From Halococcoides cellulosivorans (GTDB taxonomy: Archaea; Halobacteriota; Halobacteria; Halobacteriales; Haloarculaceae): 64,000 nucleotides of DNA. The DNA lies in contig NZ_CP028858.1 in the NCBI RefSeq assembly GCF_003058365.1, positions 2,282,836 through 2,346,835 on the forward strand, given 5' to 3'. Positions 1-64,000 of this stretch are shown one piece after another. Below the pieces are notes generated by a model. The model ran no database searches, was not told where the DNA came from, and was given only the letters and a program-made list of their open reading frames with translations. Position 1 is the first letter of the stretch; each line of letters begins with the position of its first letter. A program made the translations under genes and the position numbers.

Positions 1-1436
1 CCCAGGAAGACGAGGTCGGTGACGGCACGACCACCGCCGTCGTCATCTCGGGCGAACTCCTCTCGAAAGCGGAAGACCTCCTCGACCAGGACATTCACGC
101 GACGATCCTCGCCCAGGGGTACCGCGAGGCCGCCAACGAGGCCCGCGAGATCCTCAACGACATGGCGATCGACGTGGACGCGAGCGACACCGACACCCTC
201 GAACGCATCGCCTCGACGGCGATGACGGGCAAGGGTGCCGAGAGCGCGAAGGACACGCTCTCGGAACTCGTCGTGCGCGCCGTGCAGGCCGTGGCCGACG
301 GCGACACCGTCAAGACCGACAACGTCAGCCTCAAGACGGTCGTCGGCGGGTCGATCGACGAGTCCGAACTCGTCGAGGGCGTCCTCCTGGACAAGGAGCG
401 CGTCCACGAGAACATGCCGTTCATGGTCGAGGACGCCGACGTGGCCGTGCTCGACACGGCGATCGAGGTTCGCGAGACCGAACTCGACGCCGAAGTGAAC
501 GTCACCGACCCCGACCAGCTTCAGGACTTCCTCGACCGCGAGGAAGAGCAGCTCCGCGAGATGGTCGACGCAGTCGACGCCGCGGGCGCGGACGTCGTCT
601 TCTGCCAGAAAGGCATCGACGACATGGCCCAGCACTTCCTCGCGGAGAAGGGCATCTTCGCCGCCCGCCGCGTGAAGAAATCCGACACCGAGTCGGTCGC
701 CCGCGCGACGGGCGCACGCATCATCTCGAACGTCGAAGACCTCACCGCCGACGACCTGGGGTCGGCCGGCACGGTCGCTCAGCGCCCGGTCGGCGGCGAC
801 GACCACATCTTCGTGGAGGACATCGAGGACGCCAAGGCGGTCACGATGTTGCTGCGGGGCGGCACCGAGCACGTCGTCGACGAGGTCGAGCGTGCCATCG
901 AGGACGCCCTCGGCGTCGTCTCCGTCACGCTCGAAGACGGGAAAGTCGTCCCTGGCGGCGGCGCTCCCGAGGCAGAGCTCACGCTCGGACTGCGTGATTA
1001 CGCCGACTCCGTGGGTGGGCGCGAACAGCTCGCCGTCGAGGCGTTCGCGGACGCCATCGACGTCGTGCCGCGCACGCTCGCAGAGAACGCTGGCCTCGAC
1101 CCGATCGACTCGCTGGTCGAACTCCGCAGTGCCCACGACGGCGGCGACACCACGGTCGGGCTGGACGCCTACACCGGCGACATCGTCGACATGGAAGAAG
1201 ACGGCGTCGTCGAGCCGCTCCGCGTGAAGACCCAGGCCGTCGAGAGCGCGATGGAGGCCGCCGTGATGATCCTCCGCATCGACGACGTGATCGCCGCGGG
1301 CGACCTCAAGGGTGGCCAGACCGGCGACGACGATGACGAGGGCGGACCCGGTGCCGGCGGCCCTGGCGGTATGGGCGGCGGCATGGGCGGTATGGGCGGC
1401 ATGGGCGGTATGGGTGGCATGGGCGGTGCGATGTAA
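1..1436 (+). CDS. Thermosome subunit (group II chaperonin), 5' end outside window
   Basis: ATP-driven cytosolic chaperonin subunit that forms a double-ring folding chamber. The reading frame is open from position 3, and the first visible residues carry the nucleotide-binding GDGTTT motif of the equatorial domain, so roughly the first 80-90 residues lie outside the window. Later parts match the family in order: an apical region with the [10 protein letters not shown] motif, then the second equatorial part with PGGGAPE and the conserved end around [12 protein letters not shown]. The C-terminus is a Gly/Met-rich tail (repeated GGM), typical of chaperonin tails that project into the cavity. Haloarchaea usually encode two or three paralogues, and I cannot tell which one this is. 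A hairpin tract begins directly after the TAA stop. Confidence 0.97.
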
Positions 1437-1437
1437 G

Positions 1438-1735
1438 CGAGATTCGAACGAAGTGAGAATCTCGATACGGCGAGCGGGCCGTCAGGCCCGCGAGCAGCGA
1501 GAGTCTGAAAGACTCTCGACGACGCGAACGGGCCGCAGGCCCGTGAGCGGGAGAGGCGACGCGTAGCGAGGCTCTCCGATAGCGAGCGGGCGGCGAGGCG
1601 GTTGAAAACCGCCTCGAATTCGCGGCGCGGAGCGCCGCGCGATGCCCGCGAGCAGCGAGGTCGTGAACGAAGTGAACGACCTCGGAATGGCGAGCGGCGA
1701 ACGGTAGAGAGCCGCGAGCAGCGAGCCCGGAAATC
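1438..1735. repeat. Tract of about eight consecutive short hairpins
   Basis: About 300 bp directly after the thermosome stop consists of back-to-back inverted repeats. Stems seen: 1438-1445/1457-1464; 1475-1480/1485-1490; 1498-1506/1510-1518; 1528-1534/1538-1544; 1594-1603/1607-1616 (10 bp, loop GAA); 1622-1628/1632-1638; and an arm pair around 1656-1683. Linkers repeat the theme GCGAGCAGCGAG or CGAGCGGGC, and two loops carry GAACGAAGTGA. Arm sequences differ between hairpins while linkers are kept, so this is not a CRISPR array. It could act as a terminator, an mRNA stabiliser or a REP-like selfish repeat. Confidence 0.8.
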
Positions 1736-1889
1736 GCCTGACCCACTCTCCGCTCTGGAACCACCCCGACCCACTGCGGTCGGCGCTGTTGAATTGCGAT
1801 TTTTCGACGAGTTCTCGTCTGGAGCAGTCGTTCGCTGAATTCTACCGGTGAGCCGAAATGTTTTGATGTGCTACCGAGATTGTCCCGCT

Positions 1890-2156
1890 ATGGAGACAAT
1901 AGAATCAGGGATTCTCGGTGTGCAGATAACGCTCGTCGGGTTGTTTCTCGTCGTATTCTTCGAGGGAGTGCATCCGTATCCGCTGGTGGGCCTCCTGTTC
2001 GGACTGGTCGGGACCGCCGTCGCATTCATCACCGGCAAAGGTAGACCGTTACAGGTAGTTATAAGATGTCGAAATACTGGAGGCCGGCAATCAGCAGGAT
2101 GGCACCAATCAGTACGAGTTTCATCACCCATGATGGAACATCTTTTCGAATTCTGA
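1890..2156 (+). CDS. Small hypothetical membrane protein
   Basis: An 88-residue reading frame from the ATG at 1890; a GTG 42 bases upstream is also possible. The first 50 residues look real, with a hydrophobic stretch ILGVQITLVGLFLVVFF, the polar turn EGVHPYPLVG and a second hydrophobic stretch LLFGLVGTAVAFI, i.e. two short membrane segments. After GKGR the sequence loses protein character and overlaps an opposite-strand small gene (2059-2169). The genuine C-terminus may therefore have been lost or shifted. No family recognised. Confidence 0.45.
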   Translation: METIESGILGVQITLVGLFLVVFFEGVHPYPLVGLLFGLVGTAVAFITGKGRPLQVVIRCRNTGGRQSAGWHQSVRVSSPMMEHLFEF

Positions 2157-2169
2157 AGCCCCAGTCCAT
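2059..2169 (-). CDS. 36-residue single-span membrane protein
   Basis: A very short reading frame on the minus strand from an ATG at 2169 to a TAA at 2059. It has a basic amphipathic N-terminus (MDWGFRIRKDVPSW) followed by one hydrophobic helix (VMKLVLIGAILLIAGL) and ends in QYFDIL. This Trp/Arg/Lys start plus one transmembrane span is common among uncharacterised haloarchaeal small proteins. It overlaps the end of the facing plus-strand ORF, so the two cannot both be full-length conserved genes. Function unknown. Confidence 0.4.
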   Translation of the reverse strand: MDWGFRIRKDVPSWVMKLVLIGAILLIAGLQYFDIL

Positions 2170-2370
2170 ACGAGTCAATTATCTGCCCGGTTATTAAAAT
2201 ACCAAGCCGGGTATCTGGTTATGAGACATGATTGAATCGCCCGCTACGTGGGTAACCTGTACGTACCGAAAGGGCCGACCAGATCGGGGCTGATTCTCAA
2301 ACAGTTGATTCGGCGTGGAACAGCCCCTCTGAAGGTGTACGAACTACCCGTCCATACCATCAAGAAAACC

Positions 2371-2386
2371 CTTTAATATTTATAAG
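2371..2386 (+). promoter_or_regulatory. TATA-like promoter for the gene at 2401
   Basis: An AT-rich block (CTTTAATATTTATAAG) lies 15-30 bases before the ATG at 2401. That spacing fits an archaeal TATA box for a leaderless or nearly leaderless transcript. It stands out from GC-rich surroundings. Confidence 0.5.
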
Positions 2387-2400
2387 TAAAAAACAACTTG

Positions 2401-2715
2401 ATGGACAGATCGAGCAAAGCAGTCGTTGGTGGCGGACTGCTCGTCGTCCTGTTCGCCATATTCTCCGGACTGATCGGGGTCCCGCTGTCGAGTGATAATA
2501 GTTGTCCGCCGTCACTCCACGTTTCGAACGCCGGTGCCGAAGAAACCAGTACCGGAGTGGACTACGAGAACCTCTCCGAGCGCCGCCAATCGGAGTTTCG
2601 AGATGCATTGCAGAGCAGTTACACCGAAATCGACACGACCGCGGACGCGTGGGTGAATACGTCTCGCGTGACCTACGACGGTGAAACGTATTCGACTGCT
2701 GTCGCAGTCTGCTAG
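2401..2715 (+). CDS. Hypothetical membrane-anchored secreted protein, 104 aa
   Basis: The start is the ATG at 2401, just after a TATA-like box; a TTG at 2398 is less likely. The N-terminus has one hydrophobic segment (AVVGGGLLVVLFAIFSGLIG) that would act as signal anchor, leaving an outside domain of about 70 residues. This contains YENLSERRQSEFRDAL and ends WVNTSRVTYDGETYSTAVAVC. That pattern (YxxLs..rqxxF..Al, then a V.YdGxxY.t...v strand) recurs in small haloarchaeal secreted proteins of unknown function. The last 35 bp are nearly repeated at 5745-5779, suggesting duplication around the IS segment. Confidence 0.7.
   Translation: MDRSSKAVVGGGLLVVLFAIFSGLIGVPLSSDNSCPPSLHVSNAGAEETSTGVDYENLSERRQSEFRDALQSSYTEIDTTADAWVNTSRVTYDGETYSTAVAVC
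2677..2711 (+). repeat. Duplicated gene tail, copy 1
   Basis: These 35 bases, encoding the final residues DGETYSTAVAVC of the gene at 2401, recur at 5745-5779 with two mismatches. Weaker similarity continues for about 40 bases downstream of both copies (a CACACG block and a CCGGTC block). The copies flank the IS-containing segment in direct orientation. Confidence 0.8.
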
Positions 2716-2965
2716 CTGTATTTCACACGGCCGAACCCACTTTCCGGTCGACGCTGTTGAAGCGTTGTTCTTCTGATCCTCAATTGGCGATGGGAGCGGC
2801 CGTGCTGAACACAGGGCGCGAACCTCCGAGGAGAGGGCCCACCGATTGCGACTGGAATCGTTCAGTAGAGGGGACGAGTTCGCCAGAGACGCCCGTTCGA
2901 TGCGGGAGGGACCAGCGAATCAGGGGACCGGTGCGGTGGATGCCTATCTTGATTCAGCGAGAGAA

Positions 2966-3033
2966 TCCCGCCCTTCCCGTGAGTGACGAGTGTTCCGACG
3001 CCCAGTCGGAACCGAAGAGCGAACAGGGCGGGA
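2966..3033 (+). other. Nested inverted repeats (structured element) upstream of tnpA
   Basis: Two nested perfect stems are present: an outer 9-bp stem 2966-2974/3025-3033 (TCCCGCCCT with AGGGCGGGA) and an inner 8-bp stem 2992-2999/3005-3012 (GTTCCGAC with GTCGGAAC, loop GCCCA). The element lies in the 424-bp gene-free stretch 2716-3139 between the small secreted gene and tnpA. It could be the left-end fold of the IS, a relic of another IS end, or a small structured RNA. I see no convincing protein gene in this stretch. Confidence 0.5.
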
Positions 3034-3139
3034 GTGAATCGCGTAAGCTCTGTGCAACAAACCACTCGGTTTCTCCTTGCTGAATACCTCACGTCACAAG
3101 AGTTATCTGGATTGGGTGTATCGTATCTGCTAAGGCCAA

Positions 3140-3532
3140 ATGGAGTATCATCTGCAAACCGGGTCGCACACAGTGTACGCGCTTCAGTATCATTTCGTGA
3201 CTGCTACGAAGTACCGTGCCGATATTCTCACGGATGAGCGGCTGGAGCGTGTCGCTGAAATTGCCCACGATATTGCAGACGACTTCGAGGCCGACATCAC
3301 AAACGTGGACGGCGGTACCGACCACGTTCACATTTTGTTTCGGACCAAACCAACCACAGACCTCACGAAGTTCATCAACTCGCTCAAGGGTGTCACATCC
3401 CGCCGGATTCGGCAGGAGTACCCCGAGGTGAAACAGACGCTCGAAGATGCGTTCTGGCAACCGGGATATTTCCTCGCCACGACCGGTCAAGTGAGCATCG
3501 ACGTGCTGATGGACTACGTGAACGACCAGTAG
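3140..3532 (+). CDS. tnpA: IS200/IS605 transposase TnpA (Y1 HUH single-strand transposase)
   Basis: Catalyses single-strand excision and insertion of the element by a tyrosine-DNA intermediate. At 130 residues it has the normal full length. The HUH metal site is HVH at residues 62-64 within DHVHILF, and the likely catalytic tyrosine is Y126 in the closing helix (LMDYVNDQ). The conserved FWQPGYF motif sits at about 105-111. All key residues are present, so the gene looks intact. The stop at 3530-3532 is followed after one base by the tnpB start, so the two are co-transcribed. Confidence 0.96.
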   Translation: MEYHLQTGSHTVYALQYHFVTATKYRADILTDERLERVAEIAHDIADDFEADITNVDGGTDHVHILFRTKPTTDLTKFINSLKGVTSRRIRQEYPEVKQTLEDAFWQPGYFLATTGQVSIDVLMDYVNDQ

Positions 3533-3533
3533 C

Positions 3534-4805
3534 ATGACCGCGACGACCACGAAAACGCTGGAGGCCACGCTCGCGCCGCCGACAGCCCACAAAGAGCGCA
3601 AACTGTGCGACCTGCTCGACACCTACCGGGCAGGACTCCACGAGGCGTTCGAGGCCGGGTGCGAGACGATGAGCGCAACCAGCGACGTGGTGACGCCCTA
3701 CGACCTGCCGTATCAGGCGAAAGCGGCCCTGTGCAACTACGTCCCGCAACTCCACGGCACCTACGACGCCGAGGAGTTGGACGACGACCACCCAGTTCGA
3801 CTCACCAACCAAGCCGCCGAGTTCGACCACTCACCGGAACGGGACTACGAGTTCACATGGTGGGTACCGCAACCCGGTCGCGGGACGAATTTCTGGATAC
3901 CGCTCCGTATTAATCCCGAACAAGACGGTCTGTGGCACGACCTCGTACACGGAGACGCTTCGGCGGGACAACTCCGACTGCAACGCAACCGCACGTCGTG
4001 GACACTCCACGTCACCGTCGAGTTCCCGGTCGAAGAACCGAACTACGAACCGACCGACGACGATGTAACACCAGTTGGCTTCGACATTGGCGAAGCACAC
4101 CTGCTCGCGGGCTGTGCCTGCGAGCAGGGGACTCCGACTGACCCACTGCTCATCAACGGTGGTCGCGCTCGCCACCTCCGCAAAGAGATGCATACGACGC
4201 TCAAGCGACTCCAGGAGCGTGACACCGCCGAGTGGCGGATTGACGAACGGTTCGACCACTACCAGAACGCACTCACAGACATCATCGAGAAGGCGTCTCG
4301 GCAGGCCATCGAGTACGCCGAGCGCTTCGATAAGCCTGTAGTCGTTCTGGAAGACCTCTCGTACATCCGCGACGACCTCGATTACGGCGAGTGGATGAAC
4401 CGACGCCTCCACGCATGGGCGTTCGCTCGCTTGCAGGAGCGCATCGAAGACAAAGCACGAGAGGCCGGGCTTCCGGTCGAATACATCCGCCCAGAGTACA
4501 CGTCGCAGACGTGCAACGAGTGCGGCCACGTCGGGTATCGGAACGGCGACGAGTTCCGGTGTCAGAACGACGAGTGTTGGGTATCGGAGTACCACGCAGA
4601 CATCAACGCCGCAATCAATATCGCTGATCGCCACGACCCGTGGGGTGAGAGCCTGCCGCTGAAACTGGCGGGCGATGACATCTCACGGGATGGGAGTGCC
4701 TGTGACAGCATCCCCAGAAATCTCCGATTTCTGGTGTGCGAACGAGACGCGTCGCGTCTCGTTAACGCCGCGACCCCACCGAGCAGAGCCTACCACGGCA
4801 GATGA
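3534..4805 (+). CDS. tnpB: TnpB, RNA-guided nuclease of the IS200/IS605 element
   Basis: A 423-residue TnpB with an apparently complete RuvC-like site: D184 (GFDIG), E273 (VVLEDLSYI) and D356 (HADINAA). A four-cysteine zinc knuckle lies at C327, C330, C343 and C348 (TCNECG...CQNDEC). TnpB proteins are guided by an omega RNA derived from the element's 3' end and cut DNA at the donor site, which helps the IS persist. Here the 3' hairpin at 4869-4888 would be that RNA's end. The tail after about residue 365 is divergent, as is common in haloarchaeal copies. Intact by eye. Confidence 0.96.
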   Translation: MTATTTKTLEATLAPPTAHKERKLCDLLDTYRAGLHEAFEAGCETMSATSDVVTPYDLPYQAKAALCNYVPQLHGTYDAEELDDDHPVRLTNQAAEFDHSPERDYEFTWWVPQPGRGTNFWIPLRINPEQDGLWHDLVHGDASAGQLRLQRNRTSWTLHVTVEFPVEEPNYEPTDDDVTPVGFDIGEAHLLAGCACEQGTPTDPLLINGGRARHLRKEMHTTLKRLQERDTAEWRIDERFDHYQNALTDIIEKASRQAIEYAERFDKPVVVLEDLSYIRDDLDYGEWMNRRLHAWAFARLQERIEDKAREAGLPVEYIRPEYTSQTCNECGHVGYRNGDEFRCQNDECWVSEYHADINAAINIADRHDPWGESLPLKLAGDDISRDGSACDSIPRNLRFLVCERDASRLVNAATPPSRAYHGR

Positions 4806-4868
4806 CGCTCGGAGAGGTCGGGTCGGAACCCACTGCCGGTCGTTGACCGGTATTCCCATGCCAGGAAG

Positions 4869-4898
4869 CCGCGCCCTTCAGGGCGCGGAGGATGTCAC
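4869..4898 (+). ncRNA. IS right-end hairpin / probable omega-RNA 3' scaffold
   Basis: A perfect 8-bp stem 4869-4876/4881-4888 (CCGCGCCC and GGGCGCGG, loop TTCA) is followed by AGGATGTCAC. Hairpin plus GGATGTCAC is the recurrent right-end architecture of haloarchaeal TnpB elements and should form the 3' end of the guide RNA. The host bases immediately after about 4898 would then act as guide. The exact terminus is inferred. Confidence 0.65.
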
Positions 4899-5542
4899 TT
4901 CGCCGTGTCTGCTTTCCGATCACCACGAGCGCCGAGCCAGAGTGTCACCGTCCCAGTGACCACGACCATGCCTGCATTGAGGAGGAGCAAAAGCAGGCCG
5001 CCACTGGCTCTCGCAGGCGCCTGTGACAGTAATGTGATGCCCCCGGCAGCTGCGGCTGGGACGAGTGCGAGGGCCGCGACGACGCCGACGAGCGTGTCTT
5101 GTCGATCTTTGTCGGTCGTGACCCCCGCCGCGATGCCCGCCGCGGCAGCAGCAACGACGCTGAACCAGCCAGCCGTAATGCGTTCTTCGAGGAGTGGTTT
5201 ACCGATGAGGTTCTCCGCCGGTGGGAGCACGCCCGTCAGGTTCAGACCCAGCGTCGTCACGATAGCCCCCGCAGTCGCAGCCAACAGACCGACGACTGCG
5301 ACCGAGACCCCGAATCTGGCTCGATGCAACCGGTTGGCAGCGAGGCCAGCCGAGACGAGTTCCAACGGCGTCAACACCGGGGCGATGACCATCGCGCCGA
5401 TGAGGATTGGAATCGAGTTGGTGAGGAGTGCCACGCCAGCAAGCACACCAGACATCGTCATCAAAACAAGATACGACGTATCGAGGCCGACCTGTTCGTA
5501 CTTGTTCTCGCACTTTTCGCTCAGTGAGACTCCAGGACACAT
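4895..5542 (-). CDS. DUF389 family membrane protein, ends in the IS
   Basis: 215 residues from the ATG at 5542, with about six hydrophobic segments and the DUF389 hallmark region SYLVLMTMSGVLAGVALL followed by IGAMVIAPVLTP. Function unknown for the family. Many archaeal members are longer, with an extra cytoplasmic N-terminal domain of about 100-150 residues. None is seen here, because upstream of 5542 the frame is open but not protein-like, so this is either a short form or a 5'-truncated copy. The reading frame ends LGARGDRKADTAK, and its TGA (complement of 4895-4897) lies inside the IS right end. The native C-terminus has therefore probably been removed. Confidence 0.75.
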   Translation of the reverse strand: MCPGVSLSEKCENKYEQVGLDTSYLVLMTMSGVLAGVALLTNSIPILIGAMVIAPVLTPLELVSAGLAANRLHRARFGVSVAVVGLLAATAGAIVTTLGLNLTGVLPPAENLIGKPLLEERITAGWFSVVAAAAAGIAAGVTTDKDRQDTLVGVVAALALVPAAAAGGITLLSQAPARASGGLLLLLLNAGMVVVTGTVTLWLGARGDRKADTAK

Positions 5543-5744
5543 TTCGAACGGATACAGGCGTATCAGTGGAAAATATTGCGACGATGCGGGAGTGTTTCCG
5601 ACTGGAATGCAGCCAGTACCAGTCCACTCGTACGCGCCCCATCGACCCACTCTATGCAGCAGTCCATTCCCCTCAGAATCACGGACATTCGCCCCCCTCG
5701 TGTGAAATGGCGAGGCTCCGCTCCAGATTGTTGACGGCATAAAT

Positions 5745-5779
5745 GACGGAGACACGTATTCGACTGCTGTCGCAGTCTG
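5745..5779 (+). repeat. Duplicated gene tail, copy 2 (relic)
   Basis: Matches 2677-2711 at 33 of 35 bases and encodes DGDTYSTAVAVC in frame, but no matching gene body precedes it: the sequence upstream (5543-5740) is not protein-like. It looks like the remaining 3' tail of a second or rearranged copy of the 2401 gene. The 379-bp stretch 5543-5921 holds no other gene I can support. Confidence 0.75.
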
Positions 5780-5921
5780 TTCGCGGTCCATCACACGCCC
5801 CCGACCCACCCTCCGGTCCGAGCCGTTCCGACCCCTTTGTTTCAACTCGACGGGCCAGGATATTATCGGTCGTCGAGAACGACGGCAAGGATTGATAGCG
5901 TCGGAGTACGGTATTTCCATC

Positions 5922-6371
5922 ATGCCGCCGACCAGGCGGGCGGTCCTCGCGAGTCTCACGGCACCCATCCCGCTCGCGCTCGCTGGCTGTGGAGACTCCG
6001 AGGACGCCCCCGGTGACAGCGACCCAGGCCAGAGTGGCCCCTCCTCACTGACGGAATCGGATCCGGACCTGACCGTCGCGGTCACGAATACGGGCACGGA
6101 GACCATCGACGTCGAACTCCGACTCGCGCCGGTCGAGACGAGCGCCGGCACGCGCATCGCCCGGTCAGTGACGCTCTCGGCGGGCGATCGGGCGACCGTC
6201 GACGTACCCGATCCCGCCGACGCTCGGTTGACCGTCGACGATCGCACGCACGGGACGTCCACGGCCGTCGAGATCACACTCGACGCGGTCCACGACCACG
6301 GGCCGAGCGCGGTCTATACGATTTCGATCGACGACGACGGGGCGACGACGACCGGGTTCGAGGACAGCTGA
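5922..6371 (+). CDS. Small Tat/lipobox lipoprotein, function unknown
   Basis: The start is placed at the ATG at 5922 because it is followed directly by a Tat-type signal (PTRRAVLASLTAPIPLALAG) with lipobox LAGC; an in-frame ATG 30 bases upstream would only add a non-signal extension. The mature 127 residues begin with an acidic Ser/Gly/Pro linker, followed by one beta-sandwich-like domain (TVAVTNTGTETIDVELRL...) of the kind used for outer-surface binding. It would be lipid-anchored on the outer face of the membrane. No enzymatic motif. Convergent with ribE. Confidence 0.8.
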   Translation: MPPTRRAVLASLTAPIPLALAGCGDSEDAPGDSDPGQSGPSSLTESDPDLTVAVTNTGTETIDVELRLAPVETSAGTRIARSVTLSAGDRATVDVPDPADARLTVDDRTHGTSTAVEITLDAVHDHGPSAVYTISIDDDGATTTGFEDS

Positions 6372-6406
6372 GGCCCCCCGCTGAGAACCGACTCGATCGC
6401 CGCGCG

Positions 6407-7072
6407 CTACTGCTCGGCCAGTCGCTCGGCCCAGGCCTCGCGGTTCGATCCCGACTCGCCCGCGAGCATGTTCTCGACGTATTTGGCGATCACGTCGACC
6501 TCCAGGTGGACCGGATCGCCGACCGACTTTGCGGAGAGACTCGTCACCGCGTGCGTTTCGGGGATGATCGCGATGTCGACCTCGTGCGTGGCGGTGTCAC
6601 CGCCACGTTCTTCGAGGCCGGTTTCACCGGCCTCGCTGGCAACGGTCAAACTGATGCCGTCGACCGCGATCGACCCTTTCTCGACGACGTACTGGCCCAG
6701 ATCCTCGGGAATCGCGATCGAGTAGGTCCAGTCCTCACCGACCGACTCGATACCGGTGATTTCGGCCGTCCCGTCGACGTGGCCCTGGACGACGTGACCG
6801 TCGAACCGGCCGTCGGCGGGCATCGCGCGCTCCAGATTGACCGGATCGCCGACCGACACCTCCCCGAAGAAGGTCCGATCGAGCGTCTCGGCCGCGAGAA
6901 AGACGGTGAAACTGTCGGCGTCGAACGTCTCGACGGTGAGACAGACGCCCTCGACGGCGATCGACTGGCCCTCGCTCACGTCGAACGGCGCGTCGATGGT
7001 CAGGCGGCGACCACCCTCGTCGTCGTCGATCCCCAGCACCTCACCCTTGGTTTCCACGATTCCGGTAAACAT
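6407..7072 (-). CDS. ribE: Riboflavin synthase alpha chain
   Basis: Converts two 6,7-dimethyl-8-ribityllumazine molecules to riboflavin, the last step of riboflavin synthesis. 221 residues, slightly longer than the usual 200 or so. The two similar beta-barrel halves are clear: the first starts MFTGIVETKGEV with GVCLTV, the second has the HVVQGHVDGT motif with GISLTV. The short insertion GLEERGGDTATHE within the second half accounts for the extra length. This is the bacterial-type enzyme, known in haloarchaea, rather than the RibC type of methanogens. It stands alone, with no other rib genes in the window. Confidence 0.96.
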   Translation of the reverse strand: MFTGIVETKGEVLGIDDDEGGRRLTIDAPFDVSEGQSIAVEGVCLTVETFDADSFTVFLAAETLDRTFFGEVSVGDPVNLERAMPADGRFDGHVVQGHVDGTAEITGIESVGEDWTYSIAIPEDLGQYVVEKGSIAVDGISLTVASEAGETGLEERGGDTATHEVDIAIIPETHAVTSLSAKSVGDPVHLEVDVIAKYVENMLAGESGSNREAWAERLAEQ

Positions 7073-7151
7073 ACCGAAAACGTGACGTCCCCCGTCCCTG
7101 AAGCTTCCGATCGAACGCGGCGTTTAAACGCCGTTCGCCCCCATCGATCGT

Positions 7152-7382
7152 ATGGCCCAGGGGATCGTGGCGATGATCGGGCGCGCGGGGGCGCTCGTCC
7201 TGATCGCGCCGGTGATCGTGCTCGCACTCGACGCCGCCGTGCGTGGGGACTGGGGGCTGAGCGTCACGTTCGCCGGCGTCGCGGCGCTCATGTTCGGCCT
7301 GGGTGAGATTATTACTCGTCCGAGTGACCTGCCCGGCGAACTCGTGGATCGCGTCGTCGGTGCGATCGTGAAAAAAGACTAG
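7152..7382 (+). CDS. Small two-span membrane protein, 76 aa
   Basis: MAQGIVAMIGRAGALVLIAPVIVLALDAAVRGDW... shows two hydrophobic helices (about residues 14-28 and 37-52) joined by a short acidic loop, then a conserved-looking polar tail (ITRPSDLPGELVDRVVGAIVKKD). It resembles a family of uncharacterised haloarchaeal membrane proteins. Its TAG stop overlaps the stop of the facing regulator gene in the shared palindrome CTAG at 7379-7382, so the two genes converge with no spacer. Function unknown. Confidence 0.8.
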   Translation: MAQGIVAMIGRAGALVLIAPVIVLALDAAVRGDWGLSVTFAGVAALMFGLGEIITRPSDLPGELVDRVVGAIVKKD

Positions 7383-8332
7383 TCCTCGAAGCCCTCGTCC
7401 GGGAACGAGATGAGGTTCTCCCGGCCGATGCGAAGTTTGTCGATCCGATCGTTCTCGGCCATCTCCGAGAGAAGTTGGGAGACTTTGGCGTTCGACCAGC
7501 CGGTCTCCTCGACGATCGCGGCCTGCTTCATCCGCCCGCCGTTGCGGTCGAGCAGCGCCTCCACGCGCTCTTCGTCGCTGAGCAGGTCGGGATCCGGCGC
7601 TGGCTCGTCGTCCGGATCGGGCGATGGCACGGGTTCGTCGTCCTCGGGGCGGCGCGTGTAGAGCCACCACCCCAGGCCGAGCACGACGACGAAGACGAGC
7701 ACGAGCGCGGGCACCCACCCGAGCGCGCCGACGCCGACGCCGCCGACGAACGTCCCCGACAGCGCGCCGGACTCGAAGCTGTGGGGGCCCTCGATCCGCG
7801 ATTGGCCGTTCTCGACGCCGTAGGGCCAGTCTGTCGGGCCGTACCCAGAGGGCGGGTCGACGATCAGCGTCTGATTCGCGCCGAGTTCAGCGAGCCAGCG
7901 ATCGTCAGTCGCGAACGCGTCACCGATGTGGATCGCGTCGTCCTCGACGCGCGCGAAGTTCTCCCAGGTGAACGCGACCGTGAGTTCGCCCGCGTCGCCG
8001 CCATGCTCGGCGCGGTACTCGACCTCGTCGATCGCCATCTCCCGGCCGGTCGATGCGGCGGCCATGTCGGCGGCGGTCCGGGCGGACTGGAGGCCCTGGG
8101 ATTCGATTCGGCCGTCCTCGTATCGATCTGCGACCTGCTCGAAAGCGACCCGATCGGTCTCGTTGCGGAGCGTGAGCGTGGTCGTGATCTGCCAGCGGGC
8201 GTCACCGTCGCTCTGGAGGGCGATCTCGATGGTCTGGTGGGTTTCGATCGGACTGGTCGCGCCGGTCGCGACACCGCCGATCACGGCGACGGAGACCACC
8301 ACCAAGAGGAGGGCAATCGCCCGAGGCGACAT
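7379..8332 (-). CDS. Membrane-anchored winged-helix regulator with extracellular sensor domain
   Basis: 317 residues from the ATG at 8332, chosen because it is followed directly by a signal sequence (SPRAIALLLVVVSVAVIGGVA); an ATG 39 bases upstream is possible. Order: signal peptide; an outside beta-rich domain of about 185 residues (IEIALQSDGDARWQITTTLTL...); one transmembrane helix (WVPALVLVFVVVLGLGWWLY); an acidic proline linker; and a C-terminal winged helix-turn-helix (LLDRNGGRMKQAAIVEETGW...KVSQLLSEM). This is a one-component signal transducer layout common in haloarchaea, coupling an outside signal to DNA binding. Neither ligand nor target is visible. Confidence 0.85.
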   Translation of the reverse strand: MSPRAIALLLVVVSVAVIGGVATGATSPIETHQTIEIALQSDGDARWQITTTLTLRNETDRVAFEQVADRYEDGRIESQGLQSARTAADMAAASTGREMAIDEVEYRAEHGGDAGELTVAFTWENFARVEDDAIHIGDAFATDDRWLAELGANQTLIVDPPSGYGPTDWPYGVENGQSRIEGPHSFESGALSGTFVGGVGVGALGWVPALVLVFVVVLGLGWWLYTRRPEDDEPVPSPDPDDEPAPDPDLLSDEERVEALLDRNGGRMKQAAIVEETGWSNAKVSQLLSEMAENDRIDKLRIGRENLISFPDEGFED

Positions 8333-8449
8333 ATCGGGCGATTCGAACCTCCGTAGGATAACAGTTTTCATCGCTCAAAAGGCGACAGAGGGCGACCGGA
8401 CGCCGCGGTCGGACGGGATTTAAGACCGGGGGGCCCGAACCTCGCCGTG

Positions 8450-9694
8450 ATGGAATCGCGAGTCCTCGCGCTTGTGGTCGTCCTCGGCGTCGTCAGCGTC
8501 GCCGGCGCCGCGGGCGTCGCCGCGACGGACGTCGGCGCGGTCGGGATCGACGAGGGACGATCGGGTGTCGCCGCACCGGGGGCCGACCTCGGGACCGCGG
8601 CCCACGGCGATGCCGATCAGTTGCGATCGGAGCTCGCGGTCGCCGCACTGGAGACCCGTCTCGACCGGGCGGACGCGGACGCCGAGCGCCGGGCCGCCGT
8701 CGAGGCGGCGGTCGGGCGACTCCAGACCCGCCTCGATCGGTATCGGACCGACCGCCAGCGCGCGGGCGCGGAGTTCGCTGCCGGCGATCGATCGGCCGAC
8801 TCACTCGCGCTCGCGCTCGCACGCGTCGACGGTGACGCCACCCGTCTGCGCGCCGAGCGCGCGGCGATTCAGGCCCTGGCTGCGACCCGGAGTGACCTCT
8901 CGTTGAGCAATGGCCTCGAATCGGAGCTATCGAGCCGATCACAGATCGAGGGCGAGGCGCTCTCACTCGAAGGCCCGGTCCGCGAGCGCGTCCGGACGGA
9001 CGCGGTCTCGGGCGAGCGAACGGCAGTCGTACTCGCCGCCAGCGAGGACGGTGTGGCCGCGAGCACGATCGAATCGGGCTCCTACCGCCGCGAGGTGACC
9101 CGCTGGAACGACTACGTCCCCAGCGGAACCAACCAGTTCCGAGAGTCCAACGGCGGGCCCGTGAGCGCCGCCTACGACCTGGCGAAATCGGAGTACTACG
9201 CCACCGCCTATCAGATGGCGATCGAGAGCGGATCGAACAACCCGAGCATCCTCACCTACGGCGGGTCGATCTACCGGGTGACGTTCCCGTTCGACGGCGG
9301 ACGCGTCCGGGCGTTCGTCGACGGCAACACCACCGCACCGTTCCGTGAACTCCAGCGCCGCTCGGTCGCCGACCTCGACGAACGGACGGTCGCGACCCAC
9401 GAAGGCGACGATCTCACGGTGACGGTCAACGAGACCGACGCGGGCGGGCCCGTCGCGATCGACGTCACCGCCGACGGCGACCCGGTGGATGCGGCCGTCA
9501 CGATCGAGAACACCACGATCGGACAGACCGGATCGGACGGCCGCCGCTGGGTGGTCGACCCCGCGGGCAAGACGCGGGTCACGGTCAGGGCCACGGGCGA
9601 TCGCACGGTCGAGTTCGCTCTCGGCGGGGCGTCCCGTGACACCGCCAGTGAGTCGCAGGGCGTCGCGGACCCCACCGCGACGCTTTCCTCGTAG
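8450..9694 (+). CDS. Secreted haloarchaeal protein with coiled-coil region, unknown function
   Basis: 414 residues, ATG at 8450 (a GTG three bases upstream is possible). A Sec signal peptide (RVLALVVVLGVVSVAGAAGVAA) is followed by an Ala/Arg/Glu-rich helical region (about 55-160) predicted to form a coiled coil. Next comes a mixed domain with YDLAKSEYYATAYQMA and ILTYGGSIYRVTF, and then an Ig-like domain near the C-terminus (VDAAVTIENTTIGQTGSDGRRW). No transmembrane anchor is seen at the end. It directly precedes a pilin-type gene (51 bp apart), so a role at the cell surface with the pilin is plausible but unproven. Confidence 0.75.
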   Translation: MESRVLALVVVLGVVSVAGAAGVAATDVGAVGIDEGRSGVAAPGADLGTAAHGDADQLRSELAVAALETRLDRADADAERRAAVEAAVGRLQTRLDRYRTDRQRAGAEFAAGDRSADSLALALARVDGDATRLRAERAAIQALAATRSDLSLSNGLESELSSRSQIEGEALSLEGPVRERVRTDAVSGERTAVVLAASEDGVAASTIESGSYRREVTRWNDYVPSGTNQFRESNGGPVSAAYDLAKSEYYATAYQMAIESGSNNPSILTYGGSIYRVTFPFDGGRVRAFVDGNTTAPFRELQRRSVADLDERTVATHEGDDLTVTVNETDAGGPVAIDVTADGDPVDAAVTIENTTIGQTGSDGRRWVVDPAGKTRVTVRATGDRTVEFALGGASRDTASESQGVADPTATLSS

Positions 9695-9745
9695 ACCCAA
9701 TCGCGAGTCGCGACATTTTTGCCCACGTAAGCGATCGGCCGAGGT

Positions 9746-10204
9746 ATGGATCGGGCGACCAGTCCCGTCGTCGGCAGCGTCGTGCTGATCGTCCTCACGG
9801 TCGTCCTCGCGGGATCGGTCGCCGCCGCGTTCGGGTCAGTCTCGACGCCCGCAGAGCCGAGGTACGCGAGTATCGATGGGTCGGTCGACGCCGACACCGA
9901 TCAGATCAACCTCATCCACCGTCGGGGCGACCCACTCGACGTCGACGACCTCGATCTGCGCCTGTCGGTCGACGGTGAGCCAGTGACCCACCAGCCCGAC
10001 GTTCCGTTCAACGGCACCGTCGGATTCACCGGTGCGCCCGAGGGGCCGTTCAACGCCGCCAGTGCAGATCGCGTCTGGCGAGCGGGCGACCGGGCCGGAT
10101 TCGAACTGGGAAACAACACCGCGATCGACGCTGGCGATACCGTCACCGTCACTATCTCCCACGAGGGCTATCACGTCGCGACCGTCGAGACGACGGCCAC
10201 CTGA
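9746..10204 (+). CDS. Archaeal type IV pilin-like protein
   Basis: 152 residues with the class III signal layout of archaeal pilins: a short charged leader (MDRATSPVVGS) followed directly by a hydrophobic helix (VVLIVLTVVLAGSVAAAFG). This would be cut by a prepilin peptidase before the helix. The remaining 120 residues form a beta-rich head (DQINLIHRRGDPLDVDDLDLRLSVDG) as in the archaeal pilin N-terminal family. No pilus assembly ATPase or membrane platform is nearby, so it is either a stand-alone pilin or a minor subunit. It follows the secreted protein at 8450. Confidence 0.88.
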   Translation: MDRATSPVVGSVVLIVLTVVLAGSVAAAFGSVSTPAEPRYASIDGSVDADTDQINLIHRRGDPLDVDDLDLRLSVDGEPVTHQPDVPFNGTVGFTGAPEGPFNAASADRVWRAGDRAGFELGNNTAIDAGDTVTVTISHEGYHVATVETTAT

Positions 10205-10213
10205 CAGCGCGAC

Positions 10214-10292
10214 GGTCGGATCGTCGCTTTGGAGATTTTCTCGAAAGACGCGCGCCTCTCGAAGGATGGTCGGATCGTCGCTTTGGAGATTT
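10214..10292. repeat. 25-bp direct repeat pair at the methyltransferase 3' end
   Basis: An identical 25-bp sequence (beginning GGTCGGATCGTCGC) occurs at 10214-10238 and 10268-10292, 54 bp apart. The second copy reaches the stop codon of the minus-strand methyltransferase. It looks like a small tandem duplication of the gene's 3' border. Confidence 0.8.
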
Positions 10293-10914
10293 ACTCGTCG
10301 GGCACGCGCGCGACGGTCGTGATCGCGACGTTCGGGCGGTAGGATGGCCCCATCGTGACGTGTTCGATCGCCTCGAACCCCGCGGCCTCGAACATCCGGT
10401 CGGCCTCGCGCTCGTCGTAAAAGAACATGATCGCGTCCGCGAGTTTGCGGAGCACCCGCGAGGAGGGGGCGTTCGGCCCGACGACGAGCACCTGTCCGCC
10501 CGGTCGTGTCACCCGTCGAAACTCTTCGAGCGCGGCGACGGGGTCGGGCCAGTACTCGATCGACCCCGACGACCAGACCACGTCGAAGCTGTCCGCCGCA
10601 TACGGCAGCCGTTCGGCGTCGCCCCGGGAGAACTGCACCGGGCCGCGCCGCCCGAACTTCTCGTAGGCGTGTTCGAGCTGGTGGGCGCTCTGATCGAGCG
10701 CATGGACCGTCTCGACGTGGTCGAGCAGGCCCGCCGTCCCGAAGCCCGTCCCACAGCCCACGTCGAGGACGCGATCCTCGGCCTCGAAGTCGAGTTCCGC
10801 GAGTGCGTCCGCGCGCATCGCTTCGGTCCAGACGTACGGGTTGATCCGGTCGTAGATCGTCGAGAGAAACCGATAGAACGTCCGCGCCCGCGCCTTGTCT
10901 TCGAGGAGTCCCAT
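10291..10914 (-). CDS. Class I SAM-dependent methyltransferase (quinone-methyltransferase-like)
   Basis: 207 residues starting MGLLEDKARARTFYRFLST at 10914; upstream in-frame sequence lacks family similarity. The SAM-binding motif I is VLDVGCGTGFGT, followed by the acidic DQSAHQL region, motif GDAERLPYAADSFDVVWS and the RVTRPGGQVLVVGP strand. The N-terminus (FYRFLSTIYDRINPYVW) resembles UbiE/MenG-type and methyl-phytyl-benzoquinol methyltransferases, so a role in menaquinone or another prenylated lipid is likely, but the substrate is inferred. It is divergent from the ATP synthase operon. Confidence 0.85.
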   Translation of the reverse strand: MGLLEDKARARTFYRFLSTIYDRINPYVWTEAMRADALAELDFEAEDRVLDVGCGTGFGTAGLLDHVETVHALDQSAHQLEHAYEKFGRRGPVQFSRGDAERLPYAADSFDVVWSSGSIEYWPDPVAALEEFRRVTRPGGQVLVVGPNAPSSRVLRKLADAIMFFYDEREADRMFEAAGFEAIEHVTMGPSYRPNVAITTVARVPDE

Positions 10915-10998
10915 GACCCGGTCCTTACCGGGTCGGCGGCATAATTCCCCGGATTCAGACGCTCGTTGCCGCGGTCGTGGGCCGGGTTCCGCAACGCC

Positions 10999-11006
10999 CA
11001 TATAGC
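10999..11006 (+). promoter_or_regulatory. TATA-like element upstream of atpH
   Basis: The sequence CATATAGC sits about 30 bases before the atpH ATG at 11036, the right distance for a short or absent 5' leader. It lies in the 121-bp gap shared with the divergent methyltransferase. Confidence 0.45.
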
Positions 11007-11035
11007 CGGTCGGGCAATCACCCGACGATCAGACA

Positions 11036-11368
11036 ATGCCACGCCCGGAGGTACTCGAACGCATCAAGGCGGTCGAGAACGAGGCCGACGAGATTCTCGC
11101 GGACGCCGACGACGAGGCCGACGCGATCGTTGCCGAGGCCCGGGAAGCGGCCGAGACGATCGTTGCCGAGGCCCAGGAGGAGGCCGACGAAGCGGCCGAC
11201 GAGCGTCTCGCGGCGGCTCGCGAGGACATCGAGGCCGAGCGCGAGGAGATCGTCGCGGCGGGCGAACAGCGCCGCGAGCGCCTCGTCGAGCAGGCCGAAC
11301 AGAACGAAGACGAGGCGGTCGCGTTCGTCATCGAGCGCTTCGAGGAGGCCGTGAATGCTCAGGCCTGA
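11036..11368 (+). CDS. atpH: A-type ATP synthase subunit H (peripheral stalk)
   Basis: 110 residues, almost entirely a charged heptad-repeat coiled coil rich in Ala, Glu and Asp. This fits the peripheral stalk partner that pairs with subunit E and links the catalytic head to subunit I. First gene of the operon. Its end overlaps the atpI start by 14 bases, so translation is probably coupled. Known haloarchaeal operons run H-I-K-E-C-F-A-B-D, and this position matches. Confidence 0.92.
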   Translation: MPRPEVLERIKAVENEADEILADADDEADAIVAEAREAAETIVAEAQEEADEAADERLAAAREDIEAEREEIVAAGEQRRERLVEQAEQNEDEAVAFVIERFEEAVNAQA

Positions 11369-13520
11369 GCGGATGAGTCGGGTCTCGGTGGTGGGGTCGC
11401 GGGCCGTCCTCCCGGACGTGATCGAGACGGTCCACGACCTCGAAATGCTCCATCTCTCGGAGTACGACGACGCCATCGAGGGGTTCGACCCGGGGTCGCC
11501 CCTGGAGGGGGCCGACGACGCCGCCCAGAAACTCGTCACCGTGCGCGCACTCCTGAGCACGCTGGAAGTCGACCCCGAGGCCGTCGGGCCCGCGCGGATC
11601 GAGCCCGACCGTCTCGACGATCGCCTCGAAGAGATCCGCACCGAGGCCAACGCACTCGACGACCGTCGCGAGGAGCTCGAACAGCGCCGGCGCGATCTGC
11701 AAGCCGAGTACGAACAGGCCGCCCAGTTCGTCGATCTCGGCATCGATCTGGACTTGCTCGGTGGGTACGACACCCTCTCGGTCGCCGTCGGGGCTGGCGA
11801 TCCGGACGCGATCGAGGGGAGCCTGGCGGAATCGGACGCCGTCGAGGCCTTCGAGGTGTTCGCCGGCGAGGAGACCGTCGGCATGTTCGCGTCGCTCGCG
11901 GAGGGCGAGTTGAGCGACGTCCTCGTCGGCGTCGCGTTCGAACCGATCCCGATCCCCGACGGCGAGGCCGACCCCGAAACCTTCCTCCAGCAGCGACGCC
12001 ACGAACTCCGACAGATCGAGTCCGAACTCCGGACCGTCGAGTCGAAACTCGAACGGCTCGCGCTCGACGTCGGCGGCGAACTGCTCGCCGCCGAGGAGTA
12101 CCTCGCCGTCGAAGTGGACAAACGCGAAGCGCCGCTCTCCTTTGCGACGACCGAGCGGGCGTTCGTCGCTGAGGGGTGGCTGCCGACCGAGGAACTCGAC
12201 CGGTTCGAAGAGGTGCTCCGGACCGCCGTCGGTGATCGGATCTCGATCGACGAACTCGAACGCGCCGCCTACGACGAGGGCCACCCCGTCGAACCCGCGC
12301 CCACGGCCGACGCCGAAGCGGACGGCGACGTCGAAGTGCGGGCCGACGGCGGCGTGACCGCGCTGGGTGATCCCAACCCGCCGGTCGTCCAGGACAACCC
12401 CTCGATCGCCCAGCCGTTCGAGCCGTTCGTCACGGCGGTCGGGGTCCCGAACTACGACGAACTCGACCCGACGATCTTGCTGTTGTTGACGTTCCCCGCG
12501 TTCTTCGGGTTCATGATCGGGGACCTGGGCTACGGGCTGATCTACGCCGCGATCGGAGCGATCATGCTCCAGCGATTCGAGCGGCCCGCCATGCGATCGA
12601 TGGGTGGGGTCGCGCTCTGGGCTGGTGGGTTCACCGCGCTGTTCGGCGTGCTGTACGGCGAACTGTTCGGCACCCATCTGGTGACGGCCGTCCTCTGGGA
12701 CGGCCTGCTCGGGATGGACGCGTCACCGCTGCACAAGGGCTTCATCCCCGTGCACAGCGACTGGGCGCTGCTCTGGCTGGTCGGGAGCCTCCTGGCTGGG
12801 CTCGCGCACCTCACCGTCGCGTACGCCGTCGGGTTCGTCGACGATTTGACCCACGGCGTCTGGGCCGCGATCACGGAGAACGCCTCCTGGCTCGCGATGC
12901 TCGTCGGGACCTGGGCGTGGATCTTCAGCTTCCACGGCGGGAGTTTCAAGCCCGATTTCATGGTCGGTGAGACCGCCGTCCTCAACGGCCATCCGTTCCC
13001 CCTGGGCTTTGCGGGCCTGCCTGCGATCGTCGGCATCGTCGGGATCGCACTGTTCGTCGTCGGGTTGGCCCTGCTCGCGATGGGCGAGCCGATCGAACTC
13101 GTCGAATTCCTCGACGTGTTCGTCAACGTCATCTCCTACGTCCGGTTGATGGCCGTCCTGCTCGCGAAAGCCGGAATGGCGTTCGTGGTGAACCTGATCG
13201 TCTTCGGCGTCGGAGCGGAAGGCGACCCACAGAACTGGCATTTCCTCATCGGGGAGTCCCCAGCCGAGTTCACCAGCCACTACGCGAGCGGTGAGATTCT
13301 GTTCGGCGGGCTGACCAACATGGGCATCGCCCCGCTGTTGGTCGGGATCGTCATCCTCGTCGTCGGCCACGCCGTCGTACTCGTTTTGGGTGTCATCAGC
13401 GGCGGCCTGCAGGCCGTGCGTCTCGAATACGTGGAGTTCTTCGGAAAGTTCTACGCCGGCAACGGGCGGGCGTACGAACCGTTCGGCGCCGAGGCCGACG
13501 GCGATCGCGCCTCGAACTGA
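11355..13520 (+). CDS. atpI: A-type ATP synthase subunit I (a subunit, ion channel stator)
   Basis: 721 residues. The N-terminal half is cytosolic and coiled (LDDRREELEQRRRDLQAEYE), serving as the stalk attachment. The C-terminal half, from about residue 370, has some seven or eight membrane helices and forms the ion half-channels. A conserved arginine-bearing segment is visible at VNVISYVRLMAVLLAKAGMAF. The start MLRPERMSRVSVVGS matches haloarchaeal homologues and overlaps atpH. The next operon gene, atpK, is not adjacent: three opposite-strand dockerin genes lie between (13527-19538). Confidence 0.96.
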   Translation: MLRPERMSRVSVVGSRAVLPDVIETVHDLEMLHLSEYDDAIEGFDPGSPLEGADDAAQKLVTVRALLSTLEVDPEAVGPARIEPDRLDDRLEEIRTEANALDDRREELEQRRRDLQAEYEQAAQFVDLGIDLDLLGGYDTLSVAVGAGDPDAIEGSLAESDAVEAFEVFAGEETVGMFASLAEGELSDVLVGVAFEPIPIPDGEADPETFLQQRRHELRQIESELRTVESKLERLALDVGGELLAAEEYLAVEVDKREAPLSFATTERAFVAEGWLPTEELDRFEEVLRTAVGDRISIDELERAAYDEGHPVEPAPTADAEADGDVEVRADGGVTALGDPNPPVVQDNPSIAQPFEPFVTAVGVPNYDELDPTILLLLTFPAFFGFMIGDLGYGLIYAAIGAIMLQRFERPAMRSMGGVALWAGGFTALFGVLYGELFGTHLVTAVLWDGLLGMDASPLHKGFIPVHSDWALLWLVGSLLAGLAHLTVAYAVGFVDDLTHGVWAAITENASWLAMLVGTWAWIFSFHGGSFKPDFMVGETAVLNGHPFPLGFAGLPAIVGIVGIALFVVGLALLAMGEPIELVEFLDVFVNVISYVRLMAVLLAKAGMAFVVNLIVFGVGAEGDPQNWHFLIGESPAEFTSHYASGEILFGGLTNMGIAPLLVGIVILVVGHAVVLVLGVISGGLQAVRLEYVEFFGKFYAGNGRAYEPFGAEADGDRASN

Positions 13521-13526
13521 CCGCCC

Positions 13527-16301
13527 TCAGACCATCTCGAACAGCGCCATCACGTCCTGCATGTCGACCGTGCCGTCTTCCGAGAAGTCGTAAGCCGTCT
13601 CGTGATCGGAGAGCACCGCCTCGTCGGAGTGTTGGTAGAACGTGTTCACGTCGACGAAGTCGAGGCGGCCGTTCCCGTTGAGGTCCTCGTGGAGACCGTC
13701 ACCGTCGATGTCCTGCGGAACAGTGTCCGCGACGGGATCGAGGTCGCCAGTCCGGACGCGGGCCGTCCCCGACGGCGTTTTGGGATCGGGCACGCCCAAC
13801 TCGTAGCTCGTGTGATCGGTCGCGTCGCCGGGAATCGGGCCCGCCAGCGGTTTCACCTGGAACGGGGCCGGGCCGGTCGGATCCGTCCCGTCGATGTCGG
13901 GTTCGACCGAGATCACCGCTTTCGAGGAGCCGTCCGCGAGGTCGGTCGGGAATTCGAGCCCGTCGGGGGCGTTCTGGAGGAAGTCCTCGCCCGGGAACGG
14001 CGGCGCGCCCTGATCGCCCGAGTACGGGGCCGCGTCGTCGGCCATCGCCGGGTGGTCGAACCGGCCCGTCGAGAGCGGCATGCCGCCGTGGACGACCCAG
14101 CCCTCGTACGTCCAGTTCGCCTCGCTCAGATCCGGGAGGTCGAGCGATGCGGAGGGGCCACCCGCGGGATCGAGGAACCAGATGCCCGACCGCTCGTTCG
14201 AGTCGCCGCCGTTCGTCGGCGTCGCCAGGATATAGCTCCCGCTCGCATCCTCGAAGTTCACCGGGAAGGACAGGTCCGCGATACCGTCTTCGAGGGCGCC
14301 CGCGAGCACGACCACGCCGCTCGGGTCGGGGCTCGGATCGTCGCTCGGTTCGATCGTCACGACGATCTTCTCGGCTGCCGAGAGGTCACGGTCGACCTCG
14401 AAGACCGTCGATCCGGCCGCGCTGAACGTCCCGGTCGAGAGTTTCTCACTCCCGCCGTCGAAGATCGCCCACCCCTCGTAGTGACCCTCCGACAGTTCGG
14501 GCAGCATCGACAGGTCGAGCGAGAGCGTCGAGGTCTCGGGCGCGCGAGCGGCCGCGGCGTCCGCGTACAGCGTTGCGGTGCCGTCGGGCGTCTTCGGATC
14601 GGGGGCGTTCAGGTCGTAACTCGTGTGATCGGTCGCGTCGCCGGGGATCGGCGCGGCCAGCGGCTTGACCTGGAACGGGGCCGGGCCGGTCGGATCCGTC
14701 CCGTCGATGTCGGGTTCGACCGAGATCACCGCTTTTGACGAGCCGTCGGCCAGGTCGGTCGGGAATTCGAGACCCTCGGGTGCACCCCAGAGGAAGTCCT
14801 CCCCGGGGAACGGCGGCCCGTCCTGATCGCCCGAGTACGGTGCGCTATCGTCGGCCATCGCCGGGTGGTCGAATCGACCGGTCGAGAGCGGCATGCCGCC
14901 GTGGACGACCCAGCCCTCGTACGTCCAGTTCGCCTCGCTCAGATCGGGCAGGTCGAGCGATGCGGAGGGCCCCGACGGATCGAGGAACCAGATGCCCGAC
15001 CGCTCGTTCGAGTCGCCACCGTTCGTCGGCGTCGCCAGGATGTAGCTTCCGCTCGCATCCTCGAACGAAACGGGGAAGGACAGGTCGGCCGTGCCGTCCG
15101 ACAGCGATCCCGCGAGGACGACCACACCGCTCGGGTCGGGGCTCGGGTCCTCGTCGGGTTCGATCGTCACGACGATCTTCTCGGCCTCCGAGAGGTCGCG
15201 ATCCACCTCGAAGACGTACTCCTCACCCTTCGAGAACGTCCCCGTCGACAGCTTCGTCGCGCCGCCGTCGAAGATCGCCCACCCCTCGTAATGACCCTGA
15301 TCGAGTTCGGGCAGCATCGAGAGGTCGTAGGCGACCGCGTTCATCCCGTCGCTCGTCCCGCGGGCCGCCGCAGCGTCCTCGTACAGTGTCGCCATGCCCG
15401 ACGGCGCTTTCGGATCCGGCACGTCGAGATCGTAGCTCGTGTGATCGGTCGCGTCGCCGGGAATCGGGCCCGCCAGCGGTTTCACCTGAAACGGGGCCGG
15501 GCCGGTCGGATCGGTCCCGTCGATGTCGGGTTCGACCGAGATCACCGCCTTCGAGGAGCCGTCCGCGAGGTCGGTCGGGAACGCCATCTCGCTGGGCGCG
15601 TTCTGCAGGAAGTCCTCCCCGGGGAACGGCGGGCCGTCCTGATCGCCCGAGTACGGCGCCGCGTCGTCGGCCATCGCCGGGTGGTCGAACCGGCCCGTCG
15701 AGAGCGGCATGCCGCCGTGGACGACCCAGCCCTCGTACGTCCAGTTCGCACCGCTCAGATCGGGCAGGTCGAGCGATGCGGAGGGCCCCGACGGATCGAG
15801 GAACCAGATGCCCGACCGCTCGTTCGAGTCGCCACCGTTCGTCGGCGTCGCCAGGATGTAACTCCCGCTCGCATCCTCGAACGAGACGGGGAAGGACAGG
15901 TCGGCCGTCCCGTCCGACAGCGATCCCGCGAGGACGACCACACCGCTCGGGTCGGGGCTCGGGTCCTCGTCGGGTTCGATCGTCACGACGATCTTCTCGG
16001 CCTCCGAGAGGTCACGGTCGACCTCGAAGACGTACTCCTCGCCGGCCGAGAACGTCCCCGTCGAGAGTTTCTCCGACCCGCCGTCGAAGATCGCCCACCC
16101 CTCGTAATGACCCTGATCGAGTGCGGGCAGCATCGAGAGGTCGTAGGCGACCGCGTTCATCGCGCCGGTCGCCGCACTCGCCGTCACGGCCGTCCCGCCC
16201 AGGCCCGCTGTCGCGACCAGCGCCCCCGCCGATCCGAGAAAGCCCCGCCGCGTGGTTCGTCGCCGCTGTGCGTCGTCGTCCGCAGTGTGTGGTTCAGTCA
16301 T
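13527..16301 (-). CDS. Secreted triple-repeat protein with C-terminal dockerin
   Basis: 924 residues from the ATG at 16301, which begins a Tat signal (RRRTTRRGFLGSAGALVATAGL). The body is three near-identical blocks of about 271 residues (period 813-816 bp). Each block holds two related beta domains with the motif YEGWxxxxG..LSTGxF (HYEGWAIFDGG and TYEGWVVHGGM), so there are six domains. They resemble the extracellular part of anti-sigma-K-like proteins, but the function is unknown. The C-terminal 70 residues are a dockerin: calcium-loop segments DIDGDGLHED, DLNGNGRLDFVDVN and YDFSEDGTVDMQDV, ending LFEMV. No catalytic domain, so a structural or binding role is likely. Last of three minus-strand dockerin genes inside the ATP synthase operon. 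Confidence 0.88.
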   Translation of the reverse strand: MTEPHTADDDAQRRRTTRRGFLGSAGALVATAGLGGTAVTASAATGAMNAVAYDLSMLPALDQGHYEGWAIFDGGSEKLSTGTFSAGEEYVFEVDRDLSEAEKIVVTIEPDEDPSPDPSGVVVLAGSLSDGTADLSFPVSFEDASGSYILATPTNGGDSNERSGIWFLDPSGPSASLDLPDLSGANWTYEGWVVHGGMPLSTGRFDHPAMADDAAPYSGDQDGPPFPGEDFLQNAPSEMAFPTDLADGSSKAVISVEPDIDGTDPTGPAPFQVKPLAGPIPGDATDHTSYDLDVPDPKAPSGMATLYEDAAAARGTSDGMNAVAYDLSMLPELDQGHYEGWAIFDGGATKLSTGTFSKGEEYVFEVDRDLSEAEKIVVTIEPDEDPSPDPSGVVVLAGSLSDGTADLSFPVSFEDASGSYILATPTNGGDSNERSGIWFLDPSGPSASLDLPDLSEANWTYEGWVVHGGMPLSTGRFDHPAMADDSAPYSGDQDGPPFPGEDFLWGAPEGLEFPTDLADGSSKAVISVEPDIDGTDPTGPAPFQVKPLAAPIPGDATDHTSYDLNAPDPKTPDGTATLYADAAAARAPETSTLSLDLSMLPELSEGHYEGWAIFDGGSEKLSTGTFSAAGSTVFEVDRDLSAAEKIVVTIEPSDDPSPDPSGVVVLAGALEDGIADLSFPVNFEDASGSYILATPTNGGDSNERSGIWFLDPAGGPSASLDLPDLSEANWTYEGWVVHGGMPLSTGRFDHPAMADDAAPYSGDQGAPPFPGEDFLQNAPDGLEFPTDLADGSSKAVISVEPDIDGTDPTGPAPFQVKPLAGPIPGDATDHTSYELGVPDPKTPSGTARVRTGDLDPVADTVPQDIDGDGLHEDLNGNGRLDFVDVNTFYQHSDEAVLSDHETAYDFSEDGTVDMQDVMALFEMV

Positions 16302-16320
16302 GAGTACGGTCGCACACGGA

Positions 16321-16344
16321 TCGGCGGCCCCGAAGGGCCGCCGA
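16321..16344 (-). promoter_or_regulatory. UUCG-tetraloop hairpin in the leader of the triple-repeat gene
   Basis: A perfect 10-bp stem (16321-16330/16335-16344) closes a four-base loop that reads TTCG on the coding (minus) strand with a C-G closing pair, an exceptionally stable RNA tetraloop. It lies 20 bases before the ATG at 16301. A TATA-like ATTTAATAC sits further upstream at about 16391-16399. It may protect the leader or tune translation. Confidence 0.55.
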
Positions 16345-16473
16345 CAGGTTACACCGTGTGTGAACGTGCAGGAATCCGGACGTCGAAGTATTAAATCATG
16401 GACACTTTGCAAACTCCGAACGAACTCCACCCGAAAACCGTACAAACTTCGACCCGGATCTCGAAGCTCCGAC

Positions 16474-18012
16474 TCAGACCATCTCGAACAGCGCGAGCAC
16501 GTCCTGTGAGTCGACGATGCCGTCGCCCGAAAAGTCGTAGGCGTCGGGGTAGTCCTGCACGGCGGCGGAATCAGTGTGCTGGAAGAGTCGGTTCACGTCG
16601 GGGAAGTTCACGGTTCCGTCGCCCGAGAGGTCCTCGTGGAGTCCGTCGCCGTCGATGTCCTGCGGGACCGTGCCCGCGACGGGGTCGAGTTCCGGCGGGG
16701 TCTCGGTCGGTGTCGACTCGACCGGTTCGAACCGCCAGCGCTGGTTGGAGCCAGCGATCCAGGGCCACTGGAGCACCGGACTCCCCGGGTCGGTCGCGCC
16801 GTCGGCCACGTCGAGGACGTGCCGGCTGTTGGCGTTCTCGATGCGATAGGTGTCGTCGGCGTTCGCGATCACGTGCCAGCGCTGGTGGTCGCCGCCGTTG
16901 TCGGGCCACTGGTCGATCGAATCGCCCGCGTCGGTCGATTCGTTCGCGACCTCCAGGACGTGTCCCGAGTGCGCCGCCTCGACGGTGTACGCGCCGTCGG
17001 CGGTCGGTGACAGCGTCCAGCGCTGCCCGTGTGCGCCCACCGCAGCCTGAGCGACGCTCGCGCCCTCGGTGCTCGCACCGTCGACGACCGTCAGCGCGTG
17101 GCCCGAATGGGCGGCGACGATGCGGTAGGTGCCCGCCGCGATCGGCTGGGCGGACCGGCCCGCGCTGGTGACGTACGCCTCGCCGACATCGGTCAGCGTC
17201 CGCCCGTCAGCCCCCTCGGTGGTCAACCAGGTCGCATCGCTCCCGGACCACCAGGCATACCGGTGGACGTAGTCGCGGCGTTCGAGTTCGGGGACCGTCC
17301 GTGAGAGATAGGTCACGTTGCTCTCGATCAGCGACTCGATGTCGCTCACGCTCCCGAAGTTGGGGCCACCGAACTCCGTGATCCAGATCGGCCGGCCGAA
17401 CTGCTCGTACACCCAGTCCATCCGGTCGAGGAAGGATGTGGCCTGCCCGACGGGGTCGGATGCCATCGCCTGCGAGCCAGCGTACCAGTGGACGCCCACC
17501 GCGTCGACGTAGAGGTTCGGATCGCTCTCGACGCCGTCCATAAACGCCTGCAGGTACGACTGCCCGCCCGACGTACCGGTCTTGATCGACGGGCCGACGA
17601 CCGTCACGCTGGTATCCCGGAAGGTGTCACAGACGGTGCGCCACGGGTCGAGGATCGTCTGGACGTCGTGATACCCTTCCTCGTGGTCGGGTTCGTTGTA
17701 GCCGAGCATCGCGTCGGCGTCGCTCGCGCGGATCTGCTCGGCGGCCCCGGCCGTCCAGCCCAGGTCGTCGCCGTTGATCATCGGGACGAACTCGTCGTGG
17801 TCGAACTCGTCGGTGCGATCCGATCCCGAGAGCCAGTTGTACGACCACGCGGCTTCCAGAAGGTTCCCCCGCGCCGGGTCCGATCCCGCGAACCCGCGTT
17901 TCGAACTCGCGGGCCACTCGGCGGCAGCCACCCGGCCCGGCAGGCCGACGGCCAGTGCCAGCCCCGCGCCCAGGCCCCCGAGGACCGTCCGCCGGTCGAC
18001 GCTGTGTTCCAT
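16474..18012 (-). CDS. Secreted GH128-like glycoside hydrolase with ricin-type lectin and dockerin
   Basis: 512 residues from the ATG at 18012, followed by a Tat signal (DRRTVLGGLGAGLALAVG). The catalytic domain (about 35-275) matches the glycosyl hydrolase catalytic-core/GH128 fold, whose characterised members cut beta-1,3-glucans. E107 in MLGYNEPD is the likely acid/base and E213 in PIWITEFGGP the likely nucleophile. Next come about three ricin-B/CBM13-type repeats (AHSGHALTVVDG, AHSGHVLEVANE, ANSRHVLDVADG), which bind carbohydrate. A dockerin closes the protein (DIDGDGLHEDLSGDGT... YDFSGDGIVDSQDVLALFEMV). The substrate is inferred from family only. Confidence 0.9.
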   Translation of the reverse strand: MEHSVDRRTVLGGLGAGLALAVGLPGRVAAAEWPASSKRGFAGSDPARGNLLEAAWSYNWLSGSDRTDEFDHDEFVPMINGDDLGWTAGAAEQIRASDADAMLGYNEPDHEEGYHDVQTILDPWRTVCDTFRDTSVTVVGPSIKTGTSGGQSYLQAFMDGVESDPNLYVDAVGVHWYAGSQAMASDPVGQATSFLDRMDWVYEQFGRPIWITEFGGPNFGSVSDIESLIESNVTYLSRTVPELERRDYVHRYAWWSGSDATWLTTEGADGRTLTDVGEAYVTSAGRSAQPIAAGTYRIVAAHSGHALTVVDGASTEGASVAQAAVGAHGQRWTLSPTADGAYTVEAAHSGHVLEVANESTDAGDSIDQWPDNGGDHQRWHVIANADDTYRIENANSRHVLDVADGATDPGSPVLQWPWIAGSNQRWRFEPVESTPTETPPELDPVAGTVPQDIDGDGLHEDLSGDGTVNFPDVNRLFQHTDSAAVQDYPDAYDFSGDGIVDSQDVLALFEMV

Positions 18013-18083
18013 GCCACCGATATTCGAGCACACCTCGGATAGTCGTTTCCACCGCTCGATCGACCGGAGAAAGAGACGACTGT

Positions 18084-19538
18084 TCAGACCATCTCGAACA
18101 GCGCGAGCACGTCCTGTGAGTCGACGGTGCCGTCCCCGTCGAAGTCGTAGGCGTCGGGGTGGTCCTGCACGGCGGCGGAATCGGTGTGCTGGAAGAATTG
18201 GTTCACGTCGGGGAAGTTCAGCGTCCCGTCCCCCGAGAGGTCCTCGTGGAGTCCGTCGCCGTCGAGATCCTGCGGGACGGTGCCGTCGACCGGGTCGAGG
18301 TCGCCCCCGGGCGTCGTGCCCGGCGTCGTCGACCCATCACCCTCGGGTAGACGGTCCGAGCGAGTCTCTTTGAGGTAATCGCGGAAGAACTGCCCGTGCT
18401 GGAGCGGCCCGGATCTGAGTTCCCAGGGTTCGTCGGGCCCGCCGGTGTCCTTGGAGAACATCGCGGGCGCCCAGATGTGATCGAAACACCAGACCTGCCA
18501 GGAGACGTTCGGGTGGCTCTCGAAGAAGTCGACGAACTGCTGGCCCTCCTTCTCGTTCGATCCGGCCATGTATTCGGCAGTCTCGCCGTCGTCGGGTTCG
18601 TACCCGAACTCCGTCATGAAGATCGGCACCTCCTCGGCGGGCGTGCCGAAGTATTCGTCCAGCGGGCGCAAGCCCGGATGGCCGTAGACGTGGCCGGTGT
18701 AGGCGAGATTCTCGCCCTCGAACTCGTGGATCGACGACCAGAAGGTCCACTGGGACCACCGCGGCGACCCGATGAGCACCGGCGCTTCGGGGGCGTTGGC
18801 CTGAATCGTATCGACCCAGGGCTGGGCGGCCGCCCGCCAGTCGAGCCAGGTCTGTTCGGCGTTCTCGTCGTCGGGATTGGCCACCTCGGCGCTCGCCCCG
18901 CGCTCGCGGAAGCCGTAGTACGGCGAGATGGGTTCGTTGTACACCTCGAAGAGGACGTGTGGCTCCTCCGCGTACCGCGAGGCGACGACCTCCCAGAACA
19001 TCATCAGTTCGTCGTGGAGGTCGGGGTCGGTGTATTCGAGTTCCTGGCTCTTGTGGCGATGGTAGTCCAGAATGAGGTAGACACCGATCTCACGCGTTGT
19101 CTCGACGACTGGCTGGACGTAGTCGTCGAGATACGTCTGCAGTTTCGATTCGGAGAACCCACCCGGATCGACCCGAGCGCCGTTGCCCTTGCCGTCTTCG
19201 ATGATGTCCGCGGGTTGCATCGGCAAGCGGATCACCCGCGAGTACCAGTCGCGCTCAGGGTCGGTCGCGTGCTCGACCACCCGCGGAATGGCGCGTCGCC
19301 AGGTGGTCTCTTTCGCGCGGGCAGGGTCGACGACGTTCACCCCGCGCAAGGTCACCTCGTTGTCGCTCGGGTCTTTCATCCACTTTCCGTCGCGATGCAA
19401 GCGTGGGGTCGGAATCCCGCGTGCGGCGGCGGTACCGACGGTCGCGAGACCGGCGGCCAGTGCGGCGGTCGCACCGGTGGTCTTCAGAAACTGGCGTCTC
19501 GACTGCCGATCGGATCCTGTGGTGTCGTGGTCTCTCAT
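18084..19538 (-). CDS. Secreted GH5-family endoglucanase/mannanase-like enzyme with dockerin
   Basis: 484 residues from the ATG at 19538, which starts a Tat signal (DRQSRRQFLKTTGATAALAAG). The GH5 (beta/alpha)8 domain spans about 45-395: TLRGVNVVDP early, YLILDYHRH on strand 3, acid/base E202 in FEVYNEPIS and nucleophile E310 in FMTEFGYE. GH5 enzymes hydrolyse beta-1,4-linked glucans or mannans, and the exact substrate cannot be read here. A Thr/Gly/Pro linker leads to a dockerin almost identical to that of the neighbouring GH128-like gene. First of the three minus-strand genes; it faces away from atpK and shares a 229-bp promoter region with it. Confidence 0.92.
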   Translation of the reverse strand: MRDHDTTGSDRQSRRQFLKTTGATAALAAGLATVGTAAARGIPTPRLHRDGKWMKDPSDNEVTLRGVNVVDPARAKETTWRRAIPRVVEHATDPERDWYSRVIRLPMQPADIIEDGKGNGARVDPGGFSESKLQTYLDDYVQPVVETTREIGVYLILDYHRHKSQELEYTDPDLHDELMMFWEVVASRYAEEPHVLFEVYNEPISPYYGFRERGASAEVANPDDENAEQTWLDWRAAAQPWVDTIQANAPEAPVLIGSPRWSQWTFWSSIHEFEGENLAYTGHVYGHPGLRPLDEYFGTPAEEVPIFMTEFGYEPDDGETAEYMAGSNEKEGQQFVDFFESHPNVSWQVWCFDHIWAPAMFSKDTGGPDEPWELRSGPLQHGQFFRDYLKETRSDRLPEGDGSTTPGTTPGGDLDPVDGTVPQDLDGDGLHEDLSGDGTLNFPDVNQFFQHTDSAAVQDHPDAYDFDGDGTVDSQDVLALFEMV

Positions 19539-19690
19539 GTGTGCCCCCGGGCCGCCAGGCGCGGCGGTCCCCCGGCCTGACCATAAATTACGTTCATAAT
19601 AAAGTAAAATGTTCCGACCAGCACGCGATGTCAATGCCCGAGATATCGCAATCGTCGGACGGCGACACCGGCAACATACGGTGGCGAGAG

Positions 19691-19712
19691 CTATTTACCA
19701 AGGTTTATCTTG
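19691..19712 (+). promoter_or_regulatory. Candidate promoter for the downstream ATP synthase genes
   Basis: Two TATA-like stretches (CTATTTACC and GGTTTATCTT) lie 55-75 bases before the atpK ATG at 19768. Since atpK-E-C-F-A-B are cut off from atpH-I by opposite-strand genes, they need a promoter of their own, and this is the only obvious AT-rich candidate on the plus strand. A second AT-rich patch (about 19584-19607) suits the divergent GH5 gene. Confidence 0.4.
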
Positions 19713-19767
19713 GCGGTGGACCGACGCTACGCCGAGTGCACGTCGTCTCGAACGACACACGAAACCC

Positions 19768-20016
19768 ATGATTCCAGAAACTGCCATGTTGCTTCAGGAG
19801 GGTGCACCGATTCTCAACGACGCCGGCGCTGCGGCGATCGCCGTCGGTTTGTCTGCGCTGGCCGCCGGCTACGCCGAGCGCGGTATCGGCTCCGCCGCTA
19901 TCGGGGCGATCGCTGAAGACGACGACCTGTTCGTCAACGGGCTGATCCTGACGGTCATCCCCGAGACGCTCGTCATCCTGGTCCTGGTCGTGGTCTTCCT
20001 CGTGCTGTTCATCTGA
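19768..20016 (+). CDS. atpK: A-type ATP synthase subunit K (membrane rotor ring, c subunit)
   Basis: 82 residues starting MIPETAMLLQEGAPILNDAG, with two hydrophobic helices (AAAIAVGLSALAAGYAERGIG and LILTVIPETLVILVLVVVFLV). The glutamate in the second helix (VIPETLVI) is the conserved ion-binding carboxylate of c-type subunits. The polar loop AAIGAIAEDDDLF contacts the central stalk. It is the first gene after the dockerin block, and atpE follows 7 bases later. In related operons it directly follows atpI; here it is displaced by about 6.2 kb. Confidence 0.95.
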   Translation: MIPETAMLLQEGAPILNDAGAAAIAVGLSALAAGYAERGIGSAAIGAIAEDDDLFVNGLILTVIPETLVILVLVVVFLVLFI

Positions 20017-20023
20017 ATCCACG

Positions 20024-20602
20024 ATGAGTCTCGAAACGGTCGTCGAGGACATTCGAGAGCAGGCCGAGGCCCAGGCCGAGGCCATTCGGGAGGAGGCCGA
20101 GGCGGAGGCCGAGGAGATTCGCGCCGAGGCCGAGGCGGAGGCCGACCAGATCCGCGAGCAGCGCGAGCGTGACGTCGAGCGTCAGATCGACCAGGAGCGC
20201 GAACGCGGCCTCTCGAACGCCGAACTCGAAGCCAAGCAGGCGCGGCTTCGCGCACGGCGGTCGGTCCTTCAGGACGTTCGCGAGCGCGTCGAGGACGAAC
20301 TCGTCGAACTGGACGGCGACCGTCGCCGGGATCTCACCGAGTCGTTGCTGACCGACGCGCTCGACGAGTTCGACGAGGGGTCGCTGGTCGTCCACGGTCG
20401 CGCCGAGGACCGCGACCTGCTCGACGACCTCGTCACCGACCGCGACGCGACCGTCGGAGACCCCAGAGACTGTCTGGGCGGCGTCGTCGTCACGAGCGAG
20501 GGCGCGCGCGTCCGCGTGAACAACACGTTCGATGCGGTCCTCGAAGACGTCTGGGAGGAGCACCTCCGGGCCGTCAGTGACCGCCTGTTCGAGGAGGAAT
20601 GA
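20024..20602 (+). CDS. atpE: A-type ATP synthase subunit E (peripheral stalk)
   Basis: 192 residues. A long charged helix (about 1-95, AEAQAEAIREEAEAEAEEIR) forms the coiled-coil half of the peripheral stalk with subunit H. The globular C-terminal domain (LGGVVVTSEGARVRVNNTF) binds the catalytic head. Typical length. Its stop overlaps the atpC start (ATGA at 20599-20602), so translation is coupled. Confidence 0.95.
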   Translation: MSLETVVEDIREQAEAQAEAIREEAEAEAEEIRAEAEAEADQIREQRERDVERQIDQERERGLSNAELEAKQARLRARRSVLQDVRERVEDELVELDGDRRRDLTESLLTDALDEFDEGSLVVHGRAEDRDLLDDLVTDRDATVGDPRDCLGGVVVTSEGARVRVNNTFDAVLEDVWEEHLRAVSDRLFEEE

Positions 20603-21666
20603 GCGTGTACACGGGATCGAAGCGTTCCCGGGGCAACCCCGAGTACGTCGTCGCGCGCGTCAGATCGCGCCGATCGATGCTGTACGACGAGAGCGATTAC
20701 CGCAAACTCGTCCGGATGGGGACCGGCGAGATCGCCCGGTTCATGGAGGACAGCGAGTACGAAGCCGAGATGAACGCGCTCGGAACGCGCTTTGCGGGCG
20801 TCGACCTCATCGAGTACGCCATCGAGCGCAACCTCGCGAAACACTTCGAGGACATCCTCGGGTGGTCCGAGGGGCGGATCTACGACTTCGTCGCCCGGTA
20901 CCTCCGGAAGTTCGACGCCTGGAACGTCAAGACCGTCATCCGGGGGATCTACTCGGGCGCGGACGCCGAATCGATCGAGACCGACCTCATCCGGGCCGGC
21001 GAAATCGACGAAGAGACGCTCGCCCAACTCACGGGTGCGGACTCGATCGAACGCGTCGTCGAGATCCTCGCGGACACGATCTACGGCCCGCCGCTCGAAG
21101 CGGCCTACGAGGACTACGAGCGGACCGACCTGCTCGTTCCCCTCGAAAACGCCGTCGATCGGGCGTTCTACGAGGCGCTGATCGAGGATCTGCCCGCGAA
21201 ATCGAGTGCCAACCGCCCGACGGAGTTGTACATCGAGTTCCTCGAAACGGAGATCGACTTCCGGAACCTCCGGAACGCGATCCGCGTCGCTCACGACGCC
21301 TCGACCATCGACCCCACCGAGTACGCGATCGCCGGCGGGCGACTGTTCGACGTCGATGATCTCACCCGCCTCGGAGAGGATCGCGAGGCGCTGATCGATC
21401 ACGTCCGGGAGAGTTCGTACGGCACACGGATCGAAACCGCACTCGGCCACCTCGAATCGGGCGATCGGATCGAGTTCGAGAACGCGCTCGACGCCGCGCT
21501 GCTCGAACAGGCCGATCGGCTCTCGAACCGGTATCCCGTGTCGGTCTGCCCGATCCTCGCCTACATCCTCGCGAAAGAACGCGAGGTCGAGAACATCCGC
21601 GCGATCGCACGCGGTCGCGAGGCGGGGATGAGCGACGCCGAGATCGAACGACGGGTGATTCTCTGA
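20599..21666 (+). CDS. atpC: A-type ATP synthase subunit C (central stalk socket)
   Basis: 355 residues, mostly helical, matching the funnel-shaped subunit that seats the rotor ring against the central stalk. Recognisable segments include YVVARVRSRRSMLYDESDYRKL at the start, LIEYAIERNLAKHFEDI, and the end PILAYILAKEREVENIRAIARG. Overlaps atpE by four bases and atpF by one. Usual length for archaeal C subunits. Confidence 0.95.
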   Translation: MSVYTGSKRSRGNPEYVVARVRSRRSMLYDESDYRKLVRMGTGEIARFMEDSEYEAEMNALGTRFAGVDLIEYAIERNLAKHFEDILGWSEGRIYDFVARYLRKFDAWNVKTVIRGIYSGADAESIETDLIRAGEIDEETLAQLTGADSIERVVEILADTIYGPPLEAAYEDYERTDLLVPLENAVDRAFYEALIEDLPAKSSANRPTELYIEFLETEIDFRNLRNAIRVAHDASTIDPTEYAIAGGRLFDVDDLTRLGEDREALIDHVRESSYGTRIETALGHLESGDRIEFENALDAALLEQADRLSNRYPVSVCPILAYILAKEREVENIRAIARGREAGMSDAEIERRVIL

Positions 21667-21986
21667 TGGCAGACGAAATTGCCGTCGTCGGCAGTAGCGA
21701 CTTCACGACGGGGTTCAGACTCGCCGGCGTCCGCAAGTGCGAGTCGGTCCCCGAGGACGACAAGCCCGAGCAGTTGGAGGACGCCGTCGAGACGGTGTTC
21801 GAAGACGAGTCGGTGGGCATCGTCGTCATGCACGAATCGGATCTCGAATATCTCTCGCGCGGGACGCGCGAGGCCGTCGAGCGGAGTCTCGACCCGGTCC
21901 TCGTGACGCTCGGCGGCGGGGCTGCGAGTGGCGGCCTCCGCGCCCAGATCAAGCGCGCGATCGGCATCGATCTCATGGAGGAATGA
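21666..21986 (+). CDS. atpF: A-type ATP synthase subunit F (central stalk)
   Basis: 106 residues with the small Rossmann-like fold of V/A-ATPase subunit [20 protein letters not shown] at the start, [14 protein letters not shown] in the middle and the variable PVLVTLGG tail. It binds subunit D in the rotor shaft and helps regulate rotation. Its start shares one base with the atpC stop, and atpA starts two bases after its TGA. Confidence 0.95.
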
Positions 21987-21987
21987 T

Positions 21988-23742
21988 ATGAGCACGGACC
22001 AGACAGTCCGCGCAGACGGACGGATCGACAGCGTGAGCGGCCCCGTCGTGACGGCGACCGGGCTGGACGCGCGTATGAACGACATGGTGTACGTCGGTGA
22101 GGCCGGCCTGATGGGCGAGGTCATCGAAATCGAAGACGACGTGACCACCATCCAGGTCTACGAGGAAACCTCGGCGGTCGCGCCGGGCGAACCCGTCGAA
22201 GGCACCGGATCGCCGCTCGCGGTCGATCTGGGCCCGGGCCTGCTGGACAACATCTACGACGGCGTCCAGCGCCCCCTGGAGGTCCTCGAAGAATCGATGG
22301 GGTCGGCGTTTCTCGACCGCGGGGTCGACGCCCCGGGGATCGATCTGGAGAAGCCCTGGGAGTTCACGCCCACCGTCGAGGCGGGCGACGAGGTCGCATC
22401 CGGCGACGTCGTCGGGACCGTCCCCGAGACCGAGAGTATCGACCATCGCGTGATGGTCCCCCCGGACGTCGAGGGCGGAACCGTCGCGGAGGCCAAATCG
22501 GGGACGTTCACCGTCGAGGAGACGGTCGTCGAACTCGACGACGGCACCGAGATCGCGATGCACCAGGAGTGGCCGGTCCGGCAGGCCCGACCCGCCGGCG
22601 AGAAAGAGACGCCGACCGAACCGCTGGTGACCGGGCAGCGCATTTTGGACGGCCTGTTTCCCATCGCCAAGGGCGGAACGGCCGCGATTCCGGGGCCGTT
22701 CGGGAGTGGGAAAACGGTCACTCAGCACCAGCTTGCCAAGTGGGCCGACGCAGACATCGTCGTCTACGTCGGCTGTGGCGAGCGTGGCAACGAGATGACC
22801 GAGGTGATCGAGGACTTCCCCGAACTCGAAGACCCCGTGACGGGGAAGCCGCTGATGAGCCGGACGAGCCTCATCGCGAACACCTCGAACATGCCCGTCG
22901 CGGCCCGCGAATCGTCGGTCTACACGGGGATCACGATCGCGGAGTACTACCGCGACATGGGCTACGACGTCGCGCTGATGGCCGACTCCACCTCGCGGTG
23001 GGCCGAGGCGATGCGCGAGATCTCCTCGCGACTCGAAGAGATGCCTGGCGAAGAGGGGTATCCCGCCTATCTCCCGGCGCGACTCGCGGAGTTCTACGAG
23101 CGCTCTGGGTACTACCAGACGCTGTCGGGCGACGAAGGGTCGGTCTCGGTCGTCGGCGCAGTCAGCCCACCGGGCGGGGACTTCTCCGAGCCCGTCACCC
23201 AGAACACGCTGCGCATCGTGAAGACGTTCTGGGCGCTCGACGCCGACCTGGCCGAGCGACGGCACTTCCCGGCGATCAACTGGGACGAGTCCTATTCGCT
23301 GTATCGCGACCAGCTCGACCCGTACTTCGAAGAGTCGGTCGCCGGCGACTGGCCCGACCTGCGCCAGTGGCTGATCGACATCCTCGACGAGGAGGGCGAA
23401 CTCCAGGAGATCGTTCAGCTCGTCGGGCGTGACGCACTGCCCGAAGACCAGCAACTCACGCTCGTCGTCGCGCGATACATCCGCGAGGGGTTCCTCCAGC
23501 AGAACGCCCTCCACGACGTCGACACCTACTGTGCGCCCGAGAAGAGCTACCAGATGATGGGTGCGATCAAGGCGTTCCACGACGCGGCGTTCGACGCGCT
23601 CGACGCGGGCGTGCCCGTCGAGGAGATCACGTCGGTCGAGTCGATCGCCCAACTCAACCGCATCGCGACGACCGAGGAGTACGAACAGTTCATCGACGAG
23701 ACGATCGACGAGATCACCGAGGATCTCAGGGGGCTGTACTGA
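21988..23742 (+). CDS. atpA: A-type ATP synthase catalytic subunit A
   Basis: 584 residues from the ATG at 21988 (two bases after the atpF stop). The catalytic Walker A is GPFGSGKT at about residues 235-242. Other family signatures are the non-homologous region [24 protein letters not shown] and [20 protein letters not shown]. Hydrolyses or makes ATP in alternation with B in the A3B3 head. No intein interrupts the P-loop, although inteins are common at this site in other archaea. Stop overlaps the atpB start by one base. Confidence 0.98.
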
Positions 23743-25163
23743 TGAAAGAGTATCAGACGATCACGGAAGTCAGCGGACCGCTCGTCCACGTCGCCGTCGA
23801 CGAGCCAGTCGGGTACGACGAGATGGTCGAGATCGAGGTCGACGGCGAGACCCGCCGTGGACAGGTGCTCGAATCGACCAGCGACCACGTCGCCATCCAG
23901 GTGTTCGAGTCGACCCAGGGGATCGACCGGAACTGTTCGGTCCGCTTCCTGGGCGAGACGATGAAGATGCCCGTCACGGAGGACCTGCTCGGGCGGGTCC
24001 TCGACGGGACCGGCCAGCCGATCGACGACGGCCCCGAAATCGTCCCCGACGAGCGTCGCGACATCGTCGGGAAGGCGATCAACCCCTACTCGCGGGAGTT
24101 CCCCCGGGAGTTCATCCAGACGGGCGTCAGCGCGATCGACGGGATGAACACGCTCGTCCGCGGCCAGAAGCTCCCCCTATTCTCTGGCTCCGGACTGCCC
24201 CACAACGATCTCGCCCTCCAGATCGCTCGCCAGGCCGAAGTGCCCGAGGAGAGCGAGGGCGATGACGAAGAAGAGAGCGAGTTCGCGGTCGTCTTCGCGG
24301 CGATGGGGATCACCGCCGAGGAAGCCAACGCCTTCATGGACGACTTCGAGCGCACGGGCGCACTCGAACGCTCGGTCGTGTTCACCAACCTCGCGGACGA
24401 CCCCGCCGTCGAGCGGACGATCACGCCGCGGCTAGCGCTGACGACCGCCGAGTATCTGGCCTTCGAGAAGGGGTATCACGTCCTCACGATCATGACGGAC
24501 ATGACCAACTACTGTGAGGCGCTCCGCGAGATCGGGGCCGCCCGCGAGGAGGTTCCCGGTCGGCGCGGGTATCCGGGCTACATGTACACCGACCTCGCGA
24601 ACCTCTACGAGCGCGCAGGGCGGATCGAGGGCGTCGAGGGGTCGATCACGCAGATCCCGATCCTGACGATGCCCAGCGACGACGACACCCACCCGATCCC
24701 GGACCTCACGGGATACATCACCGAGGGCCAGATCTACGTCGATCGGGACCTCAACAGCCAGGGCGTCCGCCCGCCGATCTACGTGTTGCCCTCGCTCTCC
24801 CGGTTGATGGACGAGGGGATCGGCGAGGGCCACACCCGCGAGGACCACGGCGACGTCTCCGACCAGATGTACGCCGCCTACGCCGAGGGTGAGGACCTCC
24901 GCGACCTGGTCAACATCGTCGGGCGCGAAGCACTCTCCGAGCGTGACAACAAGTTCCTCGATTTCGCCGACCGGTTCGAACAGGAGTTCGTCGATCAGGG
25001 CACCGACACCGACCGCTCGATCGAGGAGACGCTCGATCTGGGCTGGGAGTTGCTCTCGATGCTCCCGAAAGCGGAACTCAACCGCATCGGCGAGGAGTTC
25101 ATCGAGGAGTACTACATCGAGGACGAGTCCGCAGCGGCCGACGAGACCGAAGCCGAGGCCTGA
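23742..25163 (+). CDS. atpB: A-type ATP synthase regulatory subunit B
   Basis: 473 residues. Lacks a Walker A lysine ([11 protein letters not shown] in its place), as expected for the non-catalytic nucleotide-binding subunit. Conserved segments: [55 protein letters not shown] and [15 protein letters not shown]. An acidic [11 protein letters not shown] insertion after the P-loop region is a haloarchaeal trait. It is the last synthase gene here: atpD, which normally follows, is absent. Confidence 0.98.
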
Positions 25164-25258
25164 TTTCGGTTCGATCTTTTGGAGTCGTCCCGATCGCTCC
25201 CGAGTGCTCTATACCCCTCATAGCAACGCCCATCAGTGCCGCCGGCGGCGCACCGGAC

Positions 25259-25471
25259 ATGCCCGACAGGTCACGGCCCGAGTGCACCGCCGACACCCGC
25301 GACGACGCGCCCGCCACCCACGCGGACATCGATCTGGACCTCGCCGTCGTCGAGTACGCGACCGGTCCGGACCGGGCCACCATCCACCCCGGCGTGTGTG
25401 GGCACGACCGGACGACACACTGGCTCTCGGCCGACCGATCGGTGTTCTGTGACCTCGCGATGTGGCGGTGA
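25259..25471 (+). CDS. Small haloarchaeal DUF7511-like protein, 70 aa
   Basis: The second half carries the pattern AVVEYATGPDRATIHPG... RTTHWLSADRSVFCDLAMWR, which matches a widespread small haloarchaeal protein family (PDRxTIxP, then TxWLSAD, then a final DLxxxR). The first 30 residues are acidic and probably disordered. It sits 95 bases after atpB, where atpD would be expected, but is unrelated to it. Function unknown. Confidence 0.75.
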   Translation: MPDRSRPECTADTRDDAPATHADIDLDLAVVEYATGPDRATIHPGVCGHDRTTHWLSADRSVFCDLAMWR

Positions 25472-25475
25472 AACG

Positions 25476-25691
25476 TCAGTCTCGACGACGCTCCGGGCGA
25501 CCCGCCTCGTCGAGCGCCTCCCGCTCAGCGTCGGCGACGAGTTTGGCGACCGACCGATCGCAGTCGGCGACCTCCGCGCGGAGCGCGGCGAGCGGGTCGT
25601 CCGGGATCGGAAGCTCGATCTGACGATCGCCGCGATCGATCACCTCGACGCGGTCCCCAGATCGATCGTCGCTCGCGTCGGCCTCGTCCAT
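25476..25691 (-). CDS. Hypothetical acidic protein, 71 aa
   Basis: From the ATG at 25691 (an upstream in-frame ATG would add 16 residues). Acidic start (MDEADASDDRSGDRVEVIDRG), then IELPIPDDPLAALRAEVADC and a helical Ala/Glu/Arg end. There is no signal peptide and no recognised family. Convergent with the DUF7511-like gene, with five bases between the stops. The ordered helical half suggests a real small protein, but evidence is modest. Confidence 0.45.
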   Translation of the reverse strand: MDEADASDDRSGDRVEVIDRGDRQIELPIPDDPLAALRAEVADCDRSVAKLVADAEREALDEAGRPERRRD

Positions 25692-25765
25692 ACTCGGTGT
25701 TCGAGTTCGAACCCAATCAATCCTGTCCGGACGAGCCATCAGTCGTCTCGAAGTGCCCCGCCCGC

Positions 25766-26350
25766 TCAGGCCAGCCAGTCCGCGAAGGCTTCCAGCGCGC
25801 GCCCACGGTGTGAGACCTCGTTTTTCGCCTCCATCGATCGCTCTGCGAACGTCTCGCCTTCGAACTCGAAGATCGGATCGTAGCCGAAGCCCTCCGATCC
25901 GCGGGGCTGGACGATCTCACCGGTGACCTCACCGACGAGGAGGGCGACCGGGGCGTCGACGCTCGCGACGATAGTGTGGCCTTCGCCCTCGTCGATGCCG
26001 GGCGGGGCGCGTGCGAACGCGTCGCCGTCACAGAACGCGATCACCGAGCGGAACGTGGCGCGCGACCCCGCGCCGAGTTCGGCCACGCCCTCGATGCCGA
26101 TGGTGTCCTCGACGTACGCCGAGTAGGGGCCGGGGAACCCATCCAGATCCTCGACGAACAGCCCCGAGTCCTCGACGAAGACGGGCCCGCCGACGTAGGC
26201 GTACGCCTCGCGCGCGCCGCGAGCGGCGATAGCCGCCAGATCGGGCGACTGGATCTCGACGTAGTCGTGGCTGACCTGTTCGACGTCCTGATCGAGATAC
26301 CGGCGCGCCTCGCGGACCTTGCCGGCGTTGCCGGTGACGAACGTGAGCAT
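25766..26350 (-). CDS. XTP/dITP diphosphatase (Ham1/RdgB family)
   Basis: 194 residues starting MLTFVTGNAGKVREA at 26350. The family hydrolyses non-canonical purine triphosphates (XTP, dITP) to monophosphates and keeps them out of DNA and RNA. Signatures: the N-terminal TGNAGK nucleotide-binding motif, FVEDSGLFVEDLDGFPGPYSAYV with its catalytic acids, GFGYDPIFEFEG, and the end NEVSHRGRALEAFADWL. Typical length. The long frame upstream of this ATG has no family similarity. Divergent from the cohesin gene across 233 bp. Confidence 0.96.
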   Translation of the reverse strand: MLTFVTGNAGKVREARRYLDQDVEQVSHDYVEIQSPDLAAIAARGAREAYAYVGGPVFVEDSGLFVEDLDGFPGPYSAYVEDTIGIEGVAELGAGSRATFRSVIAFCDGDAFARAPPGIDEGEGHTIVASVDAPVALLVGEVTGEIVQPRGSEGFGYDPIFEFEGETFAERSMEAKNEVSHRGRALEAFADWLA

Positions 26351-26433
26351 GGGCGTGCCTGCACCCGCGCTCTCAAAAGCCTCCCCATCCCGGTGGGCGC
26401 GACCGAGGTCGTCCAGCGCCGTTGGAGCGAATC

Positions 26434-26472
26434 TCGAACGGAGTTTGGGTGAAGTTCGAACGGAGTTCGAAC
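26434..26472 (+). promoter_or_regulatory. Possible operator: repeated GTTCGAAC palindromes before the cohesin gene
   Basis: TCGAACGGAGTTT (26434-26446) and TCGAACGGAGTTC (26456-26468) are spaced exactly 22 bp apart. The palindrome GTTCGAAC occurs at 26454-26461 and again at 26465-26472, 11 bp apart. Regular one- and two-turn spacing suggests a dimeric regulator, in the divergent region between the XTP diphosphatase and the cohesin-bearing gene. It is speculative, because TCGAACGGAG also occurs elsewhere in the window. Confidence 0.3.
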
Positions 26473-26583
26473 GCATCTTGATCGGCAATTGAACAATCGT
26501 TAAGCCCCGTTCGCGGTGAAACGAAGGTGAATGAGTACCACAGCGCGGATCGAGCGCATCGACGCGAGCGGGCGGTGGCTGTG

Positions 26584-29500
26584 ATGAGATCCAGACTCGC
26601 CCTGGGACTGATCGTGCTGGTCGCCGGCACACTCCTCGGTGTCGCGAGCGCCGACACGACGGCGACACCCGGTGAGAACGTGACCACCGACGCGGAGACG
26701 ACCATCGAGAATACGACGGTCAGGACCGTCGAGACGACGGCCGCGACGCCGACGACCGTCGATCCGGGGGCAGAACTCGCGGGGTCGGGGACCGCCGACG
26801 ACCCCTACGTGATCGAGCGGGCCGACCAGTTCCGTCTGATCGACGGCGATCTGGACGCGGAGTACGTCCTCGGCAGTGACCTGGACTTCTCCGAGACGGC
26901 GATCGATCCCGTCGGCGCGAACGACACCGTCGATGAGGCCACTCGGAAATTCAACGGCACGCTCGACGGCCAGGGCCACACGGTCGAGAACGTGACCGTC
27001 GCGGGGCCGCGAATGCCGCTCGTCCGGACCGTGGGTGAGACGGGCCGTGTCGAGTCGCTTCGCGTCGTCGGCGTCGACGGATCGGGCACCGCCGCCGTCG
27101 TCGACTCGAACCGCGGGACGATCGCTGACGTCCACGTCACGGGGACGGTCCTCGCGACCGGCGAGTACGCTAGCGCCCCGCTCGTTGAGTTCAACACCGG
27201 CACCGTGCGGTCGGTGAGCGGCGATGTGACCGTCGAAGGCAACGCTGACGGGAGGACGCGTCAGCCGACGATCGGCGGCCTCGTCGGCCACAACGAGGGG
27301 CTGATCGAGAACGCGACAGTCCGGGGCGAGGTCGTCGGTCACGACGGTAACCGCGCCGTCGGCGGCATGGCGGCGACCAACGACCGCGGCGGGCGGATCG
27401 TCGATGCGACCGCACACGCGACCGTCGAGGGCACGAACAGCGTGGGCGGCCTGGTCGGGTTCAACGGTCGCGCGACGGTCACCGATTCGCGAGCGACGGG
27501 AGCAGTCACCGGCGAAAACAGCGTCGGCGGCCTCGTGGGCCACTCCACACACGAGGTCGCGCTCGGTGGAGACGACATCGACGCCACCGGCCGGATCGTC
27601 CGATCGCGGGCGAGTGGGACGGTAACTGGCGACGATGCCGTGGGGGGCCTCGTCGGGCGGTCCGAACGGCCGATCCGGCAGTCCGTCGCGACCGGGACCG
27701 TCAGCGGAGCCCAAACGGCGAGCGGCGAGCGAGGTGGCACCGACGTCGGTGGGCTCGTCGGCCTGGCGCGCGACGATATCACCGACAGCTACGCACTCGG
27801 GGCGGTTCGTGGCGAGGAGTCGGTCGGCGGCCTCGTCGGCACGTACGACGCCTTCGACGCGACGATCGACGGTGCGTACGCCGTCGGCACCGTCGACGCC
27901 GACACCGAGAGCGGCGCGCTCGTCGGATCGGTCGACGGCACGCCCGAGGCCAGCGCAGTCTACATCCGTGGGTCGGACACGACGGACCCGACACTCGGGA
28001 CGGCCCTGACGACCGAGCAGATGACCGGCGAGAACGCGATGACGGCCCTCTCGGGGCTCGACTTCGAAGGCAACTGGACGACCACCGATCGGTATCCCAA
28101 TCTCGCCTGGGAGCAAGACGGAGAGGATCGCGTGACGGTTCGCATCCGACCGCTCGTCGACGGCCGACAGCCCGCGGCTGGCGAATCCTTCGAGTTGTTC
28201 GTCAGCGCGGTCCCCCCGGAGAACGAGACGATCACGTCGACGACGACCGCGGTTACGGGGACGACCCTGACCGGTGAGACGGTCAGGACCGAGACCGACG
28301 GCGACCGGCCCTCGCTCACCGTCGAGCACGCCGGGGAGTACACCGTCCGCACGACCGTCGAGACCAGTGAGGGAGGAACAGCCGTCGCAGAGCGATCGAT
28401 CACGGTCGCGCCCTCGCCCGCGACGCTCGACGGGGCGGGCACCGCCGACGATCCCTATCGGATCGCGAGCGTCGAGGGGCTGCTCGCCATCGACGCCGCC
28501 CCCGACGCCCACTATCGGCTCGTGAGTGACATCGACGCGGGTCGGGCGGTAGAGCCGCTGCCCGCCATCGCCGCCGAGCAGCCAGCCGACTATGGCTCGT
28601 ATTTCGACGGGTTCGGCGGCACACTCGACGGGGCGGGCCACACCGTCAGCGACGCGCGCCTCGGGGGGAGCGGCCTGTTCGCGGAGATCGGTGATCACGG
28701 GACGGTCCGGAACCTGACCGTCGAGAACGCGAGCGTCGACGGAAGTGGCGAGGTCGGCCTGCTGGCCGGCCTCTCACACGGCCAGATCGCGAGCGTCACC
28801 GTCAGCGGGACCGCCTCCGGCGACACCGTCGGCGGTCTCGTCGGCAACACCCTCGGCACCGCCAGGAACGTCAGCGCCGACGTCGCCGTCTCCGGCGAGG
28901 AGGCGGTCGGCGGCCTCGCCGGGTCGAACGGCGGCCGGATCGAGGGCGCGGTCGCGCGCGGCGACGTCGACGGCACGCACGGCTACGGGGCAGACGCCAC
29001 GGGTGGGCTCGTCGGGGAGAGCACCGGCCCGATCGTCGACGTGCGCGCGCACGGCGACGTGACCGGCACCGACAACGTCGGCGGCCTCGCCGGCGAGCAG
29101 TCGCTCGGGGGCGACACGCTCCGTCGGGCCGTCGCGACCGGGTCAGTCTCCGGCGGGAGCGCAGTCGGCGGCCTCGTCGGGACGAACGACGCGGACCTCG
29201 CCGACGTCGCCGCCCACGGATCGGTGACCGGCGACGACGCTGTCGGCGGCCTGATCGGTCGGGCCCGCGAGGCCAGCGTCGACGGCGCGTTCGCGACCGG
29301 GCAGGTCTCGGGGACGAGTGACGTCGGTGGGATCGCGGGCACGTTCAGCGATCGCGTCGACTACCGGACGTTCACCGACGGCGTCTACTTCGACACCGAA
29401 GCGACCGGGCAAGACCCCGTGTTCGCGGACACCGGGCGCACGACCGCGGAGATGACCGGCGCGGACGCCCGCGAGCACCTCGAAGCACTGGACTTCGAGA

Positions 29501-30591
29501 CGACCTGGACGACGACCGAGGAGTACCCCAGGCTCGACCGAGACCCGACGGCGGACGGGCCGACCGTCTCGGTCGCGTTCGATCCCGGCATGGTGCGTCC
29601 CGACGGCACGACGACGGCGACGCTGCGACTCTCGGGGGCCCCCGAGGGGCTGTCGGGATACAACCTCAGCGTCGCGCTCGCGAACGACTCGGTCGCGACC
29701 ATCGCGTCAGTGTCGGCCCCCGAGCAGTTCGGCGCGATCAAACGCGTCGAACGGACCGGTAACGGGACGGCACTCCTGAAAGTCTCAGACGGCGCGGGCG
29801 CGATCGACGGCCCGGCCCGGAACGTCACGCTCGGGACGCTCACGATCGACGCCGCGGCCACGGGCACGACGAACGTCTCCGCCGACGTCGAGAGCGTCCA
29901 GGCCGAAACCGGGGAGCCCTACGACACGGAACCCACCGCCGACACGCTCACCGTCACCGATATCGACCGCCAGACGGTCGCGGTCGACGTCGCGCCCGAC
30001 CGCGTGAGTGTGAATCGGACGACGACGGCGACCGTGCGACTCGACGAGACCCCCGCCGGCCTCTCGGGGTACGAGGTTCGCGTCGCCGTCGCGAACGACT
30101 CGGTCGCCACGATCGAGTCGGTCTCGGCGCCCGAGGAGTTCGGCCCCATCCGCTCGGTCGAACGGACCGCCGACGGAGCGCACATCAAGGTCTCGGACAG
30201 CGCGGACGCGGTCTCCGGGCCGACGTCGAACGTCACGCTCGCGACGGTGACGCTGCGCTCCGACGAGCCAGGAGCGACGGCAGTGACGGCGAGCGTCGAC
30301 ACCGTCATGGCCGAGGACGGCACGCCGTACCCGACGGCGACCGAGCGCGGGAACCTCGCGGTCGTCGACGTCACCGCCGAACCGATCGACGGCACGAAAC
30401 CCCAGGACATCGACGAGGACTGGACCTACGAGGACGTCAACGGGAACGGGCAACTGGACTTCCCCGACGTGAACACATTCGTGCAGTCCCTCGACGAGCC
30501 CGTTGTCACCGATCACGTCGCCGCCTACGACTTCGACGGCGACGGCGACATCGATCTCCAGGACGCGCTCGCGCTGTTCGAGATGGTCTAG
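26584..30591 (+). CDS. Surface protein with GLUG beta-helices, two cohesin-like domains and a dockerin
   Basis: 1,335 residues from the ATG at 26584, which begins a Sec signal (RSRLALGLIVLVAGTLLGVASA). Order: GLUG-repeat beta-helix (about 63-503, with GTADDPY... FNGTLDGQGHTV and many VGGLVG turns); an Ig-like domain (518-616); a second GLUG beta-helix (618-984); two cohesin-like domains (about 992-1125 and 1127-1264), each with LSGY(N/E) and ANDSVATI.SVSAPE.FG motifs; then a dockerin (1269-1335: DVNGNGQLDFPDVN and YDFDGDGDIDLQDA). Cohesins bind dockerins, so this protein could gather the three dockerin proteins encoded 7-17 kb upstream. It lacks a membrane anchor or PGF-CTERM. Convergent stop overlaps the next gene. 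Confidence 0.85.
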   Translation: MRSRLALGLIVLVAGTLLGVASADTTATPGENVTTDAETTIENTTVRTVETTAATPTTVDPGAELAGSGTADDPYVIERADQFRLIDGDLDAEYVLGSDLDFSETAIDPVGANDTVDEATRKFNGTLDGQGHTVENVTVAGPRMPLVRTVGETGRVESLRVVGVDGSGTAAVVDSNRGTIADVHVTGTVLATGEYASAPLVEFNTGTVRSVSGDVTVEGNADGRTRQPTIGGLVGHNEGLIENATVRGEVVGHDGNRAVGGMAATNDRGGRIVDATAHATVEGTNSVGGLVGFNGRATVTDSRATGAVTGENSVGGLVGHSTHEVALGGDDIDATGRIVRSRASGTVTGDDAVGGLVGRSERPIRQSVATGTVSGAQTASGERGGTDVGGLVGLARDDITDSYALGAVRGEESVGGLVGTYDAFDATIDGAYAVGTVDADTESGALVGSVDGTPEASAVYIRGSDTTDPTLGTALTTEQMTGENAMTALSGLDFEGNWTTTDRYPNLAWEQDGEDRVTVRIRPLVDGRQPAAGESFELFVSAVPPENETITSTTTAVTGTTLTGETVRTETDGDRPSLTVEHAGEYTVRTTVETSEGGTAVAERSITVAPSPATLDGAGTADDPYRIASVEGLLAIDAAPDAHYRLVSDIDAGRAVEPLPAIAAEQPADYGSYFDGFGGTLDGAGHTVSDARLGGSGLFAEIGDHGTVRNLTVENASVDGSGEVGLLAGLSHGQIASVTVSGTASGDTVGGLVGNTLGTARNVSADVAVSGEEAVGGLAGSNGGRIEGAVARGDVDGTHGYGADATGGLVGESTGPIVDVRAHGDVTGTDNVGGLAGEQSLGGDTLRRAVATGSVSGGSAVGGLVGTNDADLADVAAHGSVTGDDAVGGLIGRAREASVDGAFATGQVSGTSDVGGIAGTFSDRVDYRTFTDGVYFDTEATGQDPVFADTGRTTAEMTGADAREHLEALDFETTWTTTEEYPRLDRDPTADGPTVSVAFDPGMVRPDGTTTATLRLSGAPEGLSGYNLSVALANDSVATIASVSAPEQFGAIKRVERTGNGTALLKVSDGAGAIDGPARNVTLGTLTIDAAATGTTNVSADVESVQAETGEPYDTEPTADTLTVTDIDRQTVAVDVAPDRVSVNRTTTATVRLDETPAGLSGYEVRVAVANDSVATIESVSAPEEFGPIRSVERTADGAHIKVSDSADAVSGPTSNVTLATVTLRSDEPGATAVTASVDTVMAEDGTPYPTATERGNLAVVDVTAEPIDGTKPQDIDEDWTYEDVNGNGQLDFPDVNTFVQSLDEPVVTDHVAAYDFDGDGDIDLQDALALFEMV

Positions 30592-30863
30592 TCGATCAGG
30601 ACTTCGGTGTCCGCGTCGTCTGCGTCGTCCGCGTCGGCCGATCGCTGACTCGCGCGCTCGTGATACCACAGCAGGCCCGCGACCGCGAGCAACACCCACG
30701 TCCGCCAGGACGCCAGGTTGACCGTGTAGCCGATGCCGAACGGTTTCTGGACGATCATGCCCTTTCCCGGCTGGACGTGCGCGGCGAGCATGCGCCGCAG
30801 ACCGGGGCGTTCGAAGTTGTACGGGACACCGAGCAGGCTGCCAGTGGTCGGTTTGTCTGCCAT
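30588..30863 (-). CDS. DUF5808-like small membrane protein
   Basis: 91 residues from the ATG at 30863. The core GSLLGVPYNFERPGLRRML... MIVQKPFGIGYTVNL matches the DUF5808 pattern (GxxxGVPYdw.rP, then a conserved GxGxtiN). A single hydrophobic helix follows (TWVLLAVAGLLWY), then an acidic Ala/Asp tail. Function unknown. The TAG stop shares the CTAG at 30588-30591 with the cohesin gene's stop. Confidence 0.75.
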   Translation of the reverse strand: MADKPTTGSLLGVPYNFERPGLRRMLAAHVQPGKGMIVQKPFGIGYTVNLASWRTWVLLAVAGLLWYHERASQRSADADDADDADTEVLID

Positions 30864-30895
30864 ACTGACGCGTACGCCCGGGTGGGTCAAGTAGG

Positions 30896-32596
30896 TTAGC
30901 CACCCTGATAGCGGCCCCGACCCGTGATCGCCCCGACGCGGTCGAGCACCGCACGAGCCCCGCCGGCCCCGAGATACGCGCGCTCGGCGGCGGCCCGATA
31001 CCGATCGGGCGCGTCGGTCGTCCCCGCGAGACTCCGGGCGAAGACGTGCAGGTCCATCGCCAGATCTTCGGGGTGGTCGCTGTAGTAGCCCAGTCCGAAG
31101 TCGATGAGGACCAGCGTCCCATCGCCGCAGACCCGCGCGTTCCGCACGGTCGGGTCGCCGTGGGCGATGCCGGCGTCGTGGAGTCCGGCGAGCAGTCGAC
31201 CCATCCGGGCCGCGCGATCGGTCGTCATCACCCGATCCAGGTCGGACTCACCGACGCGCTGGACGACCAGGCGCCCCGCGCGTGGCTCGACGTCACGCAC
31301 GACCGGCGTCGGCACGCCCGCGCGGCGGGCGTCGGCCAGCAAGCGGGCCTCCTGACGGGTGCGCTCGGCGCGGAGTCGGCGATCCAGGTCGGGATGGCGG
31401 TAGGCGCGGGGAACCCGCTCTTTGACGACGCGGTCACCCTCGATGGTGACGGTCGCCTCCGCGCCCTGGACGAGATCGGATCCGCGCTCGCGTGGCGGGT
31501 CGGCCCGCCAGGTGACCGGGACGGCGTCGGGTCGATAATTCGAGTCGACCGCCGACTCGTCGATCGCGAGCGTATCGCCCGCCGCGAACTGCTTCGCGCC
31601 GAGGACGGCGATCATCCCGGCGTTGTCGCTCAAAAAGCGAGGCTCGGGAATGTACAGATCGGCGTCGCGGTGGGCGGCCATCGCTTCGAGCATGCCCTGT
31701 AGGCGGGCGTTGTTCGCGACGCCACCGCCGACGACCAGTTCGTCACGGCCCGTCAGTGCGAGTGCGCGCTCGGCCACCTCCGTGAGCATCGCGAAGATCG
31801 TCTCTTCGAGACCCCGACAGACGTCCTCGACGGGGTGGTCAGCGACGGCCGCCTGGGCCGCACTCGACAGGCCCGCAAACGAGAAGTCCATCCCCTTCAC
31901 GACGTAGGGCAACTCAACGTACTCACCGTCGCGAGCGTGGGCCTCGACGGTCGGCCCACCCGGGTGCGACCAGCCCACCTCGCGGGCGAACTTGTCGATG
32001 GCGTTGCCCACGCCGGTGTCCATCGTCTCACCGAGGACGCGGTATTTCCCGTTGCGATACCCCAGGACGTGAGCGTTCGCGCCCGAGGCGTTCAGCCCGA
32101 TCGGATCCGAAAAGCCGGCGCGGTGGCGACCAATTTCGAGGTGGGCGAGCATGTGGTTGACACCCACGAGCGGGACGCCGAGTCGCTGGGCGAGCGCGCG
32201 GGCCGCCGTTCCGGTGATCCGCAGACACGGACCGAGACCGGGCCCGCGGGAGAAGGCGACCGCATCCACGGGCGCCTGCGGCCGTGGGCTCGTGGACGCG
32301 TCCACGGCGTCGATCGGGGCCGACCGCTCGGCGTCGCCGGGCAGCGACTCCTTTTCCGCCCGTTCGCGCGCGTGATCGAGCGCCCAGTCGACGACCGCGG
32401 GGATCGCCTCGCGCATATGTTCGGCGGCCTCGCGAGGGTGGAGCCCGCCGCTCGACGGTTCGTAGGCCCGCGACTCGATCGCGACGTGTTCGTCTGCACT
32501 GCCGACGGACGGATCGCGGGTCTCGTAGATCGCCGCACTGGCGGCCCAGGCGGTCCCCTCGATCCCGAGCACGCGGAGCGGGCGATCCTCAGTCAC
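30896..32596 (-). CDS. Kae1-Bud32 fusion: tRNA N6-threonylcarbamoyladenosine synthase and kinase
   Basis: 566 residues joining two KEOPS subunits, as usual in many archaea. Kae1 (about 6-345) transfers threonylcarbamoyl to A37 of ANN-decoding tRNAs; its metal ligands are H148 and H152 (NHMLAH) and D324 (SDNAG). Bud32 (about 365-566) is the small Rio-like ATPase/kinase, with K392, HGDPTVRN (D481) and IDFG (D499). Between residues 78 and 109 is a low-complexity acidic insertion (EKESLPGDAERS...) absent from compact homologues, probably a surface loop. Part of the run S24e, S27ae, a membrane protein, Kae1-Bud32 on the minus strand. Confidence 0.97.
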   Translation of the reverse strand: MTEDRPLRVLGIEGTAWAASAAIYETRDPSVGSADEHVAIESRAYEPSSGGLHPREAAEHMREAIPAVVDWALDHARERAEKESLPGDAERSAPIDAVDASTSPRPQAPVDAVAFSRGPGLGPCLRITGTAARALAQRLGVPLVGVNHMLAHLEIGRHRAGFSDPIGLNASGANAHVLGYRNGKYRVLGETMDTGVGNAIDKFAREVGWSHPGGPTVEAHARDGEYVELPYVVKGMDFSFAGLSSAAQAAVADHPVEDVCRGLEETIFAMLTEVAERALALTGRDELVVGGGVANNARLQGMLEAMAAHRDADLYIPEPRFLSDNAGMIAVLGAKQFAAGDTLAIDESAVDSNYRPDAVPVTWRADPPRERGSDLVQGAEATVTIEGDRVVKERVPRAYRHPDLDRRLRAERTRQEARLLADARRAGVPTPVVRDVEPRAGRLVVQRVGESDLDRVMTTDRAARMGRLLAGLHDAGIAHGDPTVRNARVCGDGTLVLIDFGLGYYSDHPEDLAMDLHVFARSLAGTTDAPDRYRAAAERAYLGAGGARAVLDRVGAITGRGRYQGG

Positions 32597-32617
32597 GAGA
32601 AATGGTGGGGCGCTCGA

Positions 32618-33214
32618 TCACAAGGCCGTGTCGGTCCCGGCCGATCGGCGCCGCCAGGCCCGGATCGCGGCGACTGCGAGCGCCTGCGGGACGATTGCAC
32701 CAGCGACCGCGACCGTGGCGACGACCGCGAACAAGACCCCCAGGCGAACGGGAGCGGGCCCGGTCCCGACGGGCGTTGCGACCAGTCGGACGGCCGGGAG
32801 TCCGAGCGTCTGCACGGCGACGGCCCCGCCGGCCACCGCGAGACCGACCCAGACGGCGGTTGCGCCGGCGACGACCGCAACCGATCCCGGGCCCCTCGCC
32901 ACGAAGCCGCGACGACGACACCACTCGCGAGCGATCACGATATCGACGCCCACGAAGACGGCCAGACCGAGGCCGATCGCGATCTCGGTCAGCACGTGTT
33001 CGAGCGGGTGGAACGCGACGACGTGAATGGGCACTCCGGTCGGCCCCGCAGACTCGACAAGCAGGGCTCTGATCAAGCCGAGACCGCCGACATACAGCCA
33101 GAGCGTCGTCGCGGGCGCGACGATCACCACCGAGAGGGCGACGATCGCGAGCGACCAGGGATCGAGCGCGTCTCGAAGCCGACCGACCACGGCGCGGGTG
33201 CTCGACGTGGACAC
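32618..33214 (-). CDS. Hypothetical membrane protein, 198 aa
   Basis: About five hydrophobic helices: LAIVALSVVIVAPATTLWLYVGGLGL, a segment around VLTEIAIGLGLAVFVGVDIVI, GSVAVVAGATAVWVGLAVAGG, and two near the C-terminus. A conserved-looking HPLEH motif precedes the second. There are no enzymatic or transporter signatures I recognise. Lies between the S27ae and Kae1-Bud32 genes on the same strand, so it is probably co-transcribed with them. Confidence 0.75.
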   Translation of the reverse strand: MSTSSTRAVVGRLRDALDPWSLAIVALSVVIVAPATTLWLYVGGLGLIRALLVESAGPTGVPIHVVAFHPLEHVLTEIAIGLGLAVFVGVDIVIAREWCRRRGFVARGPGSVAVVAGATAVWVGLAVAGGAVAVQTLGLPAVRLVATPVGTGPAPVRLGVLFAVVATVAVAGAIVPQALAVAAIRAWRRRSAGTDTAL

Positions 33215-33259
33215 GAGTCGTCCGTTCGACGGGGTCCGCGAAAAGAACGGCGTTCGCGC

Positions 33260-33394
33260 TTACTGCCACTCGGTGTAGCTACACGCACCACAGTGGAGCC
33301 GATCGCCGTGATCAGCGAGGAACGTGTCGCCACAGCGGGGGCACTGCTCGTTGTCGGTCTGGCCCTCGTCGTCGTACAGTTCGTAGTGGGCCAT
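33260..33394 (-). CDS. rps27ae: 30S ribosomal protein S27ae
   Basis: A 44-residue gene starting [20 protein letters not shown] and ending [10 protein letters not shown]. Two CxxC pairs (CPRC and CGAC) form the zinc-binding knuckle of the archaeal/eukaryotic S27ae family. Haloarchaeal members are this short. It follows the S24e gene by three bases on the same strand, the standard archaeal pairing. Confidence 0.95.
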
Positions 33395-33397
33395 CGA

Positions 33398-33709
33398 TCA
33401 GGCCTCCTCTGGTTCGGCCTCGCCGTTGTCGGCGGCGATCTTGTTGCGTTCGAGCATGTGGTCCTGCTCGACGTCACGAGCGTGGGTCGACGACTCGTAG
33501 ACCTTCGCCACGCCGACGGTCTTGCGCATGCCGAACTTCGTGTCGAGTTTCCGCACGACGACTTCCTCGGCATCCTTGTTCAGTTTCGCCGCGAGCGAGT
33601 CACGCACGGAGAGTCGCGACGGCGTCGCCTCGTCGTGGGTCATCTCGAACCGGACGTCAGTCCGGTGCAACATGGGATTGTCGTCTTCCGCTATGATGTC
33701 GATGTCCAT
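33398..33709 (-). CDS. rps24e: 30S ribosomal protein S24e
   Basis: 103 residues from the ATG at 33709 (MDIDIIAEDDNPMLHRTDVR). Conserved features are the N-terminal NPMLHR motif, VRDSLAAKLNKDAEEVVVRKL, and TKFGMRKTVGVAKVYES. The acidic tail (ADNGEAEPEEA) is a haloarchaeal trait. Starts the run S24e, S27ae, membrane protein, Kae1-Bud32. An upstream in-frame ATG is rejected because the added residues are not conserved in type. Confidence 0.97.
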   Translation of the reverse strand: MDIDIIAEDDNPMLHRTDVRFEMTHDEATPSRLSVRDSLAAKLNKDAEEVVVRKLDTKFGMRKTVGVAKVYESSTHARDVEQDHMLERNKIAADNGEAEPEEA

Positions 33710-33855
33710 AGTTCGTTGCCGTATACTCCCGCTGTCTCGCCTAAAAGGATTTCGAAGGAGCCGGTCCAACGGCGTCGAAACGGGCTCATACCCGCGATTT
33801 CGCGGATGGCGGGCCACCCCGATAGCGACTCCAGTCCCGGAGTGGAGAAGCGCAC

Positions 33856-34203
33856 TCAGAGCACGTGGAGCGCGATCATCCAGGTGTTGATCACGATCGC
33901 CACGCCGCCGACGGCGGTCAGCGTCAGCGGAATCGTCTCGGGCCAGTACCGCTCGTCGAGGCGGCGATAGACTGCCCAGAGGACCCCGACCGCGAGGAGT
34001 TTCAACCCGACCATCGCCGGCAGCGCCCCAACGGCGTCCATCACCATCGCGGGCACCGGATTCGACTCGCTCACCCCGACCTGCAGGCCGTACGTCGTCG
34101 TGAGGATGTCGCCCGCGACGAACACGACCAGCGCGACCCCCCAGGCCACGGTGCCCGTCGAAACGGTCGTCACTGACGACCCCCCTTCGATGACCTCACC
34201 CAT
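33856..34203 (-). CDS. DUF5658-like membrane protein
   Basis: 115 residues from the ATG at 34203. Three or four hydrophobic helices are seen: VAWGVALVVFVAGDILTTTYG, AMVMDAVGALPAMVGLKLLAVGVLWAVY and LTLTAVGGVAIVINTWMIALHVL. The motif GDILTTTYGLQVGVSESNPV (helix with D and T, then an E.NP turn) is the mark of DUF5658-type proteins. Function unknown. Confidence 0.75.
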   Translation of the reverse strand: MGEVIEGGSSVTTVSTGTVAWGVALVVFVAGDILTTTYGLQVGVSESNPVPAMVMDAVGALPAMVGLKLLAVGVLWAVYRRLDERYWPETIPLTLTAVGGVAIVINTWMIALHVL

Positions 34204-34373
34204 GCGTTGATTCAAATTGGTGAGCACGCCGAATAAATCGCTCGGTGGGTGAAATCAGTCCTCGGACGGGCCGAGACGCGACTGACCCGTCGACGCCCCC
34301 GCTGGCCGGATTCGAGCGCGCGCCACTCGGGCCGGATCGATCCGTTTTATGGGGCCGGGGTCTACGATCCGGT

Positions 34374-34553
34374 ATGGCATTCGAAGAAGACGACGCGGTC
34401 ATTCTGCACGACGAGCACAGCGACTTCGACGGCGAAGAAGGCACGATCGAGAACGTGATGGACACGATGTTCGGTGACGCGACCTACATCGTCGCCTTCG
34501 AGGACGGCAAAGAACAGGGCGTGCCCGAGGACAACATCGAGGCCGCCGAGTAG
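34374..34553 (+). CDS. Small haloarchaeal beta-barrel (KOW/DUF1918-like) protein, 59 aa
   Basis: MAFEEDDAVILHDEHSDFDG... with a short SH3/KOW-like barrel pattern: DDAVILHD, then GEEGTIENV, then ATYIVAFEDGKEQGVPEDNIE. Probable nucleic-acid or protein contact module, but the function is unknown. Four bases separate it from the COG1325-like gene, suggesting one transcript with the RNase P gene downstream. Confidence 0.7.
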   Translation: MAFEEDDAVILHDEHSDFDGEEGTIENVMDTMFGDATYIVAFEDGKEQGVPEDNIEAAE

Positions 34554-34557
34554 CGCG

Positions 34558-34989
34558 ATGGGGGCGATACCGCTCCACTACGTCGATCTGCGGGCGTTCT
34601 CCTATGGCACCGAACGCGACGACCGCGTGGAGCGGGCGCTTCGGCGCTTCCTCCCCGAGGAGGCGACGATCGACCGGGTGAATAGCGAGGGCCACATGGG
34701 CGATCCGATCGGCGTGTTCTCGGCGCGGATCGAGCACGCCGACGGGATGCGGACGATCCTCGACGCGCTCGGAGACCTGCCTGCCGACGAGCGCGATCGC
34801 CTCGCCGCGACCCTCGACGATCGGGTCGACGACAACACCGCCTTTTACACGACGCTGGACAAACAGGCCGCCTGCGAGGGGTCGGTTCGACTGGGTGACG
34901 GCATCACCGTGCGCGCGAAGATCGAAGCCTACCCCGCGACCCGCGAGGGCGCGATCGAAAACGCCCGCGAGGTGTTCGGCGACCTGTGA
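34558..34989 (+). CDS. COG1325-like RNA-binding domain protein
   Basis: 143 residues starting MGAIPLHYVDLRAFSYGTER. It shows the pattern of the archaeal family often annotated as predicted exosome-associated RNA-binding: alternating short strands and helices, with ATIDRVNSEGHMGDPIGVFSARI, LDDRVDDNTAFYTTLDKQAA and ITVRAKIEAYP. The last four bases overlap the rnp3 start (GTGA), linking it to RNase P. A role in RNA processing is inferred from context and family. Confidence 0.8.
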   Translation: MGAIPLHYVDLRAFSYGTERDDRVERALRRFLPEEATIDRVNSEGHMGDPIGVFSARIEHADGMRTILDALGDLPADERDRLAATLDDRVDDNTAFYTTLDKQAACEGSVRLGDGITVRAKIEAYPATREGAIENAREVFGDL

Positions 34990-35708
34990 GCTACGCCGCC
35001 GTCCTGGCCCACCCCGAGGGGTCGAGTACCGTCGCGCGCTTCGCACTCACCGCCAGCGAGTGCGGCTACGACGGGATCGTCGTCCGGAATCACGGTGGGA
35101 GCCTCCCCGAGTACGATCCAGCGGCGATCGCCGCCGAGTACGACATCGACGTAGTGAGCGGCGTCGAGGTCCGCGCGGACGATCCGAGTCGGGCGAGTGG
35201 GTTCGTGGGCAACCACCGCGCCGACAAGACGATCGTCGCCGTCCACGGCGACGACCCCGAGATCAACCGCTTCGCGGTCGAACACCCCGCGGTCGACGTG
35301 CTCGCCCACCCGATGGCCGACGACGGCGATCTGAATCACGTGCTCGCGAAGGCCGCCCGCGAGAACGGCGTCCGCCTGGAGATCGATCTCGGACCACTCG
35401 TCCGCGAGCGCGCGGGCGATCGCGTCCGGGCGCTGCAGGGCCTGCGCAAACTGCAGGAACTCCGGGCAGCGTACGACGTGCCCGCGGTGGTGAGTCTGAC
35501 CCCGACGAGTCACCTCCACCTCCGCGCGCCTCGCGAGGTCGTCGCGCTGGGCGAATCGGCGGGCTTCGACGCCGCGACGATTCGGGCGGGGCTGGCAGAG
35601 TGGGGCCACCTGGCCGCCAGGAATCGGGAGCGACGCGACGAGGCGTTCGTCGAACCGGGCGTGCGACGGATCGACGGGCCGGGCGACGGGACGGGCGACG
35701 GCACCTGA
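34986..35708 (+). CDS. rnp3: RNase P protein component 3 (Rpp30)
   Basis: 240 residues, GTG start at 34986 overlapping the previous stop. The TIM-barrel-like Rpp30 fold is visible: YAAVLAHPEG, CGYDGIVVRN, IDVVSGVEVRAD, VDVLAHPM, VRLEIDLGPLVR and PAVVSLTP. With Pop5 (Rnp2) it supports the RNase P RNA in 5' maturation of tRNA. In archaea rnp3 is commonly followed by rnp2 and psmA; here those genes lie 6.4 kb away, across an AT-rich island. The C-terminal GDGTGDGT tail is unusual and may be a border effect. Confidence 0.93.
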   Translation: MSYAAVLAHPEGSSTVARFALTASECGYDGIVVRNHGGSLPEYDPAAIAAEYDIDVVSGVEVRADDPSRASGFVGNHRADKTIVAVHGDDPEINRFAVEHPAVDVLAHPMADDGDLNHVLAKAARENGVRLEIDLGPLVRERAGDRVRALQGLRKLQELRAAYDVPAVVSLTPTSHLHLRAPREVVALGESAGFDAATIRAGLAEWGHLAARNRERRDEAFVEPGVRRIDGPGDGTGDGT

Positions 35709-36203
35709 TCGGCGGACACGCGATCTCGACGCGACGGAACGACAACGTCGGCCCCCTGTTTCGAACGGAGTAGCGACGTCGAGACCGACGGCGGCCAGGA
35801 ACGGCGTTTTCACCGGGTCGAACCCACCGCCTTCGCGGGCGGCCAGTCCTCCGAAACCGACGTCAGTTTCGCGGCATCGCCTTCGAACTGCCCACACAGA
35901 GCGCGCGCACGAGAAATGCGGTAGTCTCGACACCGTCCCGGGCGTGACGCTCGTGGCCTTTGATCCGCCCGGAGCGTTGCCGCCCCGATGGACTGGTGCC
36001 CTGGCAGCGGGATCGCGTCGGTACGGCCGATGACGCCGACGACGGAGAACCAATCCACCCACACGACAGTCGATCGTTCGATCACGATTACCCCACGGAC
36101 GGTCATGAAGACACCGCAAGGATTGCTCCGCCGAAATGGGTCCGACCTCGGCGGTTCAGCTCTGTCCCCGCCAAGTGTTAGGGTCTGACCTAGAGCTTAG
36201 ATG
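35709..36203. other. Gene-free border of the AT-rich island
   Basis: 495 bp with no gene I can support. Short open frames on both strands lack consistent protein character. The sequence has mixed composition, GC-rich up to about 35950 and then more balanced. A short inverted pair occurs near 35825-35845 (CCACCGCCTTCGCGGGCGG). No tRNA, attachment-site repeat or integrase is visible. Confidence 0.6.
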
Positions 36204-37583
36204 TCAGAGATAATCCGATTTTGCGTGTTCGAGCTGACGGATTGTCTCATCGACCAGGTCAGTCGCCTGTTCCTTTTCGGAGTCTGAAAGGTCCCAGTCG
36301 AGATTGATGTACCGTTTCGTGGGCGGGATTCCGTGGTTTATGAGGTTCCGGAAATCGCTCTCGATTTCGGAGGTACTCCCACCCGTCGCGATCGTACGAC
36401 CGAGCTCGTTCATGTTCTCGATCTGGTCGCTCATGCCATCAGCCAGACTCTGGTTTGAACCAGCCTCCCGGATTAATTTGCGGGCCTGGTTGTACGTTTG
36501 CTTGGCACTTTTCAGATAGCAGGTGTCCGCATCGTCAGCGAGGCGAACGATGGCTTTTAACTCTTCGAGCTGGTCGATCAAGACCTGCCTATTGCGCTCA
36601 CTGAGATTATCCTCTGCGTCCACATACAGCCTGAGCCAGAAGACTCTATCATCGATTATATGTGCAGAGAACTCCGTGTTGTGCGAGCCATCGTTTTTGC
36701 GGTACGCCGCGATTTGATCGTTGATGTCACTCTCGACCCATCCGGCACGTTTCCGCAAGTTTCGATTGTAGTCCAGACTCCCAGACAAGTTATCCACTGT
36801 TGAGTCGAACGAATTTATTTTGTCGTCGGCCTCGCTCAAGCACCGGAACTTGTCTGCGGCACGTACCTTCGAGCTGACCGTCGTTACTATTTCGCCGTTA
36901 ACACTCACGTCGACGGTAACAGTGTACAATCCAGATGGAACAGGAGTCCCGTGAACGCTTTCGGCAGTAGAGACGTTCAGGTGGATCAAGGATTTACCCT
37001 CAACTTCAAGCGTCCCGATGGAGTGTTCGCTGCCGTTTGTCACCACCAGCGGATCAGCATCGACGGAAACCTCGACGTTTTCAGCCGAGTCGAACCCCGT
37101 GTTCTGAACGGTCACTGTTTTCTCTTTGGTCTCTCCAGCAGGTACGACTGTCACTGATTCGGCGTCAGCGGTGATGGAATAGCCGGCCTCATTCGCGACA
37201 TCAGTGGTCTCCAACTGTCTGGCCGCGGCTTCCAGCTCCTGAAGTGCCTCCTCTTTCGCGTCGATGAGGTTCAGAATTTGCTGTTGGTTCTCTTCACCAC
37301 TGAGAATATTTTTCGCCATCTTCGCGACGTTCATTATCGATTCTTCGACTTGCTGGGAAGCCCCAATCAGGGCCTCTGCCTGCTCTCTTTCCTGCGGTGT
37401 AATGCTTGGATCCTGACGCAGCTCCGCCGCAGACGCTTTCAGGGCGTCTTTTCGGTCCAACTCATCGTCGAAATCATCAAGCATCGGGGGAATGTATTTG
37501 ATCGCCTCCCCCCACGCTTCGTTTTCCACAGCGGTCCTGAAGTCTCCCTGTGGGTCATCGGTCTTCGTCTGTGATTCACTCAT
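36204..37583 (-). CDS. Unknown protein: helical, Ig-like, helical (459 aa), coupled to the upstream gene
   Basis: No family recognised. Residues 1-130 are helical and charged (DDFDDELDRKDALKASAAEL, KEEALQELEAAARQLE). Residues 135-245 form an Ig/CARDB-like beta domain (VTVVPAGETKEKTVTVQNTG; SGLYTVTVDVSVNGE). Residues 250-459 are again helical (LRLYVDAEDNLSERNRQVLI; KEQATDLVDETIRQL). There is no signal peptide or membrane span, odd for a protein with such an Ig domain. Its ATG overlaps the TGA of the 803-aa gene by four bases (ATGA at 37580-37583 on the minus strand), so the two products are made together and probably act together. Base composition is clearly more AT-rich than the chromosome around it. 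Confidence 0.85.
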   Translation of the reverse strand: MSESQTKTDDPQGDFRTAVENEAWGEAIKYIPPMLDDFDDELDRKDALKASAAELRQDPSITPQEREQAEALIGASQQVEESIMNVAKMAKNILSGEENQQQILNLIDAKEEALQELEAAARQLETTDVANEAGYSITADAESVTVVPAGETKEKTVTVQNTGFDSAENVEVSVDADPLVVTNGSEHSIGTLEVEGKSLIHLNVSTAESVHGTPVPSGLYTVTVDVSVNGEIVTTVSSKVRAADKFRCLSEADDKINSFDSTVDNLSGSLDYNRNLRKRAGWVESDINDQIAAYRKNDGSHNTEFSAHIIDDRVFWLRLYVDAEDNLSERNRQVLIDQLEELKAIVRLADDADTCYLKSAKQTYNQARKLIREAGSNQSLADGMSDQIENMNELGRTIATGGSTSEIESDFRNLINHGIPPTKRYINLDWDLSDSEKEQATDLVDETIRQLEHAKSDYL

Positions 37584-39991
37584 ATATCATACACCCCATT
37601 CAGATTGTCAGTCCAATCGGGATTCGGCATGTCCCACACCATGTCTGCTTCAATCCACTCCAGGAATACCCCGTGTATTTTACGGATTTGATAAAGCACT
37701 GTCGCAATTCCGGTTACCCCTAAGACGAAAGTCACCGCCTCCAATATTGTCATAGCCGTCAATATGTACGCAGAAATCGTAAAGAAGGTGGCTACAGCTG
37801 GTGGTACACCTAAACCCTCGGTAGCCACAATAGCGATCACGCCAACAAGGGCCATCAGACCCAACAAGAGAAGCGATGCTATGCTCAATTTAATTCTTTG
37901 GAACTTTTGATACCCCAACAGCAATGACTGTAAACGTGTTTGCATCTTTATGAGGGCAATGGCGGTATCCGCCCCTAATTGCCGTGTCGTACTGTCTTGG
38001 TGTGGGACCACTTCGCTTGGGTCCTCAGCACGTGATTTCAGGGTGTCTGCAAACTCATTCACTGTGGGGTCGATTGGATATATATTACTCCCAATAGCGT
38101 CGTTAATCCCGTCACCGATGTCTTCAGTTGTGTCTTCAGCCACATCTACCACCGTATTTAAGTCTTCAATCAAACCTGAATCGTTGAACTCGGTAATTAT
38201 TGTTTCCCACGGAATCTCAACAGGCGGATTAACAACATTTACTGTCGCACGCGTATATTCACGGGGGATTTGTTTGTAGTCAATTTCTTTGAACTCTAGG
38301 CCCAGATCCACGTCAGGATCTACCTCGAAGTCCTTATCAATAAATTGGAAGTAATATATATCCCACAGCACCTTTTGGAACCAGCCCGCGACCCCGTCCA
38401 CTTTGCCCATGAGTCCTTCAAGCTCTTCAGGAGTTTTTCTCTCCAGTATCTGTTCTTCGCTTTCATCATTGTTTCCAGTGAATAAGTCACCGATAGCACT
38501 CAAAATAGAATCGGTCGACCTACCCCAGGTGACCAAATGGCCAATTAAGTCCTTCGGTTTCCTAATTTCCTTGAAGGTTTCTGCAGCTTCGTCTATCGCA
38601 GTTACTGCATCATCGACAACCCCTCGAATTTTCCGTACCGCTGTTGCATCCCCAGCTGCATTCAATCCCTTCAACATATACCTTCCCACCCTCCCAAGAT
38701 TCCGACCCAGGAACATTCCGAGGCGGCCAACAGCTCCTACTTTGCCTAAGACGCTCCCGAATCCTTCAATGGCGAGTAGAAGCGACAGTGATGTAAGTAG
38801 TTCGCTGATTTTGTCGACGAGACGTTGCACTCTCTCACTGGTCGCCGCCAGGGTGACCTGTTCCCCGTCGATCAGCTGGTCAACTGCGCGCCTGTGCTGG
38901 ACTCGCTCGTGGGCAGCGAAGTCGTACTCATTGTCGTTGAGTTTGTCTTCAAGTTCGTCGATGTACAACTGGGCGCTCTTGTCGACTTTATCTTCAGGGG
39001 CGATATATCCATCAGGATAGAGGTCTCGAATCTCTTCGATGCGGGTGCGCTTGTCTTCGATAGCGTTCGCGAGGGGAGATGGGCTATCCGTCTCGATACT
39101 CTGCATACCGCCTTCGTGCATGCGGAAGTCGTCCCAGACGAGAGATCCGTCTCCTTTTGCAAGCAATGGATAGTGCCCCTGCTCCCCTTGATCGATAGTA
39201 TAGGTAGTGGGGACACCGGTCATCGATGCAATTTGTTGATCGGTATCATCGTAGACCCACGCACTCACGAATTTCCGCCCGTTGTCGGCTTCAGTGAGCC
39301 CCCATTCGATCCGAAGCACGTCACTCGCCGGCGATTGATCGAAATTTTCTATTTTCACCGTCCGTGGATTTTGCATCGCCGTAATCCGTTTGGAATCGTT
39401 AGGTGGGTTTTCTAAGTTGTCCGCCTCAATCAACTCGATTTCTTCCTGTTGGGTATCCACCAATATTACGTAATGCGGCTCATCCTCGTTGCCCTGGGCA
39501 CGGTCCACGAGGTCGATTGCCGGAACGGGACCCGAATCCTCAACCTCCACGTGAACTTCTACCAGATCACCAATCTCCTCTGATGGGTCATTTCGACTCC
39601 AGTGGTTGAAGTGAAATCCACTAATGTCCCCTTCGGCACATGGTTCGCCTGGCAGGCAGTCGGCTCGAAGCTGGAAGTCAGTGTGACCTGATAGAGTGTT
39701 CGGTACAGGAATCGGGTCAGTTGTTTCGTGTACCTTACCATCGTAGTCATCATCTACTTGAAACCGGTACTTATCAGTATTATCGAAATTCCATTCGGGC
39801 TCAGTATATTGGTAGTCACCATACAAATCTACAATCGGTTGACCCTCGACCGAGTCACCGGCCACCCGCGAGGTGGACAACCCCAACCCCAGTACCCCGG
39901 TGATACTCGATTGGAGGACTGCCCTGCGACTCAATCCGGCCCGACGATTATTTGACGTATCGGAAAACTCGTCTTCTTCTGTCGGTTTCAT
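37580..39991 (-). CDS. Unknown exported protein with Tat signal, jelly-roll-like domain and C-terminal membrane helices (803 aa)
   Basis: The N-terminus has a Tat signal (LSRRAVLQSSITGVLGLGLS, twin arginine at about 22-23). Residues 55-305 look like a concanavalin/jelly-roll sandwich (FVSAWVYDDTDQQIASMTG, LLAKGDGSLVWDDFRMHEGG). Residues 310-560 are helical with an amphipathic stretch rich in Gly and Leu (LLAIEGFGSVLGKVGAVGRL). At about 700-775 lie two or three strong membrane helices (SIASLLLLGLMALVGVIAIV, FFTISAYILTAMTILEAV). No catalytic motif recognised. First gene of a two-gene coupled operon in an AT-rich island. It would sit in the membrane with most of the chain outside, and the partner's role remains open. 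Confidence 0.85.
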   Translation of the reverse strand: MKPTEEDEFSDTSNNRRAGLSRRAVLQSSITGVLGLGLSTSRVAGDSVEGQPIVDLYGDYQYTEPEWNFDNTDKYRFQVDDDYDGKVHETTDPIPVPNTLSGHTDFQLRADCLPGEPCAEGDISGFHFNHWSRNDPSEEIGDLVEVHVEVEDSGPVPAIDLVDRAQGNEDEPHYVILVDTQQEEIELIEADNLENPPNDSKRITAMQNPRTVKIENFDQSPASDVLRIEWGLTEADNGRKFVSAWVYDDTDQQIASMTGVPTTYTIDQGEQGHYPLLAKGDGSLVWDDFRMHEGGMQSIETDSPSPLANAIEDKRTRIEEIRDLYPDGYIAPEDKVDKSAQLYIDELEDKLNDNEYDFAAHERVQHRRAVDQLIDGEQVTLAATSERVQRLVDKISELLTSLSLLLAIEGFGSVLGKVGAVGRLGMFLGRNLGRVGRYMLKGLNAAGDATAVRKIRGVVDDAVTAIDEAAETFKEIRKPKDLIGHLVTWGRSTDSILSAIGDLFTGNNDESEEQILERKTPEELEGLMGKVDGVAGWFQKVLWDIYYFQFIDKDFEVDPDVDLGLEFKEIDYKQIPREYTRATVNVVNPPVEIPWETIITEFNDSGLIEDLNTVVDVAEDTTEDIGDGINDAIGSNIYPIDPTVNEFADTLKSRAEDPSEVVPHQDSTTRQLGADTAIALIKMQTRLQSLLLGYQKFQRIKLSIASLLLLGLMALVGVIAIVATEGLGVPPAVATFFTISAYILTAMTILEAVTFVLGVTGIATVLYQIRKIHGVFLEWIEADMVWDMPNPDWTDNLNGVYDI

Positions 39992-40809
39992 TGCGGATAG
40001 CAGTGAAAGGACACCAGCAATAATTGTTTTGGTCGGTGAAAACTATAATTAATCTTGGTGCACGATAATCCAATTTGAGTAATTAACGGAGGAAATTGGG
40101 CACCCCGATCCGATAGTCAAGCGGGGTATCCCCGAAAGAGAGGCCACTTCTATAGGCGAATTACCTAATGGATCCATCTGCGCACCTAATTCCAGAGAGA
40201 CACCCGAAAGCGATAAGATGTGGACTTAAAAACAGCCCCAAATTGTGTTCGTGTCAATAGTAGTCTGTAGAACCACTGGTCGTGATTGTTTGGTCCTCCC
40301 GACCAGTAGCCATTCAAAATCATTACTACGAAATTATATTCATAATCGGAACATTCAGGAAAGAGAGACACGGGAGTCTATAGCATCGGTTTTCTTAATT
40401 TTCGAGTTCTGGGACTATTAATGTCAGATTGAGGTCCTGACGAGATTAAGGTACTCAGACTCAACGAAGGGAGATGGCCAGATATCTATTTTCACCCATG
40501 CATTATTATACGTCGGAATTTCCTCAGTCTAGGCGTCGATAGGAGCAAGCTGACTGACCGACCTGTGCTACCGGGATGTGGAGTGTTTCACAGGTATCAC
40601 GATTTACGCCAACATTTATTATTCGTGAACGGTCAAAAGATTCAAAAGACCTCCTGGCGAACGCTCGAAGGTGCATTTTGCTAAGAGTGGCCCCATACAC
40701 TCGGAAGTATCTATAATATCTCAGTCAAGAATATTTTTGGCCAGTATCCGTCCTTTCAATGTGAAATCGTCGGCATTATAACTCCGTTCGGAGTAGTGAC
40801 TAGAAGGGT
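39992..40809. other. AT-rich non-coding stretch of the island
   Basis: 818 bp of visibly AT-rich DNA without a convincing gene. It holds the probable promoter of the 803-aa gene (minus-strand TTAATTATAG, complement of 40043-40052) and that of the gene at 40810. Short open frames (for example minus 40371-40186) lack protein character. No tRNA, long repeat or CRISPR pattern seen. It could hold an RNA or be decayed sequence. Confidence 0.55.
40775..40782 (+). promoter_or_regulatory. TATA-like box for the gene at 40810
   Basis: ATTATAAC begins 35 bases before the ATG at 40810. The spacing fits a leaderless archaeal transcript. Confidence 0.45.
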
Positions 40810-41166
40810 ATGGGTACCAAATATCAAATTTTTCTCGATGTTTGTAATTATATCTGGTGGACCAGCCTAGTTTTCATACTTTGTATTTCAGTCATTCTCG
40901 GTTTGATAACGGATAGAGGGGTGTTGGTATACGCACTTTTTGCGTACCTGTTTCTAAGTCCTATTCTATTCCCTATAGTACTCATTCTCAAATGGTTTCC
41001 GCGTGGCAACCCAAATCCATGGAAAAATGCTGAAGGCGAATATAGATTTTCCGAGGATCGCGGAGCGGATGAAGCGGATAACGTCGATGAATCGTCCGCC
41101 AATAGTGAAGAGGGTGAAACCGATGGCAGTGATGAATCTCAGTACGGTGCCGACTTCGACGCTTGA
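40810..41166 (+). CDS. Small two-span membrane protein with acidic tail, 118 aa
   Basis: Two hydrophobic helices (about 13-32, IWWTSLVFILCISVILGLIT; 38-63, VLVYALFAYLFLSPILFPIVLIL) are followed by a short basic turn (KWFPRGNPNPWK) and a 50-residue acidic, probably disordered tail (DEADNVDESSANSEEGETDG). AT-rich codons as in the rest of the island. No family recognised. It stands alone on the plus strand, about 820 bp from the start of the divergent 803-aa gene. Confidence 0.65.
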   Translation: MGTKYQIFLDVCNYIWWTSLVFILCISVILGLITDRGVLVYALFAYLFLSPILFPIVLILKWFPRGNPNPWKNAEGEYRFSEDRGADEADNVDESSANSEEGETDGSDESQYGADFDA

Positions 41167-41489
41167 GTGGGTCGAAGCGAAAATCGTCGGGAACCCTGTC
41201 GAAGGCCGTGTGCTCGACCAAGAAAGTCGTCACGGGACAGCGCGGTTTGATATTTTAAGCGACATCTCGGCCTCGACACGAGAGCCCCGAGTGTGCCATC
41301 GTCACTCTGTACCGTCTGCGGGTTGGCCTCGAAAATCGGATCGGGAAAGGTCCGATCTGCCGAGCGAAACAGATGTTCTCGGAGCGACGGGCCCGAACCG
41401 TCAGCTATCGGCCGAGTGACTGCGACAGCGTGGCTCCAGACCGGACGACCGACGAGAACAGAACTTCGGTGGCGTTTGCGGTATCCTGG
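41167..41489. other. Gene-free stretch at the right side of the island
   Basis: 323 bp where composition returns from AT-rich to GC-rich at about 41220. An open frame continues across it in another phase, but its residues are not protein-like. No terminal repeat, IS end or tRNA visible. Confidence 0.5.
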
Positions 41490-41891
41490 CTACGGAGCGG
41501 CGGCGTCGACCGAGCCCACTGTCTCGAACGGAATATCGACTTCGAGGCCGTCGTAGACCAGGATCGGCCTTTTCGCCCGGCCCGAGCCACCGCCCTCGAA
41601 CTCGATCACGCCGATGTCTTCGAGTTCCGTGAGATTGCGATGGACCTGCTTGTAATCCCGATCGACCAGGTCGGCGGCCTCGCTGATGCTATCGGGTTCG
41701 TGCTCGGCGATGACATCTAACAGCCCGAGATTCGCCGGACTGAGCAGCCGACTGAGTTCGGCGTACGACCCGAAATTCAGCACGGGTTGGGCGTCGTCGA
41801 GCTCCTCGCCGCGCTGGGCGGCTTCGATGCGGTCGCGAGTGCGCCGATCGAGGTGGTCGTGATCGCCGACGGTGACTGTGAGCGTTGGCAT
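41490..41891 (-). CDS. HVO_A0114-type winged-helix DNA-binding protein
   Basis: 133 residues from the ATG at 41891 (MPTLTVTVGDHDHLDRRTRD). The helix-turn-helix spans about 50-100: LSPANLGLLDVIAEHEPDSI, then SEAADLVDRDYKQVHRNLTELEDIGVI with recognition helix KQVHRNL, and a wing GGGSGRAKRPILVYDGLEVDI. This small haloarchaeal regulator family is often plasmid- or island-borne and sometimes found in toxin-antitoxin-like pairs. No partner is visible next to it. It could control the island genes or be an independent passenger at the island border. Confidence 0.82.
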   Translation of the reverse strand: MPTLTVTVGDHDHLDRRTRDRIEAAQRGEELDDAQPVLNFGSYAELSRLLSPANLGLLDVIAEHEPDSISEAADLVDRDYKQVHRNLTELEDIGVIEFEGGGSGRAKRPILVYDGLEVDIPFETVGSVDAAAP

Positions 41892-42087
41892 GGTGGGCCC
41901 TCCTGGAGGCGTCCGACGATGGCCAGTCCAACGACGGTCGGACACCATTCGTCACCCTCTGGTACGAAGTCCAAAGATATGGTCTATGGGTCTGTCTCCA
42001 TAGGGCGAGCGCAGTATCTGGGACCGCGAGAGGAAAGCAGGAACCGAAACCGTCAGGCGTAGGCCGCTCCGGCCCCGAGGCCAGTGC

Positions 42088-42567
42088 GTGAAGCACCTCC
42101 CGAAGTATCTCCGCCCGCGCTGGCGGTATCTCGCGGTCGGGATCGAGTCCTGGCCCGACGCGGACATCGACCGGCGGGCGTTCCAGGGCGCGATCTGGGG
42201 GGCCGCCCGCGCGTTGTTCGGCGACACCGCGAGCGCCGCCGCGGACCTCTCGGTGCTCGACTGGGAGTTCGCGGACGGCACCGGCGAAGCCATCGTGCGC
42301 GTCCGCCGTGGCGAGTGCGATCGCGCACGCGCAGCCATCGCGTCGATCGATGCGGTCGACGACGCGCCCGTCGGACTCGTCGTCCGCGGAATCAGTGGGA
42401 CGCTGCGTGCGTGTGAGGAAAAGTATATGGGTCGGGCACCGATAGCCCACACAGAGAACGAGGTCGTGTTCGGGAACGATCGTCGCACGGCCGTCACCCG
42501 CGACGGGCGGGTCGACGTGCGCGACGGCGAAACGTTCACGGGGGCGACGGACTTCGATTGTCGATAA
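42088..42567 (+). CDS. rnp2: RNase P protein component 2 (Pop5)
   Basis: 159 residues, GTG start at 42088 (VKHLPKYLRPRWRYLAVGIE). Shows the Pop5 ferredoxin-like fold: RYLAVGIESWPDADIDR, AFQGAIWGAARALFGDTASA, EAIVRVRRGECDRARAAIAS and the end RGISGTLRACEEKYMGR. Pairs with Rpp30 in RNase P. The gene is separated from psmA by three bases, as in other haloarchaea, but cut off from rnp3 by the AT-rich island. The 196 bp before it contain no intact gene, although its GTG overlaps the TGA of an open frame that may be a relic. Confidence 0.93.
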   Translation: MKHLPKYLRPRWRYLAVGIESWPDADIDRRAFQGAIWGAARALFGDTASAAADLSVLDWEFADGTGEAIVRVRRGECDRARAAIASIDAVDDAPVGLVVRGISGTLRACEEKYMGRAPIAHTENEVVFGNDRRTAVTRDGRVDVRDGETFTGATDFDCR

Positions 42568-42570
42568 CCT

Positions 42571-43359
42571 ATGCAAGGAAGCCAACAACAGCAGGCGTAC
42601 GACCGGGGGATCACCATCTTCTCGCCGGACGGACGTCTCTATCAGGTCGAGTACGCGCGCGAAGCGGTCAAACGCGGGACAGCCTCCATCGGCGTCCGCA
42701 CGTCCGAGGGCGTCGTCCTCGCCGTCGACAAGCGGATCCGGTCGCCGCTGATGGAGCGGTCCTCGGTCGAGAAGATCCACAAGGCCGACGACCACATCGG
42801 CATCGCGTCGGCGGGCCACGTCGCCGACGCGCGCCAGTTGATCGACTACGCGCGCCAGCACGCCCAGATCAACCAACTGCGCTACGGCGAGGCGGTGGGC
42901 GTCGAGACGCTCACGAAAGAGGTCACCGACTACATCCAGCAGTACACCCAGGTCGGTGGCGCACGCCCCTTCGGCGTCGCGCTCATCATCGCGGGCGTCG
43001 AGGACGGCGTCCCGCGGCTGTACGAGACCGACCCGTCGGGGACGCCCTACGAGTGGCAGGCGCTCGCGATCGGCGCGGACCGCAACGACATCCGGTCGTA
43101 TCTCGAAGACCACTACGAAGCGGAGATGAGCCTCGACGAGGGCGTCACCCTCGCGCTCGCCGCACTCGCGAGCGTCAACGACGACGCGCTCTCGCCCGAA
43201 TCGATCGGCGTCGCGACCATCGCCGTCGACGATCCCGTCCTGACGGAGTTGAGCGAGGCGGAGAAGACCACGTATCTGGAGGACGAAGGCCTGCTGGCCG
43301 ACGACGAGGACGACGAGGAGAGCGACGCAGAAGAGGACGGCGACGAAGACGACGAGTGA
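42571..43359 (+). CDS. psmA: Proteasome subunit alpha
   Basis: 262 residues. The proteasome alpha signature RGITIFSPDGRLYQVEYAREA near the N-terminus forms the gate and H0 helix of the outer rings of the 20S core. Other features are KRGTASIGVRTSEGVVLAVDKR and ARPFGVALIIAGVEDG. It ends in a strongly acidic tail (DDEDDEESDAEEDGDEDDE) typical of haloarchaeal alpha subunits. Directly downstream of rnp2 in one transcription unit. Confidence 0.98.
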   Translation: MQGSQQQQAYDRGITIFSPDGRLYQVEYAREAVKRGTASIGVRTSEGVVLAVDKRIRSPLMERSSVEKIHKADDHIGIASAGHVADARQLIDYARQHAQINQLRYGEAVGVETLTKEVTDYIQQYTQVGGARPFGVALIIAGVEDGVPRLYETDPSGTPYEWQALAIGADRNDIRSYLEDHYEAEMSLDEGVTLALAALASVNDDALSPESIGVATIAVDDPVLTELSEAEKTTYLEDEGLLADDEDDEESDAEEDGDEDDE

Positions 43360-43437
43360 TCGAGCGTCCGGGCCCGATCGGACTGGTGGGCCCACCCGAC
43401 GGCCGCCGACCGGCGGGCCACGCGGCCCGCGCTGCCG

Positions 43438-44277
43438 TCACGCTTCGTAGCTGATTCTTCGGACACGGCCGGGCGTCGACCGGAACCCCCAGGTTCGACA
43501 GCCTTCCCGAGCGGGCTTGACGCGATCGACCTGGCGAAGCCCCTGCTTGATACAGTCCCACCAGGCGCTACTCGAATCGTAGCCCGCAGGGAACTCCGCG
43601 TACAGTTCCTCGACGAAATCCGAGCGGCGCGCTTCGCCCTCGGATTTCAGCAGCGCGAGCGCCGCGCCGACCGCGGTGCGGCGGCGCTCGATCAACTCCT
43701 CGTCCCACCCGGGCACCTCGATCGCGTCGAGATCGGTGATCTCTCCGCCCGGGCGGACGCCGCCGCGCTGTTCGCGGGCGTCGTAGTCGATCCCGGTCCC
43801 GGCCTCACCGCCGAGCCGATCGCGCGTCTTCGAGACGGCCTGGCGGACGAACGCGTCCAGGCGATCGCCCTCGACGTCGGTCAGCGACGCGGCGACGTCC
43901 GCGAGGTCGTCGTCTTTCACGCGGTCGATCCGCATCCGGTCCGGGCGCGGTGGTTCCACGAGATGGACCTCGTCGCTGCCCTCCTCGGCCGCCGCCTCAC
44001 CCTCCTCGGCGTCGCCGGCCGTCGCGTCGTCAGCCTCGGCGTCGGCGTCTTCAGCGAGGACGCCCGGTGGCGTCTGGACGTTGTCGAGATTCAGGTCGCG
44101 CATCCGCTCGGCGTACTCTCGCAGCAGTTGGTCGCGCTCGCTGCCGTGATCGATCGCGTACCGTCGGCGGACGATCCAGGCGAGATACGTTTCGACGTCG
44201 TCGAATCCCAGCAGGTCAGCCTCGACGTGGAGTGCGCGTTCGGTGTCGCCGTCGAGGTCGATCGTCACCGAGCCCAT
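43438..44277 (-). CDS. Conserved-type haloarchaeal protein, possible DNA binding, 279 aa
   Basis: From the ATG at 44277. The N-terminus (MGSVTIDLDGDTERALHVEA... DDVETYLAWIVRRRYAID) resembles a ribbon-helix-helix or related small DNA-binding start. An acidic low-complexity linker (AEADDATAGDAEEGEAAAEE) is followed by a C-terminal region (LRRSDFV-like segment EARRSDFVEELYAEFPAGYDSSSAWWDCIKQGL rewritten shorter as EARRSDFVEELY and SSAWWDCIKQGLRQ) that looks like a winged helix. Function unknown. It lies between psmA and the giant surface gene, convergent with psmA. Confidence 0.6.
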   Translation of the reverse strand: MGSVTIDLDGDTERALHVEADLLGFDDVETYLAWIVRRRYAIDHGSERDQLLREYAERMRDLNLDNVQTPPGVLAEDADAEADDATAGDAEEGEAAAEEGSDEVHLVEPPRPDRMRIDRVKDDDLADVAASLTDVEGDRLDAFVRQAVSKTRDRLGGEAGTGIDYDAREQRGGVRPGGEITDLDAIEVPGWDEELIERRRTAVGAALALLKSEGEARRSDFVEELYAEFPAGYDSSSAWWDCIKQGLRQVDRVKPAREGCRTWGFRSTPGRVRRISYEA

Positions 44278-44366
44278 CGAATCACCGTTGGAGTGGCGGA
44301 CGCATAAATCCAACAGGCCCGCGCCGTCGAGCGGTCGGGTCCCCGCCGAGCGGGGCCGTGGACGCG

Positions 44367-47300
44367 TCATCGCAACGCCACCACGCCAGTGTCGTTCGCG
44401 CCGACGAACACCGAATCACTGATCGGCACCGGTCCGCCCCGGACCGATCCGTTCGCGGTGTACGACCAGCGCTCGGCCCCACTCGTGGCGTTCAGCGCGA
44501 CCAGCCGATCGCCGTCACCCAGATAGACGGTGTCCTCGACGACCGCGGGGTCCGAGTGGAGGTCGGTCCCGTCGTAGGTCCACCGGACCGCCCCGTCGGC
44601 CCGGTCGACCGCGAGGAGCGTCCCGTTCTGGAGGCCAGCGTACACCGTCGACCGATCGACCGCGGGCGAGGTGGTCACCGACTGTCCGGTGTCGCGCACC
44701 CAGCGGGCAGTCCCGTCGGTCCGATCGAGCGCGACGAGTTCGCCGTCGCTGACGGTCGGCCCGGTCGCGCGGTCGTGGTCGACGGTGATCGACGTGACGC
44801 CGAAGCTGTCGGTCGGAGCGAGCGTGGTGCCGTTGATCGTCACCACCAGGTCCTCGCTGTCGGGCAGTGCGAGCGCCGTGGTCGTCGTCCCCGCCGTGAG
44901 TTCGATCGTCGTCGTGCCGAGAACACTATTGCTCGCGTCGCGGGCCTCGACGGTCGCGTTCAGCGTCGCGCCCGCGGGCAGCGCGGCGGTCTCGACACGA
45001 ACCTCCGACCAGGTCTGTGTGGCCTCGGTGTCGACGCGGTGGGTGTAGTTTCCGCCGAACGCCGATCCGACGTCGCGGTAGTGCTCGGAAATCTCGGCGG
45101 TCGAGAGCGCGCGGTCGTAGACCTGCACCTCGTCGATCCGCCCCTCGAAGGCCTCGGTTTCGGTCCCGCCGATCCGGACGGTCCCATCGGTGTCGTTGAC
45201 GCTGCTGACCGTCGCCGTCCCGGCCAGCGACCCGTTGACGTACAAGGCGAGTTCGTCGCTGTCGGCGTCGTATCGCGCGAGGAGGTGCGTCCAGGCGTCG
45301 GCGGTCGCCGTCGGCCCCGAAACCGTCGTCCGCGCGCTCCCGGTGTCGATCGCCGCGCGCCAGGAGTCGGTGTCGTCGATCTCGATGGCCCACTGGTCGT
45401 CGTTGACGACGATCGGCTGGACCGTGCCGTCGAGCGTCGCCGGCCGGGCCCACGCAGCCAGCGTAAACGAGTCGGTCAGGTTGAGCGCCGGATCGCTCGC
45501 GACGACGGCGTCGTCGACTCCGTCGAAGGTGTAGGCGGTCGTATCGAAGATGCCGTCAGCCGACCCCGGATCGCCTGACTCTCTGGCCGTGATCGCGTTC
45601 CCGCCGAAGTCCGAAACGGCCAGGACGCGTTTCGGCCCGGAGAGCGTGATCCGGTCGAGGCGGGCCGACCGGGCCGGGTCCGTGGTCGTCATCTCGACGG
45701 TCACCCGACTGTCGACGCCGTCGTCCAGCGCGAGGTCGTAACTGTGGGTACCAGCACTCGACGGCGAAATCGTCCGGGAGTCGACGACCGACCCGTCCGA
45801 GAGCGTCTCGACGGTCACCGACAGCGTCGCCGCATCGGGCAGCGTCGGGGCGTCGACCTCCAAACTCGACCAGTTCGCGCCGTCGGCCGTGAACGTCCGC
45901 CGATAACTGCCTTCGTGAGTTCCGTCCGCGCCGTAGCGGTAGCGTCGATCGACGGTCGCGGCGTCGACCGTCGCGCTCGAAATCCGCACCTCGTCGATCC
46001 GCCCGTCGAAGTGGGCGTCAGCGACCGAACTGTTCCCGATCGTGACCGCGGCGTCCGTGCTCGCGATCGAGGCGTTGGCCGTCCCGACCTGCGTGCCGTT
46101 CACCCAGAAGGTCAACTCGCCCGCCGCCTCGTCGTAGGTCCCGACGAGGTGGACCCACTCGCCGGTCGTGATCGTCGTGCTCTCGACGGTGTGGGTGGTC
46201 CCGCTCGCGTCGGTCGCGAACACCTCCCAGCGATCGTTGGCGTTCACCCGCAGGCCCCACTGATCGCCCTTGCCGACGACGGTGCGGGTGGTCCCGTCGG
46301 CGACGCTCGCGTTCGCCCACGCCGACAGCGTCAGGTCGCCCGTGATATTGAGGGCGGCGGGCCGACCGACGCGGACGCCGTCGTCCGATCCGTTGTACCC
46401 AAACGTATCAGTCTCGAAGACGCCCGCCACGCCGGAGTCGGTCACGTTGGCGGTGGCGTCGTTCGCGTTGCCCGAGTAATCGAGCACCGTGCCACTCGTG
46501 CCCGACCCCGCACCAGTCAGCGAGAGGCGATCGATCGCCGGCGAGAGCGACACGTTCGTAGTGGTCTCGTTGACGACGACGCGCGTGTCGGTCGCACTCG
46601 CCAGATCGATCGGATACGTCGAGACGCCAGTCGTGCTCGGAGACACGGTCGTCGAATCGACGACGCTGCCAGCGCTGTCGACCGCCTCGACGGTCACGTC
46701 CACGCCCGTCGCACTCGGGAGCGCCCCCACGTCGAGAGTCAGTTCGTCGAACGCTGCGGGGTCCTCGTCGGCGTAGCTTCGCGTGTAGTTGCCCTCGTAG
46801 GTTCCATCCGAACCACCCAGATACAGGTCGTTGATCTCGGACTGGGAGAGGTCGGTGTCGTACATCCGGACCTCGTCGACCTCGCCGTCGAACCCGTAGT
46901 TGTAGCTGATGGAGTCGTCCTGACCGACCGTCACGTTGTAGCTGTTCGAGGGGATCGGGGTGGTGGCGGTGGCCTCGCGAGTCCCGTTGACCCACAGTGT
47001 GGTCTCCTGGGTCGCGGCGTCGTATCGCACCGTGAGGTGCGTCCAGGCCCCGACAGCTACCGGCGACCCGGTGGCCTGTTCACTAGCTGAATCGATGGCG
47101 ATCTGCCACTCGTTGTTCGTGTTCTGGCGGACTTTGATCGCGTTGCCTTTCGCCCAAATTTCGCGGTTCTGATAGTCTGCCGTCTCCGAGTTGACCCACA
47201 TCGACGCCGTAAACGACTCGGTGACGTCGAGTGCGTTCGCACCCATATTGACGTCGTTGCCGCTGCCACTACTCGCCCCATCGAAGCCGAACCCACCAGT

Positions 47301-50300
47301 GCCCAAGACGCCGTTCGCGTCGGTCGTGACGCCGTTACGCGTGGTCGCCGTCCCGCCCGACCCCGAATAATTGATCACGTCGCCGCCGTCACCCGCGGGC
47401 GTCCGATCGAAGCGGTAGAACTGCGGGAGGGTGTCACCCGCCGTGCCGTTGGGGTAGCCAACCCGCAGACTGCCCGCCGTCGCGGCGCTTTCGGCGTCGG
47501 CGGTCGACCCGTCGTACGTCCCGTTGTTCCACTCCGAGAGGGTCTCCAGCGTGAGGTTGGACGATCCGCTGGCGATCGATCGGTCGAACCGCCAGTAGCC
47601 TTCGAGTGCATCGGCGGTCGTCCCGTTCGCGTAGGTCATCGAGAGGTTCCCGGCCGTGGATCCGGTCGCGGCGTCACTCGTCGTCGCGTTGTACGACCCC
47701 GTATCGAACTCGTCGCTCGTGTCGAGGGTCTCGGTGATCGTCGCGGTCGTCGACGTCCCCGCGTCTTCGAGCCTGACACTGTCGATCCGCCACGATCGAG
47801 TGACGTCCGTACTCGTCCCGTTGATCAGGACGCGCGTCGAGTTCGTATCGGGCAGTGAGAGGTTGTAGCTGGTCGTGCCCGCACTCGGCGTCACCGTGCG
47901 TTCGTCCTGGACGGTCCCGCTGTCGAGTGCCTGGACGGTCACGTCGGGCGTCGTCGCCGTGGGAACTCTCGGAGCGTCGATCGTCAGGCTGTCCCACGCG
48001 CCGGCGTCCGACGAGTCGATCGTCTGGCTGTAGTTGCCATCGAAGACACCGTCACCACCAGTGCGGTAGAGATCACTCACCTCGGCGCTCGTGAGCGCGG
48101 TATCGTAGATCCGCGGCTCGTCGATGGAACCGCTCCAACTGTTCAGCCCGTCGTCGGACGCGCCGATCCCGAGGCCGTGTTCGCCGTCGTAGTCTGTGAT
48201 CGACCCGCTGACAGACTGGCTCGCGACCTGCGTTCCGTCCTGGTACAGCACCATCTCCGAGCCGTCGTAGGTTCCGACGACGTGGGTCCACTCGCCGTCC
48301 GGCAGCGAAGCAGTCCCGATATACGTGTCTGTGCCGTCGACAGTGACTTTGAACTGCATATACCGGTCGGAATCGTTCATCTGGAGGCCCCACGGGCCGT
48401 AGGGGGCCCGCGATGCGTTGCCATACCAGACGGCCTGGGCGTAGTTGTCCTGTGGGCCCGAGCGTTTCAGCCACGCCGACACAGTGACGGCGTCGGTCGG
48501 TTCGAGCGTGCTGGATTGGGGGGCCGAAATGTGCGATCCGGTGACGTTCGCCGCCGACGTCTCGAAGACGCCCGTCGCGCCGGTCGCGACGCCGTCGTTG
48601 GCCGTCCCCTCGTTCGCGTTGCCCGAGTAATCCAGCACGGTCCCGCCCGTACCCGAAACGTCCCGATCGAGTCGCCAGTACCCCAGCATAGCGTCGCCCG
48701 CCGTGCCGTTGGCGTAGGTCAGTGAGTGCTGACCGGCGAGTGTCCCGTTCGCGCCGTCGGCACTCGACGTGGTGAACGAACCGTTGGTCCACTCCGGGAG
48801 CGAATCGATCTGGGTCGTGTTGCCCGTCGAACTGGAGGCCAGACCTGCATCCAGCCGATAGAACGCCGCGAGCGCGTCGCTCGATGTCCCGTTGGCGTAC
48901 CGCAGCGAGAGGTTGCCCCGCGGGCCGTATGCCGCATCGACCGAGGTTCGATCGTATTGCCCACGATCGAACTGGAGGCCCGACTCGACGACCGCGGTCT
49001 GGGGGGCCGTCGACGCCGCGCGATCGCGGGAGAGCGTCACGTTCGCGAGCGACCAGGACCGCGCGGGATCGGAACTCGTTCCGTTGATCTCGATGCGGGC
49101 GTCGCGGCTGGTCGGCAGATCGAGGGCGGTCGTCGAGGAGCCCGCGGACAGATCGACGGTCTGTGAGCCCAGCGCCGTCCCGTTGGGGTCCATCGCCGTC
49201 ACGGTCATCGTCGCGGTCGTGCCCGTCGGCAGGCCGACGTCGGTCACCACGATCGACTCCCAGCGCTGGAGACTGTCGGTCGTGACGCGTTCGGTGTAGT
49301 TCCCGCGATAGGTCGGCGGCCCGTCGTGAGCGAGGGCGTCGATCTCGTCGCTCGACAGTGCTCGGTCGTAGAGGCGTAGATCGTCGAGCGATCCGTTGAA
49401 GTACCGATCGGGGCTGCCAGAGATGTTGCGCGCACCGACGAAGAAGTCGTTCGAAGCGGGCGTCCACGCGTCAGTCGCGTTCGCGATCTCCGTGCCGTCC
49501 TCGTAGAGCCGGTAGGTCACGTTCTCGGAGCCGTCGATCGGTTCGGCCACGGCCGCCAGGTGCGTCCACGTGCCGATCTCGGCGGTACCGGAGCCAGAGA
49601 TGCCGTGAGACTCGGTGCTGTAGGTCTGCCAGATGTAATCCTGATAGTTCGAGGTGTTGTGAATCCGGAGCGAGGTCTCGTTGCCCTTGTAAGCGCTCAG
49701 GAACGCCTGTCTCTCGCCACCACCCTCACGAGACCAGTTGTACCACAGCGAGACCGTCATCGGTAGCTGATCGCCCGAAACCCCCGATTGAGAGAGGTAA
49801 TCGTCCGTCCCGTCGAAGTCGTACGCGCCAGTCCCGAACGTGCCGTTCGCGTCGGTCGTCACGTTGCCACTCGCCGTCGCGTCGTTGGCCGACCCCGAAT
49901 AGTCGGGCGCGGTCCAGATCGTCGATTCATCGCTGTTGAGATCGATCCGGTCGATGACGGGCGCGTGAGCGGGGTCAGAACTCGTCGCGTTGACCCGAAC
50001 GCGCGTGTCGGTCCCGCTCGCCAGTGCGAGATCGGACGTCGAGGTGCCGGTCGTCGTGGGGGACAGCGTCGTCGAATCGACGACCGTCCCGCCGTCCAGA
50101 CTTGCGACCTCGATCGGTGCCGACGTCGCGGTGTCGAGGGCCGTGACGTCGACGGCCAGTTCGTCGTAGGAACTCGCGTCGGTCGCGAGCGTCTGGGTGT
50201 AGTTGCCCTCGATCGTCCCGTCGTTCGCGCCGCGCGCCAGATCACGCATCTCCGCGTCCGAGAGCGCGCGATCGTACCGCTGGACCTCGTCGATCCGCCC

Positions 50301-53300
50301 GTCGAACGGTTCGTCGGCGTCGGCGGTATCACCGATCAGCGTGTCAGCCCCCGCGTTCGAAATCCCGACGCCGTCGAGCGACGAGGCGTTCGTCCCGTTC
50401 ACCCACAGCGTGAGTCGCTCGCTCGTCATGTTGATCCGGCCCGCCACGTGGACCCACTGCCCCGTCGTCGCCGGTGCGGTCGTCTGGTAGTTCGTCCCGT
50501 CGTCGGTCTCGTAGAACCACTCCCCGCCGCTGGTCACACCGAGGGTGTACTCTTGATCCCCGGCGCTCATGATCGACATCCGCGAGCCCGTGCTATCGAG
50601 ATAGACCCACGCCGCAACCGTCTGCGATCCCGGCTGGCTAGTCGCACCCACGTTCACTGCGTCGTCGGTCCCGTCGAAGCTGTACGAGCCGTTCTCGAAG
50701 ACACCCGCCGCGTCGGTCGTTACGCCGTTTTGGGTGGTAGCGGTGTTCCCGTTGCCGGAGTAGTCGGGGACCGAGCCGCTCGACCCCGACGGGGTCCCGT
50801 CGAACCGGTAGTAGTTGAGGAGGGCGTCGCCCGCCGTCCCGTTGGGGTAGCCCACGCGCAGGCGATCCGAGTCGGTCGCCGCGTCGGTCGTCGTCCCGTC
50901 GAACGTGCCCGCATCCCACTCGGAGCGCGTGTCGATCGAATCGACCACCGTCGTCGTGGTTCCGCCCGCGACCCTGGTGTCGAACCGGTAGAACGCACGG
51001 AGGTCGTCGTCGGCAGTCCCGTTGGGTTGACCGATGCGCATCCGACCCGCGGTGGTATTTGCCGCACCGTCCGCACTCGCCCCGTCGCTGTCACCCTCGG
51101 ACCACGAGGCCGCGGTGTCGTAGACGGCGGCCCGGCAGACCGTACAGGGGTCGGTCGTTCCAACGCGCTCGTGATCCAGCGTGAGGTTCGCGACCCGGGG
51201 GGAGCGCACGGCCGAATCACTGGTCTGGTCGACGGTCACCCGGGCGGTCGGCCCGTCGGGCACCGACAGATCCCGACTCGTCGCGCCCGCCGAGAGCGTG
51301 ACGGTCTCACTGCCGAGTGTCGCCCCGCTGGCGTCCTCGACCGTCACCGTCGCGTTCGCGGTCGTCCCCTCGGGCAGCGCACTCACGTTCGCCCGGAGTC
51401 GGTTCCAGGACTGGGTGTGGCCGGTCGTGTAGGTGCGATTGTACGCGCCATCGAAGGTGCCGTCGCCGCCGTAGCGGTAGAGTCGCTCGAACGCTCCATC
51501 GGACAGTGCGCGGTCGTAAAGACGGACTTCGTCGATGTGCCCGTTGAAGTTTCGGCCCGCTTTCTCGGTGTTCGTCCCGATCGCAACGTCGTAGCTGTTC
51601 GCGGTGATCGTCCCGGTCGCACTGTTGACCTGCGTGCCGTTGACCCAGAGCGTCAGTTCGTCGGTCGAAGCGTCGTACCGGGCCCCGACGTGGACCCAGG
51701 TGTTGGTCGCGATTTTGGTCGGTGCAGCGATCCCGGTATAGGTCCCCGAATCCTCGATGAAGATGTTCCATTCGTTGACGCTCGATTTCCGGAGCATGTA
51801 CTGGGTGTCACCCTTGCCGACGATCGCACGGTTGTCGTCGGTGGTCGCGTTGGCGTTGACCCACGTCGAGATGGTGAACGAATCGGTGAAGTTGAGTGCG
51901 TCCGGTTGGCCGAGCGTCACGCGATCGTCCGACGCGTCGAAGGCGTATGCGGACGTCTCGAAGACTCCCGTCTGATTCGTGACGATGCCGCCCTCGGTCG
52001 TCCCGGTGTGATTCTCACCGGAGTAGTCCGGAACGGTCCCGCCCGTGCCCGCCGGATCGCCGTCGAGGCGGTAGTACCCGACGAGGTCGTCCTCACCGGT
52101 CCCGTTGGCGTACGTCATCGACAGTTGCCCCCCGCGAGAGGCGGTCGCGCCGTCACTACTCGTCGCGTTGTACCGCCCGCGGTCGAAGTCGGCGGCCTCC
52201 CAGAGGCGACGCTCCCAGCCCAGCGGGACCTCGTCGGCGTCCGAACCCACGTAGACAGAGTCCTTCCGGATCGCAGGGTCTTCGCGGACCGGCGCGCCAG
52301 TCGCCGTCGTCCAGCGCTCGATGCCGCGATAGTCGCCCGCCCAGACCGATCCGCCCGTGGTACCCGCGAGGACCGTCTCCGAGGCGGCCGCCGGTGCACT
52401 CTCGATCCGGCCGGCATCGATCTGCCAGCGCAGCGATCCGCCCGTGTCGTACGCCGACAGCGCGTCGCCGCCGACGAAGACCCGGTCGTCGGCGACCGTC
52501 GGCGCGCCGGGGATCGATCCGCCGGGCGTCGCCGTCCACTGCGTCGCCCCGTCGGCCCGATCCAGCGCGGTCAGGCGGTCGCCGTCGGTGGCGTACACCC
52601 GGTCGTCGACGACCGCTGGCGACCCGGTAATCGGCCCGGACAGCGAGGTCGACCACTCTTGGGTCCCGTCCGTCCCGTCGAGTGCAGCGAGCGTCCCGCC
52701 CACGTGGCCGGCGAACACCCGGCCGTCGACGTAGGCGACGCCCGAAGTGACGTTCGCGCCGGTGTCGACCGTCCAGTCGGGCGTCGCCCCGTCGGTCGGC
52801 GCGCGGAGCGTCGCGTAGCCCGCGTTGGTCGCATCGTAGCCCGCCATCCGCCAGACGCGCTCGCCCGCGGTAATGCGTGTGACCGTGCCCGATCGATCCG
52901 CGACGACGACCGCGCCGTCGAGGACCGCCGCACCGCTCGGGACCGGTGCGCCCACGTCGTTCGTGGCGCGGAGCTCACCGGTCTGGGGGTCGATCGCGTG
53001 GACGACGCCGTCGTGGTCGGCGGCGTAGACCGTCCCGTTCGCGATCGCCGGCGTCGCGGTGAGTGGGGCCTCGGCGTCGTAGGTCCATCTCGGCGTCGCA
53101 TGGGTCGTCGGCAGGCCGACCACGCGACCGCCCCGGGTCCCCACGACGACGGTGCCGTTGAAGATCGCCGGCCCGGAGACGGCCGTTCCGAGGTCGGCCG
53201 AATAGCGCGTCGCGCCGTCCGATTCAGCGAACGCGTACAGTCGACCGTCCGCACTCCCGACGAACGCGGTCTCGTTGACCAGCGCCGGGGCCGTCCGGAT

Positions 53301-54341
53301 GCGATCGCCGGTCGAGCGCTCCCACAGGTCGCTGCCGTCGCGTGCGTCCACGGCGAGCACCGTCCCGTCGTCGGTGCCCGCGACGACGACCGCATCGCGT
53401 TCACCCGGGGCCGACCGGACCGGACTCGCCGTCGGGCGCGTCCACAGACCGCTGCCGTCGGTGGCGTTCAGCGCGTACAGACCGCTATCCGTCGGGACGA
53501 TCACCCGCCCGTCAGCGACCGCCGGTGAGGCCTCGATCGGTGGGAGCGAGGTGTTCGCCCACCGTTCGGTGCCGTTGGCCAGCCAGACCGCCCGGACGCT
53601 GCCCGATGCGCTCCCGACGAAGAGGGTCTCACTGTCGACGGCGACCGATCCGTTGACCGCACCGCCCGTCGAGAGCGTCCAGTCGGTCGTCCCGTTGGCC
53701 GCGTGGAGTGCTCGAACCCGCCCCTCGCGGTCACCGACGACGATCCGGTCGCCCGCAACGGTCGGCGCGGTCTCGATCGCCCGATCGGTCGGCGTCACGC
53801 TGTAGTTGATCGCCAGTCGCGGCGCACCCTCGATCGACGCGAGCACATCTGTGACGGATCCGTTCCGACTCGCGGTGACGCCCTCCATCGGCCAGCCGAG
53901 CATTCGGCAATCGGAGGCGTTCATCTCGTAGACCATGTACTCCGAGGTACCGATACTCGGGCTGTAGTCGAGACGAATCCCTTCCGATCGGCCCGGACCG
54001 ATGTAGAACGGTTCGTCACCACTCGTCGTTTCGATCGTACCGTCACTCCCGATCAACTGGCTCGACACGACACAGCCGACCCGGTGGTCGGAGGCGTGAG
54101 TCGCTCGCAGGTCCAGCGCTTCGGCCGTGTCCCCGCTGTACACCACCGAGGTGGACTCGACGAGCAAGATGTTGCCCTCGGTCTGAATCGAGCCACCCTC
54201 TAGCGGATCGAGGTCGTATTGAAAGAGCGTGACCGCGGCGAGCGCCGTTCCGGCGACTACTCCGAGGAGAACGAGACCGACCAGTACGTATCGGCGGCGG
54301 GCGTCCCCACGCGACCGGCCAGACGAGCCGCCGACTCCCAT
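44367..54341 (-). CDS. Giant surface protein: PQQ beta-propeller with an inserted array of LamG and Ig-like domains (3,324 aa)
   Basis: One uninterrupted frame of nearly 10 kb. The N-terminus is basic, then one membrane helix (YVLVGLVLLGVVAGTALAAV) as signal anchor, then a small beta domain (to about 170). From about 180 to 702 run PQQ/BamB-like propeller blades (VYVGSxxG.L.ALDaxdG...W). The last blade breaks after VYVGSDAD; PQQ sequence resumes near residue 3198 with DGELVALDRTDGTARWVRDT and runs to the end. In between, some 2,495 residues hold seven LamG/concanavalin modules (each with FDGTDD, W.HV and IDEVR.YDRALS) alternating with Ig-like units (ALPxGT..TVTVEA). Probable extracellular adhesin or glycan-binding protein. 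No dockerin or PGF-CTERM. Confidence 0.9.
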   Translation of the reverse strand: MGVGGSSGRSRGDARRRYVLVGLVLLGVVAGTALAAVTLFQYDLDPLEGGSIQTEGNILLVESTSVVYSGDTAEALDLRATHASDHRVGCVVSSQLIGSDGTIETTSGDEPFYIGPGRSEGIRLDYSPSIGTSEYMVYEMNASDCRMLGWPMEGVTASRNGSVTDVLASIEGAPRLAINYSVTPTDRAIETAPTVAGDRIVVGDREGRVRALHAANGTTDWTLSTGGAVNGSVAVDSETLFVGSASGSVRAVWLANGTERWANTSLPPIEASPAVADGRVIVPTDSGLYALNATDGSGLWTRPTASPVRSAPGERDAVVVAGTDDGTVLAVDARDGSDLWERSTGDRIRTAPALVNETAFVGSADGRLYAFAESDGATRYSADLGTAVSGPAIFNGTVVVGTRGGRVVGLPTTHATPRWTYDAEAPLTATPAIANGTVYAADHDGVVHAIDPQTGELRATNDVGAPVPSGAAVLDGAVVVADRSGTVTRITAGERVWRMAGYDATNAGYATLRAPTDGATPDWTVDTGANVTSGVAYVDGRVFAGHVGGTLAALDGTDGTQEWSTSLSGPITGSPAVVDDRVYATDGDRLTALDRADGATQWTATPGGSIPGAPTVADDRVFVGGDALSAYDTGGSLRWQIDAGRIESAPAAASETVLAGTTGGSVWAGDYRGIERWTTATGAPVREDPAIRKDSVYVGSDADEVPLGWERRLWEAADFDRGRYNATSSDGATASRGGQLSMTYANGTGEDDLVGYYRLDGDPAGTGGTVPDYSGENHTGTTEGGIVTNQTGVFETSAYAFDASDDRVTLGQPDALNFTDSFTISTWVNANATTDDNRAIVGKGDTQYMLRKSSVNEWNIFIEDSGTYTGIAAPTKIATNTWVHVGARYDASTDELTLWVNGTQVNSATGTITANSYDVAIGTNTEKAGRNFNGHIDEVRLYDRALSDGAFERLYRYGGDGTFDGAYNRTYTTGHTQSWNRLRANVSALPEGTTANATVTVEDASGATLGSETVTLSAGATSRDLSVPDGPTARVTVDQTSDSAVRSPRVANLTLDHERVGTTDPCTVCRAAVYDTAASWSEGDSDGASADGAANTTAGRMRIGQPNGTADDDLRAFYRFDTRVAGGTTTTVVDSIDTRSEWDAGTFDGTTTDAATDSDRLRVGYPNGTAGDALLNYYRFDGTPSGSSGSVPDYSGNGNTATTQNGVTTDAAGVFENGSYSFDGTDDAVNVGATSQPGSQTVAAWVYLDSTGSRMSIMSAGDQEYTLGVTSGGEWFYETDDGTNYQTTAPATTGQWVHVAGRINMTSERLTLWVNGTNASSLDGVGISNAGADTLIGDTADADEPFDGRIDEVQRYDRALSDAEMRDLARGANDGTIEGNYTQTLATDASSYDELAVDVTALDTATSAPIEVASLDGGTVVDSTTLSPTTTGTSTSDLALASGTDTRVRVNATSSDPAHAPVIDRIDLNSDESTIWTAPDYSGSANDATASGNVTTDANGTFGTGAYDFDGTDDYLSQSGVSGDQLPMTVSLWYNWSREGGGERQAFLSAYKGNETSLRIHNTSNYQDYIWQTYSTESHGISGSGTAEIGTWTHLAAVAEPIDGSENVTYRLYEDGTEIANATDAWTPASNDFFVGARNISGSPDRYFNGSLDDLRLYDRALSSDEIDALAHDGPPTYRGNYTERVTTDSLQRWESIVVTDVGLPTGTTATMTVTAMDPNGTALGSQTVDLSAGSSTTALDLPTSRDARIEINGTSSDPARSWSLANVTLSRDRAASTAPQTAVVESGLQFDRGQYDRTSVDAAYGPRGNLSLRYANGTSSDALAAFYRLDAGLASSSTGNTTQIDSLPEWTNGSFTTSSADGANGTLAGQHSLTYANGTAGDAMLGYWRLDRDVSGTGGTVLDYSGNANEGTANDGVATGATGVFETSAANVTGSHISAPQSSTLEPTDAVTVSAWLKRSGPQDNYAQAVWYGNASRAPYGPWGLQMNDSDRYMQFKVTVDGTDTYIGTASLPDGEWTHVVGTYDGSEMVLYQDGTQVASQSVSGSITDYDGEHGLGIGASDDGLNSWSGSIDEPRIYDTALTSAEVSDLYRTGGDGVFDGNYSQTIDSSDAGAWDSLTIDAPRVPTATTPDVTVQALDSGTVQDERTVTPSAGTTSYNLSLPDTNSTRVLINGTSTDVTRSWRIDSVRLEDAGTSTTATITETLDTSDEFDTGSYNATTSDAATGSTAGNLSMTYANGTTADALEGYWRFDRSIASGSSNLTLETLSEWNNGTYDGSTADAESAATAGSLRVGYPNGTAGDTLPQFYRFDRTPAGDGGDVINYSGSGGTATTRNGVTTDANGVLGTGGFGFDGASSGSGNDVNMGANALDVTESFTASMWVNSETADYQNREIWAKGNAIKVRQNTNNEWQIAIDSASEQATGSPVAVGAWTHLTVRYDAATQETTLWVNGTREATATTPIPSNSYNVTVGQDDSISYNYGFDGEVDEVRMYDTDLSQSEINDLYLGGSDGTYEGNYTRSYADEDPAAFDELTLDVGALPSATGVDVTVEAVDSAGSVVDSTTVSPSTTGVSTYPIDLASATDTRVVVNETTTNVSLSPAIDRLSLTGAGSGTSGTVLDYSGNANDATANVTDSGVAGVFETDTFGYNGSDDGVRVGRPAALNITGDLTLSAWANASVADGTTRTVVGKGDQWGLRVNANDRWEVFATDASGTTHTVESTTITTGEWVHLVGTYDEAAGELTFWVNGTQVGTANASIASTDAAVTIGNSSVADAHFDGRIDEVRISSATVDAATVDRRYRYGADGTHEGSYRRTFTADGANWSSLEVDAPTLPDAATLSVTVETLSDGSVVDSRTISPSSAGTHSYDLALDDGVDSRVTVEMTTTDPARSARLDRITLSGPKRVLAVSDFGGNAITARESGDPGSADGIFDTTAYTFDGVDDAVVASDPALNLTDSFTLAAWARPATLDGTVQPIVVNDDQWAIEIDDTDSWRAAIDTGSARTTVSGPTATADAWTHLLARYDADSDELALYVNGSLAGTATVSSVNDTDGTVRIGGTETEAFEGRIDEVQVYDRALSTAEISEHYRDVGSAFGGNYTHRVDTEATQTWSEVRVETAALPAGATLNATVEARDASNSVLGTTTIELTAGTTTTALALPDSEDLVVTINGTTLAPTDSFGVTSITVDHDRATGPTVSDGELVALDRTDGTARWVRDTGQSVTTSPAVDRSTVYAGLQNGTLLAVDRADGAVRWTYDGTDLHSDPAVVEDTVYLGDGDRLVALNATSGAERWSYTANGSVRGGPVPISDSVFVGANDTGVVALR

Positions 54342-54363
54342 TCTCTAGGGAAAGTCTACCATC

Positions 54364-54372
54364 GCTTAAATA
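54364..54372 (-). promoter_or_regulatory. TATA-like box for the giant surface gene
   Basis: On the minus strand TATTTAAGC lies 23-31 bases before the ATG at 54341, close spacing that fits a leaderless transcript. It is in the 137-bp region divergent with the SBDS gene. Confidence 0.5.
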
Positions 54373-54478
54373 GGTCGGCACAAAATTATCACTTCTGATT
54401 GCGCACGCGGGGCGGGCGCACGCGAGGCCCAACGCCGAACCGAAAACACCTTTCACCCTGCCGTGGGTACCACCTGGC

Positions 54479-55204
54479 ATGATTTCCCTTGACGAGGCCG
54501 TGACGGCACGCCTAGAATCCCACGGCGAACGGTTCGAGGTGCTGGTCGACCCGGACGCCGCCCTCGCGATCAGTCGGGGCGAGTTCGATGGCGAGTTAGA
54601 AGAGGTCATCGCCGCCGAGGACGTCTTCGAGGACGCCGCTGCGGGCGACCGACCGCCGGAGAACGCCCTCGAAGAGGTGTTCGGGACGACCGATCCCATG
54701 GAGATCATCCCGCAGGTGGTCCAGGACGGCGAGATTCAGATCACCGCCGACCAGCGCCGCGAGATGCAAGAGCGCAAACACAAAGACCTCGTCAACCGGA
54801 TCACCCGCAACGCGGTCAACCCCCAGATGGACGACGCGCCCCACCCGCCGGACCGCATCGAGTCCGCCCTAGAGGAGACCGACTTCCGGATCGACCCGAT
54901 GGAACCGGTCGAACCCCAGGTCGACGAGGCGCTCGACGCGCTCCGCCCGGTGATCCCCATCCGGTTCGACACGGTCACCGTCGCGGTCCAGTTGCCCGCC
55001 GACTACGCCGGATCGGGACAGGCGAAAGTCCGGGAGTTCGGAGACCTCGACCGCGAAGAGTGGCAGTCCGACGGCTCCTGGGTCGGCGTGTTGACGTTCC
55101 CGGCGGGCCTGCAGAACGATCTGTTCGATCTGGTCAACGAGGTCTCCAGCGGCGAGGCCGAGACCCGCATTATCAAAGACGAAGACGAGATCGAAACGCG
55201 ATAG
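54479..55204 (+). CDS. Ribosome assembly factor SBDS homologue
   Basis: 241 residues. The family helps mature the large ribosomal subunit by releasing the anti-association factor aIF6. Three domains are seen: the N-terminal FYSH domain (MISLDEAVTARLESHGERFEVLVDP... DVFEDAAAGDRP), a helical middle (ITADQRREMQERKHKDLVNRITRNAVNPQ), and a ferredoxin-like C-terminal domain (IPIRFDTVTVAVQLP). Full length. In many archaea it lies near psmA and RNase P genes; here the giant surface gene separates them. Confidence 0.96.
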   Translation: MISLDEAVTARLESHGERFEVLVDPDAALAISRGEFDGELEEVIAAEDVFEDAAAGDRPPENALEEVFGTTDPMEIIPQVVQDGEIQITADQRREMQERKHKDLVNRITRNAVNPQMDDAPHPPDRIESALEETDFRIDPMEPVEPQVDEALDALRPVIPIRFDTVTVAVQLPADYAGSGQAKVREFGDLDREEWQSDGSWVGVLTFPAGLQNDLFDLVNEVSSGEAETRIIKDEDEIETR

Positions 55205-55244
55205 CGCGGCCCGATCGCACGGAGCGGGTCAGGCGACCACTCGA

Positions 55245-55577
55245 CTACCCTTTCCGGAAGCCGATCAGGAAACCGCCGGTGAAGCCCGCGCCGACGGGCA
55301 GTGTCGAGAGCAGACTCATCGCGTAGGAGTTGACTTCCGCGGAGGTCTCGCCGGCGGTCTGGGTGGCGTTGCCAGCCGCGCCGGTGATCGCCTCCCAGTT
55401 CACGTCGAGGATCCCCCGTGTTTCCAGGAATTTGAACAGCGCGAGTTCGAGGCCGACGATCACCGCGATGATCTTCGCGACCTTCTTCGCGGCGTAGCCG
55501 ATGATGCCCCCGATGAGTGCACCGCCCCCGACTTCGAGGCCGAGCTGTGGCAGCATGCCACCGATATCCAGGCTCAT
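55245..55577 (-). CDS. FUN14 domain membrane protein
   Basis: 110 residues with the FUN14 pattern: GLEVGGGALIGGIIGYAAKKVAKIIAVIVG, then ETRGILDVNWEAI, then a last hydrophobic segment PVGAGFTGGFLIGFRKG. Two or three membrane helices. Function in archaea unknown; the eukaryotic relatives are mitochondrial outer-membrane proteins. Convergent with SBDS, its usual neighbour in haloarchaea as far as I recall. Confidence 0.9.
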   Translation of the reverse strand: MSLDIGGMLPQLGLEVGGGALIGGIIGYAAKKVAKIIAVIVGLELALFKFLETRGILDVNWEAITGAAGNATQTAGETSAEVNSYAMSLLSTLPVGAGFTGGFLIGFRKG

Positions 55578-55711
55578 ACTCGAACGGAGGTATGCTCAGC
55601 ATAAGGGTTTTGTGTCTACCCGCAGTTCGTCGCGGACCGTCCCGAACGGACCGCGATGACTCGCCCCGACGTGCGAAATGATTTTCTGACCGCCTCGTGT
55701 ACGCTCGAACA

Positions 55712-56065
55712 ATGAGTGGAGAGCCATCCGACGAAGAGATCGAACAGCTTCGTCAGAAGAAAATGGAGCAGATGCGCGAACAGGCCCAGGGCCAGGACGG
55801 CGGGAACGAACAGCAGGAGGCCGCGCGCCAGCAGGCCGACGCCCAGCGCAAGGCCATGCTGCGCAAGCACCTGACAGACGGCGCGCGCAAGCGCCTCAAC
55901 GCCGTCGAGATGACCAAACCCCAGCAAGCCAAAAAGGCCGAACAGCAGGTGCTCGCGCTCGCACAGTCCGGCCGGGTCCAGGGCAAGATCGACGAAGACG
56001 ACATGCGCAAGATCCTCCAGGAACTCAGCCCCGACTCGAAGGATTTCAACATCGAGCGGCGATAG
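55712..56065 (+). CDS. PDCD5-family DNA-binding protein
   Basis: 117 residues from the ATG at 55712 ([20 protein letters not shown]). Typical features: a long charged N-terminal helix with a Gln-rich linker, then the conserved core [42 protein letters not shown] and the end [10 protein letters not shown]. Archaeal members are small basic/acidic helical proteins, annotated as DNA-binding, of uncertain role. Confidence 0.95.
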
Positions 56066-56120
56066 TACCGTCGAAGGTGCGACTGTTTCCGTCGTGAGAA
56101 CCGGGTCGGGGCGACGCGCC

Positions 56121-57449
56121 TCAGAAGGTGCCGTCGAAGGGCTCGTGCGTGAAGGGCACGGCGTCCTCGCCGGCGTACGTCGCGACCAGGTGGCCGTCAC
56201 CCTCCAGATAGTACTTGTAGGTCGTCAGGCCCTCCAGGCCGACGGGCCCGCGGGCGTGGATCTTGCCCGTCGAGATGCCGACCTCCGCACCGAGTCCATA
56301 GCGATAGCCGTCCGCAAACCGCGTCGAGGCGTTGTGGAACACGCTCGATGCGTCGATACGGGTCATGAACTGGCGGGCGCGCGCGTCGTCTTCGGTCAGG
56401 ATCGACTCGGTGTGTTTCGAGCCGTTCGAATTGACGTGATCGATCGCCGCCCGAAGCGACTCGACGATGCGAATCGAGAGGATCAGATCGCCGTACTCGG
56501 TCGTCCAGTCCGCCTCGGTCGCCTCGCTGACCTCGACGTCCGCGTCGGCAAGCACCGCACGGGTGCGCTCGTCGCCGCGCAACTCGACGCCCGCCTCGGC
56601 GTACCGCTCGGCGACGCGGGGTAAGAACGCCTCGGCGACCGCCTCGTGGACCAGGAGTGTCTCGACGGCGTTACAGACCGCGGGATACTGGACTTTCGCG
56701 TCGTAAGCCACCTCCACGGCCTCGTCCAGGTCGGCCTCGCGGTCGACGAACACGTGACAGACCCCCTCGGTGTGGCCCAGCACGGGGATCTGGGTGTTGT
56801 CCTGGACGTAGCTGACGAACGCCGAGGAGCCACGGGGCATCAACAGATCGATCGATTCGTCCATCTCCAGGACGGTGTCGACGGCCGCGCGCGCTTCGAT
56901 GAGTTGGACCCAGCCCTCGGGGATCGCATCGACCGACTGGGCGGCCTCGCGGATGATCTCGAAGAGTTCGCGATTCGACTCGCTGGCCTCCGATCCGCCC
57001 TTGAGGATCACCGCGTTGCCCGACTTGAGCGCGAGCGCGGCGATCTGGACGAGCGCGTCGGGGCGGGATTCGAAGACCGTTCCGATCACGCCGATGGGGA
57101 CGGCGACCTTGTACAGGTCCAGGTCGTCGTCGAGGTGGCGCGCGTCGAGCGTCTCGCCCAGGGGATCATCGCGGGCGGCGACGCTCTCGACCATCGCGAC
57201 GATGGAGTCGAGTTTCGCGTCGTCGACGTCGAGTCGGTCGACCAGCGCCTGGGTGTACTCACCGGCTTCGAGCAGGTCCTCGGCGGCCGCGACGTCGTCG
57301 GCGTTGGCCGCGAGGATCTCCTCGCGCGACTCGTCGATCGCGCCTGCGATCGCGTCGAGCGCGGCGTTACGATCGGATTCTGCCACGGTCGCGAGTTCGA
57401 GAGCGGCCCGTTCGGCGGCCTCGACCTTGGCTTCGGTGTCGGCAGTCAT
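56121..57449 (-). CDS. proA: Gamma-glutamyl phosphate reductase (glutamate-5-semialdehyde dehydrogenase)
   Basis: 442 residues. Reduces L-glutamyl 5-phosphate with NADPH, the second step of proline synthesis. Catalytic cysteine C259 in VQYPAVCNAVETLL. Other signatures: VPIGVIGTVFESRPD, ALALKSGNAVILKGGSEA, LLMPRGSSAFVSYVQ, and the end GRGPVGLEGLTTYKY-like region (ARGPVGLEGLTTYKYYLEG). Usual length. Neither proB nor proC is in the window, so it is not in a complete proline operon here. Confidence 0.96.
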   Translation of the reverse strand: MTADTEAKVEAAERAALELATVAESDRNAALDAIAGAIDESREEILAANADDVAAAEDLLEAGEYTQALVDRLDVDDAKLDSIVAMVESVAARDDPLGETLDARHLDDDLDLYKVAVPIGVIGTVFESRPDALVQIAALALKSGNAVILKGGSEASESNRELFEIIREAAQSVDAIPEGWVQLIEARAAVDTVLEMDESIDLLMPRGSSAFVSYVQDNTQIPVLGHTEGVCHVFVDREADLDEAVEVAYDAKVQYPAVCNAVETLLVHEAVAEAFLPRVAERYAEAGVELRGDERTRAVLADADVEVSEATEADWTTEYGDLILSIRIVESLRAAIDHVNSNGSKHTESILTEDDARARQFMTRIDASSVFHNASTRFADGYRYGLGAEVGISTGKIHARGPVGLEGLTTYKYYLEGDGHLVATYAGEDAVPFTHEPFDGTF

Positions 57450-57577
57450 GTCTCGGAATGGATCCCCCTGAAAGTTGTGTGCTCCGGTTTGCCGTGATGT
57501 GGAGACGGATGTGGACCGATCGCGGCCGCCACCGCCGCCGGCATCACGTTTTTCGGCCCGCCGCCCTCAGCGGCGGT

Positions 57578-58339
57578 ATGGATGGCACCGTCGATCACGT
57601 CATGCTGCGCGTCGAAGACCTCGACGCCGCACTGGAGTTCTATACCGACCACTTCGGCTACGAGGAACGGTCCCGCTGGGAGGCCGAGACGTTCACGAAC
57701 GTCCACCTCGGCCCGCCAGAGGCCCACCCCGACAGCGCGACCGTCGAACTGACCTACAACCACGACGGCCGGTCGTACACGTTCGGGGATTCGTGGGGGC
57801 ACGTTGCGCTGCGCGTCGCGGACGTCCACGAGGCCTACGACGACCTGATGGCCCAGGGCGTCGAAGACTACCGCGACCCCGGCTCGTGTGGCGGCGAGTA
57901 CGCGTTCGTGCGCGACCCCGACGGCCACGAGATCGAACTCGTCGAGCGCGACCACGGCGCGCGCTACAGCGTCGACCACGTAATGGTCCGCGTCGAGGAC
58001 GCCGCCCGGTCGATCGGGTGGTACGTCCGGGCGCTGGAGTACGACCTGGTGCGACGCTCCGAGCACAGCGATTTCGCGCTGTACTTCCTCAAACCCGGTG
58101 ATTCGGCCCCCGAAGCCACCAGCCTGGAACTGACCTACAATTACGACGGGCGCAGCTACGGGATGGGTGACGCCTGGGGCCACGTCGCGGTCCGCACGCC
58201 CGAGGGCACGCTCACGGATACCTGGGAGACCCTGCTCGAACGCGACGCCGAGGACTATCGCGACCCCGAGTCCTGTGGGTACGACTACGCGTTCACCAAA
58301 GATCCGGACGGCCACGAGATCGAACTCGTCGAACGGTAG
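57578..58339 (+). CDS. Two-domain VOC family protein (glyoxalase-like)
   Basis: 253 residues from the ATG at 57578. Two tandem vicinal-oxygen-chelate modules are clear: MDGTVDHVMLRVEDLDAALE... RDPDGHEIELVER (about 1-123) and SVDHVMVRVEDAARSIGWYV... KDPDGHEIELVER (about 127-253). Each keeps potential metal ligands: the first His (DHVM), a Glu in the middle strand (VELTYN, LELTYN), a His in GHVA and the closing Glu (HEIELVE). Resembles lactoylglutathione lyase in layout, but haloarchaea lack glutathione, so the real substrate is unknown. Confidence 0.88.
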   Translation: MDGTVDHVMLRVEDLDAALEFYTDHFGYEERSRWEAETFTNVHLGPPEAHPDSATVELTYNHDGRSYTFGDSWGHVALRVADVHEAYDDLMAQGVEDYRDPGSCGGEYAFVRDPDGHEIELVERDHGARYSVDHVMVRVEDAARSIGWYVRALEYDLVRRSEHSDFALYFLKPGDSAPEATSLELTYNYDGRSYGMGDAWGHVAVRTPEGTLTDTWETLLERDAEDYRDPESCGYDYAFTKDPDGHEIELVER

Positions 58340-58410
58340 GCGTCGCTGGACCGTTCTTTTCAAACCAGCATCGAAATAGTCTTGAAGAGTCTGGCCGTGA
58401 ATGCTGTGTC

Positions 58411-61400
58411 ATGAGTGAGTGGAATCTCCCACACGGCGATCGCGTTCGGCCAGCGGTGGCCGCCGCGGTCTTGTTGACCGTGCTCGCGGTCGTCGGCGGC
58501 GGTCTCGCCGCCTCGGGTGCGAGCACCGCAGTCACCGCATCGAACGAGACCGCGACGGTCGCCCCGAACCAGAGCGTCGTCGTCGACCTGAACCGAACGG
58601 CGTTCGGATCGAACGCCACGATCACGGTCGAGGATCCCTCGAACGGGTCGGCCAGTGTCGTCGCGGCGGGCATCGAGTACACCGCCGACCCGAACGCGAC
58701 GGGGACCGGCCGGTTCGCCTACACCGTCGAGACGCCCACCGAAAATGACACCGGGTGGATCACGGTGGACATCGACAGCCCACCGAGCGCGGCGGACGTC
58801 TCGGTCGAGACCCGCGAGAACGACTCCGTCGAAGGAACGTTCGACGTGACCGACCCCGACGACGAGACTCTCAACGTGAGTGCCGCAACGGCCACGAACG
58901 GGACGCTCACCGTCGAGAATCGATCCTTTCGGTACACACCCGATCCCAGGTTCGCGGGGAACGAGACGGTCGAGTACGAAGTCTCCGACGGGACGTCGAC
59001 CGACACCGCGACGCTGACGATCACCGTCGAAAAGAACCAGCCACCGATCGCCAACGACACCGCGATCACCGTCACCGAAGGTGACACCTGGAGTGGGTCG
59101 TTCGACGTGCACGACCCCAACGGCGACGATCTACACGTCGAACTCCTCAGCGAGCCGACCGACGGTGCGATCTCCGTCGACGGCACGAACTTCACGTACA
59201 CGCCTCAGACCGAGGAGGTCACGACCGACGGGTTCGGCTACCGCGTGTCCGACGGCCAGGACGGCGCGACCGCGTCGGTGAGCGTCACGATCGAACTCAT
59301 GAACGACCCGCCGACCGCGGCGAACGTCTCGGTCGAGACCCGCGAGAACACCTCCGTCGAAGGAACGTTCGACGTGAGCGACCCCGACGACGAGACCCTG
59401 AATGTGACCGCCGCGTCAGCCGCGAACGGGACGCTCACCGTCGACAATCGGTCGTTCACCTACACTCCCGATCCCGGGTTCGCGGGGACCGAGACGATCG
59501 AATACACGGTCTCCGACGGGAATTCGACGGCCACCGCGACGCTGACGATCACCGTCGTACCGAACCGACCGCCGATCGCCAACGACACCGCGATCACCGT
59601 CACCGAAGGTGACTCGTGGACCGGATCGTTCGACGTGCACGACCCCGACGGCGACGCGATGAGCGTCGATATCGTCGAGCAGCCGAGTCACGGGACTGTC
59701 TCCGTCGACGGCACGAACTTCACCTACACACCCGAGACCGAACAGGCCCAGGCCGACGCGTTCGTCTACGAGGTGACCGACGGCGAAGACAGCGCGACCG
59801 CGCGGGTGAACGTCACGATCGGGTTGGTGAACGACCCGCCGACCGCGGCGAACGTTTCGGTCGATACCCGCGAGAACGAGTCCGTCTCGGGCACCTTCGA
59901 CGTGCACGACCCCGACGACGAGACCCTGAATGTGACCGCCGCGTCAGCCGCGAACGGAACGCTCTCCGTCGACAATCGATCCTTCACCTACACGCCCGAT
60001 CCCGGATTCGTCGGGACCGAAACGATCGCCTACGAGGTCTCCGACGGGAATCGGTCCGCCACCGCGACGCTGACGGTCACCGTGGTGGCGAACGACCCGC
60101 CGGTCGCCACGGGTGGCGTGCACCTGACGACCGCCAGCGAGACGCTTCGCGTGCCCGTGAACGCGAGCGACGCGAACGGCCACTCCCTGTCATATGCGAT
60201 CGAGACGGACGCGTCGAACGGGTCGGCCCGAATCGAGAACGCGACGCTCGTCTACGACGCCAACCGGACCTTCGAGGGTGTCGATCGAGTGACCGTCGCC
60301 GTCAGCGACGGCGTCGAGACCACGCACGCGACGATCGAGATCGCCGTCGATCGCCCCGACGCGGGCCAGTACGCGACCCATCGGACGGTCTCGGTGCTTC
60401 ACGGCCGGGAGACGTGGGCCAATCTGCTCGATCGGTGGCACCCGAATGGATCCGTCGAGGAAATCACGTCGCCAGATCTCGGCGAGATCGTCGATTCGAA
60501 CATCGAACACCACGTCGGCTACCAGGCACCGACGAATACGACCGGAACGTGGTCGTACGTGTTCCGCCTCGACACGCCCGCCGGCACCGAGATCGGGGTC
60601 GTCCACTTCGCGGTCGTCCGCGACAGGACGCCGCCCGAGGTCCGGGGCCTCGAAGCGCTGGCTCCCGGCCCGAACAGCAGCGAGGTGTATCTCGAAACCG
60701 ACGAACCCCTCGATACCGCGACGGCCACGTTCACGAACGAGTCGGGCGCGGTCGTCGACCGGATCTCCCTCGACGAACACCGGATCGATTTCCCCCAGGA
60801 CATGTTCGCGTATCGAGCCAACACGACGCTCGCGCCCGGGGAGTACGACCTGCGCGTCGAGGCTACCGACTTCGAGGGTGAGACCGTCGAGGCCAGGACG
60901 ACCGCCACCGTCACGAGCGGCGGGCCGACGATCGAGAACGAGGAGATCGGAGTCGAACACGGCGATGGCGATCTCACCGGGTTCGTGAACGTGACCGGCA
61001 CGAACGTCTCCAGCGTGGCGGTCTGGCTGACCGGCCTCGACACCGACCCGATCGAACTCACGCGCAACGAGACGGACCGAAACCGATACGATGTCGACGC
61101 GGAAGCCCTCCTGCCCGACTCGGCCCTGGAGTACCAGCACCCCATGCTGGTGATCGAAGCCCACGACGAGACTGGGCGGACCGTCGAAGGTAGCGGGCTC
61201 TGGTTCACCGTCGACGAGCGACCGCCCGAACTGTCGCTCTCGGCGACGGCCACCGACGGCGGCATCGACGTCCAGGTCGACCACTCCGAACCGCTCACCC
61301 AGATGACCGTGCGCGTCTCGGGGCCCGAGACACGCTCCACCCAGGTCTTCGAGTACGACGAGGGCATGACGGCGACGGCCCACTTCGAGACGCTCCCGAA

Positions 61401-61806
61401 CGGGACGTATAGCGTCGAAGTGGTCGACGCCAGGGACAAATACGCAAACGCCCGGTCGGCGGGCCCCACGACCGTCCAGGTCGGGAGCGTCCCGGACGGC
61501 GCTGGCGACGACACGAGCGACTCCACGGGATCGACCGGCCTGGGCCTCGGTGACCGGGTCGACATCGCGACGCCGACCGCAACGCCCGGTGGCGGGGCCG
61601 TCCGCACGCCCGTCGATCGAGAGCAAACGACCACGACGCCGACGGCCACCGCGGCGGACACAGAGCAGGCCACGGCGACGACGACCGCCGACGCGGTGGT
61701 CGTCCAGCGCAAGCCTGGCCCGACCGACCAGGGTGGCCCCGGATTCGGTGTCGTCGCCGCGCTGCTCGCCGTCTGCGCGGCGGCCGGTCTCCTGGCCCGC
61801 CGATAA
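58411..61806 (+). CDS. Surface protein of tandem cadherin/Ig-like repeats with PGF-CTERM signal
   Basis: 1,131 residues. Sec signal near the start (PAVAAAVLLTVLAVVGGGLAASG). Residues about 40-650 are tandem cadherin/Ig-like domains with the pattern NDPPTAANVSV... DPDDETLNV... RSFTYTPDPGF. They form a two-domain unit repeated every 528 bp (176 residues; unit starts near 58783, 59311, 59839). Residues 660-1040 hold further beta domains (PPEVRGLEALAPGPNSSEV). A Thr-rich stretch leads to the C-terminal GPGFGVVAALLAVCAAAGLLARR-type tail (PGF motif, hydrophobic helix, Arg-Arg), the archaeosortase A processing signal for lipid attachment. Probable adhesin or cell-envelope protein. Confidence 0.92.
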   Translation: MSEWNLPHGDRVRPAVAAAVLLTVLAVVGGGLAASGASTAVTASNETATVAPNQSVVVDLNRTAFGSNATITVEDPSNGSASVVAAGIEYTADPNATGTGRFAYTVETPTENDTGWITVDIDSPPSAADVSVETRENDSVEGTFDVTDPDDETLNVSAATATNGTLTVENRSFRYTPDPRFAGNETVEYEVSDGTSTDTATLTITVEKNQPPIANDTAITVTEGDTWSGSFDVHDPNGDDLHVELLSEPTDGAISVDGTNFTYTPQTEEVTTDGFGYRVSDGQDGATASVSVTIELMNDPPTAANVSVETRENTSVEGTFDVSDPDDETLNVTAASAANGTLTVDNRSFTYTPDPGFAGTETIEYTVSDGNSTATATLTITVVPNRPPIANDTAITVTEGDSWTGSFDVHDPDGDAMSVDIVEQPSHGTVSVDGTNFTYTPETEQAQADAFVYEVTDGEDSATARVNVTIGLVNDPPTAANVSVDTRENESVSGTFDVHDPDDETLNVTAASAANGTLSVDNRSFTYTPDPGFVGTETIAYEVSDGNRSATATLTVTVVANDPPVATGGVHLTTASETLRVPVNASDANGHSLSYAIETDASNGSARIENATLVYDANRTFEGVDRVTVAVSDGVETTHATIEIAVDRPDAGQYATHRTVSVLHGRETWANLLDRWHPNGSVEEITSPDLGEIVDSNIEHHVGYQAPTNTTGTWSYVFRLDTPAGTEIGVVHFAVVRDRTPPEVRGLEALAPGPNSSEVYLETDEPLDTATATFTNESGAVVDRISLDEHRIDFPQDMFAYRANTTLAPGEYDLRVEATDFEGETVEARTTATVTSGGPTIENEEIGVEHGDGDLTGFVNVTGTNVSSVAVWLTGLDTDPIELTRNETDRNRYDVDAEALLPDSALEYQHPMLVIEAHDETGRTVEGSGLWFTVDERPPELSLSATATDGGIDVQVDHSEPLTQMTVRVSGPETRSTQVFEYDEGMTATAHFETLPNGTYSVEVVDARDKYANARSAGPTTVQVGSVPDGAGDDTSDSTGSTGLGLGDRVDIATPTATPGGGAVRTPVDREQTTTTPTATAADTEQATATTTADAVVVQRKPGPTDQGGPGFGVVAALLAVCAAAGLLARR

Positions 61807-61940
61807 GCCCGCGAGACACCACCACACACGCGACAGTTCGCGTCGCTCGATCGGAACGCCCTCCGTCGATTCCGACCGTTCGAGTCAATTTCCCGCCTAT
61901 CGCGATTCATTTTAGTGCCTCAAACGGAGAATAGAACTGT

Positions 61941-64000
61941 ATGATGAGTCCCCCGACCGGTCGCCCCTCCACGACGAGACGTGTCGCAGTCGTCCTGGTC
62001 GTCCTCGCAGTCACGGCGACGATGGCCCCGATCGGGGTCGCGAGTGCCAACGACCCCGATCAAAACGACCCGCCAGTCACCGAACCGCTCGACATTCGCG
62101 TCGAACCCGGTGAAACCGTCGAACGGGCGCTTCCCGTGACCGATCCCGACGGCGAACTCCAGACCGTCTACTGGGTCGAAAAGCCATCCGAGGGGAGCCT
62201 TGAGATCATCCAGTCGAACGTCTCCTTTCGATACACCGCGCCCGAAGACTACGAGGGATACGTGACATTCGAGTACGCTGCCCAGGGCGACCGCGGACAG
62301 ATCGTCCACGGAACCGTCACGATTCACGTCACCCCGAACGATCCACCGCAGGCGATCAACCAGAGCCTCGCGGGCCTCGAAGACCACCCGATCACTGGAT
62401 CGTTCCCGGCGTACGATGGGAACGGTGACGCGCTGAACTACACCATCGAGACCCGCCCCGAAGAGGGGACACTCGGTGTCGACGGACACTCCTTTACCTA
62501 CGAGCCACCGGTCGATTGGGTCGGAACGGCCGGCTTCGAGTACACCGTCTCCGACGGGAGCGCCACCGACCGGGGCCGCATCGCGATCACGATCCGCCCG
62601 GTGAACGACCCACCCGTCGCGACCGATCAGTCGATCTCGATCGACGAAGACACGAACGCGACGGTCGCGTTGAACGTGACCGACCCCGACGACGCGACCC
62701 ACAACTACTCGATCACGGACGCGCCAGCGCTCGGCCGGGCGACCATCGACAACGGCACGCTCACCTACGTGCCCGACGAGAACGCCGTCGGGACAGACCG
62801 GGTCGTCTACGCCGTCAGCGACGGCCAGGAGACCACGACCGCCGCCGTCGACGTCGAAATCACGCCCGTCAACGACCCACCAGTCGCGCGGAACGTGAGC
62901 ACGACCGTCGACGAAGACGCGTCGGTGACGGTCTCGGACCTGGCCAGCGATCCCGACGACACCGACCTCAACTACGGCGTCGTGAACGGGCCGCGCGTCG
63001 GGTCGGCCGGGTTCTCGGACGGATCGTTGACCTACCACGCCCCCGACGAGTTCGAGGGTCGCGTGACGGTGGACTACGTCGTCTTCGACGGTGAGTTCGC
63101 CGCCCAGGGTCGCGTGACGATCGACGTGCAGGCCGTCGACGACCCCCCGAGCGTCGAGGATCTGGCGCTCGACACCGACGAAGACACCGTCGTTCGCGCC
63201 CCGATCGAGGTGAGCGACCCCGACGACACGACCTTCGAGTACGCGATCGCTCGCCAGCCACAGCTCGGGTCGGCCACCGTCACGAGCGGCACCCTCGTCT
63301 ACGAGCCAGCCCCGAACGTTTCGGGCGAAGACAGATTGTCGGTCCACGTCTCGGACGGGACCACGGTCGTCGTGTCGTCGGTCACCGTCTCTATCGCCCC
63401 CGTGAACGACCCACCCGTCGCGCAGAACCTCTCGCTCGACACCGACGAAGACGAGGCCGTCTCGGGAACGCTCTCGATCAGCGATCCCGATAATTCGACG
63501 TTCTCGATCGATGTCGACGAGCCCGCGAACGGGTCGCTCACTCGCTCGAACCGCACCATCACGTACACGCCCGACTCGAACTGGGCCGGGACCGAGCGGG
63601 TCGCGTACACCGCCTCCGACGGCAACGCGACCGACCAGGGCTGGATTACCGTCGACGTCGCCCCGGTGAACGATCCGCCGGTCGCAGAGAACCTCTCGCT
63701 CGGCACCGACGAAGACGAGGCCGTCTCGGGAACGCTCTCGATCAGCGATCCCGACAATTCGACGTTCTCGATCGATGTCGACGAGCCCGCGAACGGGTCG
63801 GTCGATCGCTCGAACCGGACGATCACCTACACACCCGACCCCAATTGGGCCGGGACCGAACGGGTCGCGTACACCGCCTCCGACGGCAACGCGACCGACC
63901 AGGGCTGGATCACCGTCGACGTCGCCCCGGTGAACGATCCGCCGGTCGCAGAGAACCTCTCGCTCGGCACCGACGAAGACGAGGCCGTCTCGGGAACGCT
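61941..64000 (+). CDS. Large cadherin/Ig-like repeat surface protein, 3' end outside window
   Basis: Open from the ATG at 61941 (or 61944) to the window end, at least 686 residues. A signal peptide (RRVAVVLVVLAVTATMAPIGVASA) is followed by an N-terminal domain and then tandem repeats of about 85-90 residues with the pattern NDPPVAxNxSxDTDED.. SGTLSISDPD... RTITYTPD.NWAGTERVAYTASDGNATDQGWITVDVAPV. The last repeats before the window end have a period of 264 bp and are almost identical. It follows the PGF-CTERM surface gene by 134 bp and is likely a related adhesin; its anchor would lie beyond the window. Confidence 0.9.
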   Translation, partial: MMSPPTGRPSTTRRVAVVLVVLAVTATMAPIGVASANDPDQNDPPVTEPLDIRVEPGETVERALPVTDPDGELQTVYWVEKPSEGSLEIIQSNVSFRYTAPEDYEGYVTFEYAAQGDRGQIVHGTVTIHVTPNDPPQAINQSLAGLEDHPITGSFPAYDGNGDALNYTIETRPEEGTLGVDGHSFTYEPPVDWVGTAGFEYTVSDGSATDRGRIAITIRPVNDPPVATDQSISIDEDTNATVALNVTDPDDATHNYSITDAPALGRATIDNGTLTYVPDENAVGTDRVVYAVSDGQETTTAAVDVEITPVNDPPVARNVSTTVDEDASVTVSDLASDPDDTDLNYGVVNGPRVGSAGFSDGSLTYHAPDEFEGRVTVDYVVFDGEFAAQGRVTIDVQAVDDPPSVEDLALDTDEDTVVRAPIEVSDPDDTTFEYAIARQPQLGSATVTSGTLVYEPAPNVSGEDRLSVHVSDGTTVVVSSVTVSIAPVNDPPVAQNLSLDTDEDEAVSGTLSISDPDNSTFSIDVDEPANGSLTRSNRTITYTPDSNWAGTERVAYTASDGNATDQGWITVDVAPVNDPPVAENLSLGTDEDEAVSGTLSISDPDNSTFSIDVDEPANGSVDRSNRTITYTPDPNWAGTERVAYTASDGNATDQGWITVDVAPVNDPPVAENLSLGTDEDEAVSGT
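63402..64000 (+). repeat. 264-bp tandem repeat within the last surface gene
   Basis: Repeat units begin at 63402, 63666 and 63930 (each GTGAACGA...). The period is exactly 264 bp (88 residues). The second and third units are identical over the visible part, and the first differs at scattered bases. The array continues past the window end. Confidence 0.92.

Follow-up and report, generated by a model that had tools for sequence, protein, structure and literature searches.

Cellulosomes have been described from anaerobic bacteria and fungi, and the question raised here is whether an exported protein of a haloarchaeon, ending in what looks like two cohesins and a dockerin, belongs to an assembly of this kind. 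The protein is encoded in the window (by which we mean the whole stretch of 64,000 nucleotides that was analysed) of Halococcoides cellulosivorans HArcel1, a haloarchaeon that grows on cellulose (PMC10267330). Its genome is a single contig of 2,723,120 bases, of which the window covers 2282836-2346835, and is 99.97% complete.

The gene lies on the plus strand, as do all of its features listed below, at 26584..30591, and encodes 1,335 amino acids in which a signal peptide is followed by two GLUG bodies, two cohesin-type domains and a dockerin. The signal peptide, predicted from the translated sequence, is of the Sec type (MRSRLALGLIVLVAGTLLGVASA, 26584..26652). The first GLUG-repeat body is a probable beta-solenoid matching PF07581 (26776..28128) and the second has a partial PF05342 match at 661-742 (28417..29538), with the boundaries of both being approximate. 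The Pfam scan found PF07581 in eight stretches of the protein (E 2.3e-27), which bears out the GLUG repeats recorded in an earlier note on this DNA. Cohesin-type domains 1 (29551..29958) and 2 (29965..30372) are followed by the C-terminal dockerin (30403..30588), which scored 22.2 bits for PF00404 in the protein scan, slightly below the 22.9-bit cut-off, passed in the genome scan with 29.4 bits, and scored 103.3 bits with an alignment of haloarchaeal dockerins. There is no anchor within the protein itself.

Neither penultimate domain was matched by PF00963 in the protein and genome scans, and searches of Pfam, NCBIfam and PDB sequences with the two domains (phmmer and profile) found no cohesin match. 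We did not equate this absence at the sequence level with the absence of a cohesin fold, and modelled domain 2 and the dockerin with AlphaFold2 using an alignment built from the window and named loci only. Domain 2 (model residues 1-136, corresponding to 29965-30372 in the window) was modelled with a pLDDT of 93, and the top 50 matches listed by Foldseek against the PDB were cohesin structures, with 6kgf first (E 6.9e-10) and the archaeal cohesin 2xdh among the matches listed. VIA-align placed domain 2 closest to 2jh2 (Z 15.7, rmsd 2.2 A over 129 residues), followed by 1g1k, 6kgc and 2xdh (Z 15.5 for each, rmsd 2.0, 2.1 and 3.0 over approximately 130 residues); rows 1-47 listed were all cohesins and the best non-cohesin reached Z 11.4. 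By prediction, then, domain 2 has the cohesin jelly-roll fold, and domain 1 is 54% identical to it, with a 128-bit profile match. The comparison with solved cohesins which the earlier note had called for is in this way provided for domain 2, with cohesins ranking first, and its description of the C-terminal end as two cohesin-like domains plus a dockerin stands on the predicted fold, this identity and the dockerin scores. The same procedure gave a model with a pLDDT of 95 and Z 16.3 to cohesins for a short anchor-type protein from Haloarcula vallismortis, and hhalign against haloarchaeal domains that match PF00963 returned a probability of 97. It should be noted that our first iterated in-house profile was dropped as evidence of homology as it had drawn in PF00963 sequences, and was replaced by a clean alignment (A1) together with hhalign. 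We file the window domains by their modelled fold as divergent cohesin-type domains and not as PF00963 members. Cohesins of this kind in H. cellulosivorans have been overlooked because their sequences have drifted past standard detection.

Resemblance in a predicted fold is by itself no proof that cohesin-type domains bind dockerins, and the dockerins must be considered as well. There are 56 in the genome by PF00404 and 71 by the haloarchaeal dockerin alignment, with which 70 score 72-113 bits and one, of the canonical type, scores 26 bits. The other haloarchaeal genomes searched have at most 16 each by PF00404, noting that the order-wide search gives minimum counts for copy-rich genomes (at least 16 for H. 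cellulosivorans) and that rich genomes were re-searched separately. Across the genome, dockerins occur singly or in groups with six members at most, and at least 34 of the proteins carrying them have a CAZyme domain (34 of the 56 in the PF00404 set). These include 17 GH5, five GH10, two GH9 and two GH43 proteins, plus one each of GH11, GH16, GH18, GH26, PF11790 (the GH128-like protein in the window), PL11, PL14 and a carbohydrate esterase. Among the 22 GH5 proteins identified by PF00150, 20 have an in-frame dockerin, and a simple motif test detects a twin-arginine-like signal in at least 48 of the 56 PF00404 dockerin proteins. As judged from its sequence, the window dockerin is of the two-loop kind and belongs to the family found on some 70 other proteins encoded in the genome. 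It has the make-up of a type I dockerin, with two calcium loops bearing acidic ligands and a helix after each (model residues 166-174 and 198-207), and the profiles match solved cellulosomal dockerins. Across the set, the helices carry the almost invariant motifs FPDVNxLFQ and QDVLALFE, and the near-fixed loops and helices suggest one common receptor.

Published accounts of haloarchaeal dockerins read them instead as substrate-binding (PMC10963439, PMC13260240), in which case the cohesin-like domain would be a carbohydrate-binding or spacer jelly-roll and the two would not pair as plug and socket. Non-cellulosomal glycosidases do carry cohesin-like modules, those of C. perfringens being among our top structural matches, and one dockerin-bearing protein of H. 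cellulosivorans (L036, with one cohesin), the remainder of which we read as GH12 without a Pfam match, has a cohesin-type domain within it. However, both calcium loops are intact, with positions 1 and 12 occupied by Asp in either loop in 55 of 55 dockerins, the cohesin-type domain co-occurs with and adjoins dockerins, and cohesin arrays adjoin anchors and rows of dockerin enzymes, and we consider the substrate-binding explanation very improbable.

If dockerins pair with cohesins, the nearest candidates would be those of three minus-strand genes in the window. These encode Tat-exported proteins with RskA_C-like repeats (13527..16301, dockerin 13530-13715), a GH128-like PF11790 domain and a ricin-B lectin (16474..18012, dockerin 16477-16662), and GH5 (18084..19538, dockerin 18087-18272). 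The earlier note was right that there are three dockerin proteins at 13527-19538, all with PF00404 matches, but its six-domain repeat protein gives a match to the RskA_C family and to no known hydrolase. Its proposal that the window protein scaffolds these three neighbours specifically is not supported, as there are 71 dockerins genome-wide and several cohesin proteins besides this one. The three neighbours are among about 70 dockerin proteins scattered across the genome, so nearness is no evidence of pairing, and we rejected the idea that lying close makes them partners.

A search of the genome with the clean alignment found 15 matches, one of them weak (L053), in addition to two PF00963 cohesins. 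We recognise about 16 cohesin-type domains in all, in carriers, putative membrane-anchored proteins and adaptors. Scaffold cohesins were counted by fold or profile and not by PF00963, giving two for the window protein and three for each of two further proteins, and the dockerin proteins L053 and L054, with weak matches to the cohesin profile, were left out of the scaffold count. The first of these further proteins (L066, genome 381575-383884) has a Tat signal, an N-terminal module with no Pfam match, three cohesins and a divergent dockerin, and the second (L107:8440-10596, genome 2063939-2066095) has three cohesins, the first of which is weak. There are also a protein with one cohesin and a C-terminal membrane segment (L107:5684-8422, genome 2061183-2063921), one with two cohesins and a PGF-CTERM-like end (L184), and one with a single cohesin and an end similar to that of L184 (L185). 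Candidate anchors were assigned solely from such C-terminal hydrophobic or PGF-CTERM-like ends. The canonical PF00963 cohesins form a pair in which a cohesin plus dockerin protein (L048:8220-9728) is followed by a cohesin with a C-terminal hydrophobic segment (9737-10363), and it is this pair that has the dockerin of another type, scoring 26 bits against the 72-113 bits of the other 70.

The remaining cohesin protein is a GLUG paralog, 34% identical to the window protein, with one cohesin and a dockerin. In the tree, the two window cohesins branch with that of the paralog, apart from the L066/L036 group, and as they are on a branch of their own, the two sets of cohesins may differ in specificity. 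One might then suppose that the window dockerin binds its own or the paralog's cohesins, resulting in homopolymeric filaments at the surface that have nothing to do with the enzymes, given that both proteins have cohesin(s) as well as a dockerin. Against this, the window dockerin and the one on the GH5 neighbour are 61% identical, and being so close to the enzyme dockerins the former would be expected to share their receptor. We regard such filaments as very improbable.

With two cohesins assigned by fold and one dockerin (29551-30588), the window protein fits the scaffoldin class termed polyvalent adaptors, having at least two cohesins and a dockerin (PMC11557425), and we conclude that it quite probably serves H. 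cellulosivorans as a polyvalent adaptor scaffoldin within a cellulosome-like system. Our results cover the fold (by prediction), the order of the domains, their copy number and the linkage of the genes, and each of the following binding steps is inferred. The C-terminal dockerins of exported enzymes would bind carrier cohesins, those carriers and adaptors that bear a dockerin of their own would attach to further cohesins, and short cohesin proteins would tether the whole to the membrane. The window protein would use its dockerin to plug into a cohesin on a different scaffold or on an anchor protein, while its two cohesins would hold two more dockerin proteins to form a branched complex, with the GLUG body acting as a spacer or contact surface. 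Candidate scaffold receptors are the proteins at genome 381575-383884 (three cohesins plus a divergent dockerin) and 2063939-2066095 (three cohesins), and candidate anchor receptors, with predicted membrane anchors, are those at 2061183-2063921, 2256162-2261177 and 1864740-1865735. The three-cohesin plus dockerin protein and the putative anchored cohesins would be better candidates for the main scaffold and anchors than the window protein. The earlier guess that the protein's own dockerin might join a higher scaffold gains support, and a salt-adapted complex for polysaccharide degradation, also proposed earlier, is the likeliest setting.

Of 392 genomes of the order that we also examined, 155 have the cohesin family, 170 have PF00404 and 123 have the two together (Fisher p 2e-32, odds ratio 15.5, without phylogenetic correction). 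A pair of cohesin domains separated by 709-914 bases is present in 57 genomes, with the first frame being long and the second mostly short, and where these gene pairs were read the long protein ends in a dockerin and the short protein in a hydrophobic segment. This layout, which is shared by the PF00963 cohesins of H. cellulosivorans, would fit a reading in which the cohesin-dockerin pair of haloarchaea is mainly a surface anchor, with single dockerin proteins docking on a short membrane-anchored cohesin, and in which the multi-cohesin proteins of H. cellulosivorans add only minor valency, as would the finding that two of the long proteins tested are PhoX-like phosphatases, without a polysaccharide theme. 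Such a mainly tethering role is unlikely, however, as it leaves proteins with 2, 3, 5, 8 or 10 cohesins unaccounted for, as well as the 71 dockerins of H. cellulosivorans, many of which are on cellulases.

Related haloarchaea also have larger arrays, which we read as scaffoldins. Genome G378 has a frame of 1,801 amino acids with a GH5, eight cohesins and a C-terminal module, which is followed by a putative cohesin anchor and then by dockerin proteins in a row, and Halovivax sp. KZCA124 (NZ_CP071597.1) has the same layout but with ten cohesins. A single protein in G277 has five cohesins plus a dockerin, and in G364 and G164 proteins with 2-3 cohesins lie amid dockerin clusters. By eye, the N-terminal module of the three-cohesin protein L066 looks like the module at the C-terminus of the GH5-[8 cohesin] protein, and proteins of the latter type have been annotated as CBM6-bearing (PMC10963439). 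The same paper describes a mannan/cellulose cluster in Natronoglomus mannanivorans AArc-m2/3/4 with a 1,755-aa 'GH5/CBM6' protein, a 258-aa 'S-layer glycoprotein' and a GH5/GH10 row, and leaves cohesins unmentioned. The gene order is that of G378, namely a GH5-[8 cohesin] protein, a cohesin anchor and dockerin proteins.

The closest likeness is to the complex cellulosomes of Acetivibrio thermocellus and A. cellulolyticus, with their primary, adaptor and anchoring scaffoldins. The H. cellulosivorans system likewise appears to have many dockerin enzymes (GH5, GH9, GH10, GH11, GH26, GH43 and others), multi-cohesin carriers, carriers with a divergent dockerin, anchored cohesins, and cohesin plus dockerin adaptors. 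In contrast to Acetivibrio, it is archaeal, extremely halophilic and mostly Tat-exported (48 of 56 by the simple motif test), its cohesins are too divergent for PF00963 with three per carrier, predicted C-terminal hydrophobic or PGF-type ends take the place of SLH, and its dockerins read FPDVNxLFQ and QDVLALFE. The archaeal cohesin fold is shared with the non-cellulosomal cohesin of Archaeoglobus fulgidus (PDB 2xdh, Z 15.5), but whereas the A. fulgidus system has no link to cellulose degradation, H. cellulosivorans has dozens of dockerin glycosidases. There are precedents for archaeal proteins with several cohesins, as the scaffoldin-like proteins of ANME archaea combine a dockerin with as many as five cohesins, and archaeal cohesin-dockerin binding is already on record (PMC9012536). 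Unlike in H. cellulosivorans, the dockerin partners in ANME are commonly transporter binding and S-layer proteins and not polysaccharide hydrolases (PMC9012536).

A survey of 305,693 prokaryotic genomes published in 2024 found cellulosomes in bacteria only (PMC11557425), and in the openly accessible literature that we searched on haloarchaea there was no report of an archaeal cohesin-dockerin system tied to polysaccharide hydrolases. Our best reading is of a cellulosome-like system in the Archaea, built with a divergent cohesin family whose members would bind the dockerins. On balance we favour the wider view that haloarchaea assemble true cellulosomes, with this divergent archaeal family providing multi-cohesin scaffoldins (of 3 to 10 cohesins) and anchored cohesins for dozens of dockerin enzymes in degraders of cellulose, mannan and xylan; the family would also serve as a class-wide surface-attachment system, and the window protein would be one adaptor of the largest set found. 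The mechanism of cellulose breakdown in haloarchaea has been called almost unknown, and 'yet undetectable domains' have been ascribed to haloarchaeal GH5 proteins, which reach 2,101 aa (PMC10267330). Cohesins would account for at least some of these domains and are the likely receptor for haloarchaeal enzyme dockerins in place of the published substrate-binding reading, and the putative salt-stable cohesin-dockerin pairs may be of use as building tools.

The A-type ATPase operon of the window (11355–25163), an operon which is usually contiguous, is split by the three dockerin genes on the minus strand, with the insertion (13527–19541) flanked by putative atpI (11355–13520) on one side and by putative atpK (from about 19609) on the other. 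The repeats of one of these dockerin proteins (13527–16301) match RskA_C, the anti-sigma-K factor C-terminal domain, in four stretches (E 4.5e-32), and a protein made up of such repeats is an unusual cargo.

The window also codes for a 3,324-aa predicted surface protein (44367–54341) that carries seven LamG-type domains as well as PQQ-type propellers and gave no dockerin match, and for a large 1,131-aa protein (58411–61806) with cadherin-like/Big_9 repeats which we read as a surface protein. We note that the stretch at 36000–42000 has a GC content of 50–53% compared with about 67% in its surroundings, and is possibly acquired DNA; it includes two long frames on the minus strand (459 and 803 aa), neither of which matched a Pfam family. 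A separate frame at 3534–4805 carries a Cas12f1-like TNB domain (TnpB-like transposon protein).

Elsewhere in the genome, the three-cohesin protein (L107:8440–10596) ends in a short motif (YLIGDISLEDAVTVMRAYFF) in place of a dockerin, and this may be a further attachment element. Cohesin-type plus dockerin proteins of the window family are also encoded on a Methanophagales MAG contig (L127) and a Thermoproteaceae MAG contig (L129), and the cohesin-type family therefore extends past the haloarchaea.
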